Positions 1 to 64,000 of a stretch of 64,000 nt of DNA are shown one piece after another. The notes under the pieces were generated by a model. It had not been told where the DNA came from. It made no database searches and was given only the letters and a program-made list of their open reading frames with translations. The stretch comes from a virus: the IMG/VR virus record IMGVR_UViG_3300013094_000040, positions 1 to 64,000 of that record, one strand, 5' to 3'. The stretch's first letter is position 1, and every line of letters begins with the position of its first letter. The position numbers and the translations under genes were made by a program.

Positions 1-101
1 AGTCTTGTCTTGCGTAGATCTTTTAAATGCATAACAGAATTATCATCCTTTTCGGACTCATATCCTGGTTTTGCTTCGTCGTACATTTCGTTTAGGAACA
101 T
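1..101 (-). CDS. Small conserved-looking protein downstream of the portal (partial, C-terminus outside window)
   Basis: An open frame begins with ATG at 99-101 on the minus strand, 23 bases after the portal stop codon, and runs off the left edge with 33 codons visible. The product begins MFLNEMYDE, is highly charged, and includes the stretch DLRKTR near the edge. I recall small charged proteins of this kind directly behind gp20 in T4-like phages of aquatic bacteria, where their role is unassigned; that is memory, not a search. Its position after the portal fits a head-assembly or hypothetical small gene, in the region where T4 keeps genes 67, 68 and 21. No strong ribosome binding site is visible, so it may rely on coupling with the portal gene. 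Confidence 0.5.
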   Translation of the reverse strand, partial: MFLNEMYDEAKPGYESEKDDNSVMHLKDLRKTR

Positions 102-124
102 AGTAGTGTATTTACCAAAATGGA

Positions 125-1846
125 TTAACCTATGCCAGGTGCGCTGGCTGCTGGGCCCGCGCCACCTGTTGGACTACCTACTCCGCCGTCAGCTACACCA
201 GGTGCTCCTGCTTCAGCTGGTGTGCCTTCTGCTCCGGGTGGAGGGCTAACTGCTTCAAGATCGCTGGCAATACCGCCAGCACTGATACCCGCGGCTCGCA
301 TCTGTGTTTGACCCGGATCTGGTGCTTCGGCTGTGCCTTTTTCTTCTTTCCACATGATTTCGTTTTCGCTTAACTCCATTTCGGTTAAGCCCAGATAACG
401 CTTCATTAAGAAACGTTTACTTAGATATGGAATAGGTTCTAACTGTGTAAATGTAGCAATCTTAGCACTATCAATGTCAGCTTGACGATATTGTGCAAAG
501 TTTTGTGGAGGATTAAATGTTAAATCAAACAGTTGACCATCAATGTTAATGCCCCTCCAACGCATAAACATTTTAAATTCTTTGTCTAAGCGATCTACAA
601 TCATTGATTGTAAACGCATACAGTATTGGTTAAAACGCCATTCTTGGATTAGAGCTGTGCCAACACGACCATCACTGATTGTTTGTGTGCCATCATCTAC
701 ACCAGTTGGCAAATAACTTGCTGGAATACGCAGGCCACGGAATAACTTGTTAGTAAAGAACTTTAAGTCTGTAATTTCGCCTAAGTTCTGTCCGCCTGGC
801 AAAATTTCAACGCTACTACCACGACCGCCCTCGGCCTGTGGGAAGAAGAAGTCTTCATTAGTTGACAACGGATTGTATGTAGCATCCATCATATTTTGCC
901 CACCTTGTGTTTGTGTGGGAATACGTCGTTGGCTAATTTCGTTTTTAATACGTTCAACAAACGCCATAGCCATGTGTGTTGGCATATTACCTACGTCAAT
1001 TTTAAACATACGACGCTCAGGTGCACGTTGTACACGATAGATAATGATAGCATCTTCAAGCAATTCTTTTTGTTTGAATACTTTGAAAACGTTTTCTAAT
1101 ACTGAGTTGCCAAACGGCCAGAAAATATCTAAACCTTCAGTTAAACTCAGATGTACAATGTGTTCTGCATTAACAACTGATTCATTTTGTGCATGACTAA
1201 AGCGTGAGCCACCTGAGTAAGGTGTACGTGGTTGAACATAGGCGCCGCTTGGGCCGCCCACTTGTGGGTGATTTGTAAATGTATCACTTGTGCTAACTGC
1301 GGTAACAGTTAGGTTTTGGAAGTTAGGATTAATATCTTTGATAACGTATTGTTCAGGTTTTTTGCCATCTGACTCGTTGACAATAACTTTGGTAACCTTA
1401 GACATTTCTGTCCAAAACAATTTAAATGTTTCAGGATCACGGATAAAAACTTGATCGCCATACTTAATAGTATTACGAACAATTTTAAAAATACGTTTGT
1501 TTAGTTCGTTAAGATTAACCCACTGCTGTAGTTGCTCTTTGATAATCTTAACTTCGTTATCTGTGGGCTTTTCGTGGAAGTGTACATCAAATGCTGTTAA
1601 GTTTTCGTCGTTCTTTTGACTACAAAATTCTGCAAGAATATCTAACGCGGCATTAACTTCCGAGTCCATATCCATTTGCTCGTACTGATTATAACGTTCA
1701 ATACGGTTTGGGTGTCCAATATATACTTCTGGTAAGCTACTGCCAAATTTAGTAAACGCTGGTGTGGGCATACCACTATTGCCACTAATAGGACTCATCC
1801 CACCTGCTATATTACTTGTCTTAAAGTATTTTTTCCATCCAGCCAT
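125..1846 (-). CDS. 20: Portal vertex protein, T4 gp20 family
   Basis: The 573-residue product is a T4-type portal protein, which forms the dodecameric ring at one head vertex through which DNA enters and leaves. Recognisable blocks are the N-terminal segment with NRIERYNQYEQMDMDSEV (about 48-65), the central AIIIYRVQRAPERRMFKIDVG region, the NEDFFFPQAEGGRGSSVE segment and the LFRGLRIPASYLP segment, all typical of gp20. Length is close to T4 gp20 (524 residues), with an extra Gly/Ala/Pro-rich tail in the last 65 residues. An AGAGGA ribosome site sits 6 bases before the ATG, and a late-promoter octamer lies just upstream at 1865-1872. The tape-measure gene is upstream on the same strand. Confidence 0.95.
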   Translation of the reverse strand: MAGWKKYFKTSNIAGGMSPISGNSGMPTPAFTKFGSSLPEVYIGHPNRIERYNQYEQMDMDSEVNAALDILAEFCSQKNDENLTAFDVHFHEKPTDNEVKIIKEQLQQWVNLNELNKRIFKIVRNTIKYGDQVFIRDPETFKLFWTEMSKVTKVIVNESDGKKPEQYVIKDINPNFQNLTVTAVSTSDTFTNHPQVGGPSGAYVQPRTPYSGGSRFSHAQNESVVNAEHIVHLSLTEGLDIFWPFGNSVLENVFKVFKQKELLEDAIIIYRVQRAPERRMFKIDVGNMPTHMAMAFVERIKNEISQRRIPTQTQGGQNMMDATYNPLSTNEDFFFPQAEGGRGSSVEILPGGQNLGEITDLKFFTNKLFRGLRIPASYLPTGVDDGTQTISDGRVGTALIQEWRFNQYCMRLQSMIVDRLDKEFKMFMRWRGINIDGQLFDLTFNPPQNFAQYRQADIDSAKIATFTQLEPIPYLSKRFLMKRYLGLTEMELSENEIMWKEEKGTAEAPDPGQTQMRAAGISAGGIASDLEAVSPPPGAEGTPAEAGAPGVADGGVGSPTGGAGPAASAPGIG

Positions 1847-1864
1847 TTTTTATCCTCTGTTGTA

Positions 1865-1872
1865 TATTTATT
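1865..1872 (-). promoter_or_regulatory. T4-type late promoter octamer for the portal gene
   Basis: The minus strand reads AATAAATA, one base off the T4 late octamer TATAAATA, 19 bases before the portal ATG, inside the 30-base gap between portal and tape measure. It fits the set of octamers found before other virion genes here. Confidence 0.55.
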
Positions 1873-1876
1873 AAAA

Positions 1877-4465
1877 TTACTGGGTGGCGTGAAGAATCTT
1901 TTTGCTCGTTTCTCCGTGGTCTCGTAAGTACGTAAGCATTTGTTTTTGTTGATTAATTTGTTCCGCCGATAGTTTGGCTAAATTATTTACAGCCGTTAAT
2001 AAATCGTTTGCAGGAGGTTTAGCGCCCGGAGAGTCCGACGATTTGTCACCACCCCCGGCTAATTTATCAAATGCACCAGCAACAGCATTTTTAGCCATGT
2101 CAACAAAACTTGGACTTTGTGCTTCTTTAATGGCAGCAATGCCCTTGGCAACTTCTTTAAGTTTGTCTGGGTCCAGTGACTGTATGGTCTGCATATCAGT
2201 TGCCAAAGTGCCAATACCGCCTGCGGCTTTGTAAGCAGTTAACCCTAAACTTAAAGGTAATAATCCAACTGTTCCAATTGCAGCCAAGGCTGCTGCACCA
2301 GCTGATCCCATTCTAACAATAGGTGCGTCCCACATGGCTTTAATAGCCTGGCCAATTGCTTCGCCTTGTTCAGCAATATTGTCCGGTAGAGTTTTAATTG
2401 CGGCGCCAAAGCCCCAGGTAGCGGCTGATACTAATACTAAGGCAGCGGCACCCAATGCCATTGGTACAGCTAATGCACCCAAGGCAGCGGCACCAAGTCC
2501 TGCGGCACCTAATCCAACTAATCCTTTGGCAATACTTTCCCAATCAAGTCCTTGGAATTGCTGGAATCCTTTGCCGGCTACAAACATAGCAGCACCTACT
2601 CCAACTAATGAAACCGTACCTAATAGTACTTTAGGATTTCCCAACGCAGACAAGCCGTCGGCAAGTCCTTTTAATATTCCGCCAATGGCTTTGCCGGCGC
2701 CTTCGCCAATTGATGCAATGCCTTTACCAATTCCGCTTAGTCCTTCACCAATGCCAGCACCAACACCTTGTGCTGCCTTGCCTGCACCACCTCCACCACC
2801 TCCGGCTATTTCAGCAGCTGTACCAACAACACCTTTGGCACCGCCACCGCGCATCATTGCCCCAGTGGCTACTCCAATCAACGCTGGCACTACTGCGGCT
2901 AAAATAATACCGCCAAGACTGTTTAAGAAATCAAATAGTCCACCGCCGCCTTTGCCTAAAAAGCCAACGGCTTCGCCAATTATTTTAGCGTAACTTTCAA
3001 GTGCTTTTGAAAATTGTGGAAGATTTTCCATTGCAATTTGTTGTAGCTTTAGTGCAAAGTCCTGTTGGGTTTGTTGTAGGTTTGCGCCAACGTCCTTGCC
3101 GTCCTTGCCAGCTTGCTGTTGTTGTTTAATTCTTTCTTCGGCTTCTTTAACACCCTTTTCGTGTACCTTAGAGTTTTCTTTCATTAACTCACCGGCACGA
3201 GCACTCAAGTCGCCTAAGTTAGTGCCCGACGAAGCAGCGGCATTGGCCAGTGCTTCTTGATTGCCCATTTCTTTGTTAATCTGTTCGCCGTACTTGGCAC
3301 GTAACTCCATTTCCTTTTCGGCTGTAAGTTTACCTGCTTTGGCCAATTGGTATTCTTCTTCGTGCATCTTCTTTAACGAAGGGCTAACAGATTCCATTAC
3401 GGCCGTTGTTTTATCTGTTACTGTGCCAAAGTGTGCCATACGATCTTGTATAGCCGCGGTGCTTTCTTTGGTCATTCCCTGTAAAGCATCCATAAAGTCA
3501 GCACGAGCTTTTGGATCCATTTTTTGTAGCTCAATTTGCATACGCATTGATGAAGTGGCTGCGTCTGCTTGTGCTTGTTGTTCTTTAGCACTCTTACCAG
3601 TTAAATCTGAGATTAATTTTAAATCACGTGCATATTGTTCTGTTTGGGCAGCAACCTCTGCATTAGAAGCATTGAGTTTGCCCATTGGTCCTGCCATACG
3701 TTGCATGGTTGTAGCGTATGCGTCAGCCTGCTCTTCCATGTTCATACCAAGAGCAAACATACCCTGACGAGCTTCTTTACCACCAGCAGCCATGGCTTCA
3801 GCCATACGTTTGCTACCAGCGGACACACCCAGACCCGAACGTGTTAATGCATCAGTATTGGCCGCAGTGGCTGCACTCATTTGCTCCAGAGTCATACCAC
3901 CCTCTTGGGCAGTTTTGGTCATTGCTGTCAGGCCACCGGCATAGATTGCGCCGGCTTGTCCCATCTTTTGATAACTGGCAATCATCTTGCCAGTTTGAGA
4001 AATCATAAAGTCTATGCCAGTTTTAGCTAAACTTGCTAAAGCATTGGCAGCAACACTGGCAGTTTGACCTACAGCAACTAACGCAGCGCCACCGGGTTTA
4101 CCGGCTTTTTTCAGGTCTTCGCCTGCTGACATTAATGCTTGTGCGCCAACCTGTACACCGGTATTGACAGTATCTACTGCCATCTTCATGCCAGCACCGG
4201 CGGCAGCAAATGCATCACCACTGGCCATAGCACCTTGGGCTACTTGTAAAAATCCAGAAGTAACCTGGCCGATAACTCGTCCACTCATATAGCCTAAACC
4301 GCGGCTCAGTGACTGGAATTCGTCTGTAGCATCTTCAACCCCAAGAATCAATTTTGCGTATTGCTTACGCATCTTGTCAATTTCTTGAAGTTCCTTTTCA
4401 CGGGACTTGGTAGTTTTTTCTAACAGTTCCGTTTCTTTGGCTTTATTTTCTTCTTCGGTGGGCAT
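1877..4465 (-). CDS. Tail tape-measure protein
   Basis: The 862-residue product has the composition expected of a tape-measure protein, which spans the tail tube, sets tail length and may form a channel during DNA entry. The first 50 residues are charged and helical. Residues about 60-470 are Ala-, Met- and Gln-rich helices with QMSAATAANTDALTRSG-like text common in tape-measure repeats. The C-terminal half holds several long glycine/alanine hydrophobic stretches (about 500-700) that could insert in membrane, followed by a polar end. It occupies the functional slot of T4 gp29, although it has no sequence I recognise as gp29. It is transcribed away from the hub gene at 4515, with a late octamer at 4498-4505. 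Identity as a tape measure is an inference from composition, size and context. Confidence 0.8.
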   Translation of the reverse strand: MPTEEENKAKETELLEKTTKSREKELQEIDKMRKQYAKLILGVEDATDEFQSLSRGLGYMSGRVIGQVTSGFLQVAQGAMASGDAFAAAGAGMKMAVDTVNTGVQVGAQALMSAGEDLKKAGKPGGAALVAVGQTASVAANALASLAKTGIDFMISQTGKMIASYQKMGQAGAIYAGGLTAMTKTAQEGGMTLEQMSAATAANTDALTRSGLGVSAGSKRMAEAMAAGGKEARQGMFALGMNMEEQADAYATTMQRMAGPMGKLNASNAEVAAQTEQYARDLKLISDLTGKSAKEQQAQADAATSSMRMQIELQKMDPKARADFMDALQGMTKESTAAIQDRMAHFGTVTDKTTAVMESVSPSLKKMHEEEYQLAKAGKLTAEKEMELRAKYGEQINKEMGNQEALANAAASSGTNLGDLSARAGELMKENSKVHEKGVKEAEERIKQQQQAGKDGKDVGANLQQTQQDFALKLQQIAMENLPQFSKALESYAKIIGEAVGFLGKGGGGLFDFLNSLGGIILAAVVPALIGVATGAMMRGGGAKGVVGTAAEIAGGGGGGAGKAAQGVGAGIGEGLSGIGKGIASIGEGAGKAIGGILKGLADGLSALGNPKVLLGTVSLVGVGAAMFVAGKGFQQFQGLDWESIAKGLVGLGAAGLGAAALGALAVPMALGAAALVLVSAATWGFGAAIKTLPDNIAEQGEAIGQAIKAMWDAPIVRMGSAGAAALAAIGTVGLLPLSLGLTAYKAAGGIGTLATDMQTIQSLDPDKLKEVAKGIAAIKEAQSPSFVDMAKNAVAGAFDKLAGGGDKSSDSPGAKPPANDLLTAVNNLAKLSAEQINQQKQMLTYLRDHGETSKKILHATQ

Positions 4466-4472
4466 TTTTACC

Positions 4473-4480
4473 TATAAATA
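4473..4480 (+). promoter_or_regulatory. T4-type late promoter octamer (rightward)
   Basis: Perfect TATAAATA on the plus strand, 34 bases before the ATG of the hub gene at 4515. The expected start of transcription is about 6-8 bases downstream. Confidence 0.75.
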
Positions 4481-4497
4481 TCTAAGTATATCAATTA

Positions 4498-4505
4498 TAT
4501 TTATA
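4498..4505 (-). promoter_or_regulatory. T4-type late promoter octamer (leftward)
   Basis: Perfect TATAAATA on the minus strand, 32 bases before the tape-measure ATG at 4465. It faces the rightward octamer at 4473-4480, so the two promoters cross inside a 49-base gap. Confidence 0.75.
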
Positions 4506-4514
4506 GGAAAAAAT

Positions 4515-5378
4515 ATGCCTCAATTACCAAATAATGCTAATGTAAACCCATTAGCTAAACATTTTCGCCAGCCTTCTGTTTACATAACACTAACCAGTGG
4601 GGGAAAGTATTGGAAAGACGGCTCGCTCGAGTTACCAGTTAATGGAAAAATTCCAGTATATCCTATGACTGCCAAAGACGAAATTGTGCTAAGAACACCC
4701 GATGCCTTAATCGACGGTACCAGCGTAGTACAGGTTGTGCAGAGTTGTTGCCCTAACATTAAAAATGCCTGGGAAATGCCCAGCGTTGATGTGGACAGCA
4801 CCATAATTGCTATACGTATTGCCAGCTATGGACCAAATATGCCAGTTAGCTCAAAATGCCCCCATTGCGGTGAAGAACACGACTACGATGTTAATTTAAG
4901 CGATGCATTAGATAAAATTGTCATGCCCGATTATAGTCAACCAGTTAATGTTAGCAACGAGATAAGTGTTAAATTAAAACCAATGACTTATCGCCAGGTC
5001 AGTAAAGCTGGAAGTATTACCTATGAAGAACAAAGATTGATACAGACTCTCCAGGATGAAAATATGCCAGACGAGGAGAGAAAAATCAAATTCAACGGAC
5101 ATGTGCAACGCATGGTCGAATTAAGTGTAGAAAATGTAGCTGCTTGTACAGAAAGCATTACGGTTGATGGGTCAGACGAAGTAACAAACCCAGCGTTTAT
5201 TAGAGAATACTATGCCAACGCTGAAACTAATGTCCTTAAACAAATTCAAGATAGAATACAAGAATTTGCCAATGTTATTAGTATCAAGCCAGTGGATGTA
5301 AAATGTACATCCTGCGACGCTTCATTTAAACTTTCAATTGATTTTGATTACTCAAGTTTTTTCGGCAAAGGCTTTTGA
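4515..5378 (+). CDS. 26: Baseplate hub protein, gp26-like (T4_baseplate family)
   Basis: The 287-residue product has the pattern of the T4 baseplate hub protein family typified by gp26: a GGKYWKDGSLELPVNGKIPV opening, the block AKDEIVLRTPDALIDG, and SCCPNIKNAWEMPSVDVD. Two CxxC pairs (CPHCGEEH near 115 and CTSCDASF near 270) suggest a bound zinc. The frame is open further upstream to 4407, but the ATG at 4515 is chosen because AGGA lies 6 bases before it and because an upstream start would run into the divergent promoter pair and tape-measure start. In T4 the hub genes adjoin the tape-measure gene, and the same holds here, but in divergent orientation. Confidence 0.75.
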   Translation: MPQLPNNANVNPLAKHFRQPSVYITLTSGGKYWKDGSLELPVNGKIPVYPMTAKDEIVLRTPDALIDGTSVVQVVQSCCPNIKNAWEMPSVDVDSTIIAIRIASYGPNMPVSSKCPHCGEEHDYDVNLSDALDKIVMPDYSQPVNVSNEISVKLKPMTYRQVSKAGSITYEEQRLIQTLQDENMPDEERKIKFNGHVQRMVELSVENVAACTESITVDGSDEVTNPAFIREYYANAETNVLKQIQDRIQEFANVISIKPVDVKCTSCDASFKLSIDFDYSSFFGKGF

Positions 5379-5593
5379 TTCTCGGCAACGAAGATATCAT
5401 AACGTTGCTTAACCGATACGATAGAGAATCAAAAGCCTTACGCGAAGAATTATTAAGAATGTGTTGGTATATGCGTGGTGGCATTACCTATGATGAGGCA
5501 TTTATGCTCACTCAGGAAGAACGCGAACTTATTAACAAGATCATTAAAGAAAATATGGAAACAACTAAAAAGTCAGGATTGCCATTCTTTTAA
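5375..5593 (+). CDS. Small conserved-type protein after the hub gene (putative tail assembly factor)
   Basis: A 72-residue acidic helical protein containing LLRMCWYMRGGITYDEAF and ending KKSGLPFF. No named family is certain. The only possible initiator is TTG at 5375, which overlaps the stop of the hub gene in the arrangement TTGA, with AAAGG a few bases upstream; no ATG exists before the conserved-looking core. The overlap implies translational coupling with, or reading-frame shifting from, the hub gene (the small gene is in the -1 frame). Its place beside the tape-measure and hub genes would suit a tape-measure chaperone, in analogy to frameshifted chaperone pairs of other tailed phages, but no classical slippery heptamer is seen. 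Function is inferred only. Confidence 0.7.
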   Translation: MILGNEDIITLLNRYDRESKALREELLRMCWYMRGGITYDEAFMLTQEERELINKIIKENMETTKKSGLPFF

Positions 5594-5641
5594 GATCTCT
5601 AACGAGATCTGTTGTTTCGCTTTGCTCACAACATTTTTTTT
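5593..5641 (+). terminator. Intrinsic terminator of the hub operon
   Basis: A perfect 7-bp hairpin (AGATCTC, loop TAAC, GAGATCT at 5593-5610) is followed by a second stem GTTGT/ACAAC (5611-5632) and then a run of eight T (5634-5641). It starts on the last base of the stop codon of the small gene at 5375-5593. Confidence 0.7.
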
Positions 5642-5649
5642 ATTATTGA

Positions 5650-6034
5650 TGTTTTTCAGTATCATCCAGATTTATCAGTCACACTTTGCCCGCTAAAGGG
5701 GCAAAATGAAATTGTAGCATCATCCGAGTAGCACAATCACTTAGCGTTAGAACTACATACTTACGTATACACAGGCGGTTGTCCGGTACCTGCTCGTTCT
5801 GTCTTTATACAACGGCGGTTTGTAAACATACGCTAACACATTTACAAACGTGTGAGATTTCCTCACTCTTTTAGCCTTTTCCTAATACTTTTCAAACAAT
5901 CAAACCGCTTATAGGCGTATGCGATCCGGGTCCTGTTAAGGATACTGATTGAGTGCTCTCGGGCGCAGAGAGGCTTCCGTCCGGGTATAGTTAAATCCCT
6001 TGTCTTAGACACATGATGTTGACCTGTGCGAGTC
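5650..6034. ncRNA. Gene-free convergent gap with multiple hairpins; candidate structured RNA
   Basis: No plausible protein gene fits this 385-base stretch between two convergent genes. It contains TTTGCCC/GGGCAAA (about 5685-5705), a perfect 9-bp stem GTTTGTAAA (5818-5826) with TTTACAAAC (5841-5849), a GTGAG/CTCAC stem at 5852-5866 followed by T-rich sequence, TCCT/AGGA at 5931-5942, and CTCTC/GAGAG at 5956-5972. An alternative perfect 8-bp pairing joins GCGGTTTG (5815-5822) to CAAACCGC (5901-5908), overlapping the 9-bp stem. I could not fold it into a tRNA, tmRNA or group I intron core, and the strand is not decided. It may be a stable RNA, an intron or endonuclease relic, or only terminators. 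Confidence 0.3.
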
Positions 6035-6469
6035 TTAACTGCCTAATTTATTTTTTATATGGGAGCCATGGACACGGACTTGAATATGTCCGTTATAATA
6101 ATCATCTGATTCTAAGACTTGGTGTCTAAATTGTTCTCTTGCTTCTATGTAACTACATTCTGCTTTGCTTTTGCAATAATATAGTATTTCTCTTGTAAAA
6201 TTGTCAATGCCTAATTCAGCCACATCTTTGTTTAATTCAATATTTGAGCCATAATATGTTTGCCAATCCGAGTCTATCTTACCCTTAATTTTCTTGCGTT
6301 TCTTCTTGCCATTCTTTAGTTTAACCATACGATACGTAGTTTTGCTAAACTTTGCTAATTTTTTGCCAATATATTTCCTGCCAGACAGTTTATTAGTGAT
6401 CAAATAAACAAATCCGACACAATCTTCGGGTAAAATTTCTACAATAGAGTTTTCGAATAACCATGACAT
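6035..6469 (-). CDS. GIY-YIG family endonuclease (Seg-like, putative homing enzyme)
   Basis: The 144-residue product opens with a GIY-YIG type core: GFVYLI at 19-24 and KYIGKK at 32-37, followed by a Lys-rich insertion, DWQTYYGSN, the NFTREILYYC segment and an acidic SYIEAREQF helix. This resembles free-standing GIY-YIG nucleases of T4-like phages, which cut DNA of related phages and spread their own gene. The lysine-rich stretch (about 50-65) may contact DNA. It is followed by the hairpin-rich gap at 5650-6034 and preceded by gp46, a region where endonuclease genes are often inserted. The start ATG at 6469 has only a distant purine-rich site. Whether it is mobile today cannot be told. Confidence 0.8.
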   Translation of the reverse strand: MSWLFENSIVEILPEDCVGFVYLITNKLSGRKYIGKKLAKFSKTTYRMVKLKNGKKKRKKIKGKIDSDWQTYYGSNIELNKDVAELGIDNFTREILYYCKSKAECSYIEAREQFRHQVLESDDYYNGHIQVRVHGSHIKNKLGS

Positions 6470-6516
6470 GCATTGTAGTTATCTCTCTGTAACATGATAG
6501 TAATATAGTCTTGAAA

Positions 6517-8286
6517 TTACGCAATATCTACATCTGTATTGTAACTTGTGTACCCGTTTTCCTTAACAACGTGCAGAGTATTGTTTACACGCCCTGCAAG
6601 TTCGTCTTTGTGCGACACTAACCAAATTGACTTGTTAGCTTCGCGACTCATCTTTTTCAGGATAGCCAGGCTGTTTTCCACGCCCGAGCTATCCATACCG
6701 CTGTCAACTAACTCGTCAATAAACAACAAGTTAATAGGCTGATATAAACTTTCCCAAACATCTCGGAACGCCCAGCTCAAGGATAAGATCAAGCGGTTAC
6801 GTTCTCCCCGTGATAGGTTGTCAAAGTCTAAATCTCTTCCCAATTCCGTAATGCTTACGCTAAGATCATTGTTGAACTTAACGGTGTGTGGTAAGCCAAT
6901 ACGATCAAGGTACTGTCCCAAGCGGGCATTTAAGTAACTTAAATTCTGGTCAATAATACGTTTACGAATAAACGAATCTTTGTTTGTTAATAGTTTAAGC
7001 AAAAATTCCTGATGATCTTTTACATTTGTTAGATCATTGATTATATCAAATTTAATTTCTTCTACGCCTTGCGTTTGCATTTCTGCAATTTGTTCTGTGT
7101 ACGGATCTTCTTCGGCCTGCTTGGTAGCTAATTGTGTAATCAAACTATCAACTGTGGCTTGATGATGAATAGCATCTGATTCCCGATCGTAAAATGTTTC
7201 AGGACGTGGACCTAAACGGCCCAGCCCGTCGTGAGCCGACTGTAGTTCAACCAGGGTGGCAGCATGTGCTTCCGCTGACTCAGTTGCTCCTGCCAAATCT
7301 CTCTGCTTCTGTCCCAATACTTGTTGGTGCTTCTCGTCATGGAACTCTTGACCGCAGGTATGACACGTATGATTTTCCAACGAAACAAGTTCTGCTGAGA
7401 TCTTAGTAATAGTTTTTTCTTCGCGGGCGACATCCATTTTGGATCTCGCAATCGCCGACGATAGTTCATTGATATCCTTGCGAGTTTGATCCCACGTTTT
7501 AAACGCTTGGTGTGCCTGAATCTCGGACGCGATGTCGATCTTCTGTAGCTCTTCAAGCGCCGTTTGTAATTTCTGTACCTCTTCTGCATGTTTAGTCACC
7601 CACAATGTTTGTCGACGCTTTAACGATTCTATTTGTTCTTCAATACGTTTGTTAGCATCGCCTACTGCTTTAATGCGAGCTTCTTCGGCAGTAATAGCAT
7701 CTTTGGTAGCCTTATTAGCTTCTTTTAATCTGTCAGCCTTTTCAGACAACATAGTGATACCAAGCAACTGTTCAATAATAGTACGTTGATCATTGGCTTT
7801 AAGTGCTAAAAATGGTTCAGTATAGGTATTAAGTGCCACAATATGTTTGAACATGTCGTGACTCATACCTAACATACGTTCTATCTCTGCTTGTGTTTCT
7901 CTTGAATCGCCTTGTGCATCATCGGTAATTTCTCGTTCAACGCTACCCACAAAGAACTTCATTGTGTTGGGTTTACGTCCACGTTCGATTCGATAGCTTT
8001 CGCCATCCTTTTCAAAATCAATAGTAACCATCATATTCTTTTGGTTAGTTTTATTGATTAAATTATCTTTCTTGATGTTGGTAAGTGCGTTGCCATATAA
8101 GGCATAACTGAGTGCATTGATAATAGTGGTTTTACCCGTACCATTACGTGCTCCTGTGTCGTCGCCACCTAAATCTAAGTTTTCGCCTAAGACCAAAGTG
8201 AGATCTTGTCGATCAAAGTTTACTGCCTGAGTGGTATTACCCACGCTCATAAAATTCTTAACGGTTAGATCTTTTATTTTAAACAT
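6517..8286 (-). CDS. 46: Recombination endonuclease subunit gp46 (SbcC/Rad50-like ATPase)
   Basis: The 589-residue product is the Rad50-like subunit of the phage gp46/gp47 complex, which resects DNA ends for recombination-dependent replication and helps degrade host DNA. Visible motifs are Walker A GARNGTGKTT (about 45-54), a long coiled coil broken by a zinc hook CHTCGQ near 308, the ABC signature LSRGERNR near 490 and Walker B LLFIDEL near 520, with a D-loop and a C-terminal switch histidine region WLVSHKDEL. Length equals T4 gp46 (560). Unlike in T4, an unrelated ANL-ligase gene lies between it and gp47. A sigma70-like promoter ends just before the ATG, and no ribosome binding site is visible. 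Confidence 0.95.
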   Translation of the reverse strand: MFKIKDLTVKNFMSVGNTTQAVNFDRQDLTLVLGENLDLGGDDTGARNGTGKTTIINALSYALYGNALTNIKKDNLINKTNQKNMMVTIDFEKDGESYRIERGRKPNTMKFFVGSVEREITDDAQGDSRETQAEIERMLGMSHDMFKHIVALNTYTEPFLALKANDQRTIIEQLLGITMLSEKADRLKEANKATKDAITAEEARIKAVGDANKRIEEQIESLKRRQTLWVTKHAEEVQKLQTALEELQKIDIASEIQAHQAFKTWDQTRKDINELSSAIARSKMDVAREEKTITKISAELVSLENHTCHTCGQEFHDEKHQQVLGQKQRDLAGATESAEAHAATLVELQSAHDGLGRLGPRPETFYDRESDAIHHQATVDSLITQLATKQAEEDPYTEQIAEMQTQGVEEIKFDIINDLTNVKDHQEFLLKLLTNKDSFIRKRIIDQNLSYLNARLGQYLDRIGLPHTVKFNNDLSVSITELGRDLDFDNLSRGERNRLILSLSWAFRDVWESLYQPINLLFIDELVDSGMDSSGVENSLAILKKMSREANKSIWLVSHKDELAGRVNNTLHVVKENGYTSYNTDVDIA

Positions 8287-8292
8287 TAGTCA

Positions 8293-8321
8293 AGTATAGA
8301 TTTATTTTTCTGAATAGTCAA
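8293..8321 (-). promoter_or_regulatory. Sigma70-like promoter before gp46
   Basis: On the minus strand TTGACT (8321-8316) and TATACT (8298-8293) are separated by exactly 17 bases. The predicted transcription start falls at about 8286, the first base of the gp46 ATG, implying a leaderless or near-leaderless message from this promoter. Confidence 0.6.
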
Positions 8322-8323
8322 TT

Positions 8324-9754
8324 TTAGTTTTTTCTAAAATCTTGTCTTAGCGATTCGTGGTCAAGTTTGAATTCTTCGTATTTTTGTTTATTTAGATAAG
8401 CAACCTTATCAAATTGTAGTCGGCTGAACTTTTCTGATAACTTTGAATTAACGTCATCCAAATTAATCTGTCCTTGCCAAACCGCAATATAAATCTTTTG
8501 ATATGCCACATCTACTACCACGTCAGCAGAAACACCATTTTGATTTACAATATCAGCAAGCTCACTGATTTGGAAATCTGTTTCGTTAATACGATAAAAG
8601 TTCGAACGCCCAAGGTGTGTGTAACCATCTACACTATTGCCGGCAAACAAATCTTCCAATTGAATAGTCTGCGGATAAAGAGCTGGACAACCCACGGATA
8701 ATTTTCCATCAACAATGTTGACCTTAAAAAATTGGTCAACAGTATTGCCCATATAGTTTATTTGATAATTGTCTGTTGTGGTTGTTGCGTCTATAGTTCT
8801 TAATAGGATAGGCCCACAGGTCTCGTTGCCACCAAACATACTACGTAGACGTGCAACTCGAACCTTTTGTATTTTTTCCACATAGTCTGGAGTGATATAG
8901 TACCCACCAACAATAATATCAATGCTGTGTTCAAATTGCATTTCGTTTTTAATCATGTAATCTAACATGTTGTCCAACATAGATTTCCAGGATAACATCA
9001 ATCGAGAAATTTTGTTTGCAATGACGAAATTGACAAACTCCTCAACATCATCGGTAAACTGACTGACAAATTGATAATGTTCGTCTGCACCAGCAAAACC
9101 CGGTAAAAAATTAGCCATTAATACAGCTGCATGATGCATATTGCGTACATGAGCAATGCGTTGATTTTTTAAATCAAGTACAACGGCATTACGTTTACCA
9201 ATTCTATAGAGTTGTTGGTGTGTGTATGTTAATAATTTTGGCTCACCGGTAGTACCGCTGGAAGTAGTCCATAATAAAACATCATCCGGCGCAGAGAAAA
9301 TCTTAGTAGATACGTTATTAAAAGTTGCTGGATTATCAATAGTATACTCGTGAAAAATATCTTCCTGCATGGTTTTTGTGCTGTAACGCCGGCACATGTT
9401 TACCAGACTGGGAGTATTTTTAGTTACATTATCGTAATAGATTAAATCAACAAACCCCCAGGATTTTACCAAAGTTTCCATTTTGCTTGAATAGCCATCT
9501 TCTCGTGTTGGCTTCTCGGGAAAAATTAAAATTTTTAATCCCAACTCTGCTGCAGCAAAAAATAAAGAAGTATAGGTAAAACTAACAGATTGATCGACCA
9601 GGCCAATACTCATGCCGGGTCGCATATGATATTTTTCAAATAGTATAATTTTCCAAAAGTTGATATTGTCGTTTAACTCTTGGTTAGTAAATGTATTTTT
9701 TTGATCGTGATAAGATAAATTCTGCGTGACGTAATCACGACTGATGACTTCCAT
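8324..9754 (-). CDS. ANL-superfamily adenylate-forming enzyme (AMP ligase-like)
   Basis: The 476-residue product has the signature P-loop of acyl-CoA synthetases and related ligases, TTSSGTTGEPK at 163-173, and an A5-like block FGGNETCG near 308-315, so it should bind ATP and activate a carboxylate as an acyl-adenylate. The usual A7 motif (DTGD) is replaced by text around GYTHLGRSNFYRI, and the C-terminal subdomain lacks a clear A10 lysine (GKxxR), so full ligase activity is uncertain. It starts at 9754, overlapping the gp47 stop by one base, with AGGAG 6 bases before the ATG. This gene splits the usual gp47-gp46 pair. It is probably expressed early with them. A second ANL gene lies at 49491. 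The substrate is unknown. Confidence 0.8.
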   Translation of the reverse strand: MEVISRDYVTQNLSYHDQKNTFTNQELNDNINFWKIILFEKYHMRPGMSIGLVDQSVSFTYTSLFFAAAELGLKILIFPEKPTREDGYSSKMETLVKSWGFVDLIYYDNVTKNTPSLVNMCRRYSTKTMQEDIFHEYTIDNPATFNNVSTKIFSAPDDVLLWTTSSGTTGEPKLLTYTHQQLYRIGKRNAVVLDLKNQRIAHVRNMHHAAVLMANFLPGFAGADEHYQFVSQFTDDVEEFVNFVIANKISRLMLSWKSMLDNMLDYMIKNEMQFEHSIDIIVGGYYITPDYVEKIQKVRVARLRSMFGGNETCGPILLRTIDATTTTDNYQINYMGNTVDQFFKVNIVDGKLSVGCPALYPQTIQLEDLFAGNSVDGYTHLGRSNFYRINETDFQISELADIVNQNGVSADVVVDVAYQKIYIAVWQGQINLDDVNSKLSEKFSRLQFDKVAYLNKQKYEEFKLDHESLRQDFRKN

Positions 9755-10773
9755 TATAAACTCCTATAGATGTCTAACAATAAATTTTTATTAAATTGTT
9801 CGCTTTCGATACTGCTTAACTGCCCGTAGACAATTTGATCAACTGATTCAAATTCGATATTGCCCTGTATTTCATAATCAGTTAAGTCGGTAACCTTGGC
9901 AGGGATAAGCGTAATTTCACGTAAGTTGTAAGTGTCGATAAATGTTTCTTTGATAAAAGTAGCTTCTTCGTAGCTAATATCAATGTCTAAATTAACACGC
10001 ACATGCATATTTGGTTTTAGCATGGCCTCTGTGTGTTTGAGCACATCCGACAAATTAAACACACGATACATGGGCTGATCAGGCCAGGCATAGTATACAG
10101 GGTCTTTGTCCCATTCTAATATCATAAGGCCTCTGTCATCGTCGCCGGCATCGGCATAGTTATGTGGAAAACAGTTGCCCAAATAAGTCACATTGCCGCG
10201 AGTCTGTCGCTTATGGAAATGTCCGGAAAACACATGCTCAAATCCGGCTAAGTCGTGCTTTGGATCCACTTCGCCGTGGTCGGGCATAGCTACCATAGCA
10301 TTCATCAAGTATCCAGGCAGTTCAAAGTGCCCAAACATATACTTGCCTTTGAGCTTCTTTAATCGTTTGAAGTCGTCGCCCACAAGCCACGGAGCAATAG
10401 TGACGTCGCCGATAGTAGTCCAATCGTTACAAATATGGATGTTAGTAAGGTGTTTGGCCCACTCCACACTTTGTACATCACGCTTATCGCGATAATACAA
10501 ATCATGGTTGCCTGGAATAAAGTATGTTTGATCAAAGTTAGCATTCAGGTGCTCCAGTGCTTGTAGACTGTATTGTAGCGTAAGGATGTTAATGCTGGCA
10601 CGATTATTATGCCAGTCACCCAAAAACAAACAGGTGTCGCATCCTTCCTCTCGGGCTTTAGCAGTTGCCCACTTTACAAAATTTAAACAGTCTTCGTTGT
10701 GTAGCGTACTGTTCGACTTCAATCCAAAATGGATGTCCGTAAACACAGCCGCCTTCTTAAAAAGGTTAGTCAT
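9754..10773 (-). CDS. 47: Recombination endonuclease subunit gp47 (SbcD/Mre11-like nuclease)
   Basis: The 339-residue product is the Mre11-like nuclease partner of gp46. All calcineurin-type metal motifs are visible: TDIHFG (12-17), GDWHNNR (52-58), GNHD (88-91) and GHFH (184-187), with a C-terminal capping region. T4 gp47 has 339 residues, the same length. The ATG at 10773 is the only start that keeps the first metal motif. No ribosome binding site precedes it, and the -10 box of a predicted promoter lies only 8 bases upstream. The downstream ANL gene overlaps its stop codon by one base, and gp46 follows that. Confidence 0.95.
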   Translation of the reverse strand: MTNLFKKAAVFTDIHFGLKSNSTLHNEDCLNFVKWATAKAREEGCDTCLFLGDWHNNRASINILTLQYSLQALEHLNANFDQTYFIPGNHDLYYRDKRDVQSVEWAKHLTNIHICNDWTTIGDVTIAPWLVGDDFKRLKKLKGKYMFGHFELPGYLMNAMVAMPDHGEVDPKHDLAGFEHVFSGHFHKRQTRGNVTYLGNCFPHNYADAGDDDRGLMILEWDKDPVYYAWPDQPMYRVFNLSDVLKHTEAMLKPNMHVRVNLDIDISYEEATFIKETFIDTYNLREITLIPAKVTDLTDYEIQGNIEFESVDQIVYGQLSSIESEQFNKNLLLDIYRSL

Positions 10774-10781
10774 AGTATACT

Positions 10782-10810
10782 AATATAGAGGATTAAATGA
10801 GCGAAGTCAA
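10782..10810 (-). promoter_or_regulatory. Sigma70-like promoter before gp47
   Basis: Minus strand TTGACT (10810-10805), 17-base spacer, TATATT (10787-10782), located in the gap between the gp55 stop and the gp47 start. The predicted start of transcription is at about 10775, within two or three bases of the ATG. Confidence 0.55.
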
Positions 10811-10814
10811 AGAC

Positions 10815-11711
10815 TTATTCGTCCGAGTCGTGACTTGCACCACCACCACTACCCCATTGTCCACCACCGGAGCTCATGCCCTGGCGTGTATAGCTTGGCA
10901 TCAAGCCATTCTGTTCCATAATGTCATCGCGTAGGTTTTGGTTACGCTTTTCAATATTTAGAACACGAGTAAATGAGTTTGTAATTGCTGCTGTATAATA
11001 AGCAAATGGATTTTGTGACTTAGCTTCGTCAAACTGTAGACCAATTTGACTTAACTGTAAGAGTGCTTGACTACGCATTTCGTCATTGTAGGTATAACCA
11101 CGCCAGTTGCTACGTGTAGCATAGCGTTCACATAATTTAATAAACATATGAGCCAGTTTAGGAGTCATCTTGCCGTGATCTTTGCTAAACTTGCCGGTCT
11201 TTAATCCACCGGCCCAATGACTTTTACCCACAAGTTCGGGTTCGCCTTGGTCGTTTAATTTATAGTGTTGGAATGGAGGAAAGTTTACCTTGACGTATTT
11301 GGTATGAGTAGTGTCTAATTCGTCGTATTCAGTTAATAACGGATCCTCGTCATCTTCAATTTCCAAGGCATTCATACGTGCTTTTTTAGTTTTAGCATCG
11401 TCAACTGGAATATGATCCCAAGTCATTACTCGGAATACTACATCTGTGTCAGGGACATCTTTGAGTTTAACTTCAAATTCGTCTAATTTACGCTTAACAC
11501 CATCTTTGGTAGCTTCTTCGTGTGCTAATTTAGCCAATCGTTCAGCACGGTTTTTACGTGCCTCTAACGTGTTCTTTTTGTTGATTTTTTCTACCGATGG
11601 TAAAATAATATCATAATCCGCATACTCTTGTTTGGTATAGCTACAGTAGGTAGTTTTACTTTTGTGTATTTCTTTGAGTATGTCTTTGTTGTTTAAATAA
11701 TTGTGTTTCAT
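10815..11711 (-). CDS. 55: Late-transcription sigma factor gp55
   Basis: The product (298 residues from the ATG at 11711) matches gp55, the small sigma factor that with gp33 and the sliding clamp directs host RNA polymerase to late promoters. The diagnostic region is the C-terminal half with MFIKLCERYATRSNWRGYTY, MRSQALLQLSQIGLQFD and NPFAYYTAAITNSFTRVLN, resembling sigma region 2. It is longer than T4 gp55 (185) because of a charged N-terminal extension of about 110 residues. The frame stays open to ATG 11750, but a strong sigma70-like promoter covers that codon and a GGGAG site precedes 11711, so the shorter form is chosen. A glycine-rich tail ends the protein. Confidence 0.9.
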   Translation of the reverse strand: MKHNYLNNKDILKEIHKSKTTYCSYTKQEYADYDIILPSVEKINKKNTLEARKNRAERLAKLAHEEATKDGVKRKLDEFEVKLKDVPDTDVVFRVMTWDHIPVDDAKTKKARMNALEIEDDEDPLLTEYDELDTTHTKYVKVNFPPFQHYKLNDQGEPELVGKSHWAGGLKTGKFSKDHGKMTPKLAHMFIKLCERYATRSNWRGYTYNDEMRSQALLQLSQIGLQFDEAKSQNPFAYYTAAITNSFTRVLNIEKRNQNLRDDIMEQNGLMPSYTRQGMSSGGGQWGSGGGASHDSDE

Positions 11712-11740
11712 TTTAATGATGTCTCCCGACAAGTTAGTGC

Positions 11741-11769
11741 ATACTAACATATTACATATCCTGTGTCAA
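11741..11769 (-). promoter_or_regulatory. Sigma70-like promoter for gp55
   Basis: Minus strand TTGACA (11769-11764), 17-base spacer, TAGTAT (11746-11741). The predicted start is near 11734, giving a short leader with GGGAG before the ATG at 11711. This places the late sigma gene under host-type control. Confidence 0.65.
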
Positions 11770-11797
11770 CCGATTAATAATAGCCGTTTATTTTTTG

Positions 11798-11805
11798 AAT
11801 AAATA
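11798..11805 (+). promoter_or_regulatory. T4-type late promoter octamer before the baseplate operon
   Basis: AATAAATA on the plus strand, 22 bases before the ATG at 11828. It lies back to back with the gp55 promoter. Confidence 0.55.
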
Positions 11806-11827
11806 TTATATATTAGGGCATTAGCAT

Positions 11828-12700
11828 ATGGGTCTTTTTGACGATACACCTTCTTTTGATACTTCGGCATTTAGTTCCGGGTTTGACAATGTAGTAAACT
11901 CTGTTAGTAACGGGTCGGCTGCTGACTTCAATAACGTAACTAATTCTATTACCGGGGCAATCAACGTCAGTGCAAATCGACTGTTAAGTGCTGGATTAAA
12001 TTTTGGTGGAGGCTCAACTGGCCTGGGCTTGCTAAATTCAACTCCCACTATAAACATCAATGGTGGCCAAGCAAAAGATTGGCGTGTTAGACTAAGCCTT
12101 CCGGTTAATTTTCCAGCTATTATGAATGGACAAAATTTAGCACCACTTAGCCGAACAGGCAACGGTGTGGTTTTTCCATACACTCCTACTGTTGCAGTAA
12201 CACACAATGCTCGCTATCAAGAACAATCGCTCACACATAGTAATTATAAGAATTATTTCTACGAAGGCTCGGATGTGGCAGAAATAAATATTTCTGGCGA
12301 ATTTACTGTGCAGAACATTGCCGAAGGCCAATACTTAATGGCGGCAATTTACTTCTTTAGAACCTGTACCAAGATGTTTTTTGGTGCAGATCAATTGGCA
12401 GGAAATCCTCCACCAATATTATTCTTAGACGGTTACGGAGATTTTTATTTCCCCCACGTTAGTTGCATAGTTAAATCGTTTACACATAATATGCCGGCCG
12501 ACGTTGACTATTTAGAAATACCTACAAACACTTTAGGTAACTACGTATCGAGATTACCAACTACAAGTACCATTAGTGTTACTGTACAACCTGTTTACAG
12601 TCGTCAAAATGTTTACAATAGATTTAATTTAAATCAGTTTGCATCAGGACAACTAATAGGACAAAGTACAGGCGGCACAGATATAGCAGGATTCATTTAA
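11828..12700 (+). CDS. Baseplate tail-tube junction/cap protein (gp48/gp54-like)
   Basis: The 290-residue product has a low-complexity Ser/Asn/Gly N-terminus (about 1-75) followed by a beta-rich domain with KDWRVRLSLP, SDVAEINISGEFTVQNIAEG, FFRTCTKMFFG, GNPPPILFLDGYGD and HNMPADVDYLEIP. In T4-like phages of aquatic bacteria such proteins are placed at the baseplate-tube junction, the position of gp48 and gp54 in T4, where they cap the hub and start tube polymerisation. I recognise the family pattern but cannot say which of the two T4 genes it matches. It is the first gene of the rightward late baseplate operon and its stop overlaps the next ATG (TAATG). Confidence 0.55.
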   Translation: MGLFDDTPSFDTSAFSSGFDNVVNSVSNGSAADFNNVTNSITGAINVSANRLLSAGLNFGGGSTGLGLLNSTPTININGGQAKDWRVRLSLPVNFPAIMNGQNLAPLSRTGNGVVFPYTPTVAVTHNARYQEQSLTHSNYKNYFYEGSDVAEINISGEFTVQNIAEGQYLMAAIYFFRTCTKMFFGADQLAGNPPPILFLDGYGDFYFPHVSCIVKSFTHNMPADVDYLEIPTNTLGNYVSRLPTTSTISVTVQPVYSRQNVYNRFNLNQFASGQLIGQSTGGTDIAGFI

Positions 12701-13008
12701 TGGCTTCAACATCAAATTACAGTCGCAGTAGTCCTTATTATAGCACACCTTCTTTTGGGAAGTTTTTAGATATATTAGACTACAGACCAATTGATAAGCA
12801 ACCCGATGACGTTGTTTATGTAATTAATAATACCTATCAATATAGACCTGATTTATTAGCCTACGACTTATATGGAGATAGTTCCTTGTGGTGGGTGTTT
12901 CGTGCTCGTAATCCCAACGCCATTGAGGATCCATTGTTAGATTTTCGTGCAGGCGTAACAATTTACATACCTAATAAGAATACCTTAACCGCCAGCCTGG
13001 GAGTTTAA
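12700..13008 (+). CDS. 53: Baseplate wedge protein, gp53-like (LysM-type fold)
   Basis: The 102-residue product contains YQYRPDLLAYDLYGDSSLWW, RARNPNAIEDPLLDFRAG and TIYIP, the LysM-like pattern shared by T4 gp53 and by tail proteins of the P2 gpX kind, in which a short repeat clamps baseplate parts together. It is about half the length of T4 gp53 (196) and corresponds to its LysM part. Its ATG overlaps the stop of the previous gene by one base, and the next gene begins 4 bases after its stop, so the three are probably translated as a unit. The assignment to gp53 rather than another LysM tail protein is moderately sure. Confidence 0.65.
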   Translation: MASTSNYSRSSPYYSTPSFGKFLDILDYRPIDKQPDDVVYVINNTYQYRPDLLAYDLYGDSSLWWVFRARNPNAIEDPLLDFRAGVTIYIPNKNTLTASLGV

Positions 13009-13011
13009 TCC

Positions 13012-15942
13012 ATGGCTATATTCACCAAGTATACAGTTGTTAAAGATCCCAACACTGGTCAAGATATAGAATTTGGCCAGTTGTCACAGGCTGATCAACA
13101 AACAATACTTGATGCTGACTCTGCACAGACAGCAAGCGAAATATCTGGTGCATCAACAGAAACAGCAGGAGATGCAACAAACCCTTCTGCCAATGCCAGC
13201 ACACAAAATACTGGAACAGACTCTGGGTCAAATTCTTCTGCTACACCGCTGTCTGAAGAAGAAATACAAGCACAAGATAATCCTCCGGCAGATAACACTG
13301 ACACAGTAAATCCCAACGAAAAACCAATTAACCCAGCAGATCCCAATGCCTGGGACAGCGAAGACTCGGCAACATTTAATCCAAAGTCAACTGGTAGCAT
13401 GGCCGGTAAACTACCCAGTAACATGGGCGGTACTCTTAATGCCGGACAAAGCATAGGTACAGACAGTAGCGGACAAGGCTATGTTTCCAGCGTAAATCTA
13501 TTACATCAATATCCCAGCTATACATATGGATTAACATTACACGCATTGACTCCGGCAGACTATGCTCAATTGGTAGACAATCCAAAAGGCTGGAGACCAT
13601 CGTTGACCTTAATAAGTTCTGCCAGTAGATATAAAAACAGTAGAAGTGCATATTTTAAAGATGACTTTTATTTTGAAGATCTTAAAATTTCTACGGTGAT
13701 TGCGCCAACAGCGGAAACCAAGGCTACCAATGGCATTGATTTATCTTTTACTATCATTGAGCCATATGGTATGACGCTAATAGATAGACTATTGGATTTT
13801 AGTCAATATGAAGTACGTATACAAAACTATTTAGAAGTTCCGTATGTTTTGGAAATTAATTTCTTTGCCTATACCGACAGCGGCCAGGTATTATTAAACC
13901 CGTTGACCAAGTGGTTTCCTATTAACCTGAGAGAAATGAAGATACGCAACAGCGTCAAAGGAACTGAGTATCAGGTACAGGCTACTCCTTACAATCATCA
14001 GGCCTATACACAAAATTTTCAAACAATTAAATCTGCTGTTGAAGTAACTGCTAAAACTGTTGGTGACTACTTCAATGGTAACGACACCGATACAGCAACA
14101 ACCGCATCGGCAATGGATGCTTATTATGCAGCCAACCCAGACAAAAAGCGTCCTGGTAAAGTAGACCCGGCAAAAAATACAGCAAAAGCACCTGCACCAA
14201 AATCTGCACAGCCAGTCAATGATCCCCCTGCGGTTGATGTAAATGGCAACACCACAGGGCAGACAACAGCCGACCCAGCAGCTGCCGCAACAGACACAAC
14301 GCCAACTCCAATAACGCCTACTATTAAAACAAACAGTTTGGCGGCTGCTTATAATGCTTGGCAACAAGCGGCATTAGAGGGTGGCGACCAGGAAGTAGCC
14401 GACAGTATTTCTTTTGTAATAATGGATGCAAACATCAATGGACTGCCACCTAACGCTATTAAAAATGCCAAAGTAGCATTTCCTAATAAAACAGACGTGT
14501 CAAAAACACCAGCATCTTCTAACGATAAAGCCGGTACAAACGCAAATGCAACCAATAACGATCCAAAGAAAAGTGCAAAAACACCTGCGGCTCAAGGCGA
14601 TACAATGAATACCCAGACTTTTACAATCAATGCTGGCACAAGTATTGTATCTGTAATAGATCAAGTTATAACCAACAGCGAGTACATAACAAACCAATTG
14701 GTTGAAACAGAAACCTCAACCTCAACGTCAGACGCAAGATCCAGCGCAGAAAATCTTAGCAAAGCATTAGGCGACAAACCTGTCTATTGGTACAAGGTAG
14801 TGCCCAAACTTGAAATTACTAAATTTGACGAAACACGCCAGACCTGGGGCAAACACGTAACTTTTTATATTACTCCTTATCTTTATTATAACGGCAGAGA
14901 TCCGCGTGCCGCCAAATCAAAATTGCCACACGCTGTTAAAGATTACCAATATTTTTATACTGGAAAAAATAGAGATATTATTAATTTTGATATTGATTTT
15001 AATGCATTGTTTTTTAATGCTGTCTTAATAGATAAAAAACAAAAAGAAGTCACAGCAAAATATAAAGGCTCAACTGAGGAAGATACTACCAAGAGTAAAT
15101 CAGAAAAACAAGTAGGATATCAAAATCCTGCGCCAACTAAAAAAGTATTAGTAGCCGGATCTGCTACCAGCGGCGGTGGTGCAATTACCAAAGCTGACAC
15201 GCAAAACAGTCAAAGTTTTAAAGATAATCTTTATACCTATGTTGGCGGCGACATGATAAACTTAGACGTAAGAATCATTGGCGACCCTGATTTTATCAAA
15301 CAAGATGATGTATTGTTTGGACCGGGTACTACAGGTGGCGACACGGGCCAGGGCAGAGTCAATGGCGCCTCGGGCAGTTTATCTATGGATTCAGGACAGA
15401 TTTTTTGCAATGTAAGTTTTAAATCAGCTGCTGACATTATGCCAGAAGGAAATCCGCGCGGACAACTACGCTATTATGGCACAGAATCCCAGGCAGCATT
15501 CAGTGGGTTCTACTGTATTCAAACTGTTGATAGTGAGTTCCATAACGGCAAGTTTACGCAATCGTTAAAAATGTATCGCCAACCAAATCAGCCTGGCGAT
15601 GGTACTTCTCCAACATCGGCATCGACTACCACTGGCAGTTCTCGACTGGCATCAATAAACAGTGATTTAAAAACACTTGTTTTAAATGGAAGTTCCAAGG
15701 TCTCGGGCAAATCAATTGACAAAGCTCTACCAGATGGAAAACTTGCTGACATAGTAGGCGGAAATAAAACTCCAGCCTGGGAAGAAGATTTTCCAACACC
15801 CAAGCCAGACCCAACAGAATTGACAGTTGACCCAACAGTTGAAGCAGGCAACAGCGACGATGGATTAGTAGCAGTCGTTGATGGGGGTTCAACAGAACCA
15901 ATTGGTGATAACAGTAACACCGACGGTACCCTTATTGTTTAA
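13012..15942 (+). CDS. Large baseplate hub/structural protein (possibly gp27-like)
   Basis: The 976-residue product has two ordered parts joined by long Ala/Thr/Asn/Asp-rich linkers. Residues 40-145 and about 360-540 are low complexity. The region about 160-345 (LHQYPSYTYGLTLHALTP to YNHQAYTQNFQTIKSA) and the region about 540-880 are beta-rich, with EITKFDETRQTWGKHVTFYI and GNPRGQLRYYG. The layout, and the place directly before the gp5-like spike gene, suggest the hub torus protein that holds the spike, the role of gp27 in T4. Sequence similarity to gp27 itself is not visible to me. The final 100 residues are again acidic and disordered. No late octamer precedes it, so it is probably read from 11798. 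Confidence 0.5.
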   Translation: MAIFTKYTVVKDPNTGQDIEFGQLSQADQQTILDADSAQTASEISGASTETAGDATNPSANASTQNTGTDSGSNSSATPLSEEEIQAQDNPPADNTDTVNPNEKPINPADPNAWDSEDSATFNPKSTGSMAGKLPSNMGGTLNAGQSIGTDSSGQGYVSSVNLLHQYPSYTYGLTLHALTPADYAQLVDNPKGWRPSLTLISSASRYKNSRSAYFKDDFYFEDLKISTVIAPTAETKATNGIDLSFTIIEPYGMTLIDRLLDFSQYEVRIQNYLEVPYVLEINFFAYTDSGQVLLNPLTKWFPINLREMKIRNSVKGTEYQVQATPYNHQAYTQNFQTIKSAVEVTAKTVGDYFNGNDTDTATTASAMDAYYAANPDKKRPGKVDPAKNTAKAPAPKSAQPVNDPPAVDVNGNTTGQTTADPAAAATDTTPTPITPTIKTNSLAAAYNAWQQAALEGGDQEVADSISFVIMDANINGLPPNAIKNAKVAFPNKTDVSKTPASSNDKAGTNANATNNDPKKSAKTPAAQGDTMNTQTFTINAGTSIVSVIDQVITNSEYITNQLVETETSTSTSDARSSAENLSKALGDKPVYWYKVVPKLEITKFDETRQTWGKHVTFYITPYLYYNGRDPRAAKSKLPHAVKDYQYFYTGKNRDIINFDIDFNALFFNAVLIDKKQKEVTAKYKGSTEEDTTKSKSEKQVGYQNPAPTKKVLVAGSATSGGGAITKADTQNSQSFKDNLYTYVGGDMINLDVRIIGDPDFIKQDDVLFGPGTTGGDTGQGRVNGASGSLSMDSGQIFCNVSFKSAADIMPEGNPRGQLRYYGTESQAAFSGFYCIQTVDSEFHNGKFTQSLKMYRQPNQPGDGTSPTSASTTTGSSRLASINSDLKTLVLNGSSKVSGKSIDKALPDGKLADIVGGNKTPAWEEDFPTPKPDPTELTVDPTVEAGNSDDGLVAVVDGGSTEPIGDNSNTDGTLIV

Positions 15943-15983
15943 TGGGCCTTAGAACAAATAAGTACACATAACAGGATTTTTTA

Positions 15984-18900
15984 ATGCCAATAGATAAAGT
16001 TTCCAGATCAAAATTGCCTAAATGGGCTGCTCGCGACACAGCCGCTGGGCAAAAATTTGACACGGCTACTTATATGGGCGTTGTCAAAGACAACAAAGAC
16101 CCTATTCGCGGAGGCCGACTACGTGTATGGATTCCAGACTTTGGTGGTGATCAAACAGATGAAAAATTCTGGCAAACAGTTTCTTATGCCAGCCCATTCT
16201 TTGGTGCTACATTTGTAGGCGATGCGGTTGCAAATAATAAATTTACCACTACAAATCATACCTATGGTATGTGGATGGTGCCACCTGATATTAATAACCA
16301 AGTTCTATGTACGTTTGTCAATGGTGACCCCGATCGTGGATTTTGGTTTGCCTGTGTAAATCCTACACTTAGTCACTGGATGGTGCCGGGTATTGCAGCC
16401 GGCAACAAAGTTGATACAGGTAATGTCAGTGATATAATTGGTGCAAGTATTACAACAGGACAAAGTTTGCCTGTGGTTGAATACAATGACAGCGAAGCAA
16501 CTGCATTTACTTCTACCTTCTTTAATAATCCAAAACCGGTACACGAATGGCAAGCTAATATACTATTCCAACAAGGTCTTGATAAAGATCCTGTACGTGG
16601 TGCAACAAGTTCTACAAGTCAACGCGAAAGCCCAAGCCATGTATTTGGTATTAGTACCCCAGGCCGCGCATATGGCAACGATCCTGCTGAAGATCCTGAA
16701 TACGGTAAAAAATTAGCCGACGGTACTATTACAGAAAAAGACTATGCTGTGTTTGCACGTAAAGGTGGACATACTTTTGTTATGGACGACGGCGATGTTG
16801 AAGGAACAGATCAGTTAGTTCGTATACGTAGTGCTGGTGGTCACGAGATATTAATGAATGATAAAGAGCAAACTCTATACATCATTAACTCGGCGGGTTC
16901 AAACTGGATAGAATTAAATCAAGATGGTACAATGAATATCTACAACAGTGGAAGTTTCAGTGTACGTTCTGAGGGCGATATAAATTTTTACTCTGATGCA
17001 AACGTTAATATTGATTCAGCAAGCTCAATTAATTTTAATGCTGCAACCAGCATTAAAGTAACATCAGCAGATATTGGAGCCAGTGCCACTAACTCCATGC
17101 TATTATACGGTGCCAGCAAAATGGATGTGGGTACAGGCGGTACGTTGACTACAGGTGCAGCAACTACCAGCATTGGCAGTACAGGTCCTATTAATATTGC
17201 TGGAACTACATTAGATCTTAACTCAAATCCTGGTAGCAATAATATCACAGGATTTAACCCACAAACATCAGTATTCCCAGATGCCAGCTACGACACAGTA
17301 ACAAGACAATGGGCAAGTAAACCACAACAGGTAACCAGTATTGTTACCACATTACCCACACACGAACCTTACCCACGCACACCACCTGGCCCTATACCAA
17401 CAAAAACTTTAGCAGCTAAAACTTGCGAAATTAAAAACGGGCAAGCACCAGCCAGCTATACTCTGCCACCGGCCAATGGCAACAAATTAGATGGTGGTAA
17501 AGTTCGCGGACAACCAGTGCCTTGGACAACAGATTCAGCATTCCTTGACAAGGTCAAATCTGTAGCCAGCTCATTGAATTTAAATTACATGGACATGTTG
17601 GCCTGTATGCATTTAGAAACCATTGGTACTATGGATCCAGGTATTACCAATAGCTTAGGATTTACAGGTTTAATTCAATTTGGTAAACCTGCTGCCACAG
17701 CCTGCGGAACTACACAAGAGTCTCTACGCAACATGGATCGTGTAACACAATGCGATTACGTATTAAAATATTTCCAAGTTAATAAACTAAATCAGAAAGC
17801 ACCAAACCCAAGATTAGTAGATATCTATCTGACTATTCTTTGGCCAGCGGCTGTTGGGCAGGCATTGGATAAAGTTATTTGGAGTCAAAACGACAAAACA
17901 GCAGTATTCTATAATGCCAATCACGGATTTGACACAACCAAGTCTGGACAAATTACTGTACAAATGGTTGCAACCAGTATTGATACACACTTGGCAGCAG
18001 TTAAACAAGCATTGGCCAATGCCGGAGCAAAGTCAGAATCCCCACCGGGGCAATTACAGTCTGGATCGGGTGCTACAGTAACCGACGGATCTGGCAAACC
18101 AATAAACGCTGGCTCGGCAAATACCGGTGGACAAGATGTTGGATTAACGCAGGCAGCAGGCAAGAGTGTATCGGGCACTTGCCCTCCGGAGTGGATGAAT
18201 CGCAAAGAAGCATACGATCCTCCGGCAACTATTGGTACAGCCAGCCCCAGCTTTACACAGTTACAAGTCAAAGCATTACACGCAGAATTGGGTTATTTTG
18301 AAAGCCAGTGGGCCTATGATAAATTTACAGGCACACAAATTGGAAAATATCAATTCAGTGCCGACGAACTTGCTGGTGCCGGCTATATCAAACCTGATGC
18401 TATTACACAATACCAAGATGGCACACTGGGCAATGGCGAAAGTTGGAGTGGTAAAGACAAAGTTAATAGTCAGGGCGATTTTGTTTCTGCAAAACAACAA
18501 CAAGACATTATTCAAAATAATGAATTTACAGATTTTTACGCCGCATTAGGTGCAAACGGTGGTATTGTATCGTCAGACGATATATGTACAGCTGCTGGTA
18601 TGGTGTTTGTGGCTCATATGTATCGTAGTGCTGATTTAGCACTACAGTGGCGTAAGCAAGGTTTTGTTGATAATCCTCCTGCTAACATTGGCAAGGCTGG
18701 TACACCAGAGGATTATTTCAATCACGGTCGTTACGCAATTGATATTTTAGCGGTTAATGCTCAACCAAGTCCAGCTGACAGAGGAAAACCACCTAACGGT
18801 TCTAACTTGACCGGTATTGATCCAAATGCTGTATTGGCATTTGCAGGTTCGGGTTCGGGAACATTATCCGGATTCCAACAAACAAGCACAGCGTTCCAAG

Positions 18901-19247
18901 ATGCACTACTACAAGCTGCACAGGCCTATCTACAGGCCACTGGCAAGAAGATCATGATCAATAGTGCTTATCGTAGCGCAGAATACCAACAGGGATTATA
19001 TGACCGTTGGGTACAAGCAGGTGGACACATGCCCGATAAACCAACTGCAGGTGGTATCACTACACCAACTAATCCAAGAAGTTCCGCAAATTATCACGAC
19101 AGTCACGGAGATGGTGTAGCTATTGATAGCTCACAGTCCGAGTCAGTCAGTAACACTATCGATTTACCCAAATATGGCCTGCGTTGGGGCGGAACATTTA
19201 GAAGCCCAGATAGAGTCCATATTCAGTTAGCGGCATTTAAACCATAA
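15984..19247 (+). CDS. 5: Tail spike/hub protein, gp5-like, with several peptidoglycan-degrading domains
   Basis: The 1087-residue product begins with a gp5-type OB fold (about 28-110; GGRLRVWIPDFGG), passes through a beta-helix-like repeat region (about 270-420; GDINFYSDANVNIDSASSIN), and then carries wall-active modules. Residues about 520-680 look like a lysozyme/transglycosylase domain (HLETIGTMDPGITNSLGFTG then LIQFG). Residues about 755-900 contain a second lysozyme-like core with ELGYFESQW and GKYQFS. Residues about 965-1087 form an M15-type peptidase (SAYRS, then HGDGVAID with its HxxGxAxD zinc motif, and a final RVHIQ). T4 gp5 has 575 residues with one lysozyme. An AGGA site lies 7 bases before the ATG. 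The protein should pierce the outer membrane and open the wall. Confidence 0.85.
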   Translation: MPIDKVSRSKLPKWAARDTAAGQKFDTATYMGVVKDNKDPIRGGRLRVWIPDFGGDQTDEKFWQTVSYASPFFGATFVGDAVANNKFTTTNHTYGMWMVPPDINNQVLCTFVNGDPDRGFWFACVNPTLSHWMVPGIAAGNKVDTGNVSDIIGASITTGQSLPVVEYNDSEATAFTSTFFNNPKPVHEWQANILFQQGLDKDPVRGATSSTSQRESPSHVFGISTPGRAYGNDPAEDPEYGKKLADGTITEKDYAVFARKGGHTFVMDDGDVEGTDQLVRIRSAGGHEILMNDKEQTLYIINSAGSNWIELNQDGTMNIYNSGSFSVRSEGDINFYSDANVNIDSASSINFNAATSIKVTSADIGASATNSMLLYGASKMDVGTGGTLTTGAATTSIGSTGPINIAGTTLDLNSNPGSNNITGFNPQTSVFPDASYDTVTRQWASKPQQVTSIVTTLPTHEPYPRTPPGPIPTKTLAAKTCEIKNGQAPASYTLPPANGNKLDGGKVRGQPVPWTTDSAFLDKVKSVASSLNLNYMDMLACMHLETIGTMDPGITNSLGFTGLIQFGKPAATACGTTQESLRNMDRVTQCDYVLKYFQVNKLNQKAPNPRLVDIYLTILWPAAVGQALDKVIWSQNDKTAVFYNANHGFDTTKSGQITVQMVATSIDTHLAAVKQALANAGAKSESPPGQLQSGSGATVTDGSGKPINAGSANTGGQDVGLTQAAGKSVSGTCPPEWMNRKEAYDPPATIGTASPSFTQLQVKALHAELGYFESQWAYDKFTGTQIGKYQFSADELAGAGYIKPDAITQYQDGTLGNGESWSGKDKVNSQGDFVSAKQQQDIIQNNEFTDFYAALGANGGIVSSDDICTAAGMVFVAHMYRSADLALQWRKQGFVDNPPANIGKAGTPEDYFNHGRYAIDILAVNAQPSPADRGKPPNGSNLTGIDPNAVLAFAGSGSGTLSGFQQTSTAFQDALLQAAQAYLQATGKKIMINSAYRSAEYQQGLYDRWVQAGGHMPDKPTAGGITTPTNPRSSANYHDSHGDGVAIDSSQSESVSNTIDLPKYGLRWGGTFRSPDRVHIQLAAFKP

Positions 19248-19266
19248 AAACGGGATAAGTATATAC

Positions 19267-19647
19267 ATGGCTACAACATTATACAAAGGTTTTAGTACCG
19301 TTGATCGTTACAAAAAGTTTCGTCTTAGCGATATAAATTTGGTTAAACAAGATTTAATCAATCATTTTCGTATACGCAAAGGCGAAAAGCTCATGCAACC
19401 AAATTTTGGTACTATTATTTGGACCATGTTGTTTGAACCAATGACAGATGTAGTCCATCAAGCCATAGTAGCTGATGTAAAAACCATAGTTGGCTACGAT
19501 CCTCGCACTAAACTGTTAAACATTACAATCAACGAGTACGATCAAGGCATACAGATAGGTATAGACTTATTGTATATCCCTACTAATCAGACAACAGCAC
19601 TACAATTAAAGTTTGATGCACAGTCGGCTTCCCTCACCGCGCAGTAA
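19267..19647 (+). CDS. 25: Baseplate wedge protein gp25
   Basis: The 126-residue product matches the gp25/GpW family: an N-terminal strand and FRLSDINLVKQDLINHFRIRKGEKLMQPNFGTIIW, with the PNFGT block and an EPMTD helix typical of the family. T4 gp25 has 132 residues. In the baseplate it joins gp6 and gp53 in the wedge core and contacts the sheath initiator. The gene sits 19 bases behind the spike gene with GGGA before its start codon, and a late octamer follows before gp6. Despite the name of older annotations, it is structural, not a lysozyme. Confidence 0.93.
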   Translation: MATTLYKGFSTVDRYKKFRLSDINLVKQDLINHFRIRKGEKLMQPNFGTIIWTMLFEPMTDVVHQAIVADVKTIVGYDPRTKLLNITINEYDQGIQIGIDLLYIPTNQTTALQLKFDAQSASLTAQ

Positions 19648-19677
19648 CCTCGAATAATATACCCTGTTTTTAATTGT

Positions 19678-19685
19678 AATAAATA
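19678..19685 (+). promoter_or_regulatory. T4-type late promoter octamer before gp6
   Basis: AATAAATA on the plus strand, 21 bases before the gp6 ATG, followed by an AGGGA ribosome site. Confidence 0.6.
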
Positions 19686-19706
19686 CTCTATAAGGGATAT
19701 ATTCGC

Positions 19707-22700
19707 ATGGCTATAACAACACGTCAGACAAACTTATTGGTGAATCAAGACTGGACTACCCTGTACCAGAGCTTCAAAAACGCCGATTTCCAAAGCTATG
19801 ATTTTGAAACTATTCGCAAGTCAATGATTGACTATTTGCGTAATTATTATCCTGAAGATTTTAACGATTTTACAGAATCAAGTGAGTACGTAGCCCTAAT
19901 AGATCTAATTGCTTTCTTGGGACAGAGTTTAGCATTCCGCACAGACTTAAATGCTCGTGAAAATTTCTTTGACACAGCAGAACGCCGCGACAGCATACTT
20001 AAATTAGCCAGCCTAATTAATTATAATGCCAAACGTAATACCCCAGCATCGGGTTATTTAAAAATTGACAGCGTTACCACAACCGAATCAGTCTTTGACA
20101 GCAATGGATTAAACCTTGCTAATTTATTAATCAATTGGAATGATACCACAAACGAAGATTGGCAAGAACAATTTACTGCTATTTTCAATGCGGCCTTGGT
20201 CAACGGACAGGCCATTGGTAGCCCGGGGAATACACAGACTATTAATAATATTTTAACCAGCGAATATTCTGTTAATTTAGTTGGCGGAGTATTGCCTACA
20301 TATGGATTTAATGCGTTAATTGCCGGAAACAATACTGGCTTTGAAGCTGTCAGTGCTACCAGTGTTGGGCAGACGTATGTTTACGAAGCCAGTCCGGCAC
20401 CCAGTGGTAAATTTAATATTTTATATCAAAATGACAATTTAGGTAATGGTAGTATCAATACCGGTTACTTTGTTTATTTTAAACAAGGTGCATTAAACGC
20501 ACTTACTTTAAATTTACAACAAAGTTTACCTAATAGAAGTGTCAGCGTTAACTACGATAATATCAATGACACTGACGTCTGGTTATATCAATTAGACAAT
20601 AACGGCAACCCATCGACTATATGGTCCAGTGTTCCTGCTATTGCCGGTATCAACATCATTTATAATCAAAGTGTTAACCGTAACCTATATCAGATTAAAA
20701 CTCGTAGCAACGACCAAATTGATTTGGTATTTGGTGATGGCTCGTTTGCTAATATTCCACAGGGTAACTTTAAACTTTATTATCGTGTAAGCAACGGACA
20801 GAGTTATAAAATTACTCCAGATGAAATGCAAAACATTGTTATTCCATTGGCCTACGTTAGCAAAAATAATACTGTTGAAACATTAACCATCAGTGCCAGT
20901 TTAAATTATACTGTAACTAATTCCTCTACACGAGAACTAATTGACAGTATTCGTGTTAAAGCACCACAACAATACTATACACAAAATCGTATGATTACAG
21001 GAGAAGATTATAATCTTTTCCCATACACTAATTTTAATGACATTCTAAAAGTCAAGGCAGTTAATCGTACCAGTTCAGGTATTAGCCGATATTTAGACGT
21101 CTTGGATGTCACAGGAAAATATTCCAGCACCAACGTATTCTGTACAGACGGTATACTATATAGACAATCAACAGTACCAAGTTCAACATTTACATTTTCG
21201 TCTATTAACGATATCAATAATGTTATCTACAATACTGTCTTGCCAATTCTAAACAGCACAGAAGTAAAACATTTTTATTATGCTAATTTTACCAGATACA
21301 CACCACCGGGAGTTAATATCTGGGCACAAGAAACTGCCGATTCGGGTACCTGTACCGGTAATATTGTTGACTCTGGCAATGCTATTAGAAATGTTGGATA
21401 CGTAACCGGCAACGAATTAAAATATATTGTTACTGGAGCCCTACTAAGATTTAATGCAGGTAATGGCAAGTATTTTGATGCACAAAACATAATTAAAACT
21501 GGTACACCAAAATACGAGCACGATAAAACTTATATCTACGCCAGCGTAATCTCAACTGCAAACAGCAATACTATAACTGTAAGTCAGGTTATTCCTTCTG
21601 GAGCGGTATTAGACACTATTATTCCTGTGTTTAAAAATGATTTTACAAATTCAATATTTGTAAATCAAATGATTAATCTGATTCAAAGTTATAAAAACTT
21701 TGGTATTAGATATGACATGCCAAGTCAGAGTTGGATTATTATTCCTCCTGACTTTTTAAACCTTGGCGATTTCAGTTTAGATAGAACTGGTAATACAAGT
21801 ATACTTGGCTCTGACAGTTCATGGATTGTGGCATTTACCTACAACGGTATCAGCTACAATATAGCACATCGTAGCTTACAATACGTATTTGAAAGTGCTG
21901 CCGAAACACGTTTTTACTTTGATCCTAATGTCAAGGTATTTGATAGTAAAACTGGTTTAACAGTAATTGACCAAATTAACGTGCTTAAAACAAATACACA
22001 GGCTGACAGTTTAAACCCAATTGGGCATACACAGTCTTGGAAAATTTACAATAACATTGTTGCTTCCGACGGCTATATTGACAATACTCAAGTTTTAATT
22101 ACTTTCCCAAGTACTAACAACGACGGTATTCCAGACGACCCAGATTTGTTTGACAACATTGTTGATCCAATGGTAAATCCTAATAAGAAATATGTTTTCT
22201 TTGAAATAGTAAAATCAACAAACAGTAGCCAGGGTAATTTTTTAACTATGTCACCAGTTGATAATAGTACAGTGGTTACAGATTATGCAACAAAAACTAA
22301 CATATTAACTAATCAAAATCTTTACGTTAATGGTCAGTTATTCTATGCCACTGCTGAAAATGCCTTTTACACTTTGACAATTGATTCATCTAACGTAATA
22401 ACATTGACACTGGCTACTAATTATTCTGCAGAAGTAGGACGTCAACAGTTGTACTTCCAATACAGACATAACAGTCCAAACGATCGTCGTATCGATCCAA
22501 GTCCAAACAATATCATGGACTTGTATATCTTGACTACCGAATATTCTAATGCCTATTTGGCATGGATACAAGATACTACCGGGACTGTTACTGAGCCAAT
22601 GTTGCCAACAAATGATCAATTGAAATTGTCATATGGATCTGGTCCTAAGAGTTTAGAAAACTACAAGGCACTTAGCGACACAATCATTTACAACTCTGGA

Positions 22701-23096
22701 AAATACAAACCAGTCTTTGGTGACAAAGCAGATCCAAACCTACAGGCTACTTTTAAGATTGTTAAGAATCCTAATTTAACTATTAGTGACAACGATGTTA
22801 TTAGCCAGACTATTTCTGCTATTAATGCTTATTTTGCAACATCTAATTGGGACTTTGGTGAAACTTTCTATTTTAGTGAGTTAGCAACATATCTACATAA
22901 TAAATTGGCTCCAAACGTGGCCAGCGTTATTATTGTTCCTACAAACACAGACACAGCCTTTGGCGGACTAATGCAGATTAATGCTAACCCCGACGAAGTT
23001 ATCATTAGTTGTGCTACCGCTAAAAATGTACAAATTATCAGTGCAATTACAGCGGCGCAGATTAATCAAACACTGGCTGGAAATACTATTGTATAA
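19707..23096 (+). CDS. 6: Baseplate wedge protein gp6
   Basis: The 1129-residue product has the conserved gp6 N-terminus: FETIRKSMIDYLRNYYPEDF, SSEYVALIDLIAFLGQSLAFR, LNARENFFDTAERRDSILKLA and LINYNAKRNTPA. gp6 dimers form the iris ring of the baseplate, which opens when the tail contracts. T4 gp6 has 660 residues; here the middle part is about twice as long and beta-rich, as in other T4-like phages of aquatic hosts. The C-terminal part has DNDVISQTISAINAYFATSNWDFGETFYFSEL, the dimerisation-type end shared with the J family of baseplate proteins. It is preceded by its own late octamer and followed after 15 bases by the giant gene. Confidence 0.93.
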   Translation: MAITTRQTNLLVNQDWTTLYQSFKNADFQSYDFETIRKSMIDYLRNYYPEDFNDFTESSEYVALIDLIAFLGQSLAFRTDLNARENFFDTAERRDSILKLASLINYNAKRNTPASGYLKIDSVTTTESVFDSNGLNLANLLINWNDTTNEDWQEQFTAIFNAALVNGQAIGSPGNTQTINNILTSEYSVNLVGGVLPTYGFNALIAGNNTGFEAVSATSVGQTYVYEASPAPSGKFNILYQNDNLGNGSINTGYFVYFKQGALNALTLNLQQSLPNRSVSVNYDNINDTDVWLYQLDNNGNPSTIWSSVPAIAGINIIYNQSVNRNLYQIKTRSNDQIDLVFGDGSFANIPQGNFKLYYRVSNGQSYKITPDEMQNIVIPLAYVSKNNTVETLTISASLNYTVTNSSTRELIDSIRVKAPQQYYTQNRMITGEDYNLFPYTNFNDILKVKAVNRTSSGISRYLDVLDVTGKYSSTNVFCTDGILYRQSTVPSSTFTFSSINDINNVIYNTVLPILNSTEVKHFYYANFTRYTPPGVNIWAQETADSGTCTGNIVDSGNAIRNVGYVTGNELKYIVTGALLRFNAGNGKYFDAQNIIKTGTPKYEHDKTYIYASVISTANSNTITVSQVIPSGAVLDTIIPVFKNDFTNSIFVNQMINLIQSYKNFGIRYDMPSQSWIIIPPDFLNLGDFSLDRTGNTSILGSDSSWIVAFTYNGISYNIAHRSLQYVFESAAETRFYFDPNVKVFDSKTGLTVIDQINVLKTNTQADSLNPIGHTQSWKIYNNIVASDGYIDNTQVLITFPSTNNDGIPDDPDLFDNIVDPMVNPNKKYVFFEIVKSTNSSQGNFLTMSPVDNSTVVTDYATKTNILTNQNLYVNGQLFYATAENAFYTLTIDSSNVITLTLATNYSAEVGRQQLYFQYRHNSPNDRRIDPSPNNIMDLYILTTEYSNAYLAWIQDTTGTVTEPMLPTNDQLKLSYGSGPKSLENYKALSDTIIYNSGKYKPVFGDKADPNLQATFKIVKNPNLTISDNDVISQTISAINAYFATSNWDFGETFYFSELATYLHNKLAPNVASVIIVPTNTDTAFGGLMQINANPDEVIISCATAKNVQIISAITAAQINQTLAGNTIV

Positions 23097-23111
23097 TAAA
23101 CGGACCCTGTA

Positions 23112-26100
23112 ATGGCAGCTATAAAAACTATAAATTTTTTACCTGAAGTATTTAGAACTAATACTAATCAGAAATTTCTAAATGCTACATTGGACCAGTT
23201 GGTTACTCCACCGGACCTGAGAAAAGTTAATGCCTATATAGGTCGTAAGTTTGCGCCTACATTTAAAAGCACAGACAACTATCAACCTGAGCCAACTACT
23301 CTAAGACAAAATTATCAATTAGAACCAAGCGTAGTTGTTAAAGATAAAACAACTGGTGATATTAATTTCTTTAGTAGCTATGTTGATTTAATAAATCAAC
23401 TTAAACACGACGGTGCTTACACAGAAAATCAAAACAGATTATTCAAAAGCGAAACATACAGTTTTGATGGCCTATTTGATTTTGACAAGTTTGTAAACTT
23501 TAATCAATACTACTGGTTGCCTACTGGGCCCGACCCAGTGCAAGTGTTTGGATCGGGTGTTGAAGCACAAGCAACATATACAGTAACACGTGACCCAAGT
23601 ACAGGCAGTTATCATTTTACCGGATCCGGTGATGCTCCAAACCCAATATTACGTTTGGCACGCGGTGGTACATATAAATTTATAGTTAATCAGCCCGGCT
23701 ACCCATTTTGGATTCAAAGTAGTGTTGGAACTTCGGGTTTAAAAACAGGACAAAGTAATTTATCAAGCCGTGATGTATTGGGCGTTGATAACAATGGCGC
23801 AGAAGTTGGCACTATTACATTTAATGTTCCACAGACAACCGCGCAAGATTACTATGTCTATATGCCATTGGTAGCCACAGTCGATCTGGCTACGGATATT
23901 AGCTATACAAATATTCAGAATCATTTATTAAGCACAGTTGTACAAAATTATAAAGGCATTGACAATGTTATAAGTCAGCTGTCAAATAAAACATTGATAT
24001 TTGTAAACAAAGATATTGATGACGCATTGTGGACTGCCGAAGGATTGCTTGACCGTTATGGCTACGATGTCAGTGGCGGATTTGATGGTGGCGGAATGGT
24101 ACCAGCTGAGCAACGTCGCGGAGTATGGCGTTTACAGTTAATACCAATTGACGGCGATTACATTGTTAATTTAGTTCCCGACACAGCAGTTGGTGTTAAC
24201 CAAAGAGTCTTTGTTGCCGGCGGACAAACACATGCCGAAGAAACTTATTATCTAAATGCAGATTTTGGATACTATACATTAGTACCAAATATTACAGCAT
24301 CCTTGCCTACTATATTTTATCAAGATGGTGTGGGCAGTAAATTTGTAGGCGAAATTAATTTAGTTGATATCAATGATAATACTCTTAATGTTGACAAAGA
24401 TATTATTGGCGCTAAAAATTATACAAGTCCCAATGGCGTTTCATTTACCAATGGATTAAAGATTACATTTGATTCCAGTGCCAGTCCAATTGGTTATGCT
24501 GGCAATACCTATTATGTTGAAGGTGTCGGTACAGCTATTAAATTATTAAATGTTACTGATTTTATAACTCCTGAAACTTACGCAGACAATGGAATCACTA
24601 CTCCTGACTACATTACTGTTAATCGTGCCAGCCAGGATTTAAATCCTTGGTCTCGTAGCAATCGTTGGTTCCACATAGATGTTATTAAAGCTGTTGCTGC
24701 TTATAATAATGCTCCACCTACACTGGAGCAGAGATATCGTGCCAGCCGTGCTATTATTGAGTTTGAAGCTGACCTACAGTTATACAATTTTGGTCGCCAG
24801 GCAAAAACTCCGATTGATATTTTTGATAACACCATTACTGATGCTCGTAACTCTGTTGAACTTAATGATTACTTTGTTCTTGATGGGGTAGTTTTAAAAG
24901 ATGGTATGCGTGTGGTATTTGCCAACGACTTTGATCCTACAGTTAGAGGACAAATTTTCAATGTTAATTTATCCAGCATCAATGAACAAACTTTGGTTAC
25001 ATTGAGTCCTGCTGAAGATTCTTATGTTGCACCAAACAGTAATTTAATTGTATTACAGGGCAATACACATAGAGGTAAACAGTATTGGTATGATGGCTCT
25101 AATTGGATTGAAGGACAACAAAAAGTATCAGTAAATCAAACACCAATGTTTGATGTTGTTGACGGTAACGGGATCAGTCTTGGTGATTCTACAGCATACC
25201 CTGGTTCAACATTTGCTACTACTAAAAATAATCTTGGCACAGCCATTGGTGGGACACCAATCTTTTCTTATAAAGTTGGCACAGGAACTCCAGACCAAAT
25301 TTTAGGCTTTCCTTTAAGCTACAGAACATTTAATCAAGTTGGTGATATACAATTTGTTAACAACTTTGACAGCGATAAATTTAGTTATACCGGTGTTGTT
25401 GATCAAAATATTAACACCGCTGGAACTTTGCAGCAGAACAACAGCCTTACTGCTTATAACCTACGCAACGCCTGGCTAACTGCAACAGAAACCAGCAAGC
25501 AGTATCAGGTAATCAACGGCATATACGATGGTACAAATCCATACTTCCGAGTGGACGTGGTTCCTTATTCGGCTACCACAGTACCTTATATTAAAGTTTA
25601 TAAAAACTTTGCAGAGTTACCTCCAAGCAAATATCAATTAGGTAATGCCGGTGTTAATTATTACGTTCATGTAAAAGATTCTACAATGGTTGCAGGCGAC
25701 CAAATTGACATTGCAATCTATGGTAATAATGTTAGTGCATTGGGCTATTACCAAGTGCCTACAAACTTAGATTTTAACAGTGAAAATGCTAACTTTGATA
25801 CGTTAACTTTAGGACAACTACGTAACCACTTGGTATCGTTAGTGTCAAACAGTACACAGGTAACAGGTTCAGGTCTTGGCGAAAACAACCTAAGAGACGT
25901 ACCTATTAAAGCTCAAGGCGGTAATATTTTACAAAATGCCAGCCCAGTATTGTACAGTGAGTTATTCTTAGTTGACACAGATGCTAATTTTATAAAAGGT
26001 CTGGAATTAGCAAGACACAACTATGGCAGAATTAAAAATAAAATTTTAGAAACTGCAACAAACTTAAAATCAATAGTGTCAGCTGACATTCCTGGAACAT

Positions 26101-29100
26101 TAGATAAAATTTTACAAGGTATTAATAGCGTAAAAAATAATACGTTCCCGTGGTATTATTCTGACATGGTGCCCTATGGTCCATTGAAGAATGTGATTAC
26201 ATATACCGTAGTAAATGCTGAACAGTCAGACTACGAAATAACAAACATTTTCAGCGATACTCAATTAAGCAATCGTGCTGTATTAGTATACATTAATGAT
26301 ATACAACAAACTCTTGGCACAGATTATCAATTTGATACTACTCGTGCTGGTATTACATTCTTAAAAACATTAAACTATGGTGATGTAATTACCATTAACG
26401 AATATAATAATACCGATGGCAATTATATTCCAGAGACTCCAACTAAATTAGGTTTATATCCTAAATTTAAACCTGGTATCCTAATAGACAATACCTATCG
26501 CGAACCGGTAACAGTAATTCAAGGACACGACGGATCAATTACTCCGTCCTTTGGGGACTTCAGAGATCAATTGCTTTTAGAATTTGAATTACGCATTTAC
26601 AATAACATTAAAGTTGATCATGTTCGCAACACTGAGTTTTTATATAACTATTTGCCGGGTAAGTTTAGACGTTCTGACTACTCAAACAGAGAGTTTACTC
26701 AACTATTAACAAGAAGCTTCTTGCAATGGGCAGGTAGTAATAGAGTTGACTTTACAACTAATAGCTACTTTGAATCCTCGGATCCCTTTACCTGGAATTA
26801 CAGTAAATTTGTTGATACTGTAAACGGGGAAGCGTTACCAGGAACATGGCGAGCCATTTTTAATTATTTCTACGATACCGATCGTCCACATACACATCCG
26901 TGGGAAATGTTGGGAATAAGCGAAGAACCATCATGGTGGCAAGGACGTTATGGCCCTGCTCCATATACTGGCGGTAACCTTGTATTATGGAATGACTTAG
27001 CATTAGGTTATGTATGGAACAACGGAAGTCCATATACAGATCCAAGATTTGTCAGACCAAATCTATTGAACATTATACCAGTAGATGAAAATGGCATCTT
27101 ACGTTCGCCAACTTCATATATTGTTAAGAGTTTCAACAGTAATCAGGCCAATGGTAGTTATAATGTAGGACAACAAGGTCCAGTTGAAACAGCATGGCGT
27201 CGTAGCAGTGACTATCCTTATGCTGTACAAGAAGCCCTGGCATTGGCAGCACCAGCATACTACTTTGGTAGTTTAATGGATGTTACTCGTTACTATAAAA
27301 ATTCTGATCTTAATCAATTTGTATTAGCTGATACACTACAGCGTATCACTCCTTCGGCTGTGAGAATTAACGGCCAGCAAATTGACAATTCAACTTCATT
27401 TTACAGAGTAGCCGGTTATATTAACTGGATATCAGACTATCTACGAAGTATTGGTATTGATCCAGTGACAAAAATTACTGGATACCTAAACAATGTTTCT
27501 GTACAATTAGGCTATAAGATGGCCGGCTACAGCGATGCTTCTTTCTTAGAAGTATTGGCAGAACAAGCAAGTCCAACCAGTACAACTAATAGTATTGTTG
27601 TTCCTAACGAAAACTATAAAATACAACTTTATAAATCAACTCCAGTTCAGACTATAACTTATAGTGCTGTTATTGTTGAAAAGAGTGAAAACGGATATAC
27701 CGTAAGTGGATACGATACCAGCAATCCATATTTTACTATTATTCCAAGTTTGGCAAATAATAATGCCTATACTATAACAGCATTAAATGATGTTGGTGTC
27801 ATTTACAATGACTATCAAAAATATAAAGTTACTGTACCCTACGGATTTGAATTTAATAATAAACAACAGGTAGTTGATTTCTTAGTCAGCTACGAGCGTT
27901 TCTTGCGCGGTAGTGGTGTAGCATTCACTGACTTTGATTCAGATTTAAATCTACAGAGAGATTTTAAGTTAAGTGCTCAAGAGTTCTTAACCTGGAGTCA
28001 ACAAGGCTGGACTGTTGGTAGCGTATTAGTATTAAGTCCAATTTTATCACACTTAGTGGTTAATGTTCCATCCGGAGTAGTTGATCAAGTTGAAAATACT
28101 CCATTGGGAAGTCGTATTCTCGATACCGGTTATAATTTTATCAAATACAACGCCTTCTCGGTTACCAGAACGGATAATAATTTTACAGTAACCGCAATTA
28201 ACAATCAAACTATTGCCTTGGCTGTATTAGACGTAGTCGAATATGAACACGTATTAATTTTTGATAACATCACAGCATTTAATGACGTTATCTATGTACC
28301 AACATTGGGCAACAGACAATACCGTTTAAAACTTGTTGGACAAAAAACTGGCTCATGGACCGGTGCACTAAATCCACCTGGATTTATCTACAATAGTCCA
28401 AAGGTAGATGCATGGCAACCTGGCAAAGACTATGCCTTGGGTTCATTGGTAACTTATAAGAATTCTTATTATACCGCTACGCAGAGCTTAACAGCAACAA
28501 CTACATTCAATCCATCAGAGTGGCAGAATATCAGTAGCAATCAATTGCACACTGGTCTATTGCCAAACTTTAGCTATAACTCAGGCAAGGCACAAAGATT
28601 TAATAGTCTAACAGATCCTGAGTTGCAAGGCGACTTTTCAAGATTTGTGGGAACAGAAATTGGCTTCCGTCCACGCCAATACTTAACAAACTTTGGTATC
28701 GATATTCCAACACAGGCACAGTTTTATCAAGGTTATATCAGACAAAAGGGTACAATGAACTCGGTTACAGCCTTTACTGCTGCGGGTTTCAATGGTGTCA
28801 ATAGTACAATTAATCTATACGAAGAATGGGCTATGCGTGTTGGCGAGTATGGCGCATTACACAATAATCAGTTTGTCGAATTAGAATTAGTCGAAGGCAC
28901 ATTCAATGGCGATCCGGTAACATTTACGCTACTGCCAAACAATGTAGTTAATGTAGATCACACTATTAGTGTGTATCCTGCTAATTTATATCTAACCAGC
29001 GATACTTATAGCCCGTCAATTTTCCAAAATAGAGATGAGTCAAGTTTTTATGAAAACGATATATTAACAGCAGGCTATGTTAAAAAAGACGACATCGATA

Positions 29101-32100
29101 TTCAGATATTTGACATGGCCAGCTACGGCGAACTTAATCAACATTTGAATCAAATTTCTGTTGGTAAGAAGATTTGGGCTGCAAAAGATAACACTACTAC
29201 AAGTTGGAATGTATACCGTGTTACAGAAACCAATTTATCAGTAGTTAGTTTTGCCTACTCTGTAGATGTTATGGCCCTGGTAACTACTTTAACCCCGCAT
29301 TCATTTGTCTACGGTGATATAATTGTTGTTAGAGGATTTGATGATCGCATCAACGGATTCTATCAAGTATATAACGTAGTTGACGCATATAGCTTTACAG
29401 TTGTAGTTCCAGCAACAATGTTGGATACTGTAAAATCTGCAGGTGCTGTACTTGGCTTAGGCCCAGTTTATAAATTGGTAAGTCTACGTCTTAAGAATTC
29501 AACAGACTTAACAGCTCTTACTCCTCCTAATGAGTGGATCGACGGGGATAAACTTTGGTCCGACTATGATCAAAATACCGGTGGTTGGGTAGTTTACAAT
29601 AAATCAACTCCGTGGACCACTGCCAACACCGATGTGTTGAATAATATTAGTATGGAGTTAGATGCTAACAGCTATGTAACTAATTCTGGATTTGGTACTG
29701 TAACCGCAATCAATCCTACTGCTACATTTGCTGCTGCCAGCATGCCAACATTAAACAATGGCAACGTAATAGTATTTGTCTCTAATGTTGCTAACAACAA
29801 TACATTTACCATGGTTGGTAATCTTGGACAACGCTCGGGTGGTACACTATTTGGCTCAAGTCTATCAGCAAGTAATAATTTATTATATATTGGTCATCCA
29901 GGCGATGGTGCAACACAGGCTGGCCGAGTACATATTCACAAGTTTAATGGTGTATCATCATTCCCTTGGTCGCAGACACTAACAAGCCCAACAACTGCCA
30001 ATGGAGACAACTATGGTTATAGTGTTTCGGCAAGTGACGACGGAACTTGGTTGTATGTTGGTGCGCCCGGTGTTGGTAATGTCTACGTTTATCACAGCAA
30101 TACAACAGGTTACTATAGTTTAGCCAATACTATTGTTGGTAACAATTATGTCAGCACCGGTAATGCCATTGCTTCACAATTTGGTTATACTGTAAACACA
30201 ACCAGTGATGGCGCTCAAACTATTGTGGGTGCTCCATATGAGCGTGTCAATGGTGTTGCTGCTGCCGGTGCAGTTTATGTTTACAATCGTAGTCAAGAAA
30301 GTTTTGTAGCCAACGGTGGCAATGTTTATTATCCACAATTCCCTATTTCTACAAGTACAGTTAAAGTTACTGTCAATGGTACTGTACAAAATAGTGGCTT
30401 CACTGCTTATACAGGTAATGTATCGTTTACTCAGCCTCCTGTAGTTGGAACAATTATCACAGTCGACACTAATGAGATACAGCTATTAGAAAAACTAACC
30501 AGTCCTGCACCAACATCGGGCGGCGCATTTGGTATAGTATCGCACATTGCTGGCAATGATGCAGACATTTACGTTGCCAGTCCCGGTTATAGTGAACCAG
30601 GTTACCACAGTGGCATTGTCTACAGATTTGTAAACTCAGGCGCTAACTATGGAACCATTACCAGCACAGTAGCCGATGCTACTGTTGTTTCTGGCAACAA
30701 TTTCTATATCAATGGCTGCTTGGTACAAGTTTCTGGAACCACATTGGCCAATGTGGCAACCGCAATCAATTCTGCTAATATTGCCGGTGTTAGTGCTGTT
30801 GCACAAGACTATGGTTATCTAACTATCAACAGCACAGTCACAACACCATTTGAAAAGTTAATAATTGCACCCGGCACTGGCACAATATTAACAGACATGG
30901 GACTCAGTACATTTGCTAATGTACAAGCATTAAAACACCCAGGTAAAGCAGATGTTAATGCCTTTGGTAGTCAAATCACTTCTAATAAAGATTCTACATC
31001 GTTGGTAATTAGCGCCAGCCGCGGCGCATCGTTTAACATGATGTCATTTGACAAAATTACAAACGAAACATATTTTGACACTGGATCAACTGCTTTCCAC
31101 GATGGTATTGAAGGATCGGGTGTTGTGTTTATCTATGGATTGGTTGAAGGTTCATTAAGTGTATCTACACCAGATCAGTACGTATTGGTACAACAATTAC
31201 AAAATACATCATTATCAAGCAACGACCAATTTGGCACAAGTTTAGCATTGGCTGGTAATGTACTGTTGGTTGGTGCTCCCGGTGACAGTAATCACGTTGG
31301 TATAGATCCATTGTCTGAACGTCAGATAAACATTCCAAGTGCTGGTACATACTACACATACAATAACTTTACTGGAAACATTGGTTGGGATATTATTAAC
31401 AGTCAACAACCTAAAGTAGATCTTGATAGCATTACAAGAATGTATATCTACAATAAATCTACGCAGACTCTGTTGACTAACTTTGATTATATTGATCCAG
31501 CCAAGGGCAAAGTGTTAGGTGCTGCTCAAGAAGATTTAGACTACATCACAGCCTATGATCCAGCAATATATAATGCTGCTGTTGGTGTTGGCGAAAACGA
31601 ACCAAATCTTTCTGTAAACAATGATTATCATTGGGGTGCAGAACAGGTAACCAAAACCTGGTGGGATATTGGCAAAGTTCGTTACTACGACTATGAACAA
31701 GGTAATTTAACATATCGTTCAAATAACTGGGGATCAACTTTCCCTGGCAGTAAGATACAGGTTGCTGAATGGGTAATGAGTGCAGTTCCTCCAAGCCAAT
31801 ACAAAGGCAGTGGAACACCATTGTACCCAGACAATAGTGCTTATGTAATTGAAAGTTATGTAGATCCTGTTTCAAAACTATTACGCAGTCGTTACTATTA
31901 TTGGGTAATTAACAAAGCCACAAGAGAAATAGATTCTAATCATATCAATAGTATTAACACAATACAGGATATCATTGCCAACCCGGCAGCGCAGGCTATT
32001 CCTTATGCAGCTGTATTGAGAGATGATACTATTAGTCTTTATAATGTGTCTGACTATTTGATTGGTTCTGGAAATACTATAGTATTCCACGCAGACCACG

Positions 32101-35100
32101 ATAGTTTAAAAAATACAAATATTATTCATAATGAATATCAATTGATTCAAGAAGGAAGAAGCGGTAGCTTTATTCCTGATCGCATTATTAAGAAAATGAT
32201 TGACAGTTTGTCTGGCACAGACATACTTGGAAATCCTGTACCAGATGTTTCATTGACTCCGCAGACTAAATTAGGTATAGGCACCAGCCCTAACCAAACA
32301 ATATTTGTTGATCGTTTAACTGCCTTGGAGAATTTTGTACAATATGTCAACAACGTATTAATTCAATATCCTATCGTTGAAGAATATAACATCAACGGAT
32401 TGTACAGTTCAGATCCACAACCAGGCATTGAAAACTATGATTACTCTGTTAATAACTATGCAGAATTAACCTATATTGATACTGCTGGTTTATTAGTTGG
32501 CTATACTGTATTAGTAAAACAAGATGAAAATAACAAGGGACTGTGGGCTACATATTCCTGGGCCGGCACAACCTGGACACTGGTTTCTGTACAAAGTTAC
32601 TATACTCCATTCTACTGGTCGTTTGTAAACTGGTACGACACTACATACGACTCAACTGGTAAGGTTACATATCAGGTTGCTACCTATCCAGATTTAGTAA
32701 CATTATCGCCTGGCATAAATGATACAGCCAAAGTCTTAAACAGAGGAAATGGTCAATTTTCTATCTATCGTTGGAACGGTTCGGCGTGGAATTTAGTTGG
32801 CTTGGAAAACGGTACAATACAATTAAACAGCAATTTGTATACTACAACTGTTGCCAGCAACGAAATACGTATTATATTCAATGCTATTCAGAATAACATT
32901 TTTGTAGATAATTTAAAATCTCACTTTAATGATTTATTCTTCTTTATGATTAATTATGTGTTGACTGAACAAAAATCAGTTGACTGGGTATTCAAAACAA
33001 GTTTTGTCACAATCTTCCATCAATTGAGAGAGTTAATACAATATCCTTCGTTTATTCAAGATAACCAAACTTATTACGAAAACTATATCAATGAGGTTAA
33101 ACCTTATAGAACCAGCATTCGTGAATATTTGATTAACTATAATGGTACAGACGAGTACTATGGCGACACAACCGACTTTGATATTCCAGCAACATATATT
33201 AGTAATGTTAATGCTTATCGTAGTCCAAACGGTACTGTATCGTCAGATGCCTATGCATTGGCTAATTTACCACAGTACAGCTCGTGGTATAATAATCATG
33301 GATATGGCATTGCTTCTGTTAAAGTTTCTAATCCTGGATCAGGTTACTACTTGCCGCCAGTTGTTAATGTTATAGGTGGTGGTGGTACTGGCGCGGTTGT
33401 TACGGCCGATGTTGACATCACATCAAATACTATTTCTCGTTTTAATGTAATTAATCCAGGCAGTGGCTATACTTCAACTCCAACTATTTCTATTGTTGGT
33501 ACAGGAACAGGCGCAGTGGGCTACCCAACATTGATTGGGCAACATTATGTAGCACGTATTCCAACATTGGATATTACATTAGATAGCAATACTCATGCAC
33601 GAGCTGGCGATATTATTACGCAACCAGCTACAAGTGCTGCTGGTGTAGTGTATTCTGCTACTGCCGGCGGTAATGTTTTAACTCTTAAAGATGTTAACTT
33701 AATTGATGTTACTGGAACATTTAAGGCCGGTGAATACTTGTACTTAAATGCTACTCCATTAAATGTTCGTCCGGGTGTGCCAACAACAACATTAACTGTT
33801 AATGGTAATGTTAATCTCAAAGCTGGTGACATTTTGTTACAGTCGGGGTCTGGTGCACAAGGCGAAGTCTATGCTGATACAACTACCAACACAGTTAAAC
33901 TTTGGAACGTATCGGGTACGTTCCTAAGCGGACGTTGGTTAAGTAAAGCTGGTTCTAATATTGCTGTTTACCCAACGTTCTATACAGTAGAGTCTGGCGC
34001 AAGTCCGTTTAATCTATACACAACTTTGGTAGATGAAAGTTATAACAAAATAAGAACTTTTGACACTACAATTAAATTTGACCGTGTTAGCTATAGCAGT
34101 AACGTAACTGCTTGGAGTAAAAACGATTCTTATAGTTTCTTAAGTGACTTTGATCAACCAGGCGACAACTGGGATGAATTACCATTTGACGGAATTATTT
34201 CATCCGACTGGGTAAGATACAATGGCAAAGGCTATGAAGCAGTTGGTGTTGTCTACAGTAGTGCTACCTTAAAACTAAGTGGTAACATTTCGGCCAATAT
34301 TGGCGATTATGTTACTCAGCTTAATACTGAAGCTAATGCACAGATAATTTCTATCAGTAGTAACAATAGCCTTATTACAGTATCTAATGTTACCAGCAAC
34401 TTTGTAAGACGCAATGGTAATATAGCAATAAATGGTGTAGTTACAAATGTAAATCCTGTAGCGGTTAATAACATATTTGACTACACACAATTTAGAGCCA
34501 TTGGCGGAGAAGAGTTTTCTACAGCAGCAGATCGTATATCGGCCAGCTATATTCCAAGCGCCAACATGCCTGGCCTGGATATGAAACAGTTAATGTCTGG
34601 AATGACATATCCAGGTGTTCGTGTTGATGGATTAAAATACAATGCCACAAGTTCTGTAATTACTTCTAACGTAGTAGCATTCTTTACAACTAATGCTACA
34701 ATGATAAGTTCAAATATTGCTAAACTTAACTTTACTACATTTGGTTTAGAAACTCGTTTACCACTTACTGTAACCAATACGGATACTGACACTACAGCTA
34801 ATGTGAAAATTTTAAGTATTGCACCAGACAAGATGGTATTAAATGGTGTGATGAGTAATATTGCGTTAGGATCAAATGTATCTATTGTTTATTTTGATTC
34901 TAATAATCCTATCTACTTAGATACAATTATTCAAAGTAGCTATTTAGACACAGCATTAGGAACCCGTGCCGAGGATATTAATATCGACGGTGGCGCCTAT
35001 TACGACATTTATAGTAGCCATGCACCTGAGGAATTAGTACCCGGCATTACATTTGATAATTTAAACATCAAAGTGACCACAAGATTACACAGTAATACTA

Positions 35101-35945
35101 CACCAGTAAGTTATCGTATTGTACACAATATGAATACAAATGCTGCTGCAATTGACTATAGTCTATGGCCACAGTATTATGCTATCTTTAATTCAAATAC
35201 TACAACGCTAACAGCTAATTTAAATATTACTGATGCTAACATACACGTTACCAATGCCAACGTGTTTATGACACCTAATCCAAATACATACCCACCAACC
35301 CCTGGCGTGGTATATATCAACGGTGAAAAAATTACATATTGGACTATTGATCGCCACAACAATGTACTTGGACAAATACGTCGTGCTGTTGATGGAACAG
35401 GTGCTCCGCAGGTACACGCAATTGGTAGCTTAGTTGAAGAATCATCTGTTAACCAACTATTGCCAACTTCCACAGTGGCTAACGTCCATACTACATCATG
35501 GCTAAATGGTCCAACAGTTCCAAGTGCCGAAGTTATCATTGATACTGTAGGTGATACATTTACGCAGGATTTACCGGGTACAGTTAATATTATAAGATTC
35601 TTACCAGGTGCACAAGAATTTATTACCTTGTCTACAAATGTAGCGTTTGCAGCAGGAGATACAATTACACAACCTGCAACTGGTGCTACAGCCATAGTAT
35701 CGGGCAGTATCGCACAGGTACAGGCCAATTTAGGAACTATAGTTGGTAATACAATTTCTGTATTGGCTACTTCTGTAACTGGTACATTTGATACTACAGA
35801 AGAAATTCCGGCCAACAGTTATGTATGGAAAAATGGTGCTAACGTAGTTGCACAGGTAACTGGCATTTCCTTTAACATCACTGACGGATATGGATTAGAG
35901 CGCAGTACAACAATACAAGCTCAGTTTATACGTAACGGGGTATGA
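23112..35945 (+). CDS. Giant baseplate-associated structural protein (4277 residues, gp7 position)
   Basis: A single uninterrupted 12.8-kb frame encodes a protein of roughly 470 kDa. The N-terminus (PEVFRTNTNQKFLNATLDQL) follows gp6, where T4 has gp7. Near 176-260 is a cupredoxin-like domain (LRLARGGTYKFIVNQPGYPFWI) frequent in phage structural proteins. Residues about 2238-2726 hold FG-GAP-like beta-propeller repeats (LYIGHPGDG, LYVGAPGVG, TIVGAPYE, LLVGAPGDS). Near 3406-3470 are two repeats of the NPGSGY...GTGA kind. The C-terminal 800 residues are beta-rich repeats with RAGDIITQPAT-like text. It probably combines a wedge protein with fibre-like or receptor-contacting domains. Start ATG at 23112 is the only plausible one. 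Confidence 0.7.
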   Translation: MAAIKTINFLPEVFRTNTNQKFLNATLDQLVTPPDLRKVNAYIGRKFAPTFKSTDNYQPEPTTLRQNYQLEPSVVVKDKTTGDINFFSSYVDLINQLKHDGAYTENQNRLFKSETYSFDGLFDFDKFVNFNQYYWLPTGPDPVQVFGSGVEAQATYTVTRDPSTGSYHFTGSGDAPNPILRLARGGTYKFIVNQPGYPFWIQSSVGTSGLKTGQSNLSSRDVLGVDNNGAEVGTITFNVPQTTAQDYYVYMPLVATVDLATDISYTNIQNHLLSTVVQNYKGIDNVISQLSNKTLIFVNKDIDDALWTAEGLLDRYGYDVSGGFDGGGMVPAEQRRGVWRLQLIPIDGDYIVNLVPDTAVGVNQRVFVAGGQTHAEETYYLNADFGYYTLVPNITASLPTIFYQDGVGSKFVGEINLVDINDNTLNVDKDIIGAKNYTSPNGVSFTNGLKITFDSSASPIGYAGNTYYVEGVGTAIKLLNVTDFITPETYADNGITTPDYITVNRASQDLNPWSRSNRWFHIDVIKAVAAYNNAPPTLEQRYRASRAIIEFEADLQLYNFGRQAKTPIDIFDNTITDARNSVELNDYFVLDGVVLKDGMRVVFANDFDPTVRGQIFNVNLSSINEQTLVTLSPAEDSYVAPNSNLIVLQGNTHRGKQYWYDGSNWIEGQQKVSVNQTPMFDVVDGNGISLGDSTAYPGSTFATTKNNLGTAIGGTPIFSYKVGTGTPDQILGFPLSYRTFNQVGDIQFVNNFDSDKFSYTGVVDQNINTAGTLQQNNSLTAYNLRNAWLTATETSKQYQVINGIYDGTNPYFRVDVVPYSATTVPYIKVYKNFAELPPSKYQLGNAGVNYYVHVKDSTMVAGDQIDIAIYGNNVSALGYYQVPTNLDFNSENANFDTLTLGQLRNHLVSLVSNSTQVTGSGLGENNLRDVPIKAQGGNILQNASPVLYSELFLVDTDANFIKGLELARHNYGRIKNKILETATNLKSIVSADIPGTLDKILQGINSVKNNTFPWYYSDMVPYGPLKNVITYTVVNAEQSDYEITNIFSDTQLSNRAVLVYINDIQQTLGTDYQFDTTRAGITFLKTLNYGDVITINEYNNTDGNYIPETPTKLGLYPKFKPGILIDNTYREPVTVIQGHDGSITPSFGDFRDQLLLEFELRIYNNIKVDHVRNTEFLYNYLPGKFRRSDYSNREFTQLLTRSFLQWAGSNRVDFTTNSYFESSDPFTWNYSKFVDTVNGEALPGTWRAIFNYFYDTDRPHTHPWEMLGISEEPSWWQGRYGPAPYTGGNLVLWNDLALGYVWNNGSPYTDPRFVRPNLLNIIPVDENGILRSPTSYIVKSFNSNQANGSYNVGQQGPVETAWRRSSDYPYAVQEALALAAPAYYFGSLMDVTRYYKNSDLNQFVLADTLQRITPSAVRINGQQIDNSTSFYRVAGYINWISDYLRSIGIDPVTKITGYLNNVSVQLGYKMAGYSDASFLEVLAEQASPTSTTNSIVVPNENYKIQLYKSTPVQTITYSAVIVEKSENGYTVSGYDTSNPYFTIIPSLANNNAYTITALNDVGVIYNDYQKYKVTVPYGFEFNNKQQVVDFLVSYERFLRGSGVAFTDFDSDLNLQRDFKLSAQEFLTWSQQGWTVGSVLVLSPILSHLVVNVPSGVVDQVENTPLGSRILDTGYNFIKYNAFSVTRTDNNFTVTAINNQTIALAVLDVVEYEHVLIFDNITAFNDVIYVPTLGNRQYRLKLVGQKTGSWTGALNPPGFIYNSPKVDAWQPGKDYALGSLVTYKNSYYTATQSLTATTTFNPSEWQNISSNQLHTGLLPNFSYNSGKAQRFNSLTDPELQGDFSRFVGTEIGFRPRQYLTNFGIDIPTQAQFYQGYIRQKGTMNSVTAFTAAGFNGVNSTINLYEEWAMRVGEYGALHNNQFVELELVEGTFNGDPVTFTLLPNNVVNVDHTISVYPANLYLTSDTYSPSIFQNRDESSFYENDILTAGYVKKDDIDIQIFDMASYGELNQHLNQISVGKKIWAAKDNTTTSWNVYRVTETNLSVVSFAYSVDVMALVTTLTPHSFVYGDIIVVRGFDDRINGFYQVYNVVDAYSFTVVVPATMLDTVKSAGAVLGLGPVYKLVSLRLKNSTDLTALTPPNEWIDGDKLWSDYDQNTGGWVVYNKSTPWTTANTDVLNNISMELDANSYVTNSGFGTVTAINPTATFAAASMPTLNNGNVIVFVSNVANNNTFTMVGNLGQRSGGTLFGSSLSASNNLLYIGHPGDGATQAGRVHIHKFNGVSSFPWSQTLTSPTTANGDNYGYSVSASDDGTWLYVGAPGVGNVYVYHSNTTGYYSLANTIVGNNYVSTGNAIASQFGYTVNTTSDGAQTIVGAPYERVNGVAAAGAVYVYNRSQESFVANGGNVYYPQFPISTSTVKVTVNGTVQNSGFTAYTGNVSFTQPPVVGTIITVDTNEIQLLEKLTSPAPTSGGAFGIVSHIAGNDADIYVASPGYSEPGYHSGIVYRFVNSGANYGTITSTVADATVVSGNNFYINGCLVQVSGTTLANVATAINSANIAGVSAVAQDYGYLTINSTVTTPFEKLIIAPGTGTILTDMGLSTFANVQALKHPGKADVNAFGSQITSNKDSTSLVISASRGASFNMMSFDKITNETYFDTGSTAFHDGIEGSGVVFIYGLVEGSLSVSTPDQYVLVQQLQNTSLSSNDQFGTSLALAGNVLLVGAPGDSNHVGIDPLSERQINIPSAGTYYTYNNFTGNIGWDIINSQQPKVDLDSITRMYIYNKSTQTLLTNFDYIDPAKGKVLGAAQEDLDYITAYDPAIYNAAVGVGENEPNLSVNNDYHWGAEQVTKTWWDIGKVRYYDYEQGNLTYRSNNWGSTFPGSKIQVAEWVMSAVPPSQYKGSGTPLYPDNSAYVIESYVDPVSKLLRSRYYYWVINKATREIDSNHINSINTIQDIIANPAAQAIPYAAVLRDDTISLYNVSDYLIGSGNTIVFHADHDSLKNTNIIHNEYQLIQEGRSGSFIPDRIIKKMIDSLSGTDILGNPVPDVSLTPQTKLGIGTSPNQTIFVDRLTALENFVQYVNNVLIQYPIVEEYNINGLYSSDPQPGIENYDYSVNNYAELTYIDTAGLLVGYTVLVKQDENNKGLWATYSWAGTTWTLVSVQSYYTPFYWSFVNWYDTTYDSTGKVTYQVATYPDLVTLSPGINDTAKVLNRGNGQFSIYRWNGSAWNLVGLENGTIQLNSNLYTTTVASNEIRIIFNAIQNNIFVDNLKSHFNDLFFFMINYVLTEQKSVDWVFKTSFVTIFHQLRELIQYPSFIQDNQTYYENYINEVKPYRTSIREYLINYNGTDEYYGDTTDFDIPATYISNVNAYRSPNGTVSSDAYALANLPQYSSWYNNHGYGIASVKVSNPGSGYYLPPVVNVIGGGGTGAVVTADVDITSNTISRFNVINPGSGYTSTPTISIVGTGTGAVGYPTLIGQHYVARIPTLDITLDSNTHARAGDIITQPATSAAGVVYSATAGGNVLTLKDVNLIDVTGTFKAGEYLYLNATPLNVRPGVPTTTLTVNGNVNLKAGDILLQSGSGAQGEVYADTTTNTVKLWNVSGTFLSGRWLSKAGSNIAVYPTFYTVESGASPFNLYTTLVDESYNKIRTFDTTIKFDRVSYSSNVTAWSKNDSYSFLSDFDQPGDNWDELPFDGIISSDWVRYNGKGYEAVGVVYSSATLKLSGNISANIGDYVTQLNTEANAQIISISSNNSLITVSNVTSNFVRRNGNIAINGVVTNVNPVAVNNIFDYTQFRAIGGEEFSTAADRISASYIPSANMPGLDMKQLMSGMTYPGVRVDGLKYNATSSVITSNVVAFFTTNATMISSNIAKLNFTTFGLETRLPLTVTNTDTDTTANVKILSIAPDKMVLNGVMSNIALGSNVSIVYFDSNNPIYLDTIIQSSYLDTALGTRAEDINIDGGAYYDIYSSHAPEELVPGITFDNLNIKVTTRLHSNTTPVSYRIVHNMNTNAAAIDYSLWPQYYAIFNSNTTTLTANLNITDANIHVTNANVFMTPNPNTYPPTPGVVYINGEKITYWTIDRHNNVLGQIRRAVDGTGAPQVHAIGSLVEESSVNQLLPTSTVANVHTTSWLNGPTVPSAEVIIDTVGDTFTQDLPGTVNIIRFLPGAQEFITLSTNVAFAAGDTITQPATGATAIVSGSIAQVQANLGTIVGNTISVLATSVTGTFDTTEEIPANSYVWKNGANVVAQVTGISFNITDGYGLERSTTIQAQFIRNGV

Positions 35946-35953
35946 TAATACAA

Positions 35954-35961
35954 AATAAATA
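35954..35961 (+). promoter_or_regulatory. T4-type late promoter octamer before the fibre region
   Basis: AATAAATA on the plus strand, 21 bases before the ATG at 35983, directly after the giant gene. Confidence 0.6.
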
Positions 35962-35982
35962 TAAGATATCGGACGAACTAAT

Positions 35983-37050
35983 ATGTCAACAACAATAACC
36001 ATACAAGGCTTGCCACTGGTAACATCTGTACAAGATGCTACATATTTCCCTACAGAAACTGGGGGAATTACCAGTGCTGCTCAGCTAATAACACTAAAAA
36101 ATTACATGACTACGCTACCAAATTTAACGGTAGCTGGCTCAATTGGCGGAACTTTAGTAACAGGCCCACAACCAAACATCACATCGTTGGGAACTTTAGT
36201 TGGCATGAACACATCGGGGCAGATAGTCAGTACATTCCCAGATTCTGGCCCAAATGGTGCACCACCTTTAATTGTAAACAGCACTGGTTTTGTAGCAAAC
36301 TTATATGTGGCCCGTGCTGCATTTGCTGATGCTGCCGCCGGTGGTTTAACTTTAAACAGCACATTTTCTGCATCTGGTACAAGCGATGCTAATATCACTG
36401 GTAACTCAACTCATATTACTGCCACGTTAAAAACTGTTAATACCAACGTTGGAGTATGGGGCGGTAACGTGGGACTGACTTATTTAATTCCGCAGATCAC
36501 AGTTAATAATAAAGGGCTGGTCACATCTGCTGCCAATATTGCAGTTGATTTAGATTTACCACATCGTGCTGTTACTGACTTACGCGGTACTGCTGGCCAG
36601 ACTGCTGTTAGTGCAAACGTTGGTGTATCCTATGTAAGTATAACAGACCCAGTGAGTGTGGGCAATTTATATGCATCGGGTAATGTAGCTGGTGCAACAG
36701 TATACGACAATGGTAATCGAGTAATTACCAGCGTTACAGCTATTTCTGGCAATGGTATCTCTGTAACTGGAGCAACAACTGCCACACAAACTAATTTAAA
36801 AATTGACAACACCGGAGTTCTTGGATTAGCAGGCGGAACTGGTATAAATGTTTCAGCTACCACCGGTAATGTTAGCGTAACCAACACCGGTGTTATTACA
36901 GCAACAGGTACAAACGGTATTACAACTTCAGCTACATCTGGTGCAGTATCCGTATATCCCACAGCAGGATACAATGGATTTGGACGACGCACAGTATCTA
37001 CAGCAGCACCATCGGGCGGATCCGACGGAGATATATGGTATCAAATATAA
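35983..37050 (+). CDS. Tail fibre-like protein (module 1, shaft)
   Basis: The 355-residue product is Gly/Ala/Thr/Val/Asn-rich with short beta repeats such as NLTVAGSIGGTLVTGPQPNI, ITVNNKGLVTSAANI and GISVTGATT, a composition typical of trimeric phage fibre shafts. The C-terminus ends GGSDGDIWYQI, an ending very like that of the fibre at 40042-41205 (GNIGDFWFQI). The next gene starts 3 bases after its stop and encodes a polyglycine protein, so the two form a shaft-plus-tip pair. No host range information can be read from it. Confidence 0.7.
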   Translation: MSTTITIQGLPLVTSVQDATYFPTETGGITSAAQLITLKNYMTTLPNLTVAGSIGGTLVTGPQPNITSLGTLVGMNTSGQIVSTFPDSGPNGAPPLIVNSTGFVANLYVARAAFADAAAGGLTLNSTFSASGTSDANITGNSTHITATLKTVNTNVGVWGGNVGLTYLIPQITVNNKGLVTSAANIAVDLDLPHRAVTDLRGTAGQTAVSANVGVSYVSITDPVSVGNLYASGNVAGATVYDNGNRVITSVTAISGNGISVTGATTATQTNLKIDNTGVLGLAGGTGINVSATTGNVSVTNTGVITATGTNGITTSATSGAVSVYPTAGYNGFGRRTVSTAAPSGGSDGDIWYQI

Positions 37051-37053
37051 TCT

Positions 37054-39282
37054 ATGCCAAATTTATATGTTAATGACGCCAGCATCGGTTCTCCGACTAC
37101 GGTCACGGCTTATACATTATTAGTAGGCGGTGGTGGAGGGGGCGGCTTTGCCCAGTCCGGAGTAGGTGGTGGCGGAGGTGGCGCAGGTGGTTTTCTTGAC
37201 AATCAACCAATTACCCTTGATTTAAAAAAATCTTATCCCGTTGTAGTCGGTGCAGGCGGCATTGACACACAAAACGGACAAAATTCTACATTTGGCGGAT
37301 ACACAGCCTACGGTGGCGGTCATGGCGGCTGGCCCGGTAGGGGCAATCCTGGTTCAGGACAAGATGGTGGCTCAGGTGGCGGATCAGTAGGAGATTCAAC
37401 CGGCAATGGAGCCAATGGTGGCGGTGCAGGCGTTCCCGGGCAAGGACACAGTGGAGGTGCAGGTGACGGCCGCAGATTGTATTATGATCATTGCAGTGGC
37501 GGAGGTGGAGGCGGAGCCGGTGGTCCTGGTGGATCAGGAGGCGGTGCTGCTGGCGGGTCTGGAGCCAGAAGTCAATTAACAGGATTTATCTATGCTGCCG
37601 GCGGAGTTGGTGGTATAGCAGAAGCGTGGACTCCGGGTATAAATGCTGCACCTAACACAGGTAACGGTGGCGGTGGTGCAAGTCAAGCACAGCCTGGATC
37701 GGGCGGTACATATGAACCGGGTGGACACGGCGGTTCTGGTATAGTAGTTGTACAATATCAATCTCCTTCGGGACAACCATTGTTTTCGGGCGGTACAATT
37801 ACTACTACCGGCCCATTTATTACTCATACATTTACACAATCTGGCACATTAACTGGGTTTGGCGTTGCAGGTGATTGGCACTTAGTTGAACAAATCTACG
37901 TCAACGCACCAAATGTTCCAGTACCATATGTGCCCAGCACAGTAACATTAAGTGTACACCTTGTTGGCGGAGGTGGTGGGGGTGGCGGTAATGACAGTCA
38001 TCCAGGTTCTGCGGGTTATCCAGGACACCAAATTGATGGTACAATAGATATAAACCTAACTGATAGCGTAAACGTCTATATGGGCGGCGGCGGAGCTGCC
38101 GGTGCGTCGGGTGTAGCGGGGTGGGGTGGTGGAGCAGGTGGATCATCATCGATTGGATATAATGGTGGCTCGGGTGGAGCTGCCGGTGGAGCGGGAAGTT
38201 CCGGCGCAGGTGGTGGCGGTGGTGGAGCCACAGTACTTGAAATAAATGGAACACCTGTAGCAGTAGCTGCCGGGGGTGGCGGTGGTGGTGGAGGCGGAAA
38301 CGTTGGTGCTGCCTGGGGTAAAGGACAACAATATGGCTATCAATCCAGTGGATCTACTGCTGGTGGTCATGGACAAGATAAAGGTGGTGACGGTGGTGGA
38401 GCAGGTGGAGGCGGCGGTGGTTATGATGGTGGTGCAGGCGGCGCTGTCTATGGCGGCGACGAAGGAGCCTGGGCAGGATCAGATGGCAACAATTTAGTTC
38501 CAAGCGGCTGGAGCTCTGCACCTTATACTAATGCTGGTGGTATAGCACAGTCCGGTACAGGTGGCGCAATTACTATATCGTATAATTCTCCAACAGGCAC
38601 TCCATATTTTACTGGCGGATTAATAACAGTATCAGGCACAAAAATTATACATAGATTTAACCAAGATGGCGCTTTATCAACATCATTGATACCAAGTTAC
38701 AGCAATGGTGATTGGCGACGTGTACGTAAGGTGTTTATACATGATAACGGGGTATGGAAACAATCATGGCCTTCAACTGGAACCGAAACATTTATAACTG
38801 GGTCCGGCACATTTACAGTACCACCTGGCATATATGCAATAACTGTTGACGCTGTAGGCGGCGGCGGGGGTGGTGGTGGAGCCGGCGGCGACGAAGAACC
38901 AATTCCTACCGGTGGTGGCGGCGGTGGTGGAGGCCTATTTAAAGGAGTAATCCCTGTGACCCCGGGTACGGTACTAAATTGGAGTATTGGTCAAGGCGGA
39001 GCTGGCGGCGCTGTTGGCAGTAATGGTGGCGATGGCAGCTCTACTATTTTTGGAGCAGCAGTGGCCACTGGTGGTCAGGGCGGCGGATGTGATGGCACCG
39101 GTGGCTCAAGTGTTACTGGAACTCCGGGCGGGAATGGTCCCTATGCTGGCGGCGAAGCTAATTACTCTGGTGGAACAGGTGGAGCACCAAATGGCGGTAA
39201 TGGCGGTGGTTATTATGAGGACGGCGAATACGGACTTCCGGGTGGAGATGGCGGCGCAGGGTCATTAACAATATCCTGGTAA
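37054..39282 (+). CDS. Polyglycine-rich fibre tip / adhesin-like protein (module 1)
   Basis: The 742-residue product contains at least three copies of a domain in which runs of 5-9 glycines alternate with short beta strands: about 22-240, 300-520 and 580-740. Each copy follows a pattern of LVGGGGGGG, VVVGAGG and a closing strand such as GSGIVVVQYQSP or GAITISYNSP. Glycine-rich motifs of this type form the polyglycine sandwich of T-even gp38-like adhesins, and similar repeats occur in other phage tips. The last copy begins with FITGSGTFTVPPGIYAITV, a fibre-tip type strand. It probably contacts the host receptor; the repeats would allow variation by recombination. Confidence 0.65.
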   Translation: MPNLYVNDASIGSPTTVTAYTLLVGGGGGGGFAQSGVGGGGGGAGGFLDNQPITLDLKKSYPVVVGAGGIDTQNGQNSTFGGYTAYGGGHGGWPGRGNPGSGQDGGSGGGSVGDSTGNGANGGGAGVPGQGHSGGAGDGRRLYYDHCSGGGGGGAGGPGGSGGGAAGGSGARSQLTGFIYAAGGVGGIAEAWTPGINAAPNTGNGGGGASQAQPGSGGTYEPGGHGGSGIVVVQYQSPSGQPLFSGGTITTTGPFITHTFTQSGTLTGFGVAGDWHLVEQIYVNAPNVPVPYVPSTVTLSVHLVGGGGGGGGNDSHPGSAGYPGHQIDGTIDINLTDSVNVYMGGGGAAGASGVAGWGGGAGGSSSIGYNGGSGGAAGGAGSSGAGGGGGGATVLEINGTPVAVAAGGGGGGGGGNVGAAWGKGQQYGYQSSGSTAGGHGQDKGGDGGGAGGGGGGYDGGAGGAVYGGDEGAWAGSDGNNLVPSGWSSAPYTNAGGIAQSGTGGAITISYNSPTGTPYFTGGLITVSGTKIIHRFNQDGALSTSLIPSYSNGDWRRVRKVFIHDNGVWKQSWPSTGTETFITGSGTFTVPPGIYAITVDAVGGGGGGGGAGGDEEPIPTGGGGGGGGLFKGVIPVTPGTVLNWSIGQGGAGGAVGSNGGDGSSTIFGAAVATGGQGGGCDGTGGSSVTGTPGGNGPYAGGEANYSGGTGGAPNGGNGGGYYEDGEYGLPGGDGGAGSLTISW

Positions 39283-39290
39283 TAAATTGC

Positions 39291-39298
39291 AATAAATA
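39291..39298 (+). promoter_or_regulatory. T4-type late promoter octamer
   Basis: AATAAATA on the plus strand, 26 bases before the ATG at 39325, in the 42-base gap after the polyglycine gene. Confidence 0.6.
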
Positions 39299-39324
39299 TA
39301 TAGATAATTAGGTAGAAAATAAAC

Positions 39325-40029
39325 ATGATAGATACAACTCAAAATCCTATACAAGGTGAAAAACCCGAGCGTAAACCCGACGAAACCGGCGGTTTTTACG
39401 TACAGGGACATATCAAGATTCACGATCCAGAGTCTAAAGAAGTTTTTGTAGATAAACGTAATGCTATCCACTATGAAAACATTAGTCAGGCTATTGCTTA
39501 TTGTTTGAGCAATAAAAACGGAACAAGCGGAAATTATATATATGAAATGCGTTTTGGTAACGGCGGAAGCAGTATCGATCCAACCGGCGTAATTACATAT
39601 TTGCCTCCTAATACTGGTACACAAAATTCTAATTTATACAATCCTACCTATAGTAAAATTGTTGACGACACCAGCGCATCTAATTTAGACCCTACACGTA
39701 ATTATATTCAAATTCGTCATATTCCGGGCACAGTCTATACAGATATTTTAGTTACTTGTTTATTAGACTACGGCGAACCTGCTGGCCAAACTGCATTTGA
39801 TAACAGTCAAACTTTAGCAGATACATATACGTTCGACGAATTGGGACTAATTGGTCGTAGCACAGACGGTAGTGTTGATCAAACATCTGCTGGTTCATTT
39901 GTTTCTGACACAGGTCCTATGCTAACACACGTTATTTTCCACCCAGTACAAAAGAGTTTAAATCGACTAATTCAAATTGACTATACTGTACGCATACAAA
40001 CCCTAACTAATTTGAGCAGTATTGCCTAA
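39325..40029 (+). CDS. Putative virion structural protein
   Basis: The 234-residue product contains GFYVQGHIKIHDPESKEVFV, NAIHYENISQAIAYCL, YEMRFGNGGSSIDPTGVITY and a C-terminal HVIFHPVQKSLNRLIQIDYTVRIQT. I recall proteins with this pattern among structural genes of T4-like phages of aquatic bacteria, without an assigned role. It lies between two fibre modules and has its own late octamer, which points to a virion or fibre-attachment role. No catalytic motif, signal peptide or membrane segment is seen. Confidence 0.6.
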   Translation: MIDTTQNPIQGEKPERKPDETGGFYVQGHIKIHDPESKEVFVDKRNAIHYENISQAIAYCLSNKNGTSGNYIYEMRFGNGGSSIDPTGVITYLPPNTGTQNSNLYNPTYSKIVDDTSASNLDPTRNYIQIRHIPGTVYTDILVTCLLDYGEPAGQTAFDNSQTLADTYTFDELGLIGRSTDGSVDQTSAGSFVSDTGPMLTHVIFHPVQKSLNRLIQIDYTVRIQTLTNLSSIA

Positions 40030-40041
40030 GGATAATCGGAC

Positions 40042-41205
40042 ATGTCTTATTTAATTACTCAACCCGATGGAACATTAGTACTACAGGTATTAGATGGCAC
40101 CGCCGACGGTCCCAAAGTTAATCCTGGACTAAATGCTTCTGACATTAATTTAATCGGACATAACTATCCTAACTATGGCCAGTTACAAAACGAAAACTTT
40201 ATCAGCTTACTACAAAATTTTGCCAATGACACTCCGCCCTCACAGCCGTTGCCTGGCGAATTGTGGTATGATACCAGCACTGGATTTTTAAAAGTATACA
40301 ATGGTACTAACTTTATTGCTGTAAGTCCTTTAATAATTTCTGCTACAACGCCAGATACACGATTTGTTGGGGTAGAGTGGTGGGACACAACTAATGAACA
40401 ACTTAAAGTATTCAACGGAACAAATTGGAAAGTAATTGGTCCAGCATATAGCATAGTAGATGGCATCAGCGGTGCTATTGTTGAGCACGTGATTGATACT
40501 AATAATGCTTCGCACACCGTTGTAAAAGTCTATACAAACGGTAATTTAATTTCTATAGCCAGTGCAGATGCAACATTTACTCCATTGGTTAGTATTCCTG
40601 GATTCCCGGTAATCAATCCTGGCGTTACTTTAAACGCCAACGGCAATACTCTGATGTATGGAACATCAGTTAATGCACAGCAATTGGGCGGTATTACAGC
40701 TGCTAATTATGCTCGCACTGACATTTCGTCAACCTTTGGAGCTAATATTGCAATAGGCGGCGGGAAACTTGCTATTAACGCATCTCCCGATGGACATATT
40801 GGTTTAGTTAACTCTACCATTAGGGGCAACGTTGCAATATATAACAATGTCAACGGATTAAGCACACGTACACTACATATCAGTGGTGTAGATGGTAGTG
40901 TTGTAGTAGCAAATGATCCAACAGTTCCAATGGGCGTAGCAACTAAAAACTATGTAGACTCTTCTATTGTTACAGCAACAACTCCATTGGCTACAAGTGT
41001 AAGTCCTGGGTTTTCAGGTAATGCAACCTACAACGTTTCTCTATTACCATCAGACAATACCAATTTATTAGCCACTACAGCCTGGACCCAAAGTGCTATT
41101 TCTGCCAGCCTTACTGGACCATGGTTTGGTAGTGCTAAATTTGTAAGTACAGACACACCAGGCCCAGCAGACGGAAACATTGGGGACTTCTGGTTCCAGA
41201 TTTAA
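40042..41205 (+). CDS. Tail fibre-like protein (module 2, shaft)
   Basis: The 387-residue product starts with a domain (about 1-90) containing GTADGPKVNPGLNASDINLIG, YGQLQNENFISLLQNFAND and GELWYDTSTGFLKVYNGT, which is shared with the protein at 43262-44740. A second LWYD/WWDT-type repeat follows (VEWWDTTNEQLKVFNGT). The middle part is beta-rich and includes VATKNYVDSSI, a trimeric fibre phrase, and the protein ends GNIGDFWFQI like the module 1 shaft. The polyglycine gene follows after 5 bases. It is probably a fibre shaft attached by its N-terminal domain to the baseplate. Confidence 0.7.
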   Translation: MSYLITQPDGTLVLQVLDGTADGPKVNPGLNASDINLIGHNYPNYGQLQNENFISLLQNFANDTPPSQPLPGELWYDTSTGFLKVYNGTNFIAVSPLIISATTPDTRFVGVEWWDTTNEQLKVFNGTNWKVIGPAYSIVDGISGAIVEHVIDTNNASHTVVKVYTNGNLISIASADATFTPLVSIPGFPVINPGVTLNANGNTLMYGTSVNAQQLGGITAANYARTDISSTFGANIAIGGGKLAINASPDGHIGLVNSTIRGNVAIYNNVNGLSTRTLHISGVDGSVVVANDPTVPMGVATKNYVDSSIVTATTPLATSVSPGFSGNATYNVSLLPSDNTNLLATTAWTQSAISASLTGPWFGSAKFVSTDTPGPADGNIGDFWFQI

Positions 41206-41210
41206 ACACC

Positions 41211-43205
41211 ATGACATTTTTAAAGTACGGTCTTACCAGAATCAAAGATGCGAACGGTAACTGGAAGCCGCTAAAAGGTCTGTGGCAAAAAACACAAGAT
41301 TCTCTAACAGGCGAGATTGCCTGGACTCCAGTTAAAGACTGGTATACCAAAGCACCGCAAGATGGTGGCTGGCACAGAATTTATCCTACCCCTGCTGGTA
41401 TAAACACCGCTAATCCTACAAGTTTTAATTTTAGAATTTATCAACACTGGTCCAGCGGAACGCAACAAATTAATTTTTCTAATACTGGCGATTACCCATT
41501 GACTATTAGCAACATCGTTGCTAATGATGGATCCTCTACTATTACCACTTTAGATCTAACAGGTATTAATGGCGGTTTGCCTTTTACAATGCAACCGGGC
41601 GACTCAGGATATATTAATTTTAGTGTCAAAGGTATTAACATAGGAACAAGCCTGGGAAATATTGTATTCACACAAGATGTTGGTTACTTTGGTACAGATG
41701 GTAATGCTGCCTACTGGCCCGGTAATCAAACAGTTATTCCTGTTACCAGCTTAGTGTTAGCTGATGTAGCGGGGATAGTAGTTTCACCAAATCCAATTGT
41801 TTATAATTCATACGTTGAAGATCCTCCCAGTTCGATCAATGTTAGAATTGCCTCTGGCACCAACAGCCCTCCTTATGGCGCTAATTTAAATATCTCAAAC
41901 ATTACTATATCTGGCAATGGCTCAGTTAGTAATGTGCCGACAACTGTTGGATTTAACTTTGACACTTACACCGCAAACACCGCACCGTTTACATTAACAG
42001 CGTCTAATTTAAACATTGGTGTTTACAATTCTACTATTACAATTAATAGTAATGCTAATAATAATTTGCCCGGTGGATATATAACCGTTCCTGTAGTTCT
42101 CAACGTTATTAAACCACACGGAAATCAAGTGTTTGGCACTCCTGGAACCTATACCTGGACTGTACCACTTGGAGTTCATCATATTACAACCTACGCTGTG
42201 GGCGGAGGTGGCGGCGGAGGCGGATCCTCATATAGATTTGGCTATGGATCTGGCGGTGGTGGCGGCGGATATTCTACCGTGTCTGTCAATAACTTTACTG
42301 TTACTCCTGGACAAAGTTATTCAATCACAGTTGGAGCTGGCGGTGCAGGTGGCGCCGGAGATATTAGTACAGCAGGTGGCGGAGGTGGAAGAGTCTATGG
42401 CGGAACTGGTGGCACCAGTGTATTCTCTGGACCAGCTGGTTCATTATCGGCCACAGGTGGACAAGGCGGCGAATCGGGCCGTTACGATGACGACGGCGAT
42501 AACGATTTTGACGAAGGTGGAGAAGATGCGGGCGGTAGCGCCGGACCAGGAGGTACATCCGGCCAACACGACACAGCAAACCATCAGGGCGGTGGATTCC
42601 ATGGGGCTAACATGCCCGGAGGCACTGGCGGAAATAATGGCTTTGTGTTTATATCAGGAAATCCACCCGGACAACCAACCGATCAAATTTTAAATGCTAC
42701 TGCTTACGGTCCTAACATACCAATGTATCCAGCGACTAACGGAGTTTATCCAGGATTCTTAAATGCGTATGGTGTATGGAATGTTCCAAATGCTGGAGAT
42801 TGGGGACATAACGATGCCAGCTTTGGTGTAGCCTACGCTACATACATACAAACAGCTGGCAATTATACTGTATACGCCTGTTGCGATAATGCTTGTCAGG
42901 TTACTATTAACGGTATTGATGTGGTTAATAATGCCAATTGGGGTACTGTTAATTCGGGACCTATATATCTTACACCTGGAAATTTAACCATTAATATTGC
43001 GGCACAGAATTGGGGAGGTCCAGCCAGCGTAGCAGTAGCTTTAGCAGATCCTTCGGGAAATTATGTTTGGACAACCAGAAGCATTAACGTATTAGTACCA
43101 GATTCGCGAAATATCTACGGACGCGGCGGAAATGGCGCAGATGCTGCTGGCGCATCCTTGCCAGGATTCCCGGGCAATTCTGGTGCTGTAATTATAAATT
43201 GGTAG
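41211..43205 (+). CDS. Polyglycine-rich fibre tip / adhesin-like protein (module 2)
   Basis: The 664-residue product starts with a short basic segment (LTRIKDANGNWKPLKGLW), then beta-sandwich domains (about 60-300) with INFSNTGDYPLTISNI that resemble Ig-like or ASH-type modules, then one polyglycine domain (about 305-500) with TYAVGGGGGGGGSS and ITVGAGGAGGAG, and a final domain (about 500-640) with YTVYACCDNACQVTINGIDV that resembles PA14-like sugar-binding modules. It closes with another glycine-rich strand ending PGNSGAVIINW, equivalent to GAGSLTISW of module 1. It lies directly behind the module 2 shaft and probably forms the receptor-binding tip. Confidence 0.65.
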   Translation: MTFLKYGLTRIKDANGNWKPLKGLWQKTQDSLTGEIAWTPVKDWYTKAPQDGGWHRIYPTPAGINTANPTSFNFRIYQHWSSGTQQINFSNTGDYPLTISNIVANDGSSTITTLDLTGINGGLPFTMQPGDSGYINFSVKGINIGTSLGNIVFTQDVGYFGTDGNAAYWPGNQTVIPVTSLVLADVAGIVVSPNPIVYNSYVEDPPSSINVRIASGTNSPPYGANLNISNITISGNGSVSNVPTTVGFNFDTYTANTAPFTLTASNLNIGVYNSTITINSNANNNLPGGYITVPVVLNVIKPHGNQVFGTPGTYTWTVPLGVHHITTYAVGGGGGGGGSSYRFGYGSGGGGGGYSTVSVNNFTVTPGQSYSITVGAGGAGGAGDISTAGGGGGRVYGGTGGTSVFSGPAGSLSATGGQGGESGRYDDDGDNDFDEGGEDAGGSAGPGGTSGQHDTANHQGGGFHGANMPGGTGGNNGFVFISGNPPGQPTDQILNATAYGPNIPMYPATNGVYPGFLNAYGVWNVPNAGDWGHNDASFGVAYATYIQTAGNYTVYACCDNACQVTINGIDVVNNANWGTVNSGPIYLTPGNLTINIAAQNWGGPASVAVALADPSGNYVWTTRSINVLVPDSRNIYGRGGNGADAAGASLPGFPGNSGAVIINW

Positions 43206-43227
43206 CAGGAACTGTTTATTAAAAGCT

Positions 43228-43235
43228 CATAAATA
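43228..43235 (+). promoter_or_regulatory. T4-type late promoter octamer
   Basis: CATAAATA on the plus strand, 26 bases before the ATG at 43262, with a GGAG ribosome site 9 bases before that ATG. Confidence 0.55.
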
Positions 43236-43261
43236 ACAATAATACCGCGGAGCAATGAAGA

Positions 43262-44740
43262 ATGCCTTATAATTTAACCCTAACTAACGGAACTGTGCTT
43301 GAGACATTAGCAGACGGTTCTGCTGACACCTCAACTACAAGTATTAACCTAATTGGTAAAAACTTTGCTGGTTATGGTATCTATTTAAATGAAAATTTTA
43401 TCAAATTACTGGAGCATTTTGCTAACAGTACAGCACCCGCAAATCCTTTAAAAGGACAACTTTGGTGGGACACTGGTAATTTATCATTAAAAATTTGGAA
43501 TGGCTCAATTTGGAAAGCTGTTGGTGGCTCGGTTGCTAATAGTAGCCCCCCAACAAATGCTCTTGCTGGCGACCTATGGTTTAACAGCGGCAACGGTGTA
43601 TTAAATGTTTATTCTGGTAGTGATTGGATCACTATTGGTCCAGCTACACCTCCAGGCACAGCATTGACTGGCGTATTAGGTAATAACTTAACAGACAACG
43701 TGTCGGGACTACACACAGTTGGTAACGTTGTGGTTAATAATAAATTAGCTGGCATTGTTAGTACAGAAGCAAATCCATTTACTTTACCAACACCGGTAGC
43801 TGGATTTACAACGATAAACCCCGGATTTAATATTGCTAACAACGTGGTTGTTAGCGGTAACATCACAGCACAAAATATTGTAATTTCTGGAAACGCAACA
43901 TTAAATGGCCAGGCTATTGCTACTACCAGTGGCGGCGGAACAGCTACTTTTGCGGCTCTTAATAATACACCAATTGGTAATGCAACACCAAGCACTGGCG
44001 TCTTTACTACACTATCAGCAACTACAAGTTTAGCGGTCACTGGCTCGTTAACATTAAATGGTGTTCCTGTTGCTACAGCATCGGGCGGTGCTATTAATGG
44101 AACTCCAATTGGTAACGTTGCACCAAGTACAGGTGCCTTTACAACATTAAGTGCCAGCGGTGCAACAGCATTGAACACAGCAACAGGCGCAAGTTTCCAA
44201 GGTATTATTGGTAACGTTTCACCAAAGCCAGCATATTTTACCACAGTCAGCGTTTCTGGTGCAATAACACCAGCATCAAACGCTGCTATTGATTTGGGTA
44301 GTACAAGTAACTGGTTTAACAATGTGTATGGTACTTCTATGCATGCCAAATATGCTGACTTAGCAGAACGTTTTGAAGCAGATCAACCATATTCAGCTGG
44401 TACAGTTGTTGAATTGGGCGGCCCTGCAGAAATTATGGCAGCTGGCGAAGATTTAAGCGAGAATGTCTTCGGCGTCATAAGTACTAATGCAGCGTATTTA
44501 ATGAATTCTACTGCTGGTACCGACAGCACACATCCTCCTGTAGCAGTACAAGGACGTGTTCCTGTTAGAGTAGTAGGTAAAATACGCAAAGGCGATCGTT
44601 TAGTTAGTGCCGGTAATGGCTTAGCCAGAGCAGGTGCTCGCAGTGAAATTACCACATGGAACGTAATTGGTCGCGCATTAGAAGATAAACTCGATACAGC
44701 CGAAGGTACCATTGAAGCTGTAGTTAAATTAAATTCGTAA
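43262..44740 (+). CDS. Tail fibre-like protein with conserved C-terminal autoprocessing-type domain
   Basis: The 492-residue product begins with the same attachment-type domain as the fibre at 40042 (TSINLIGKNFAGYGIYLNEN, LLEHFANSTAP, GQLWWDTGNLSLKIWNG). The centre has near-identical short repeats: APLNNTPIGN-like phrases recur as NTPIGNATPSTGVFTTLSA, GTPIGNVAPSTGAFTTLSA and GIIGNVSPKPAYFTTVSV. The C-terminus contains MHAKYADLAERFEADQPYS, GTVVELGGPAEI, NVFGVISTNAAYLMNS and GRVPVRVVGKIRKGDRLVSA, a conserved end found on many phage fibres and related to G2-type autoproteolytic domains. That end may act in trimerisation and cleavage. Confidence 0.72.
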   Translation: MPYNLTLTNGTVLETLADGSADTSTTSINLIGKNFAGYGIYLNENFIKLLEHFANSTAPANPLKGQLWWDTGNLSLKIWNGSIWKAVGGSVANSSPPTNALAGDLWFNSGNGVLNVYSGSDWITIGPATPPGTALTGVLGNNLTDNVSGLHTVGNVVVNNKLAGIVSTEANPFTLPTPVAGFTTINPGFNIANNVVVSGNITAQNIVISGNATLNGQAIATTSGGGTATFAALNNTPIGNATPSTGVFTTLSATTSLAVTGSLTLNGVPVATASGGAINGTPIGNVAPSTGAFTTLSASGATALNTATGASFQGIIGNVSPKPAYFTTVSVSGAITPASNAAIDLGSTSNWFNNVYGTSMHAKYADLAERFEADQPYSAGTVVELGGPAEIMAAGEDLSENVFGVISTNAAYLMNSTAGTDSTHPPVAVQGRVPVRVVGKIRKGDRLVSAGNGLARAGARSEITTWNVIGRALEDKLDTAEGTIEAVVKLNS

Positions 44741-44752
44741 TAGGAAAAAAAC

Positions 44753-45712
44753 ATGTCATACAGTCAAGGTGGCTTAATTGATGCTAACGATTATAACAAT
44801 TATGTAGGTAACGACCCAACTACTGGGTCAGGAACACTAAACGCTGTTTGGGGTGTTGGTAGCGGAAATGCCGGATATGGATTGACTACAATTCCAAAAG
44901 CAGCAACAAGTGCTGGATTAGTAACAGCCGGACAGTGGGCTACATTCTTTAGCAGATTGAATACCATGTATGGTCATCAATTAAACACTGGATCTGGTAT
45001 CAGTAGTACTGTTAACACTGGAGACTTGATTACATTCCAGAGTTCGTTAAACACAGCTATTGCTAATATATACAGTAACCGTTTAAGTTGTTATGCTCGT
45101 GGCTCTGTTGCCACAGTTGGTTCAAATCCTTATACATTTAACTGGTCCGCTGGTTCTACAGCAAGTGCAGAAAGCAGTAGTTTTTCAAGAACTGTTAGTT
45201 TTGCATCTGGTGATGCTGCACGTTATTTCTTTAACCAAGGCGGTAGAATTAGATTTGTAACTGTTAGTGCAACAAACAACAATAGCCAAGGTCGTTCAGC
45301 AGACTTGGTTGATTTGATTAACAATAAAATTGGTACTATCTCCAACTTTGCTTATGGTAGTAACGCTGGTCGTTCTGGTTCGGGTGGTCAAGGCGTTACC
45401 AACAATACTGGACTTGGCTATTATAGCTTGTCCTCGGGTGCTCAAACTTTAGTTCAAGTAACCAGTACCGGATATCCATACAGCGGTGACTACATATCTA
45501 TCAGCGTTAACTCAAACGGTACTAACGTATCTGGCCACGGCGACTGTGGATCAACAATTACATTTAACGTTACTACTTACCTTGGTGGACTACAGTCAGA
45601 CTTTGGTAACAAAGCGGTTAACATCAGCTGGAATCACCGTATTGACATTGAATATCCAGAAAATACTTACCTTAGCGGTACTCCAAGTTACGGATCAATT
45701 TCAGTTTCCTAA
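44753..45712 (+). CDS. Putative tail fibre/tip structural protein
   Basis: The 319-residue product begins GLIDANDYNNYVG and continues with Gly/Ser/Thr/Asn-rich beta text, including LNTMYGHQLNTGSGIS, FASGDAARYFFNQGGRIRF and RSADLVDLINNKIGTI. The FNQGGxIRF phrase is common in structural proteins of phages, where it lies in a beta-sandwich. Its place at the end of the late virion region and its composition support a fibre-associated role. An AGGA site precedes the ATG. It is the last gene before the operon that starts at 45781. Confidence 0.6.
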   Translation: MSYSQGGLIDANDYNNYVGNDPTTGSGTLNAVWGVGSGNAGYGLTTIPKAATSAGLVTAGQWATFFSRLNTMYGHQLNTGSGISSTVNTGDLITFQSSLNTAIANIYSNRLSCYARGSVATVGSNPYTFNWSAGSTASAESSSFSRTVSFASGDAARYFFNQGGRIRFVTVSATNNNSQGRSADLVDLINNKIGTISNFAYGSNAGRSGSGGQGVTNNTGLGYYSLSSGAQTLVQVTSTGYPYSGDYISISVNSNGTNVSGHGDCGSTITFNVTTYLGGLQSDFGNKAVNISWNHRIDIEYPENTYLSGTPSYGSISVS

Positions 45713-45724
45713 TACCATTTTAGG

Positions 45725-45753
45725 TTGACATCCAGGGTGTAAGATAGTATACT
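45725..45753 (+). promoter_or_regulatory. Near-consensus sigma70-like promoter of the accessory operon
   Basis: TTGACA (45725-45730), exactly 17 bases, TATACT (45748-45753). The predicted start lies near 45760, about 20 bases before the first ATG of the operon. It differs from the octamer promoters used by the preceding virion genes. Confidence 0.7.
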
Positions 45754-45767
45754 AACTGTCTACACCC
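45735..45767. repeat. Inverted repeat enclosing the -10 box
   Basis: GGGTGTA (45735-45741) and TACACCC (45761-45767) are perfect complements flanking the -10 box, with the small palindrome AGTATACT between them. It may be a repressor operator. As RNA it could also act as a weak terminator for the fibre gene, since ATTTTCATTT follows. Confidence 0.5.
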
Positions 45768-45780
45768 ATTTTCATTTAAT

Positions 45781-46095
45781 ATGACCGACATAGAAAAACT
45801 CACCAACGAAGTGCGCCGTGCCACTGACTATCAGGCTAATAAAAAATTCTTACGAGAAAAAATTCAAACAGATTTACATTATGCCCACAACGGCGGACTG
45901 TTTAAGATTACTCCGGAGTTAATTGCTTTTACGCAGGGCTGGCCAATGGATGATATGTATTTAGAAGATGTTTATGGTAATCCAATTCAAGTTGACCGGC
46001 CGGTATTCTTAATACAGGCACAGCAACACTATCAAAAAGTAATGAACACCTGGCACCAACAACATGCAGAACTCAAAAAAATCCGCCGAGTCTAA
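45781..46095 (+). CDS. Small conserved-type phage protein of unknown function
   Basis: The 104-residue product is charged and mostly helical, with KIQTDLHYAHNGGLFKITPEL, DDMYLEDVYGNPIQV and a C-terminal helix NTWHQQHAELKKIRRV. Proteins of this pattern appear in T4-like phages of aquatic bacteria near structural genes, as far as I recall, with no known role. It is the first gene behind the promoter at 45725, and no ribosome binding site is visible in its short leader. The following glycosyltransferase-like gene starts inside it with a 32-base overlap. Confidence 0.65.
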   Translation: MTDIEKLTNEVRRATDYQANKKFLREKIQTDLHYAHNGGLFKITPELIAFTQGWPMDDMYLEDVYGNPIQVDRPVFLIQAQQHYQKVMNTWHQQHAELKKIRRV

Positions 46096-46909
46096 AGGTG
46101 TCTTGGTATTTGCCTTTAATACTGAAGCTGTTGACTATGTCAGCATAGCAGATCAGTCCAGTCGTCTAATTCAACATAATTTGGGACTGCCAGTTACTAT
46201 AGTAACCGACCCAGACAGCGATCCCAAATTTGAATATGATCATATTATTAGACTAACACCAGACGATGGGCAGGTCAATTATAGAGGCGCAATTAATAAT
46301 CAAACTGTCAGTTGGCGTAATTTTGGACGATATCTTGCTTACGATCTCAGCCCATATGACAGTACTATTCTTCTTGACACAGATTATTTGGTGTTAGACG
46401 ATAGTCTTACAACTTTATTTAAAACAGACTTCGATTATCGACTAATGCATCATAATGTTTCAACATCAAGTTACGATGTTGAAGTAATGGGAAATACCAG
46501 TTTACCCTATGTCTGGGCTACAGTTGTGCTGTTTAGAAAATCTGAACGTGCCCGTATGTTGTTTGAGTTAGTTGGAAAAATTCAGCGTAACTATTCTTAC
46601 TATCGTGCTCTGTATAATATTACTAATCAACGTTTTAGAAATGATTTTGCTTTTACAATAGCCAATACCATACTAAGTGGATATTCGTTGAATGAAACTC
46701 AAAGTATCCCCTGGGGCATGCTCAGCATCTATCACGAAATTGAAACATTAACGCCGCTGGGTAGTTTTATAAAAGTAAATCATACTCAAACTCCATCTGG
46801 CAAATGGCCGTTGACAACTATATTGCCACAACAGAATATACATATATTGGATAAAAATTATTTGTTAACCGATAACTTCAAAGAATTTGTGGATGGTGTT
46901 TGTGGATAA
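46064..46909 (+). CDS. Putative glycosyltransferase (GT-A fold), copy 1
   Basis: The 281-residue product starts with a beta-alpha unit (GVLVFAFNTEAVDYVSIADQ ... VTIVTD) and has a DxD-type motif, LLDTDYLVLD near 103-110, expected to bind a metal and nucleotide sugar. The later part has NDFAFTIANTILSGY and aromatic-rich text, compatible with acceptor binding. It shares its layout with the next gene (A-NT--VDY opening, acidic motif near residue 100), so the two look like diverged duplicates. The start overlaps the upstream gene by 32 bases; a later in-frame start is not evident before the first strand. No signal peptide or membrane segment is seen, so it should act in the cytoplasm. Sugar and acceptor are unknown. 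Confidence 0.6.
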   Translation: MQNSKKSAESKGVLVFAFNTEAVDYVSIADQSSRLIQHNLGLPVTIVTDPDSDPKFEYDHIIRLTPDDGQVNYRGAINNQTVSWRNFGRYLAYDLSPYDSTILLDTDYLVLDDSLTTLFKTDFDYRLMHHNVSTSSYDVEVMGNTSLPYVWATVVLFRKSERARMLFELVGKIQRNYSYYRALYNITNQRFRNDFAFTIANTILSGYSLNETQSIPWGMLSIYHEIETLTPLGSFIKVNHTQTPSGKWPLTTILPQQNIHILDKNYLLTDNFKEFVDGVCG

Positions 46910-47759
46910 AGCACCATTGGGATTTGTTACATTTGCACAGAATACTCAGGATGTAGATTATCTTGAGTTAGCATATTTACAAGCATTAAACATCAAAGCT
47001 ACCCAGACAAATAACCAATGTGCGGTTATAGTGGATCTTGCAACCAAGGAGAAAATTAATGAGCGTCATCGTAATACTTTTGATTATATTATTGATTTGC
47101 CCACCGATAATAATAGCAGCACCAGCAATTGGAAACTGGCTAATGAATATCAAGTCTTTAGGCTTACGCCTTTTAAAGAAACAATAAAGTTAGAAAGTGA
47201 TTTATTGTTTACAGGCAGCGTGGATCATTGGTGGCCGGCATTGCGTTTGCGTAATGTAGTACTCAGTACAGGATGCCGCGATTATCAAGGTAATTTAAGT
47301 GATGTAAGAAAATATAGACAATTTTTTGATGATAATAATTTACCCGATGTCTATAATGGATTAATGTATTTTAGATACAGCCAAGAAGCATTTAATTTTT
47401 TTGCCGCAGCAGAAACAGTATTTCAAAACTGGAAGGATATAAAAGATCAATTTAAAAATTGCAGAGAAGATACTCCCAGTACCGATGTACTATACGCTAT
47501 AACAGCACTATTGGTTGGCGAGGAAACCTGCACTATACCAAGTTTAGATTTTATAAATTTTGTACACATGAAGTCGGGTATACAGGGTTGGTCAGATGCT
47601 CGTACTTGGACAGAAACTGTAGTTGGCGAACAAGATGAAGATATAATTCGAATTAATAATATAAATCAATATCATCCTGTACACTATTACGATAAAAATT
47701 ATGCCACTGAAGAATTAATTAAATATTATGAGTCAAGAACAGCAAACATTTTGGGATGA
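46887..47759 (+). CDS. Putative glycosyltransferase (GT-A fold), copy 2
   Basis: The 290-residue product has the opening LGFVTFAQNTQDVDYLELAY, then FRLTPFKETIKLESDLLFTG with an ESD in the place of DxD near residue 103, then DVYNGLMYFRYSQEA, a donor-site-like NG phrase, and an end YHPVHYYDKNY. This resembles copy 1 in order and spacing. The ATG at 46887 overlaps the previous gene by 23 bases; starts at 46893 (ATG) or 46902 (GTG) are also possible and would remove only a few residues. The altered acidic motif may change metal use. No membrane segment is seen. It is inferred to act with copy 1 on the same glycan. Confidence 0.55.
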   Translation: MWMVFVDKAPLGFVTFAQNTQDVDYLELAYLQALNIKATQTNNQCAVIVDLATKEKINERHRNTFDYIIDLPTDNNSSTSNWKLANEYQVFRLTPFKETIKLESDLLFTGSVDHWWPALRLRNVVLSTGCRDYQGNLSDVRKYRQFFDDNNLPDVYNGLMYFRYSQEAFNFFAAAETVFQNWKDIKDQFKNCREDTPSTDVLYAITALLVGEETCTIPSLDFINFVHMKSGIQGWSDARTWTETVVGEQDEDIIRINNINQYHPVHYYDKNYATEELIKYYESRTANILG

Positions 47760-48087
47760 ACTTTCTTCTGCCATAGAAGAATTTAAACCAATTCCAATTG
47801 AGTATAGATTACACTATAATGAACTTGGTGAAATCTATGCCAGCTCGATGACCAACCACCCCGAGTCTAATAGATATATAGTAGTTGATAAAACTGTCTA
47901 CGAACAATCTTTTTTATATCGTGTTTTACATGGTAAGATAGTTAAGATTGAAACAGACAATGGATATCGTGTACAATTAAAAAAATCCGACACAGGATTT
48001 CAAGTAGTAAAAGATCACGCAGGAATTCTATTAGAAGAAAACGAAACATATAATCAAACGGAGTACTATGCCTACAGAAATAATTGA
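47728..48087 (+). CDS. Small protein of unknown function
   Basis: The 119-residue product has no recognisable family. It has an acidic N-terminal helix (FWDELSSAIEEFKP) and a beta-rich body with EYRLHYNELGEIYASSMTNH, RYIVVDKTVYEQ and GYRVQLKKSDTGF, which suggests a small mixed fold. It overlaps the glycosyltransferase-like gene before it by 32 bases and the next gene by 20 bases, so it belongs to the same translation chain. No cysteine motif, signal peptide or membrane segment is present. Confidence 0.6.
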   Translation: MSQEQQTFWDELSSAIEEFKPIPIEYRLHYNELGEIYASSMTNHPESNRYIVVDKTVYEQSFLYRVLHGKIVKIETDNGYRVQLKKSDTGFQVVKDHAGILLEENETYNQTEYYAYRNN

Positions 48088-48964
48088 TGTAGCAGATTTA
48101 GACTGCATATTTTTAACTTATGACGAACCAAAAAAAGAAGAATTCTGGATACAAATCTCAAACATGGTCCCATGGGCCAAACGAGTGGACGGAGTTAAAG
48201 GCAGTGACGCCGCTCACAAAGCGGCTGCAGACGCTTCTGACACAGACCGTTTTGTGCTTATTGATGGTGACAATATTCCAGATCCTGAGTTTTTCAACCT
48301 ACAACTGGTTCTTGACGATTCTAATCGTTCTTGCGTTTTTCGTTGGAGGGCTCGCAACGCTGTTAATGGATTAATGTACGGTAATGGAGGTATGAGTTCG
48401 TGGACCAAAGAGTTTGTTTATAACATGCGTACACACGAAGCAACAGACGGCACAGCAGAGAATGATGTAGAGTTTTGTTTTTATCCTAACTACTGGGCAA
48501 TGGCTGATTGTTACTCGACAACATATCCTAACGCTACTCCGTTCCAAGCCTGGCGTGCCGGCTTCCGAGAAGGTGTTAAGATGTGTTTGGACCGCGGAGC
48601 AAAGCCTACACTACAAGAATTTGAATCACGTGTTAACAGTCGTAACTACGATAATTTATGCATCTGGCAAACAGTAGGAGCAGATGCAGACAATGGCTTT
48701 TGGGCTATATACGGAGCCCGACTTGGAACATTTATGATCATGGTTGAAGGGTGGGATTATCGCCAGGTACAAAACTTTGATGTATTAGCAAAACTGTGGG
48801 AGTCATTTAGTAACGATGGCCCGGACCAATGTACCAGTGTAGGAGACATATTGCGTAAAAAATTAAGTTTGCCTATTGTTGACATGGATGCAGACGAAAG
48901 TCGATTCTTTAAGCATCATTATAAAGCTGGATTTAAAAATCGAGGGCCAATGGTGAGAGAATGA
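48068..48964 (+). CDS. Putative glycosyltransferase-like protein (DGD motif)
   Basis: The 298-residue product begins with a short beta strand (DCIFLTYDEPKKEEFW), then AKRVDGVKGSDAAHKAAADAS and FVLIDGDNIPDPEFF, in which the IDGDN near residue 62 fits a DxD nucleotide-sugar motif. Later phrases are FRWRARNAVNGLMYGNGGMSS and GFREGVKMCLDRG. Similar proteins occur in T4-like phages and are usually left as hypothetical or glycosyltransferase family 2-like. It is not close to the two genes upstream, so it would be a separate activity. The stop overlaps the next ATG in the form ATGA. Substrate unknown. Confidence 0.55.
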   Translation: MPTEIIDVADLDCIFLTYDEPKKEEFWIQISNMVPWAKRVDGVKGSDAAHKAAADASDTDRFVLIDGDNIPDPEFFNLQLVLDDSNRSCVFRWRARNAVNGLMYGNGGMSSWTKEFVYNMRTHEATDGTAENDVEFCFYPNYWAMADCYSTTYPNATPFQAWRAGFREGVKMCLDRGAKPTLQEFESRVNSRNYDNLCIWQTVGADADNGFWAIYGARLGTFMIMVEGWDYRQVQNFDVLAKLWESFSNDGPDQCTSVGDILRKKLSLPIVDMDADESRFFKHHYKAGFKNRGPMVRE

Positions 48965-49494
48965 AACTATTAGTCAATGGTGCAAGTTTTAGTTATGGTA
49001 TAGGTAGTTGGCCTGAGTTATTGCCAGCCGATACAACTAATTTAAGTCAATGGAATGCTGGTAACACTTACATACAGGCAAGTACAAACGAGGAACTGCA
49101 TAAAAATTCCTACGACATGGTTATTGTAATGTGGTCACCGTTTGATAGAACAGATACTCGTATAAGTGCAACAGAATGGAAATTTGAAACAGATACAGAA
49201 ACAGATCAATGGATTCGATACGAATCAAGTTTACGTAGAATTATTATGCTACAAGAGTTTTTAAAGTATCGTAATCAACCTTACTTGTTTACGTTTGCAC
49301 GTACACTAAAACAGTTTGATAAATTTACAGAATTATACAATCAACTTGATCAAACACAAGTATTTCCTCTGACTCTACAGTCTGTAATTAAAGAAAATAA
49401 CTGGTATGCTACAGATGGAGTACATCCTAATTTAGAAGCACATCAGTATTATGCCAAGCAGTTAACAGAATATCTGGAAGGAAGATTAAAATGA
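48961..49494 (+). CDS. SGNH-hydrolase-like protein, copy 1
   Basis: The 177-residue product begins MKLLVNGASFSYG, a variant of the GDS block with Ser9 as possible nucleophile, and ends with DGVHPNLEAHQYYAKQ, matching the catalytic DxxH block of SGNH hydrolases, enzymes that remove or transfer acyl groups from sugars and lipids. The protein is short but spans both catalytic blocks. It has no signal peptide. It lies in ATGA overlap with both neighbours, next to an ANL acyl-activating enzyme, which would suit a pair that attaches and removes an acyl group. Of the three SGNH-like genes here it has the most canonical last block. Confidence 0.65.
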   Translation: MKLLVNGASFSYGIGSWPELLPADTTNLSQWNAGNTYIQASTNEELHKNSYDMVIVMWSPFDRTDTRISATEWKFETDTETDQWIRYESSLRRIIMLQEFLKYRNQPYLFTFARTLKQFDKFTELYNQLDQTQVFPLTLQSVIKENNWYATDGVHPNLEAHQYYAKQLTEYLEGRLK

Positions 49495-50582
49495 AACGTG
49501 CAGTTATTTGCGTTAAAAATCCTGAACTCCGTATTCCAGAATTAGAAAATGAATATAGTCTAATGATTGTAAGTCCTGATTCTTCTGAGTCAAGAATGAA
49601 TTATCTGTTAGAAAAATCAGACTACAGTCTATTAGTAACCGATACAGGCACAAAAACTCGCAACGGTAAAGATTACCCGGGTGAAAGATTATATTGGTAC
49701 ACCAGCGGTACCACAGGAGACAGTAAGTTCTACGGATTCAATGATGAACAAAAGAATATAATGACACAGTCAATGATTGATGCTTATCATCTTGATGCTA
49801 ACCATAGATATTCATCTGTTATGCCACTGTGGCATGCTCATGGGCAACACTTTTACTGGGCAACAAAACAAGCTGGATGCGAGACTAAATTTTTTAATAC
49901 TAAACAATTTCACTTAGTGGAAGCAAGTCGCCCAACACTAATGACAGCAATTCCTAAAATTATTAATTTTTTTACAAGATATCAATTTCCAGACTTAAAG
50001 TTAATTGTATCGGCGTCGGTGGCATTTCCGTTAACAAAATTAAAAATAGCTCAGGACTACTATCGGGTTCCTATTCTTGATGCGTTTGGTATGACAGAAG
50101 CCATGGGATTTTGTATTACTAATCCACTCAATGGACCTATCAAGCCCGGCACGGTTGGACGACCTTTTAGCGTCGAAGCAAAGTTAGAAGGAAATCGACT
50201 ATTAATTAAAGGACCAACTGTAGTAGTTGATGGCTGGATGGATACTGGTGATTTAGCAACAGTAGATGAAGATGGTTACTATACTATAATTGGTCGTAGC
50301 GTAGAACAAATAAATGTCAATGGGATAAAAGTCAATCCTTTAAGTTTAGAAGCGCAACTATTGGAAAAGTTTTTTGATCTGCAACAAGTAACAATATTTG
50401 GTGAACATGATGTTAACTGTATATACGTAGGCGATGTTGCTGAAACAGAAATACGTAGATTTCTTCTGTCGTTGGGAGATCATTGCTTTCCAAAATTGTT
50501 AATTAAAACGGATGAAATCCCAACAAACGAAAACGGCAAAATATCAAGAAAATATCTATCGAGGAATTTTATAAAATGTTAA
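49491..50582 (+). CDS. Compact ANL-superfamily acyl/AMP ligase
   Basis: The 363-residue product carries nearly all ANL motifs: A3 YTSGTTGDSK (70-79), A5 DAFGMTEAMG (197-206), A7 DTGDLATVDEDGYYTIIGR (251-269), the A8 hinge region NVNGIKVNP, and A10 NENGKISRK with Lys350. It should therefore activate a carboxylate with ATP and pass it to a thiol or amine. It is about 140 residues shorter than usual acyl-CoA synthetases; the missing part is at the N-terminus, where only about 65 residues precede A3. The gene overlaps its neighbours by 4 and 7 bases. Unlike the ANL protein at 8324, the catalytic lysine is present. The substrate cannot be read from the sequence. Confidence 0.85.
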   Translation: MKRAVICVKNPELRIPELENEYSLMIVSPDSSESRMNYLLEKSDYSLLVTDTGTKTRNGKDYPGERLYWYTSGTTGDSKFYGFNDEQKNIMTQSMIDAYHLDANHRYSSVMPLWHAHGQHFYWATKQAGCETKFFNTKQFHLVEASRPTLMTAIPKIINFFTRYQFPDLKLIVSASVAFPLTKLKIAQDYYRVPILDAFGMTEAMGFCITNPLNGPIKPGTVGRPFSVEAKLEGNRLLIKGPTVVVDGWMDTGDLATVDEDGYYTIIGRSVEQINVNGIKVNPLSLEAQLLEKFFDLQQVTIFGEHDVNCIYVGDVAETEIRRFLLSLGDHCFPKLLIKTDEIPTNENGKISRKYLSRNFIKC

Positions 50583-51016
50583 TTAAAGAAACACACACAA
50601 GAACAATTACCAAAGCAGTCTTATACCGAATAGCATCTGTTATTGCAATAATGCTGTTAACTGTATTTTTTGGTGGCGACCTGCAGTCTGCAATTAAAGT
50701 TGGTGCCGGGGTGATTGTATTTGGTACAGCAATTTATTACCTACACGAGCGTGTATGGATTCGATTTATCTGGGGCAGAACCAACACTGGATCGGACAGA
50801 GTTAATCGAAGTTTGGCCAAAACAGTAATCTATCGTGCAATAACAATGGTAGTAAGTTTTATACTTGCTAAGGTTTTTATTACAGGTAGTAGTAATGCCA
50901 CAGCAGTAGAGTTTGCTATTGCACAGGCAGTGACCAATATGTGTTTGTTCTTTATAACCGAGCGTATATTTAATACAATTTCCTGGGGACTAACAGTAGA
51001 ACAACAAGATGAGTAA
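50576..51016 (+). CDS. Membrane protein with two DUF2061-like units
   Basis: The 146-residue product has about four hydrophobic helices in two similar halves. Each half starts with a basic S/T-rich segment before an alpha helix (RTITKAVLYRIASVIAI and RSLAKTVIYRAITMVVSF) and ends with a HERVW or TERIF phrase (YYLHERVWIRF, FFITERIFNTI), the pattern of DUF2061 membrane proteins. The family has no proven function; in bacteria it is often found near surface or sulfate-activation genes. Here it is the only obvious integral membrane protein of the operon and could anchor or export the product. It overlaps both neighbours by 7-8 bases. Confidence 0.7.
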   Translation: MLIKETHTRTITKAVLYRIASVIAIMLLTVFFGGDLQSAIKVGAGVIVFGTAIYYLHERVWIRFIWGRTNTGSDRVNRSLAKTVIYRAITMVVSFILAKVFITGSSNATAVEFAIAQAVTNMCLFFITERIFNTISWGLTVEQQDE

Positions 51017-52394
51017 ATCAAATTTTTTAGCATCTGCAGAATCAATGAAGGAGAGTCTTGGTCCTGCTCTTTGTTTGGCCAAGTGGCAACAGGTAAGTTT
51101 ACATTTGCCGACTGGACTTAACAATAGTTGCTATCATCCGCCGTTACATGCTATAGATCCTGTGCCACTTGTTGCTAATCCAGGTGCATTACATAATACA
51201 GCACATAAAAAAGCACAGCGGGTTATTATGTTAAAAGACGAACGTCCAAATGAATGTAGTTATTGTTGGACGCAGGAGGACATGGGAAATCTAAGCGACA
51301 GGCATTATCGTTCTGGAGAACCATGGGCCGCAGAACATTACGAAAAAATAAAAAACAGTACAGGAGAAGAAGATGACGTTGTACCCAGTTATGTTGAAGT
51401 TAACTTTAATCACGGCTGTAATCTCAAATGTAGTTATTGCAGTCCGCAGTTTAGTTCCTCGTGGGCCGAAGAAGTTGCGAGATATGGAGGGTTTCCTACT
51501 GGCACTATTCACAATGATCCCAGTCACTTTACTGGTCGTAATCGTCCTATCCCTGCTCGAGAAGACAACCCCTATGTAACAGCATTTTGGAATTGGTGGC
51601 CTACACTATATCCGCGACTAAAACACTTTCGAATGACCGGTGGCGAACCATTGATGGATAAGAATACTTACAAGGTATTTGACTATGTCTTGGCCATGCC
51701 AAATCCAGAATTGCACTTAGACGTAACCAGTAACTTTAGTGTGGAACCTGTTTTATTTGAAAAGTATCTGGGCTATGTCAAACAATTATGTAATACTCAA
51801 ATTGAACATTTCATGCAGTATGTTAGCTTAGATTCGGGCACACCCGCACACGCTGAATACATTAGGCATGGATTGGATATGAATAGATTGGTTGATTATG
51901 TTGATCGATACTTGACCGAAGTTCCATCGCGTAATAGTCTGACATTTATTATTACAATGAATAATTTGAGTGTGCTGGGACTGCAACGCCAATTGGACTA
52001 TATTTTAAGTCTACGTCGCAAACACAGTACAACATATCAACGTGTTTGGTTTGATACTCCCTTGCTTAGACAACCTCGCTGGCAAAGCCTACAAATCTTG
52101 CCACCTGTGTATGTTTCGGTATTAGAGCGTGTAGCCGATTGGATGGATCTCAACATGGAAACCGCCGAAGATCCATTTCACGGCTTTAAAGACTATGAAG
52201 TACAGCGTATGCGCCGCGACATAGATTGGATGAAAGAAGGTTGCAATCTTGATCCAGAGTACGTTAAAATGCAACGTGCTGATTTTTATCGATTCTTTAA
52301 CGAGCACGATAAACGCAGACATACTGACTTTTTAAAAACATTCCCGGAGATGAAAGAATTCTGGAAAGAGTGCGAATATTATGCCAAAAATTAA
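51009..52394 (+). CDS. Radical SAM protein 1 (N-terminal Cys-rich region)
   Basis: The 461-residue product has the radical SAM cluster motif CNLKCSYC (Cys137, Cys141, Cys144) and the TGGEP phrase at 210-214 that contacts the SAM amine. Before the core lie further cysteines (ALCLAKWQQ, NNSCYHPP, ERPNECSYCWTQED), resembling the N-terminal twitch or SPASM-like region of a family of uncharacterised radical SAM proteins; this could hold a second Fe-S cluster. The closest neighbour in pattern is the protein at 53360, with the same order of SHFTG/NHFTHS and NPYV phrases, so the pair looks like a duplication. A 14-base overlap leads into the next gene. The substrate is unknown. Confidence 0.85.
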   Translation: MSKSNFLASAESMKESLGPALCLAKWQQVSLHLPTGLNNSCYHPPLHAIDPVPLVANPGALHNTAHKKAQRVIMLKDERPNECSYCWTQEDMGNLSDRHYRSGEPWAAEHYEKIKNSTGEEDDVVPSYVEVNFNHGCNLKCSYCSPQFSSSWAEEVARYGGFPTGTIHNDPSHFTGRNRPIPAREDNPYVTAFWNWWPTLYPRLKHFRMTGGEPLMDKNTYKVFDYVLAMPNPELHLDVTSNFSVEPVLFEKYLGYVKQLCNTQIEHFMQYVSLDSGTPAHAEYIRHGLDMNRLVDYVDRYLTEVPSRNSLTFIITMNNLSVLGLQRQLDYILSLRRKHSTTYQRVWFDTPLLRQPRWQSLQILPPVYVSVLERVADWMDLNMETAEDPFHGFKDYEVQRMRRDIDWMKEGCNLDPEYVKMQRADFYRFFNEHDKRRHTDFLKTFPEMKEFWKECEYYAKN

Positions 52395-53376
52395 TTTAAC
52401 AGAACAATTAAAATTTGGTAAAACATTTTGTCCGTTGCCGTTTATAAGTTATCATACTAATGTAAAAAAACAGAGAAAACTATGTTGCATATCTCCCAAA
52501 GTTGTTGATGACACAAGGTTAACTGAAATTCGTACAGATATATTAAATGATGTAGAAGTTGTTGAGTGTACAAAGTGTTATAAGCAAGAAGAATCTAAAT
52601 TGATTAGTCGCAGACAGCAACTACTCAGAGATTGGTTAGTAAACGAAGAAGATGTTGTTGCAGCAATTGAAACACATCTGGCAGGTAATGAACCGGCCTA
52701 TGTTGACTACGATCTTAGATACAGCAATCTCTGCAATTTAGAATGTCAAACTTGTAACGCAACTGACAGTAGTTCGATCGCATTGCGAGCAGGGATTGCA
52801 TTGCCGTTTTTGCAGTATGAGCCAGAAATTGATATTAACAAAAATGCAAAAAGAATTTATTTTGCCGGGGGAGAACCATTTTTAATAAAATCTTTTAGTC
52901 GTTTGCTTGATACTGTTGAAAACACCGACTGCGAAATTATTATTAATACAAATGCTACAACACTATCCAGCCATATGCTACTGTCATTGGATAGGTTTAG
53001 TAATATTAGTTTTACAGTCAGCATAGATGGATTTGGACAGTTGAACGAACAAATTAGAAAAAATAGCCAGTGGGATAAATTAGAATCTAACTTAGAAATA
53101 TTAGCCAATCGCTATAATGGATATCAAGGAATAAATGTTAATACCGTTGTACAAAAAGATAATGTAAATCATTTATTAGAATTAGGGCAGTGGATAGAAA
53201 GTAAGACAATAACTCTATGGAGATTGACAGTTCTTGACAAGCCTGAGGAATTTCATTTTTCTTTAAACAACAATATAACAATACCCGATGAGTTGTTAGA
53301 ATTGCCCATAGTTCGTTCTAATATTGAAACTTTAAAAACATTAGAATATATAAAAGATTATGCCAAGACAAAATAA
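52381..53376 (+). CDS. Radical SAM protein 2 (short form)
   Basis: The 331-residue product contains CNLECQTC (Cys118, Cys122, Cys125) and a GGEP phrase near 163-166 (YFAGGEPFL). The N-terminal region has TFCPLPFISYH, KLCCISPKV and VECTKCYKQEESKLISRR, the C-P-F/W, CC and CxxC pattern of an N-terminal twitch domain. It is about 100 residues shorter than its neighbours, mostly at the C-terminal end and in the loop after the cluster motif. The later part has ISFTVSIDGFG, an ISID-type beta strand of the radical SAM barrel. Both ends overlap other radical SAM genes by 14 and 17 bases. Confidence 0.85.
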   Translation: MPKINLTEQLKFGKTFCPLPFISYHTNVKKQRKLCCISPKVVDDTRLTEIRTDILNDVEVVECTKCYKQEESKLISRRQQLLRDWLVNEEDVVAAIETHLAGNEPAYVDYDLRYSNLCNLECQTCNATDSSSIALRAGIALPFLQYEPEIDINKNAKRIYFAGGEPFLIKSFSRLLDTVENTDCEIIINTNATTLSSHMLLSLDRFSNISFTVSIDGFGQLNEQIRKNSQWDKLESNLEILANRYNGYQGINVNTVVQKDNVNHLLELGQWIESKTITLWRLTVLDKPEEFHFSLNNNITIPDELLELPIVRSNIETLKTLEYIKDYAKTK

Positions 53377-54715
53377 CGAAACAGATTTAGAATACAAACG
53401 TAGAGTGATTGACATTAAGTCAGAATCATTCTGTGGAGCTAAGTGGTACAATGCTACTATATGGTTAGGGTCGGGGATGACTACAAGTTGTCATCATCCA
53501 CTACCACATAAAGTAGAAGTAGCAGATGTTGAAGCGAACCCAAAAGCACTTCATAACACTCCTAAGAAAAAAGAGGAACGTGCTATGATGCAGAAAGGAG
53601 AGCGTCCAGCAGGTTGTGAATACTGCTGGAAAATAGAAGATATCGGTAGGGACAATATTTCAGACCGAGTTTATAAAACAGTTATATATACAGACGAAGA
53701 ATTGGAGACAGCCTATGTTGGGCCATCACGCAACGATGTGGATTTACGAACGCTTGAAATTGCTTTTGATCGCACATGCAATTTTGGGTGTAGTTACTGT
53801 AACCCTGCTTTCAGTAGCACTTGGGTTAAAGATATTGACACCAATGGACCTTTTACCGGCCTCACTTCAGACGGCAGGAATCATTTTACTCATAGCCATG
53901 GAAGTAGTCAGCTATATAAGTTTGGTGAGACTAATCCTTACGTTGAAGCGTTCTTTAAGTGGTGGGAATCAGACCTAAGTCGTACACTAACAGAGTTACG
54001 TCTTACTGGTGGGGAACCCCTGATGTCCGGGGACACTTGGAAGTTATTAGAATGGTTCAAGACCAAAGATGTCAATCCCGACATGCGATTTGCCATGAAC
54101 AGCAATCTTGGTGCCAAAGACGATTTAATTGATCGACTAATTGACGCTACACACAGTATTCGACATTTCCATTTATACACCAGTAATGAAAGCATGAGTC
54201 AACAAAGCGAATACATTCGCGACGGGCTTGTCTGGGACACCTGGGCTAATAATGTAGAAAAAGTCTTAACCAATGGCAATATAGAAGGTTTCCATATGAT
54301 GTGCACCATTAACGCATTATGCTTAGATACTCTGGACAGTTTCTTAGAGTGCTGCATGAATTGGAAACGTGAGTACGGAAAAGACTTCCCTACATTTTCG
54401 CTAAATATATTACGATTCCCAAGTTTTCAAAGTCCTTTAGTACTACCAGATGGAATTCGCACTCACTATAAAATTAGATTGCAAGAATGGCTAACAGCCA
54501 ATCAAAATGATCCTTTATTGCATCAGTTTGAAATTAATCAACTGCAACGCCTAATTGATTATTTAGATGTAGTTAAAACTCCACACGCAGACGCTGCAGA
54601 ACAACATATATTACAGCAAGACTTCAAACGTTTTTATACACAATATGATCAACGTAGAAATAAAAACTTTACAGAAGCTTTCCCTACATTAGCCAGTTGG
54701 TACAATTCATTATGA
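53360..54715 (+). CDS. Radical SAM protein 3
   Basis: The 451-residue product has CNFGCSYC (Cys140, Cys144, Cys147) and RLTGGEPLMSG. Upstream of it are SFCGAKWYNATIW, TTSCHHPL and AGCEYCWKIED, the same cysteine order as in the protein at 51009. After the cluster motif come NPAFSSTWVKDI and NHFTHSHG, again parallel to 51009. The last 60 residues carry the QRRNKNFTEAFP phrase, equivalent to KRRHTDFLKTFP in 51009 and also seen in other members (EDFFTVFPEL), a shared C-terminal signature of this phage set. It ends in an ATGA overlap with the next gene. Confidence 0.85.
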   Translation: MPRQNNETDLEYKRRVIDIKSESFCGAKWYNATIWLGSGMTTSCHHPLPHKVEVADVEANPKALHNTPKKKEERAMMQKGERPAGCEYCWKIEDIGRDNISDRVYKTVIYTDEELETAYVGPSRNDVDLRTLEIAFDRTCNFGCSYCNPAFSSTWVKDIDTNGPFTGLTSDGRNHFTHSHGSSQLYKFGETNPYVEAFFKWWESDLSRTLTELRLTGGEPLMSGDTWKLLEWFKTKDVNPDMRFAMNSNLGAKDDLIDRLIDATHSIRHFHLYTSNESMSQQSEYIRDGLVWDTWANNVEKVLTNGNIEGFHMMCTINALCLDTLDSFLECCMNWKREYGKDFPTFSLNILRFPSFQSPLVLPDGIRTHYKIRLQEWLTANQNDPLLHQFEINQLQRLIDYLDVVKTPHADAAEQHILQQDFKRFYTQYDQRRNKNFTEAFPTLASWYNSL

Positions 54716-56028
54716 CAGACAAATTAGAAAATTATTATAAAAATTACAACTATGGATTCCGTAAGCCAGTCTACATTGACGAAAAAGACTTACGAGAAGA
54801 TCAACTTGATCGCCTAATCAAGAGCGATACATTTTGTATGATTCCGTGGCTTCATATGCATGCCTTTCCAGATGGTCGTGCTTTTCCTTGTTGTCTAAGC
54901 GAACCTGAGTATCCTATTGGCAATCTCAAAACACAGACTATGCGCGAAATATGGAACGACGAACCATTAAAACAAATGCGTCGTAATATGCTTGATGAAA
55001 AACCTTGTAAGGAATGTAATAAGTGTTACGAGCAAGAAAAATCAAAGTTGTTTAGTATGCGCGAAAGTGCCAATAAAAACTTTGGACACCATGTAGGCAT
55101 AGTTGATGATACAAAGGAAGACGGCACCTATGACGATTTTAAACTACGTTACTATGATATTCGCTTTAGTAACCTTTGTAATTTTGCGTGTCGCACATGC
55201 GGTGGTATATTCTCGAGTAATTGGCACAAGGATGAAAAAGCCGCAGGATGGAATCCACAATACCCAGCAATAATGTATGCCGGTAAAGACGAAGATGATA
55301 TGTGGGAACAGATGCAAGAGCATATCCCGCACCTTGAACAAATTTATTGGGCCGGTGGCGAACCACTAATTATGAAAGAACACTGGAAAGTACTTGACGA
55401 GTTAGTCAAACGAGAAATGTTCCATGTACGCCTAATCTACAATACAAACTTTAGCGAGCTTAAATTTAAAGGACGTGATGTTCTTGAAATGTGGAAATTG
55501 TTTGATTGCGTTAGTGTGGGCGCCAGCTTAGATGGTAGTTATGCTCGTGGCGAATATATACGCAAAGGACAAGACTGGCGCCAAACAGTAGAAAATCGCG
55601 AACGTATGTTAGAGATTTGTCCCAACGTAGACTTTTATGTATCAAGTACTGTTAGTATGATGAACGTGTTACATATTACAGACTTCCACAGAGAATGGGT
55701 AGATTTAGGTCTACTACGCCCAATGGATTGGAATATTAATATTCTACAACACCCACATAGATATCGTGTTGATGTATTGCCCGAACATCTTAAACAACAG
55801 GCCAAAGAAAAAATTGAAAAACATTTAGAATGGCTCGAACCGCAGGATACACTACTACGTGCTACCAGTGGTTATCAGGGAGTTGTTAATTTTATGATGC
55901 AACAAGACAGCACACACGAACTAAAGAACTTTTTCCACACCAACGATCAAATTGATCGTGTACGCAACGAAGACTTTTTTACAGTATTCCCAGAACTAAA
56001 TGACATCAGACAATATAAACCTTCCTGA
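54712..56028 (+). CDS. Radical SAM protein 4, clear N-terminal twitch domain
   Basis: The 438-residue product shows the most typical N-terminal twitch region: FCMIPWLHMHAFPDG, AFPCCLSEP, PIGNLKTQTMREIWNDE and CKECNKCYEQEKSKLFSMRE. The core motif is CNFACRTC (Cys156, Cys160, Cys163), with WAGGEPLIM after it and SVGASLDGS as a later barrel strand. The frame is open to a TTG at 54697, but the ATG at 54712, in ATGA overlap with the previous stop, is preferred. The family is known from bacteria and phages but has no assigned reaction. Its C-terminus has the EDFFTVFPEL phrase shared within the cluster. Confidence 0.88.
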   Translation: MTDKLENYYKNYNYGFRKPVYIDEKDLREDQLDRLIKSDTFCMIPWLHMHAFPDGRAFPCCLSEPEYPIGNLKTQTMREIWNDEPLKQMRRNMLDEKPCKECNKCYEQEKSKLFSMRESANKNFGHHVGIVDDTKEDGTYDDFKLRYYDIRFSNLCNFACRTCGGIFSSNWHKDEKAAGWNPQYPAIMYAGKDEDDMWEQMQEHIPHLEQIYWAGGEPLIMKEHWKVLDELVKREMFHVRLIYNTNFSELKFKGRDVLEMWKLFDCVSVGASLDGSYARGEYIRKGQDWRQTVENRERMLEICPNVDFYVSSTVSMMNVLHITDFHREWVDLGLLRPMDWNINILQHPHRYRVDVLPEHLKQQAKEKIEKHLEWLEPQDTLLRATSGYQGVVNFMMQQDSTHELKNFFHTNDQIDRVRNEDFFTVFPELNDIRQYKPS

Positions 56029-57244
56029 CACAATATGTATGTTGCCCTGGATTAGTGTTGAAACCAGTCCAATGGGTACTACACGTCCGTGCTGTTTAGC
56101 ACACGAAGAAATTCGTGACGAGTATGGCGCTAAGTATGATCTAAATCACACAGACTTAGAAACTGTTTACCACAGTGAATACATGCAAGAGCTACGCAGA
56201 GAATTTCGACGAGGTGAAAAGCCCGCGACCTGTAGTCGTTGCTGGGACGAAGAAGCTGCCGGTCGCGATAGTAAACGTATACACAGTCGCGTTAGATTAA
56301 AAGAACTATATCCGCAGGTAGATTGGGCCAATGATAATCCAGATCAACTTTGGTTTGTTGATTTAAAATTAGGCAACATCTGTAACTTAAAATGCCGTAT
56401 CTGTGGGTCGTGGTCGTCGAGCAGTTGGGCTACAGAAGAAATGAATTACCTACCGCCAGGCGAGGATAAGAAGTCACACATTGCCTATACCTGGTTACGG
56501 CAAGGTGCTTGGCCACGCAAGACAACAACATTCTGGGATAATATGCGAGCCCTGTTGCCCAATATCAAGTACTTTGAGTTTACAGGTGGCGAGCCTTGGA
56601 TGATCCAGGAACACTTTGATCTACTACAATATGCTGTGGATCAAGGACATAGTCGCAATATTGATATACATTATAATACCAATGGAACACAATCACCGGA
56701 TCACGAAGAAATTTGGAAACACTTTGGGCGTGTCGACATTGCTTTTAGTATTGACAATGTAGGCGATCGTTTTGAATACGAACGCTTTGGCGCCAGCTGG
56801 ACAACTGTAAACGAAACAATTGATCGTACTCACGCAATGAAAGCCTCTACTTGCCCAAATATTACTACTCAATTATGTTTTACTATTAACATACAAAATG
56901 TCTATTATTTAGATGAACTACTGGCCTGGGCGGATACTAAGAATTTTGGTAGTGTACACTTTAATATGTTACACAGTCCCGAAGTTATGAATATACAGAA
57001 TATGACACCCCGAGCACAAGAGTTAGTCTTAACAAAATTAAAAAATACTCAATGGGCCAACAGCCACTATCAACAAGAAATTGATAATGTAATTAAATTT
57101 ATTGAATTAGGCGCAGGCAACGAGGGAGTTGAGTTCCGTAGACGTATGAAGGAAACTGATGCATATCGTCATCAAGATTTCAGAGATACACACCCTGAAA
57201 TAGCCGAGGCCATGGGTTATGCCGCAGATACAAGTAACATTTAA
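56000..57244 (+). CDS. Radical SAM protein 5, N-terminal twitch type
   Basis: The 414-residue product has CMLPWISVETSPMG, RPCCLAHEE, TCSRCWDEEAAGRDSKR, and then CNLKCRIC (Cys128, Cys132, Cys135) with FEFTGGEPWM. The barrel strand AFSIDN and the C-terminal HQDFRDTHPEIAEA, equivalent to the F--FP phrase of the other members, are visible. The ATG at 56000 overlaps the upstream gene by 29 bases. It is followed by the unrecognised protein at 57219 with a 26-base overlap, an arrangement repeated at 59196/60478. Confidence 0.87.
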   Translation: MTSDNINLPDTICMLPWISVETSPMGTTRPCCLAHEEIRDEYGAKYDLNHTDLETVYHSEYMQELRREFRRGEKPATCSRCWDEEAAGRDSKRIHSRVRLKELYPQVDWANDNPDQLWFVDLKLGNICNLKCRICGSWSSSSWATEEMNYLPPGEDKKSHIAYTWLRQGAWPRKTTTFWDNMRALLPNIKYFEFTGGEPWMIQEHFDLLQYAVDQGHSRNIDIHYNTNGTQSPDHEEIWKHFGRVDIAFSIDNVGDRFEYERFGASWTTVNETIDRTHAMKASTCPNITTQLCFTINIQNVYYLDELLAWADTKNFGSVHFNMLHSPEVMNIQNMTPRAQELVLTKLKNTQWANSHYQQEIDNVIKFIELGAGNEGVEFRRRMKETDAYRHQDFRDTHPEIAEAMGYAADTSNI

Positions 57245-58007
57245 AGATTGCCCTACGTTAGAATTAGACATTGCCGAAACAGCGGTAGGCTATAGCTATG
57301 CCAACTTAATTAAATCTAACTACGAACAAGAGTTTCCTATATTTAGGGACAGGCCCAAATACACAGTTGAATATATGTTGGAGTTAGCAAGAGAAGCTAA
57401 ACTAAAACTTGGATGGTCTTGGGAATTTGATCATTATGATGTTGGTGTAACTGCTTTACTACACAAAGACTTAGAAGAATTATTGGCCAATGGGTTTGAT
57501 CGTGTACCAGCTGAATTAGATCATTTGTTACACGAGTTACACTATTGTTTACATTTAATACAGTTTGGACAAAAACAAAAAAGAGATGCTTGGTTGCAAA
57601 TAGAATGGTTTAATGATGCAGGATTTGAATTACCTGGCACAGATCTTTTCCAGCACACACTAAAATTTGGCGACTTACGATTACAAAATCCCTATGTAGG
57701 GCATGGACCGTTACAAATATTTTTAGAAAAAGATTATACAAATATTTCACAAACTTGTAAATTTCATGATTTTGTACGCCCAGGCATTAATATAGTAATT
57801 GCCAATTTTGATAAACCTGTTGACGTTGACGCAATTATTTCAGCATTTAAAGATCATGCACCTGAGTTTGTTGAAGAGCATACAGAAGAAAAAATTATTA
57901 GTTATATTGGATACCCTGTGATTGGTCGTGTAGCAAATTTAGATGCATTAGTTGCGGTTGCTAATGCGCCCGTATTAAATTTAGAAAGTATTACATTCAA
58001 TGGTTGA
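57219..58007 (+). CDS. Unrecognised protein paired with radical SAM genes, copy 1
   Basis: The 262-residue product has no family I can name. It opens with a beta strand (IQVTFKDCPTLELDIA), then a helix-rich part with LELAREAKLKLGW, LLHKDLEELLANG and LDHLLHELHYCLHLIQ, a His/Glu-rich run that could bind metal, and then beta-rich text (PYVGHGPLQIFLEKDYTNI). The order of parts (short strand, LHKDLEEL-type helix, N/D-HLLHELH helix, G-LQIFLE strand) resembles the protein at 60478, where LHNHFERLQ, NNICHEMENL and GKTLYEVF occupy similar places. Both follow a radical SAM gene. It may be a substrate-handling or partner protein; this is inference. Confidence 0.6.
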   Translation: MPQIQVTFKDCPTLELDIAETAVGYSYANLIKSNYEQEFPIFRDRPKYTVEYMLELAREAKLKLGWSWEFDHYDVGVTALLHKDLEELLANGFDRVPAELDHLLHELHYCLHLIQFGQKQKRDAWLQIEWFNDAGFELPGTDLFQHTLKFGDLRLQNPYVGHGPLQIFLEKDYTNISQTCKFHDFVRPGINIVIANFDKPVDVDAIISAFKDHAPEFVEEHTEEKIISYIGYPVIGRVANLDALVAVANAPVLNLESITFNG

Positions 58008-59205
58008 TAACTTAAAGTTATACGTACTCGAAGAAGATTATAATATGATGGCCGGAGCCGACTGGCCAAGTTTTCGCGATTATTTAAATGGCGCTGTTGG
58101 CAAAAACCCAACCATACAAAAAGAATTAGATAAATTTACTGAAGAACAAATAGCATTAGGCCCTAAAAAAGTTTTTAATGTAACCTGGACTACCAAATAC
58201 CGACCAACAAATTTTGACGACCCTGACCACGACTTAGTTTATAAACGACAGGCATTTAATTTGCCCAGTGTTAAAACAGGAATAAAACATCGTTGCTATG
58301 TGCCATTTACAAATGTAACAGTTGACGTAAATGGCAGAGTATTTGTCTGCCACTGTGATGGATTCGTGCCTTTCCCTGTGGGACATATTATGGATTTTCA
58401 TAGTTTTGATGAAATTTTTTCAAGTCCCAAGGCTGTGGAAATTCAAGAATCTATTGCATCCGGTGAGTATAATTTTTGTGCAGTAGATCAGTGCGGTATG
58501 CGATATGCCCCAGGCAATGTAATAACACCTTTGTCCTTATACATACAAATTGATATAAGCTGTAATATTACTTGCCCAAGCTGTAGAGAACATATGGTCT
58601 TTATCAAAGATGAGCAAATTATTGATGGGTATTTTGTCTGGACCGAACGAATGAAAGAGTGGATTGCTAAATCAGATAAACCTGTACGAGTAGAATTAGC
58701 CGGCGGTGATCCTTTTGCAAGTCTTTTGTACAAGCGTGTGATTGATTCTTACGCAGAGTTATCAACAATTAATTTTAGCATTAAAACAAATGCTTTGTTA
58801 ATGAAAAAGAATTCTGAAACAATTGATAAAATAAAAGACAAAACAGTCTTTAGTATTAGCATAGATGCAGCTACAAAGGAAACTTATGAAATAGTTAGAC
58901 GTGGCGGAGACTGGGATCAACTGATATCTAATTTAGAATATTTTTTAACTTTGAATAAAACAGCATTAGGCAATTTTGTAATACAACGAGCCAATTATAA
59001 AGAATGCATAGACTTTGTAAAGTTCTGCCGTCAATATAAACTAATACCAAATTTTACAGCTTTACAAGATTGGGGCACATGGCACAACTTTGATGAGCAA
59101 TGTGTACATATTCCAAGTTCACCTCACTACGAAGAATTTAAAGAAATTTTTAAAAACAAAATTTTTAAAACAGTCAATTTAAGTTCTATTAAGGCATGGC
59201 TATGA
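58000..59205 (+). CDS. Radical SAM protein 6 (divergent)
   Basis: The 401-residue product has CNITCPSC (Cys188, Cys192, Cys195) and AGGDPFAS in place of GGEP. Before the core is a long region with CYVPFTNVTVDVNG, VFVCHCDGF, VGHIMDFHSFDEIF and FCAVDQCGM, which is SPASM/twitch-like but lacks the CxxC spacing of the others; residues 1-90 have no cysteine motif and look like an added domain. After the core, VFSISIDAATKETYEIVRRGG is a typical barrel strand of peptide-modifying radical SAM enzymes. It overlaps the upstream gene by 8 bases. It is the most distant of the seven and may have a different substrate. Confidence 0.83.
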   Translation: MVDNLKLYVLEEDYNMMAGADWPSFRDYLNGAVGKNPTIQKELDKFTEEQIALGPKKVFNVTWTTKYRPTNFDDPDHDLVYKRQAFNLPSVKTGIKHRCYVPFTNVTVDVNGRVFVCHCDGFVPFPVGHIMDFHSFDEIFSSPKAVEIQESIASGEYNFCAVDQCGMRYAPGNVITPLSLYIQIDISCNITCPSCREHMVFIKDEQIIDGYFVWTERMKEWIAKSDKPVRVELAGGDPFASLLYKRVIDSYAELSTINFSIKTNALLMKKNSETIDKIKDKTVFSISIDAATKETYEIVRRGGDWDQLISNLEYFLTLNKTALGNFVIQRANYKECIDFVKFCRQYKLIPNFTALQDWGTWHNFDEQCVHIPSSPHYEEFKEIFKNKIFKTVNLSSIKAWL

Positions 59206-60494
59206 CAAAACCCGATACCTTATGTATGGCACCCTGGACGCATACTTACCTTAGTCCACAGACTGAGCGCCGTATGTGTTGTGCAAGTAGAGAACCTGCA
59301 CAAAACTTTGAACAGTATATAGACACAGCAAGTGGCACAGGTAAGTATATACCTATTACATTAGACGAACATTGGAACTCAGATCATATGCGGTCAGTAC
59401 GTCGGCGCATGATGGCAGGTGAAACACTACCCGAATGTGATGTATGCAATAGTAAGTTATTAAACACCGACGTTTACCGTAGTTATTTTAACCAGCTGTT
59501 TGGGCATAAGTACTTAGATGCAATGGCAATGACAGATGTTACGGGTTTTACTACAATGAAACCTGTGTCGTGGGATTATCGCTTTAGTAATCTCTGTAAC
59601 TTTAAATGCCGTATGTGTGGCGATATGTTGTCCAGCGCCTGGGAAAGTGAACAACGTCAGCATCAAATGATTGACTGGACTAATCCAAAAAACAATTGGA
59701 TGAAGCCCGAAGTAAAGAAAGAAATTGAACAGTTCCAAGACACGCAAATTGAACAAGAGTTTGCCGACGCAGTAGAGGAACATCGAGTAGAAGAAGTGTA
59801 CTGGGTAGGTGGCGAGCCGTTGATGTATGAACAGCATTGGCGGTATATGAAACGTATTGTTGAATTAGGAGATGGTCCAAATGTTTACGCTCGATATAAC
59901 ACAAATCTTAGTCGTGTTAATTATAGGGGCATTAATCTCTATCGTGACATTTTGGCTGGGCTTCGAGACTGGCAAATCTGTGCAAGCATCGATGGTACGG
60001 GCCGAATTGGAGAGTATATTCGATCAGGTCTTAATTTTGATGAATGGCTTAAGAACTTCACTGAAGGAATTACGTACAGCAAACACAGCCGCCAAGTCCG
60101 TATGGACTTCACTCTTACTACACCAGGACTCTTTGAAGTACAAAAGATACAAGAACTCGCGAAAACTCTCGGAGTAGACGTATTAGCCAAAGTAGTTTTT
60201 AGTTTTTCCCCGGATATCATTATGTCTCCGCTGGCACTACCTAAGTCGGTATTACACCCTTGGGTAGACGAAATAGTTGCCGGCTTAGAACCTGGCGCCC
60301 TGCGCGACATAATGGTCCAACTTAAAACCCGTCCCACGTTTGCTGAACAATGGCCCGACACATATCAATCAGGTCTGCAACGTGGCAAACAACGCATCTT
60401 ACGACTTGAACAAATCCGAAATGATCAGTATACTATGCGTGATATACTTGCAGAAAGATCCGAAGCATTAGAATGGTATGACTCAATCAGTTAA
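59196..60494 (+). CDS. Radical SAM protein 7, N-terminal twitch type
   Basis: The 432-residue product has CMAPWTHTYLSP, RRMCCASREP, EHWNSDHMRSVRRRMMAGE and CDVCNSKLL, then CNFKCRMC (Cys134, Cys138, Cys141) and VGGEPLMY. The barrel strand CASIDGTG follows. The first residues allow two starts, ATG 59196 or ATG 59202; the second would make an ATGA overlap with the previous stop and cannot be excluded. The gene overlaps the next one, a relative of 57219, by 17 bases. It is most similar in layout to the protein at 54712 (SYRFSNLCNF versus DIRFSNLCNF, then a W-E-shaped insert). Confidence 0.87.
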   Translation: MAMTKPDTLCMAPWTHTYLSPQTERRMCCASREPAQNFEQYIDTASGTGKYIPITLDEHWNSDHMRSVRRRMMAGETLPECDVCNSKLLNTDVYRSYFNQLFGHKYLDAMAMTDVTGFTTMKPVSWDYRFSNLCNFKCRMCGDMLSSAWESEQRQHQMIDWTNPKNNWMKPEVKKEIEQFQDTQIEQEFADAVEEHRVEEVYWVGGEPLMYEQHWRYMKRIVELGDGPNVYARYNTNLSRVNYRGINLYRDILAGLRDWQICASIDGTGRIGEYIRSGLNFDEWLKNFTEGITYSKHSRQVRMDFTLTTPGLFEVQKIQELAKTLGVDVLAKVVFSFSPDIIMSPLALPKSVLHPWVDEIVAGLEPGALRDIMVQLKTRPTFAEQWPDTYQSGLQRGKQRILRLEQIRNDQYTMRDILAERSEALEWYDSIS

Positions 60495-61560
60495 AATAAT
60501 ATTAAGAAATCCACTGAATTATCGTGATCAAATTGATTATACAATCAATGTATTTGACCACGAACTTGGTGCTGACTGGACTCAAGCACTTGCGGAGTTA
60601 CTGCAATCTGGGAACCTGTTAGAAAAGAATTTCTGTTTCATGGGATTTCCTAAAACAGCACGTACATTAGAATATCTATGTAACGAACTTAACCAACACG
60701 TTCAAACAATTAATAACTTTTTTACAGATTATCAAATTGAAGAAACATTTACACCAGACAATGTAGTTGGATTTGACTGGGCCGACAATGGCGTTAACCA
60801 TGAGATAATGAACCGACTACACAATCACTTTGAGCGACTACAAGGTACAGTATGGGGGCTAAGTGATTGGTATAAACGTGCAGACTATGAAACCAAATAT
60901 GCAATTCGTCAATTGAACAATATATGTCATGAGATGGAAAATTTAATTCTCAGTCGACGCAAATTGTCAACTGACCCATATTGGGTACGTCCAAGCCAAA
61001 TTACTACTTTTTTAAATGCTCGTCGTTACGATTTAAAAGACACACATCGTCAAGGATTTTTAACCAACGGTTATGATCGTGTCTTGGGTGGTGTTTATAT
61101 GCACTGGACACAAATAGGTAAGACCTTATACGAAGTATTCCGTGATGAAGGTGCACCTGAGCTAACAGAAACAGTATGCGAAGCTATTACTGAGTTACGT
61201 TATTATAGCGGAGAGTTTGATGTTGAATGGGGCAACAATATTACCCTGGGTGGCGGACATTTCTGGCACGATAAAGAGCAGTCAGCATTCCGTGAATGGT
61301 TGGTTAACAACAATCGCGATCCCGCAGATCCTAAGCTGAGTTTAGGATACTTGCCATTGGGTCAGATTGACTTAACTGGCAGTTTTGGTACAACAGATTA
61401 TAAAACTATTTGGGACACACTAAGCAGTCACTTAGACATATATAGAATAGAAGTAGATGGAGTATCAGCTGAGTTTGACTACTGCTGGTCCGACGCTACA
61501 TATAAGCAAATGCAAATAGACATGATGAGGCCAGGATATGATTATAGTAGCCGGGGGTGA
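60478..61560 (+). CDS. Unrecognised protein paired with radical SAM genes, copy 2
   Basis: The 360-residue product has no named family. It opens with a strand and helix (SVKIILRNPLNYRDQIDYTI), then a large helical part with TLEYLCNELNQHVQTIN, NRLHNHFERLQGTVWGLSDW and IRQLNNICHEMENLIL, rich in His, Glu and Trp, then beta-rich text with GGVYMHWTQIGKTLYEVF and GGGHFWHDKEQSAF. It is about 100 residues longer than its proposed relative at 57219, with the extra part in the centre. The His/Glu pairs might bind metal. It begins within the end of radical SAM gene 7 and ends inside the next SGNH-like gene, so it is tied to both by translation. Confidence 0.6.
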   Translation: MTQSVKIILRNPLNYRDQIDYTINVFDHELGADWTQALAELLQSGNLLEKNFCFMGFPKTARTLEYLCNELNQHVQTINNFFTDYQIEETFTPDNVVGFDWADNGVNHEIMNRLHNHFERLQGTVWGLSDWYKRADYETKYAIRQLNNICHEMENLILSRRKLSTDPYWVRPSQITTFLNARRYDLKDTHRQGFLTNGYDRVLGGVYMHWTQIGKTLYEVFRDEGAPELTETVCEAITELRYYSGEFDVEWGNNITLGGGHFWHDKEQSAFREWLVNNNRDPADPKLSLGYLPLGQIDLTGSFGTTDYKTIWDTLSSHLDIYRIEVDGVSAEFDYCWSDATYKQMQIDMMRPGYDYSSRG

Positions 61561-62374
61561 TAGTTTTGTCTATGGTAGCGAACTATCAGATTGCGATACG
61601 TTTAAAGGCGCTCGTGGTAAAAATTTTAAATATAGTCTAAAAACATTTACGGCATTGGTATCTGCAGACTACGATTATGAATGCGTAGCCTGGCCTGGCT
61701 ATGGAAATGATTCTATAGCACGTAGAGTTATCGCCGAGTGTGAGTCTATATTTCCTGAACGTCCAGTGGTTATTGTAAGTTGGACATTCCCGGGCAGATA
61801 TGAATTTAGATTTAATTATAGTACCAATCAGATAAACAGTCCGTGGCATACTATTACTCCCTGGACTGTAAACACTATCGATGCTATTAAAAAAGAATAT
61901 GCAACCTTTGATGAAAAAACATTAACAGACCAAATAGCCGCATTAGATCGTGCTCAAAAAACTGGAGTAGCGGATTTTGCTGACACATTCTATCGTCACG
62001 TTGGCAATAATGAATACTGGGAAATATATTCTTCACTTAAAGAAATTGTTTATCTGCAAAACTATTTAAAAACAAATAATATACCATATTTGTTTACCTG
62101 TGCTGACAACAGTATATGGTACAATAATACCATTGACAGAGCCGACAACATTATACATAGCCTAACAGAACAAATACGCAGAGATCAAGAAAATTGGTTT
62201 TGGTTCCCAGCTGGAATAAATCCACAGGATACGCAAAGCCCAAGAGGTTTTTATCAGTGGGCCATAGAGAATAAATACCCAGTAGGAACAACACATCCAT
62301 TAGATGAAGCACATCAGGCAGCAGCCAAATTAATACAAGGAAAATTCAATGAGTTGGTTAAGAAATCTGTATAA
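61538..62374 (+). CDS. SGNH-hydrolase-like protein, copy 2
   Basis: The 278-residue product begins IIVAGGDSFVYGSELSD, an SGNH first block with Ser9, has GYGNDSIARR in the place of the asparagine block, and ends with HPLDEAHQAAAKLI in the place of the last block. The usual Asp two or three residues before the His is not present (VGTTHPLD), so the catalytic set may be incomplete or differently arranged. No signal peptide is seen. It overlaps the gene before it by 23 bases and contains the start of the 33-residue gene at 62349. It resembles the protein at 62447 in its opening. Confidence 0.65.
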   Translation: MIIVAGGDSFVYGSELSDCDTFKGARGKNFKYSLKTFTALVSADYDYECVAWPGYGNDSIARRVIAECESIFPERPVVIVSWTFPGRYEFRFNYSTNQINSPWHTITPWTVNTIDAIKKEYATFDEKTLTDQIAALDRAQKTGVADFADTFYRHVGNNEYWEIYSSLKEIVYLQNYLKTNNIPYLFTCADNSIWYNNTIDRADNIIHSLTEQIRRDQENWFWFPAGINPQDTQSPRGFYQWAIENKYPVGTTHPLDEAHQAAAKLIQGKFNELVKKSV

Positions 62375-62450
62375 CAGAATCAAGCTGGAAATCCAATACC
62401 GTAAAAAATTAAAAGAACTACGTAAACGAGATCCATTTATCTATAAATGA
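62349..62450 (+). CDS. 33-residue basic peptide gene
   Basis: A short frame with ATG at 62349 encodes 33 residues starting MSWLRNLYNR and ending RKRDPFIYK, very rich in Lys, Arg and aromatic residues, predicted to form an amphipathic helix. An AAGGA site lies 7 bases before the ATG. It begins within the end of the SGNH gene before it and ends in ATGA overlap with the next gene, so it fits exactly into the translation chain. I recall similar short peptides ending DPFIYK in other T4-like phages of aquatic bacteria, without a role; this is unverified. No cysteine or leader-peptide motif is seen. Confidence 0.7.
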   Translation: MSWLRNLYNRIKLEIQYRKKLKELRKRDPFIYK

Positions 62451-63139
62451 AAACAATATTGGCCATTGGTGACAGTTACACCTATGGAGCAGAATTACCC
62501 GACGCCGGCCACGAAAGAGGCAACGATGGATTTTTTGTTTACAATAATCCAAGCCAATTTGCCTGGCCACAGGTATTAGCTAATAAATTAGATTCTTCGG
62601 TTACCAATTTGGGATTACCCGGGGGAAGCAATGATAGGATCTTTAGAGTTACCATAGATACCCTAATCCAAAATACATACGATTTAGTCATATGCGCTTG
62701 GACAGATGTAGCAAGACTGGATTTGGTATTTAACGGACAAGAGCTTCCGGTAACTGCTACCAGCAGTTGGCATCACAGACAATTTAAATGGTTACCAGAA
62801 TATTTTGCTCAACACTATGAAGATCGACATGCTACCCAAAGTTGGTTAGTTAAACTGTTAGCACTACAAGAATATCTTAAAGGTCGCAATCAACGGTACA
62901 TTTTTGTTAATATGCAGAGTAACTGGGATTGGGCAAATGATTTAACAAAACTCGATCTTGCTCATTATTTAGATCAAGTTGATAGCCAATACTTTTTAGG
63001 TTGGAACACCGGAGAAGGAATGACTTGTTGGCAAGGTGATTGTGTTAAAGGACCCGCAGGACATCCACTGGAACTTGGACACGAACGAATAGCAGATAAA
63101 ATTTATGAACATATTGGGAATCTCGGCTGGCTTTCATGA
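62447..63139 (+). CDS. SGNH-hydrolase-like protein, copy 3
   Basis: The 230-residue product begins TILAIGDSYTYGAELPD, a good SGNH first block with Ser10, followed by GLPGGSNDRIFR with the Gly/Asn block, then VICAWTDVARLD, and it ends AGHPLELGHERIADKIYEH, where the last block usually has Asp-x-x-His; an Asp at a fitting distance is not clear. It may act on an acyl or acetyl group of a sugar. A TATAAATG sequence overlaps its start and resembles a late octamer but is rejected as a promoter. The downstream carbamoyltransferase starts inside its last 35 bases. Confidence 0.67.
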   Translation: MKTILAIGDSYTYGAELPDAGHERGNDGFFVYNNPSQFAWPQVLANKLDSSVTNLGLPGGSNDRIFRVTIDTLIQNTYDLVICAWTDVARLDLVFNGQELPVTATSSWHHRQFKWLPEYFAQHYEDRHATQSWLVKLLALQEYLKGRNQRYIFVNMQSNWDWANDLTKLDLAHYLDQVDSQYFLGWNTGEGMTCWQGDCVKGPAGHPLELGHERIADKIYEHIGNLGWLS

Positions 63140-64000
63140 CGCTGCCGCTACAGTAATCAACAATCAAGGCGATATCTTGTATGCTGGACACGCAGAGCGT
63201 TACAGCAAAATTAAGAACGATCCTGATCTACATCGAGAAATGTTTTTTGATTTAGCACGTGGTCGTCACATTGATCATATTGCTTACTATGAAACTCCTT
63301 GGAAGAAACAACTACGCCAGCTATATTCAGGACAGGGCGTAGAGTGGAACAAGTTAACTACCGGCCAGGTACTTAACAAACAGTTACAGGGATTCTTTAC
63401 AGGTGTTCCTGTTACAACACATAATCATCACCTAAGCCATGCCGCAGCAGGATTTCAAACCAGCCCCTACGATCGAGCCACAGTAGTAGTTATTGACGCT
63501 ATTGGTGAATTTGATACAGTAAGTATCTGGGGTGCTCACTACGACAATGGAGTTGCTCGGTATCACCGGCTATGGGGACAACGATATCCTCACAGTATCG
63601 GATTGTTTTATAGTGCTATGACCAAACGTATTGGACTTAAACCCATGGAAGATGAATATATCCTTATGGGCATGAGTGCCTACGGTAGAGATTGGAAACA
63701 AAGCGACATATTAGAAAACGACTTTGTTGAAGAATTATACGATGTAAAATTTAAACAAAATTTACATCTTGGAGTTGACAATACCTACATGAGTCACGTT
63801 AGCCAAGAAGATATTGCCATTGGTGCCCAGGCACTTGCAGAAAAATTAATTTATAATGTAATGGTTCGTGCCAAGTGTTTTGGCTGGAGCCGCAATTTGG
63901 TATACATGGGAGGGGTAGCACTTAACTGCCTTGCTAATAGAAACTTAGGAGACTATTTTGATAATATATGGATTATGCCTAATCCTGGCGATGCTGGTAG
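63105..64000 (+). CDS. NodU/CmcH-type carbamoyltransferase (partial, cut by window end)
   Basis: The first 298 residues are visible; the family usually has 550-600. The start MNILGISAGFHDAAATV is the typical ATPase-like N-terminus. HNHHLSHAA at 106-114 provides the metal-binding histidines, VVVIDAIGEFDTVS follows, and GGVALNC at 269-275 is the conserved phosphate-binding phrase. Enzymes of this family make carbamoyl-AMP from carbamoyl phosphate and ATP, then transfer the carbamoyl group to a hydroxyl of a sugar or antibiotic; the C-terminal domain that does the final transfer lies outside the window. The ATG at 63105 overlaps the previous gene by 35 bases, and is preferred because it supplies the full first strand. 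Confidence 0.93.
   Translation, partial: MNILGISAGFHDAAATVINNQGDILYAGHAERYSKIKNDPDLHREMFFDLARGRHIDHIAYYETPWKKQLRQLYSGQGVEWNKLTTGQVLNKQLQGFFTGVPVTTHNHHLSHAAAGFQTSPYDRATVVVIDAIGEFDTVSIWGAHYDNGVARYHRLWGQRYPHSIGLFYSAMTKRIGLKPMEDEYILMGMSAYGRDWKQSDILENDFVEELYDVKFKQNLHLGVDNTYMSHVSQEDIAIGAQALAEKLIYNVMVRAKCFGWSRNLVYMGGVALNCLANRNLGDYFDNIWIMPNPGDAG

Follow-up and report, generated by a model that had tools for sequence, protein, structure and literature searches.

A conserved set of five radical SAM genes in an operon beside the tail genes of uncultured aquatic phages

Radical SAM enzymes perform some of the hardest known biochemistry, and the puzzle of phages that carry many radical SAM genes has been open since 2010. 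The occurrence of many such genes in one phage is already known from Campylobacter phages, from a T4-like TARA genome and from pelagimyophages. Campylobacter phages CP220 and CPt10 encode 11 and 12 radical SAM proteins, respectively, including an interchangeable five-gene module (PMC2853527). The T4-like genome TARA_ERS488813_N000010 has 12 radical SAM genes, which its report links to Fe-S metabolism (PMC5332604). In the host recognition cluster of pelagimyophages, radical SAM cassettes lie downstream of the tail fibres and are present or absent between close relatives, according to the accessible text of PMC7029224.

The window analysed here, a stretch of 64,000 nucleotides, carries seven intact radical SAM open reading frames, all on the + strand, as are the other features described below. 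They are R1 (51009–52394, 461 residues), r2 (52381–53376, 331 residues), R3 (53360–54715, 451 residues), R4 (54712–56028, 438 residues from ATG), R5 (56000–57244, 414 residues), r7 (58000–59205, 401 residues) and R8 (59196–60494, 432 residues). The open frame of R4 also permits a TTG start at 54697. The positions given in a preliminary description of this DNA hold, and HMMER profile searches place all seven proteins in the radical SAM superfamily, so its proviso that several might lack the SAM fold does not apply. Matches to Pfam Radical_SAM range from E 1.8e-4 to 3.3e-10. The curated 170-bit cut-off of NCBIfam NF033640 (N_Twi_rSAM, twitch domain-containing radical SAM protein) is passed, over nearly the full model length, by R1 (286 bits), r2 (174), R3 (306), R4 (414), R5 (339) and R8 (286); r7 scores 69 bits against 170. 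We know of no reaction assigned to this family.

The motif CX3CX2C is invariant in all seven proteins, and GGEP is found in six, with GGDP in r7, as had been noted. The preliminary description had restricted the N-terminal twitch-type cysteines to six proteins, and this part needs correction. The N-terminal region of r7 (residues 99–165) matches SPASM PF13186 with E 6e-7, which passes the Pfam cut-off as does its PF04055 match (E 3e-10). Thus all seven, not six, carry an auxiliary-cluster-type region before the core. In the alignments, the putative auxiliary-cluster cysteines before the core are conserved in all members of the core radical SAM groups.

The pairwise resemblances reported earlier are real, with R1 and R3 31% identical over 443 residues (E 6e-67), and R4 and R8 31% identical over 294 residues (E 2e-34). 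However, R4 and R5 are about as close (24% over 434 residues, E 6e-32). In the tree each core radical SAM gene forms its own clade, with support of 1.0 for R1, R3 and R8, 0.99 for R4 and 0.80 for R5; r7 also forms its own clade. Recent duplication is thereby ruled out for the core genes. Comparisons against the window in which dS was measurable gave dN/dS of 0.03–0.2, indicating purifying selection. Separate clades under purifying selection point to ancient duplications, and the genes are, judging by these data, paralogues older than the phages that carry them.

We compared the window with about 150 distinct loci of uncultured aquatic phages. Among 95 loci spanning R1 to R8, the order R1-R3-R4-R5-R8 is kept in 89, and the remaining six each miss one core gene. 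In locus L028, R4 and R5 are fused into one, a fusion which predicts that the two proteins make contact. The other two genes, r2 and r7, are accessory and sit at variable insertion points; the seven genes are therefore five core and two accessory. The earlier suggestion that these strongly diverged proteins probably serve different steps or substrates agrees with the finding that five of them belong to conserved orthologous clades, which are retained together in a fixed order. CX3CX2C is retained in 653 of 653 long homologues from the related loci. A misassembled or bacterial contig, the other proviso of the preliminary description, is ruled out by the recurrence of the arrangement in so many distinct loci and by the T4-like structural genes in the window. 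Its remark that the number of genes is unusual does not stand: 4–8 radical SAM genes per cassette (mode 5) is normal in this lineage, and the Campylobacter and TARA phages have 11–12 per genome.

The cassette also takes in variable genes, among them those for an epimerase, a GDP-mannose dehydratase, a UDP-glucose dehydrogenase, an FkbM methyltransferase and hexapeptide transferases. Its minimal version, in locus L210, consists of a tail gene, the first operon gene g, three glycosyltransferase genes, five radical SAM genes, an SGNH gene, a carbamoyltransferase gene and a DegT-type aminotransferase gene (DegT_DnrJ_EryC1); here R8 precedes R5. The cassette is absent from the cultured phages searched. 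A genome scan with R1 returned a single locus, which probably lies on a phage contig that was binned into a Pelagibacter MAG, and a scan with R4 returned no match; no other cellular copy was found.

These features distinguish the locus from the systems described above. CP220 resembles it in that five radical SAM genes adjoin two nucleotide-diphospho-sugar transferase genes. However, the best NF033640 score among the six CP220 proteins tested is 43 bits against 170, showing that they are not N_Twi_rSAM members, and the CP220/CPt10 module includes an amidinotransferase gene and differs in gene order and content. TARA_ERS488813_N000010, compared by its description, likewise comes from an environmental T4-like phage with many radical SAM genes, but the accessible part of PMC5332604 describes neither a fixed cassette nor a glycan context. 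The pelagimyophage cassettes share the location downstream of tail fibres, and L210, from the Pelagibacter MAG, carries the same core as the window; the accessible text of PMC7029224 presents cassettes of variable genes, without a conserved five-gene core or promoter. Vibrio phages K566 and K567 have four N_Twi_rSAM-type genes close together, interleaved with GT8 genes, and one K566 protein reaches 202 bits on NF033640; yet identity is about 22%, the genes lie partly on the opposite strand, and the context of g, GTc and tail genes is missing. The NF033640 family itself shares with six of the window proteins the N-terminal auxiliary-cluster cysteines followed by CX3CX2C, but its definition includes no fixed-order set of five genes with glycosyltransferases.

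The cassette directly follows tail genes. A tail-fibre or tail-spike-like protein (c8, 43262–44740; PHROG tail fiber E 7e-9) with a C-terminal Peptidase_G2-like region (PF11962 E 1.7e-4) lies upstream, outside the operon, and is found at this place in 25 of 33 loci. The last gene before the operon, c6 (44753–45712), encodes a conserved structural-like protein of 319 residues whose cluster is present in 30 of 33 loci and has no match in the cultured phages searched; it is a candidate acceptor. The operon starts with a near-consensus sigma70-type promoter, TTGACA-17-TATACT (45725–45753), conserved before g45781. A score of at least 10/12 was obtained in 57 of 82 distinct upstream regions, compared with about 2.5% in shuffles, and such scores are rare at other gene starts of the cassette. 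No T4-type late promoter (TATAAATA) lies nearby ahead of the operon, and their total in the window is below chance.

The first gene, g45781 (45781–46095), encodes a conserved protein of 104 residues. It is followed by GTa (46064–46909) and GTb (46887–47759), which are homologous to each other (E 3e-6). Both are GT8-like by profile matches to the solved enzyme glycogenin-1 (E 1e-5), although the single sequences do not reach Pfam PF01501 at E<0.1. A small protein, g47728 (47728–48087), is present in most loci. GTc (48068–48964) is the most conserved cassette protein (60–86% identity). A sequence-profile search with it gave nothing credible; it is called GT-A-like from a DGDN motif and weak fold matches, the best being mostly to glycosyl- and nucleotidyltransferases (E about 0.008–0.1, TM about 0.3). 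The series g45781-GTa-GTb-GTc stands in front of the core in 129 of 129 loci, and all 70 GTc loci with at least 3 kb of downstream sequence also have radical SAM genes. The preliminary description had missed three features: these conserved leading glycosyltransferase genes, the promoter with its conservation, and the division into core and accessory genes.

Between GTc and the radical SAM genes lie three accessory genes, encoding a variable SGNH/GDSL-like hydrolase (48961–49494, PF00657 E 0.009), a mostly window-specific AMP-binding, adenylate-forming enzyme (49491–50582, PF00501 E 1e-20) and a DUF2061 membrane protein (50576–51016, PF09834 E 1e-14). In other loci, DUF2061-type proteins are found downstream of the carbamoyltransferase. 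The accessory gene u6 (57219–58007), recognized by comparison of loci, often adjoins an r7-type gene and has no family match in domain or profile scans. Downstream of R8 are the conserved u9 (60478–61560), identified by alignment, whose confident AF2 model (pLDDT 85.7) has no PDB fold match at E<0.001 in Foldseek, and two conserved SGNH-like hydrolases/acyltransferases (61538–62374 and 62447–63139), assigned by comparison of loci and by similarity, including to the upstream SGNH/GDSL-like protein. Last is a NodU/Nol-like carbamoyltransferase (from 63105 past the window end at 64000 to 64583 of the contig; PF16861 E 9e-47, PF02543 E 6e-32, PHROG 1601 E 5e-94), present in 24 of 33 loci. Adjacent genes overlap by 4–29 bp from 48068 to 62374, indicating one transcription unit by anatomy.

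The recurrence of the five genes in fixed order suggests that these phages share a chemical modification made in several steps, whose target is probably a sugar on the virion. Our tentative preference, falling somewhat short of an expectation, is that the product of the operon is a modification of glycan type, chemically elaborate and most probably attached to a tail protein of the particle. In this scheme the seven radical SAM genes would be transcribed in one operon from the promoter at 45725–45753, and GTa, GTb and GTc would assemble a short chain of sugars on an acceptor, which may be a hydroxyl group in a neighbouring tail protein. A single fixed reaction might fall to each of R1, R3, R4, R5 and R8, with the sugar, its carrier or the residue of attachment as target: a dehydrogenation, a dehydration, an epimerisation or the formation of a C-C or C-S bond. 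For this they would use an auxiliary cluster bound in the N-terminal twitch domain. The SGNH proteins and the carbamoyltransferase would attach acyl and carbamoyl groups or cleave them off, and accessory genes swapped at joints (52381, 57219/58000 and, here, the AMP-binding 49491) would vary the end product between phages. The substrate, acceptor and order of reactions in this scheme, and the advantage to the phage in adsorption or host range, are what we infer.

Glycan building or remodelling is favoured by the company of the radical SAM genes, namely the GT8, GT-A-like, SGNH, carbamoyltransferase and sugar aminotransferase genes. To this we add the fixed core order, the glycosyltransferase front end, the co-occurrence of GTc and radical SAM genes, the conserved promoter, purifying selection, an APS-kinase-like protein, the minimal version in L210, the sugar-type variable inserts, the independent association of radical SAM and glycosyltransferase genes in Vibrio phage K566 and Campylobacter phage CP220, and the position directly after tail-fibre genes, with the pelagimyophage cassettes placed in a host recognition cluster in the accessible text of PMC7029224.

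The same neighbourhood can be read in another way. The radical SAM enzymes might act directly on residues in a phage protein (the tail fibre, the 44753 protein or g45781), like RiPP maturases, with the glycosyltransferases acting later or independently. A twitch/SPASM architecture is characteristic of enzymes that modify peptides, tail genes precede the cassette, and the operon always begins with g45781; the best PDB match of the R1 profile is the sactipeptide maturase SkfB, at an insignificant E of 0.6. However, no short peptide gene of RiPP-precursor type lies beside the enzymes, the overlapping genes leave no + strand space for one between 48068 and 62374 (a precursor encoded farther away is conceivable), and the alignment of g45781 shows neither conserved Cys nor repeated core motifs, against a precursor-type role. 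No PqqD/RRE-type domain matched in Pfam at E<0.1, a kind of domain that can escape sequence searches. The neighbouring genes encode sugar-type enzymes. We regard direct protein modification as unlikely.

The best PDB match of the R4 profile is the twitch domain of the aminocyclitol dehydrogenase BtrN (E 0.026). Together with the carbamoyltransferase, sugar aminotransferases and adenylate-forming enzyme, the radical SAM genes resemble aminocyclitol/aminoglycoside-type pathways, and the product could be a small diffusible or carrier-bound glycoside acting on the host or on competitors. But the match is weak and confined to the auxiliary domain, with no whole-protein relation to BtrN-type dehydrogenases, neither an aminocyclitol synthase nor an exporter was identified, and the cassette is conserved together with tail genes. 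Such a metabolite is improbable.

The glycosyl- and carbamoyltransferases could, with the radical SAM enzymes, build hypermodified bases of phage DNA, since DNA-hypermodifying glycosyltransferases are known from viruses (Pyle 2024, as cited in PMC12619734). A thymidylate-synthase family gene is present in 8 of 16 large relatives; it is absent from the other half, and its matches are full-length, as expected of ordinary ThyA. TET/JBP gave no match in the 16 contigs, but neither did its control, so that this absence carries no information. The cassette adjoins tail genes instead of replication genes. We consider DNA hypermodification very improbable.

Enzymes of the glycosyltransferase, SGNH and carbamoyltransferase types also act in the decoration of bacterial polysaccharides, and a pagP gene lies near the cluster in Vibrio phage K566, so the LPS or capsule of the host might be remodelled during infection to exclude other phages. 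However, the Polysacc_synt flippase family gave no match in the 16 large relatives (13 controls gave matches), which speaks against a surface polysaccharide being exported. In the window's cassette, DUF2061 is the one membrane protein recognised, and a virulent-type genome leaves little time for surface replacement. The chance that this explanation is right appears small. The lack of such a flippase and the tail-fibre location favour a glycan, most likely on a virion tail protein.

Several points weigh against a glycan. SPASM/twitch radical SAM enzymes act on peptides more often than on sugars. With its own sigma70-type promoter, the operon could be expressed independently of the late virion genes, and descent within the lineage could account for its synteny with the tail genes. 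The GT-A assignment of GTc comes from weak fold matches only, the invariant core holds no gene for sugar-nucleotide synthesis, and two conserved small proteins and u9 are of no known function. It is more doubtful still that a large uncultured lineage of aquatic jumbo myoviruses devotes a radical pathway of five steps, not known from any cultured phage, to making a radically remodelled glycan as a new post-translational modification of a tail protein, with swappable accessory radical SAM enzymes diversifying it like an antigen. If the virion is indeed modified, the operon would represent a new layer in the recognition of hosts by phages, and it would supply new enzymes. The fixed five-gene set in about 150 loci makes the puzzle testable, providing a defined operon, a minimal gene set (L210), a promoter and candidate acceptors.

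The window has no tRNA gene, and radical SAM is unmentioned in the jumbo lineage paper PMC12619734. Whole contigs of 112–357 kb from the related phages contain 5–18 N_Twi_rSAM matches, and the nearest portal proteins, at 51%, are those of PA5oct-, Phosso- and Atu_ph07-type jumbo phages.

The seven radical SAM genes that the preliminary description placed in one phage operon (51009, 52381, 53360, 54712, 56000, 58000 and 59196) all belong to the superfamily, with motifs intact. In a profile search of each ORF, six score above the NCBIfam cut-off for NF033640 (N_Twi_rSAM, "twitch domain-containing radical SAM protein"). The product of 58000 falls below it at 69 bits, and exhibits a separate N-terminal SPASM match and a Radical_SAM match above the Pfam cut-off. 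CX3CX2C is intact in all seven, as is GGEP, which reads GGDP in 58000. Adjacent genes overlap by 4–29 bp from 48068 through 62374.

Related loci were collected by scanning IMG/VR with 54712 (R4), which gave 32 loci, and with 51009 (R1) and the glycosyltransferase-type gene GTc (48068), for each of which the best 80 of more than 580 relatives were kept. Removal of duplicate sequences left 150 distinct loci. Genes were labelled at a threshold of 40% identity to those of the window, whose closest relatives make up the retained loci, so the following order statistic describes the window's lineage, not all phages: R1-R3-R4-R5-R8 (51009, 53360, 54712, 56000, 59196) occur in exactly this order in 89 of the 95 loci spanning R1 to R8, and the remaining six each lack one gene. 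Ahead of R1, the 104-residue gene g (45781) and the glycosyltransferase-type genes GTa (46064), GTb (46887) and GTc keep their order in 129/129 loci. Cassettes carry four to eight radical SAM genes, with a mode of five; seven are found in 10 of 106 loci, a tally that includes duplicate sequences. From the fixed order and these counts, the window's seven are read as five core genes plus two accessory genes, 52381 and 58000. The same joints in other phages are occupied by different radical SAM, glycosyltransferase or SGNH genes. Gene u6 (57219), without family assignment, and a 58000-type radical SAM gene (together 57219–59205) lie side by side in several loci. Their order and the joint they occupy vary, as though the two travelled as a pair; u6 is also found alone.

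More distant GTc loci (e.g. L190, L200 and L205) retain the front end with diverged radical SAM genes, some of them sister to R1 and R4. Radical SAM genes are present in all 70 GTc loci with at least 3 kb downstream. Whole contigs (112–357 kb) contain 5–18 N_Twi_rSAM matches.

A FastTree phylogeny built from 155 sequences resolves every core gene as one clade (support 1.0, 1.0, 0.99, 0.80 and 1.0 for R1, R3, R4, R5 and R8). R1 and R3 fall together in a larger clade, and R4 and R8 in another that includes accessory genes. The duplications suspected earlier, 51009/53360 and 54712/59196, are therefore real but ancient. The genes are under purifying selection, with dN/dS of about 0.03–0.2 against the window where dS is unsaturated; one close pair gives 0.05–0.09 for R1, R3 and R8, whereas its R4 and R5 genes differ too little for an estimate. 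In locus L028 (10025–12535), R4 and R5 are fused in frame into a single 837-residue protein with two CX3CX2C motifs, suggesting that the two enzymes work together.

The cassette is preceded by a tail-fibre-like gene (43262), whose product has a Peptidase_G2-like C-terminus, and by a 319-residue structural-like gene (44753). The best promoter-like plus-strand match nearby, TTGACA-17-TATACT (45725–45753), ends 27 nt 5′ of g. This candidate promoter is near-consensus sigma70-type and conserved across the lineage ahead of the first cassette gene. Scores of at least 10/12 occur in 57 of 82 distinct regions upstream of g, against about 2.5% in shuffles; a stricter comparison gives 43/61 for g versus 0 to 11 of 48–87 for the starts of ten other cassette genes. 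This specificity for g sets the operon apart from the preceding tail gene. GTa and GTb resemble glycogenin (GT8) by profile (E 1e-5), and GTc is possibly GT-A-like, on weak fold matches only.

Downstream of the radical SAM block lie u9, two SGNH-like genes, a carbamoyltransferase gene and an APS-kinase/cytidylyltransferase-like gene. The u9 protein (60478–61560) is kept in at least 26 loci; its AlphaFold model is confident (pLDDT 85.7), matches no PDB fold at E<0.001 and possibly represents a new fold. In L041, 4184–5017 (contig 64583–65416) encodes an APS-kinase-like P-loop domain and, after it, a cytidylyltransferase-like region bearing an HDGH motif; the protein groups with DUF2061 proteins of other loci.

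Many radical SAM genes per phage are already known, having been reported in Campylobacter phages in 2010 (PMC2853527). Two later papers describe many such genes in a TARA T4-like genome (2017, PMC5332604) and radical SAM cassettes within the host recognition cluster of pelagimyophages (2020, PMC7029224). For the conserved core of five enzymes, together with its glycosyltransferase front end and promoter, no description was found in the literature searched. Vibrio phage K566 and Campylobacter phage CP220, like the window, combine multiple radical SAM genes with glycosyltransferases, each an independent recurrence; the CP220 proteins come from another radical SAM family.

The genes around the radical SAM block point towards sugar chemistry. 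GT8 and GT-A-like enzymes and SGNH proteins are encoded in nearly all loci, and a carbamoyltransferase in most loci extending far enough. Variable or downstream genes encode DegT-type aminotransferases, epimerase, GDP-mannose dehydratase, UDP-glucose dehydrogenase, FkbM methyltransferase and hexapeptide transferases. No Polysacc_synt flippase was detected in 16 large relatives, while 13 controls were positive, which argues against an exported polysaccharide and hence against remodelling of the host surface, a reading we consider improbable. The sugar-type neighbours, the recurrent glycosyltransferase association and the missing flippase lead us to favour, tentatively, a glycan that would be assembled and remodelled within the cell and attached to a virion tail protein. 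Direct modification of protein residues ranks second and seems rather unlikely. A small-molecule product is as improbable as host-surface remodelling, and DNA modification is the most doubtful.

The distribution was surveyed in 50,697 cultured-phage records and 84,980 prokaryote genomes by pattern-based scans, which diverged copies can escape. Among the cultured-phage records, R4, R5 and R1 match chiefly jumbo phages of Vibrio (about 22% identity) and, besides these, one short single-cell record; no match turned up there for g, GTc or the 44753 protein. R1 finds a single locus in the prokaryote genomes, a 22-kb contig (CAJQJC010000033.1) in a GTDB Pelagibacter MAG. It carries a tail gene and the whole cassette, with R8 ahead of R5, and is thus most simply explained as a phage contig in the MAG bin. 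Further contigs of this MAG match NF033640, whose cut-off is exceeded in 0 of 14 control genomes.

The window belongs to a 67,337-bp virus record with a T4-like portal whose nearest cultured relatives (about 51%) come from jumbo phages, among them Phosso, PA5oct-like phages and Atu_ph07. The record also has recombination nuclease-like genes and, judged by sequence and position, putative baseplate/tail genes. A second AMP-binding-type enzyme (8324–9754, minus strand; PF00501, E 5e-11) is oddly located between two apparent recombination nuclease genes (gp46/gp47-like). A short ORF at 6035–6469 (minus strand) reads as a putative GIY-YIG nuclease. Amid the baseplate/tail genes, a single, exceptionally long ORF (23112–35945) encodes a structural-like protein of 4277 residues.
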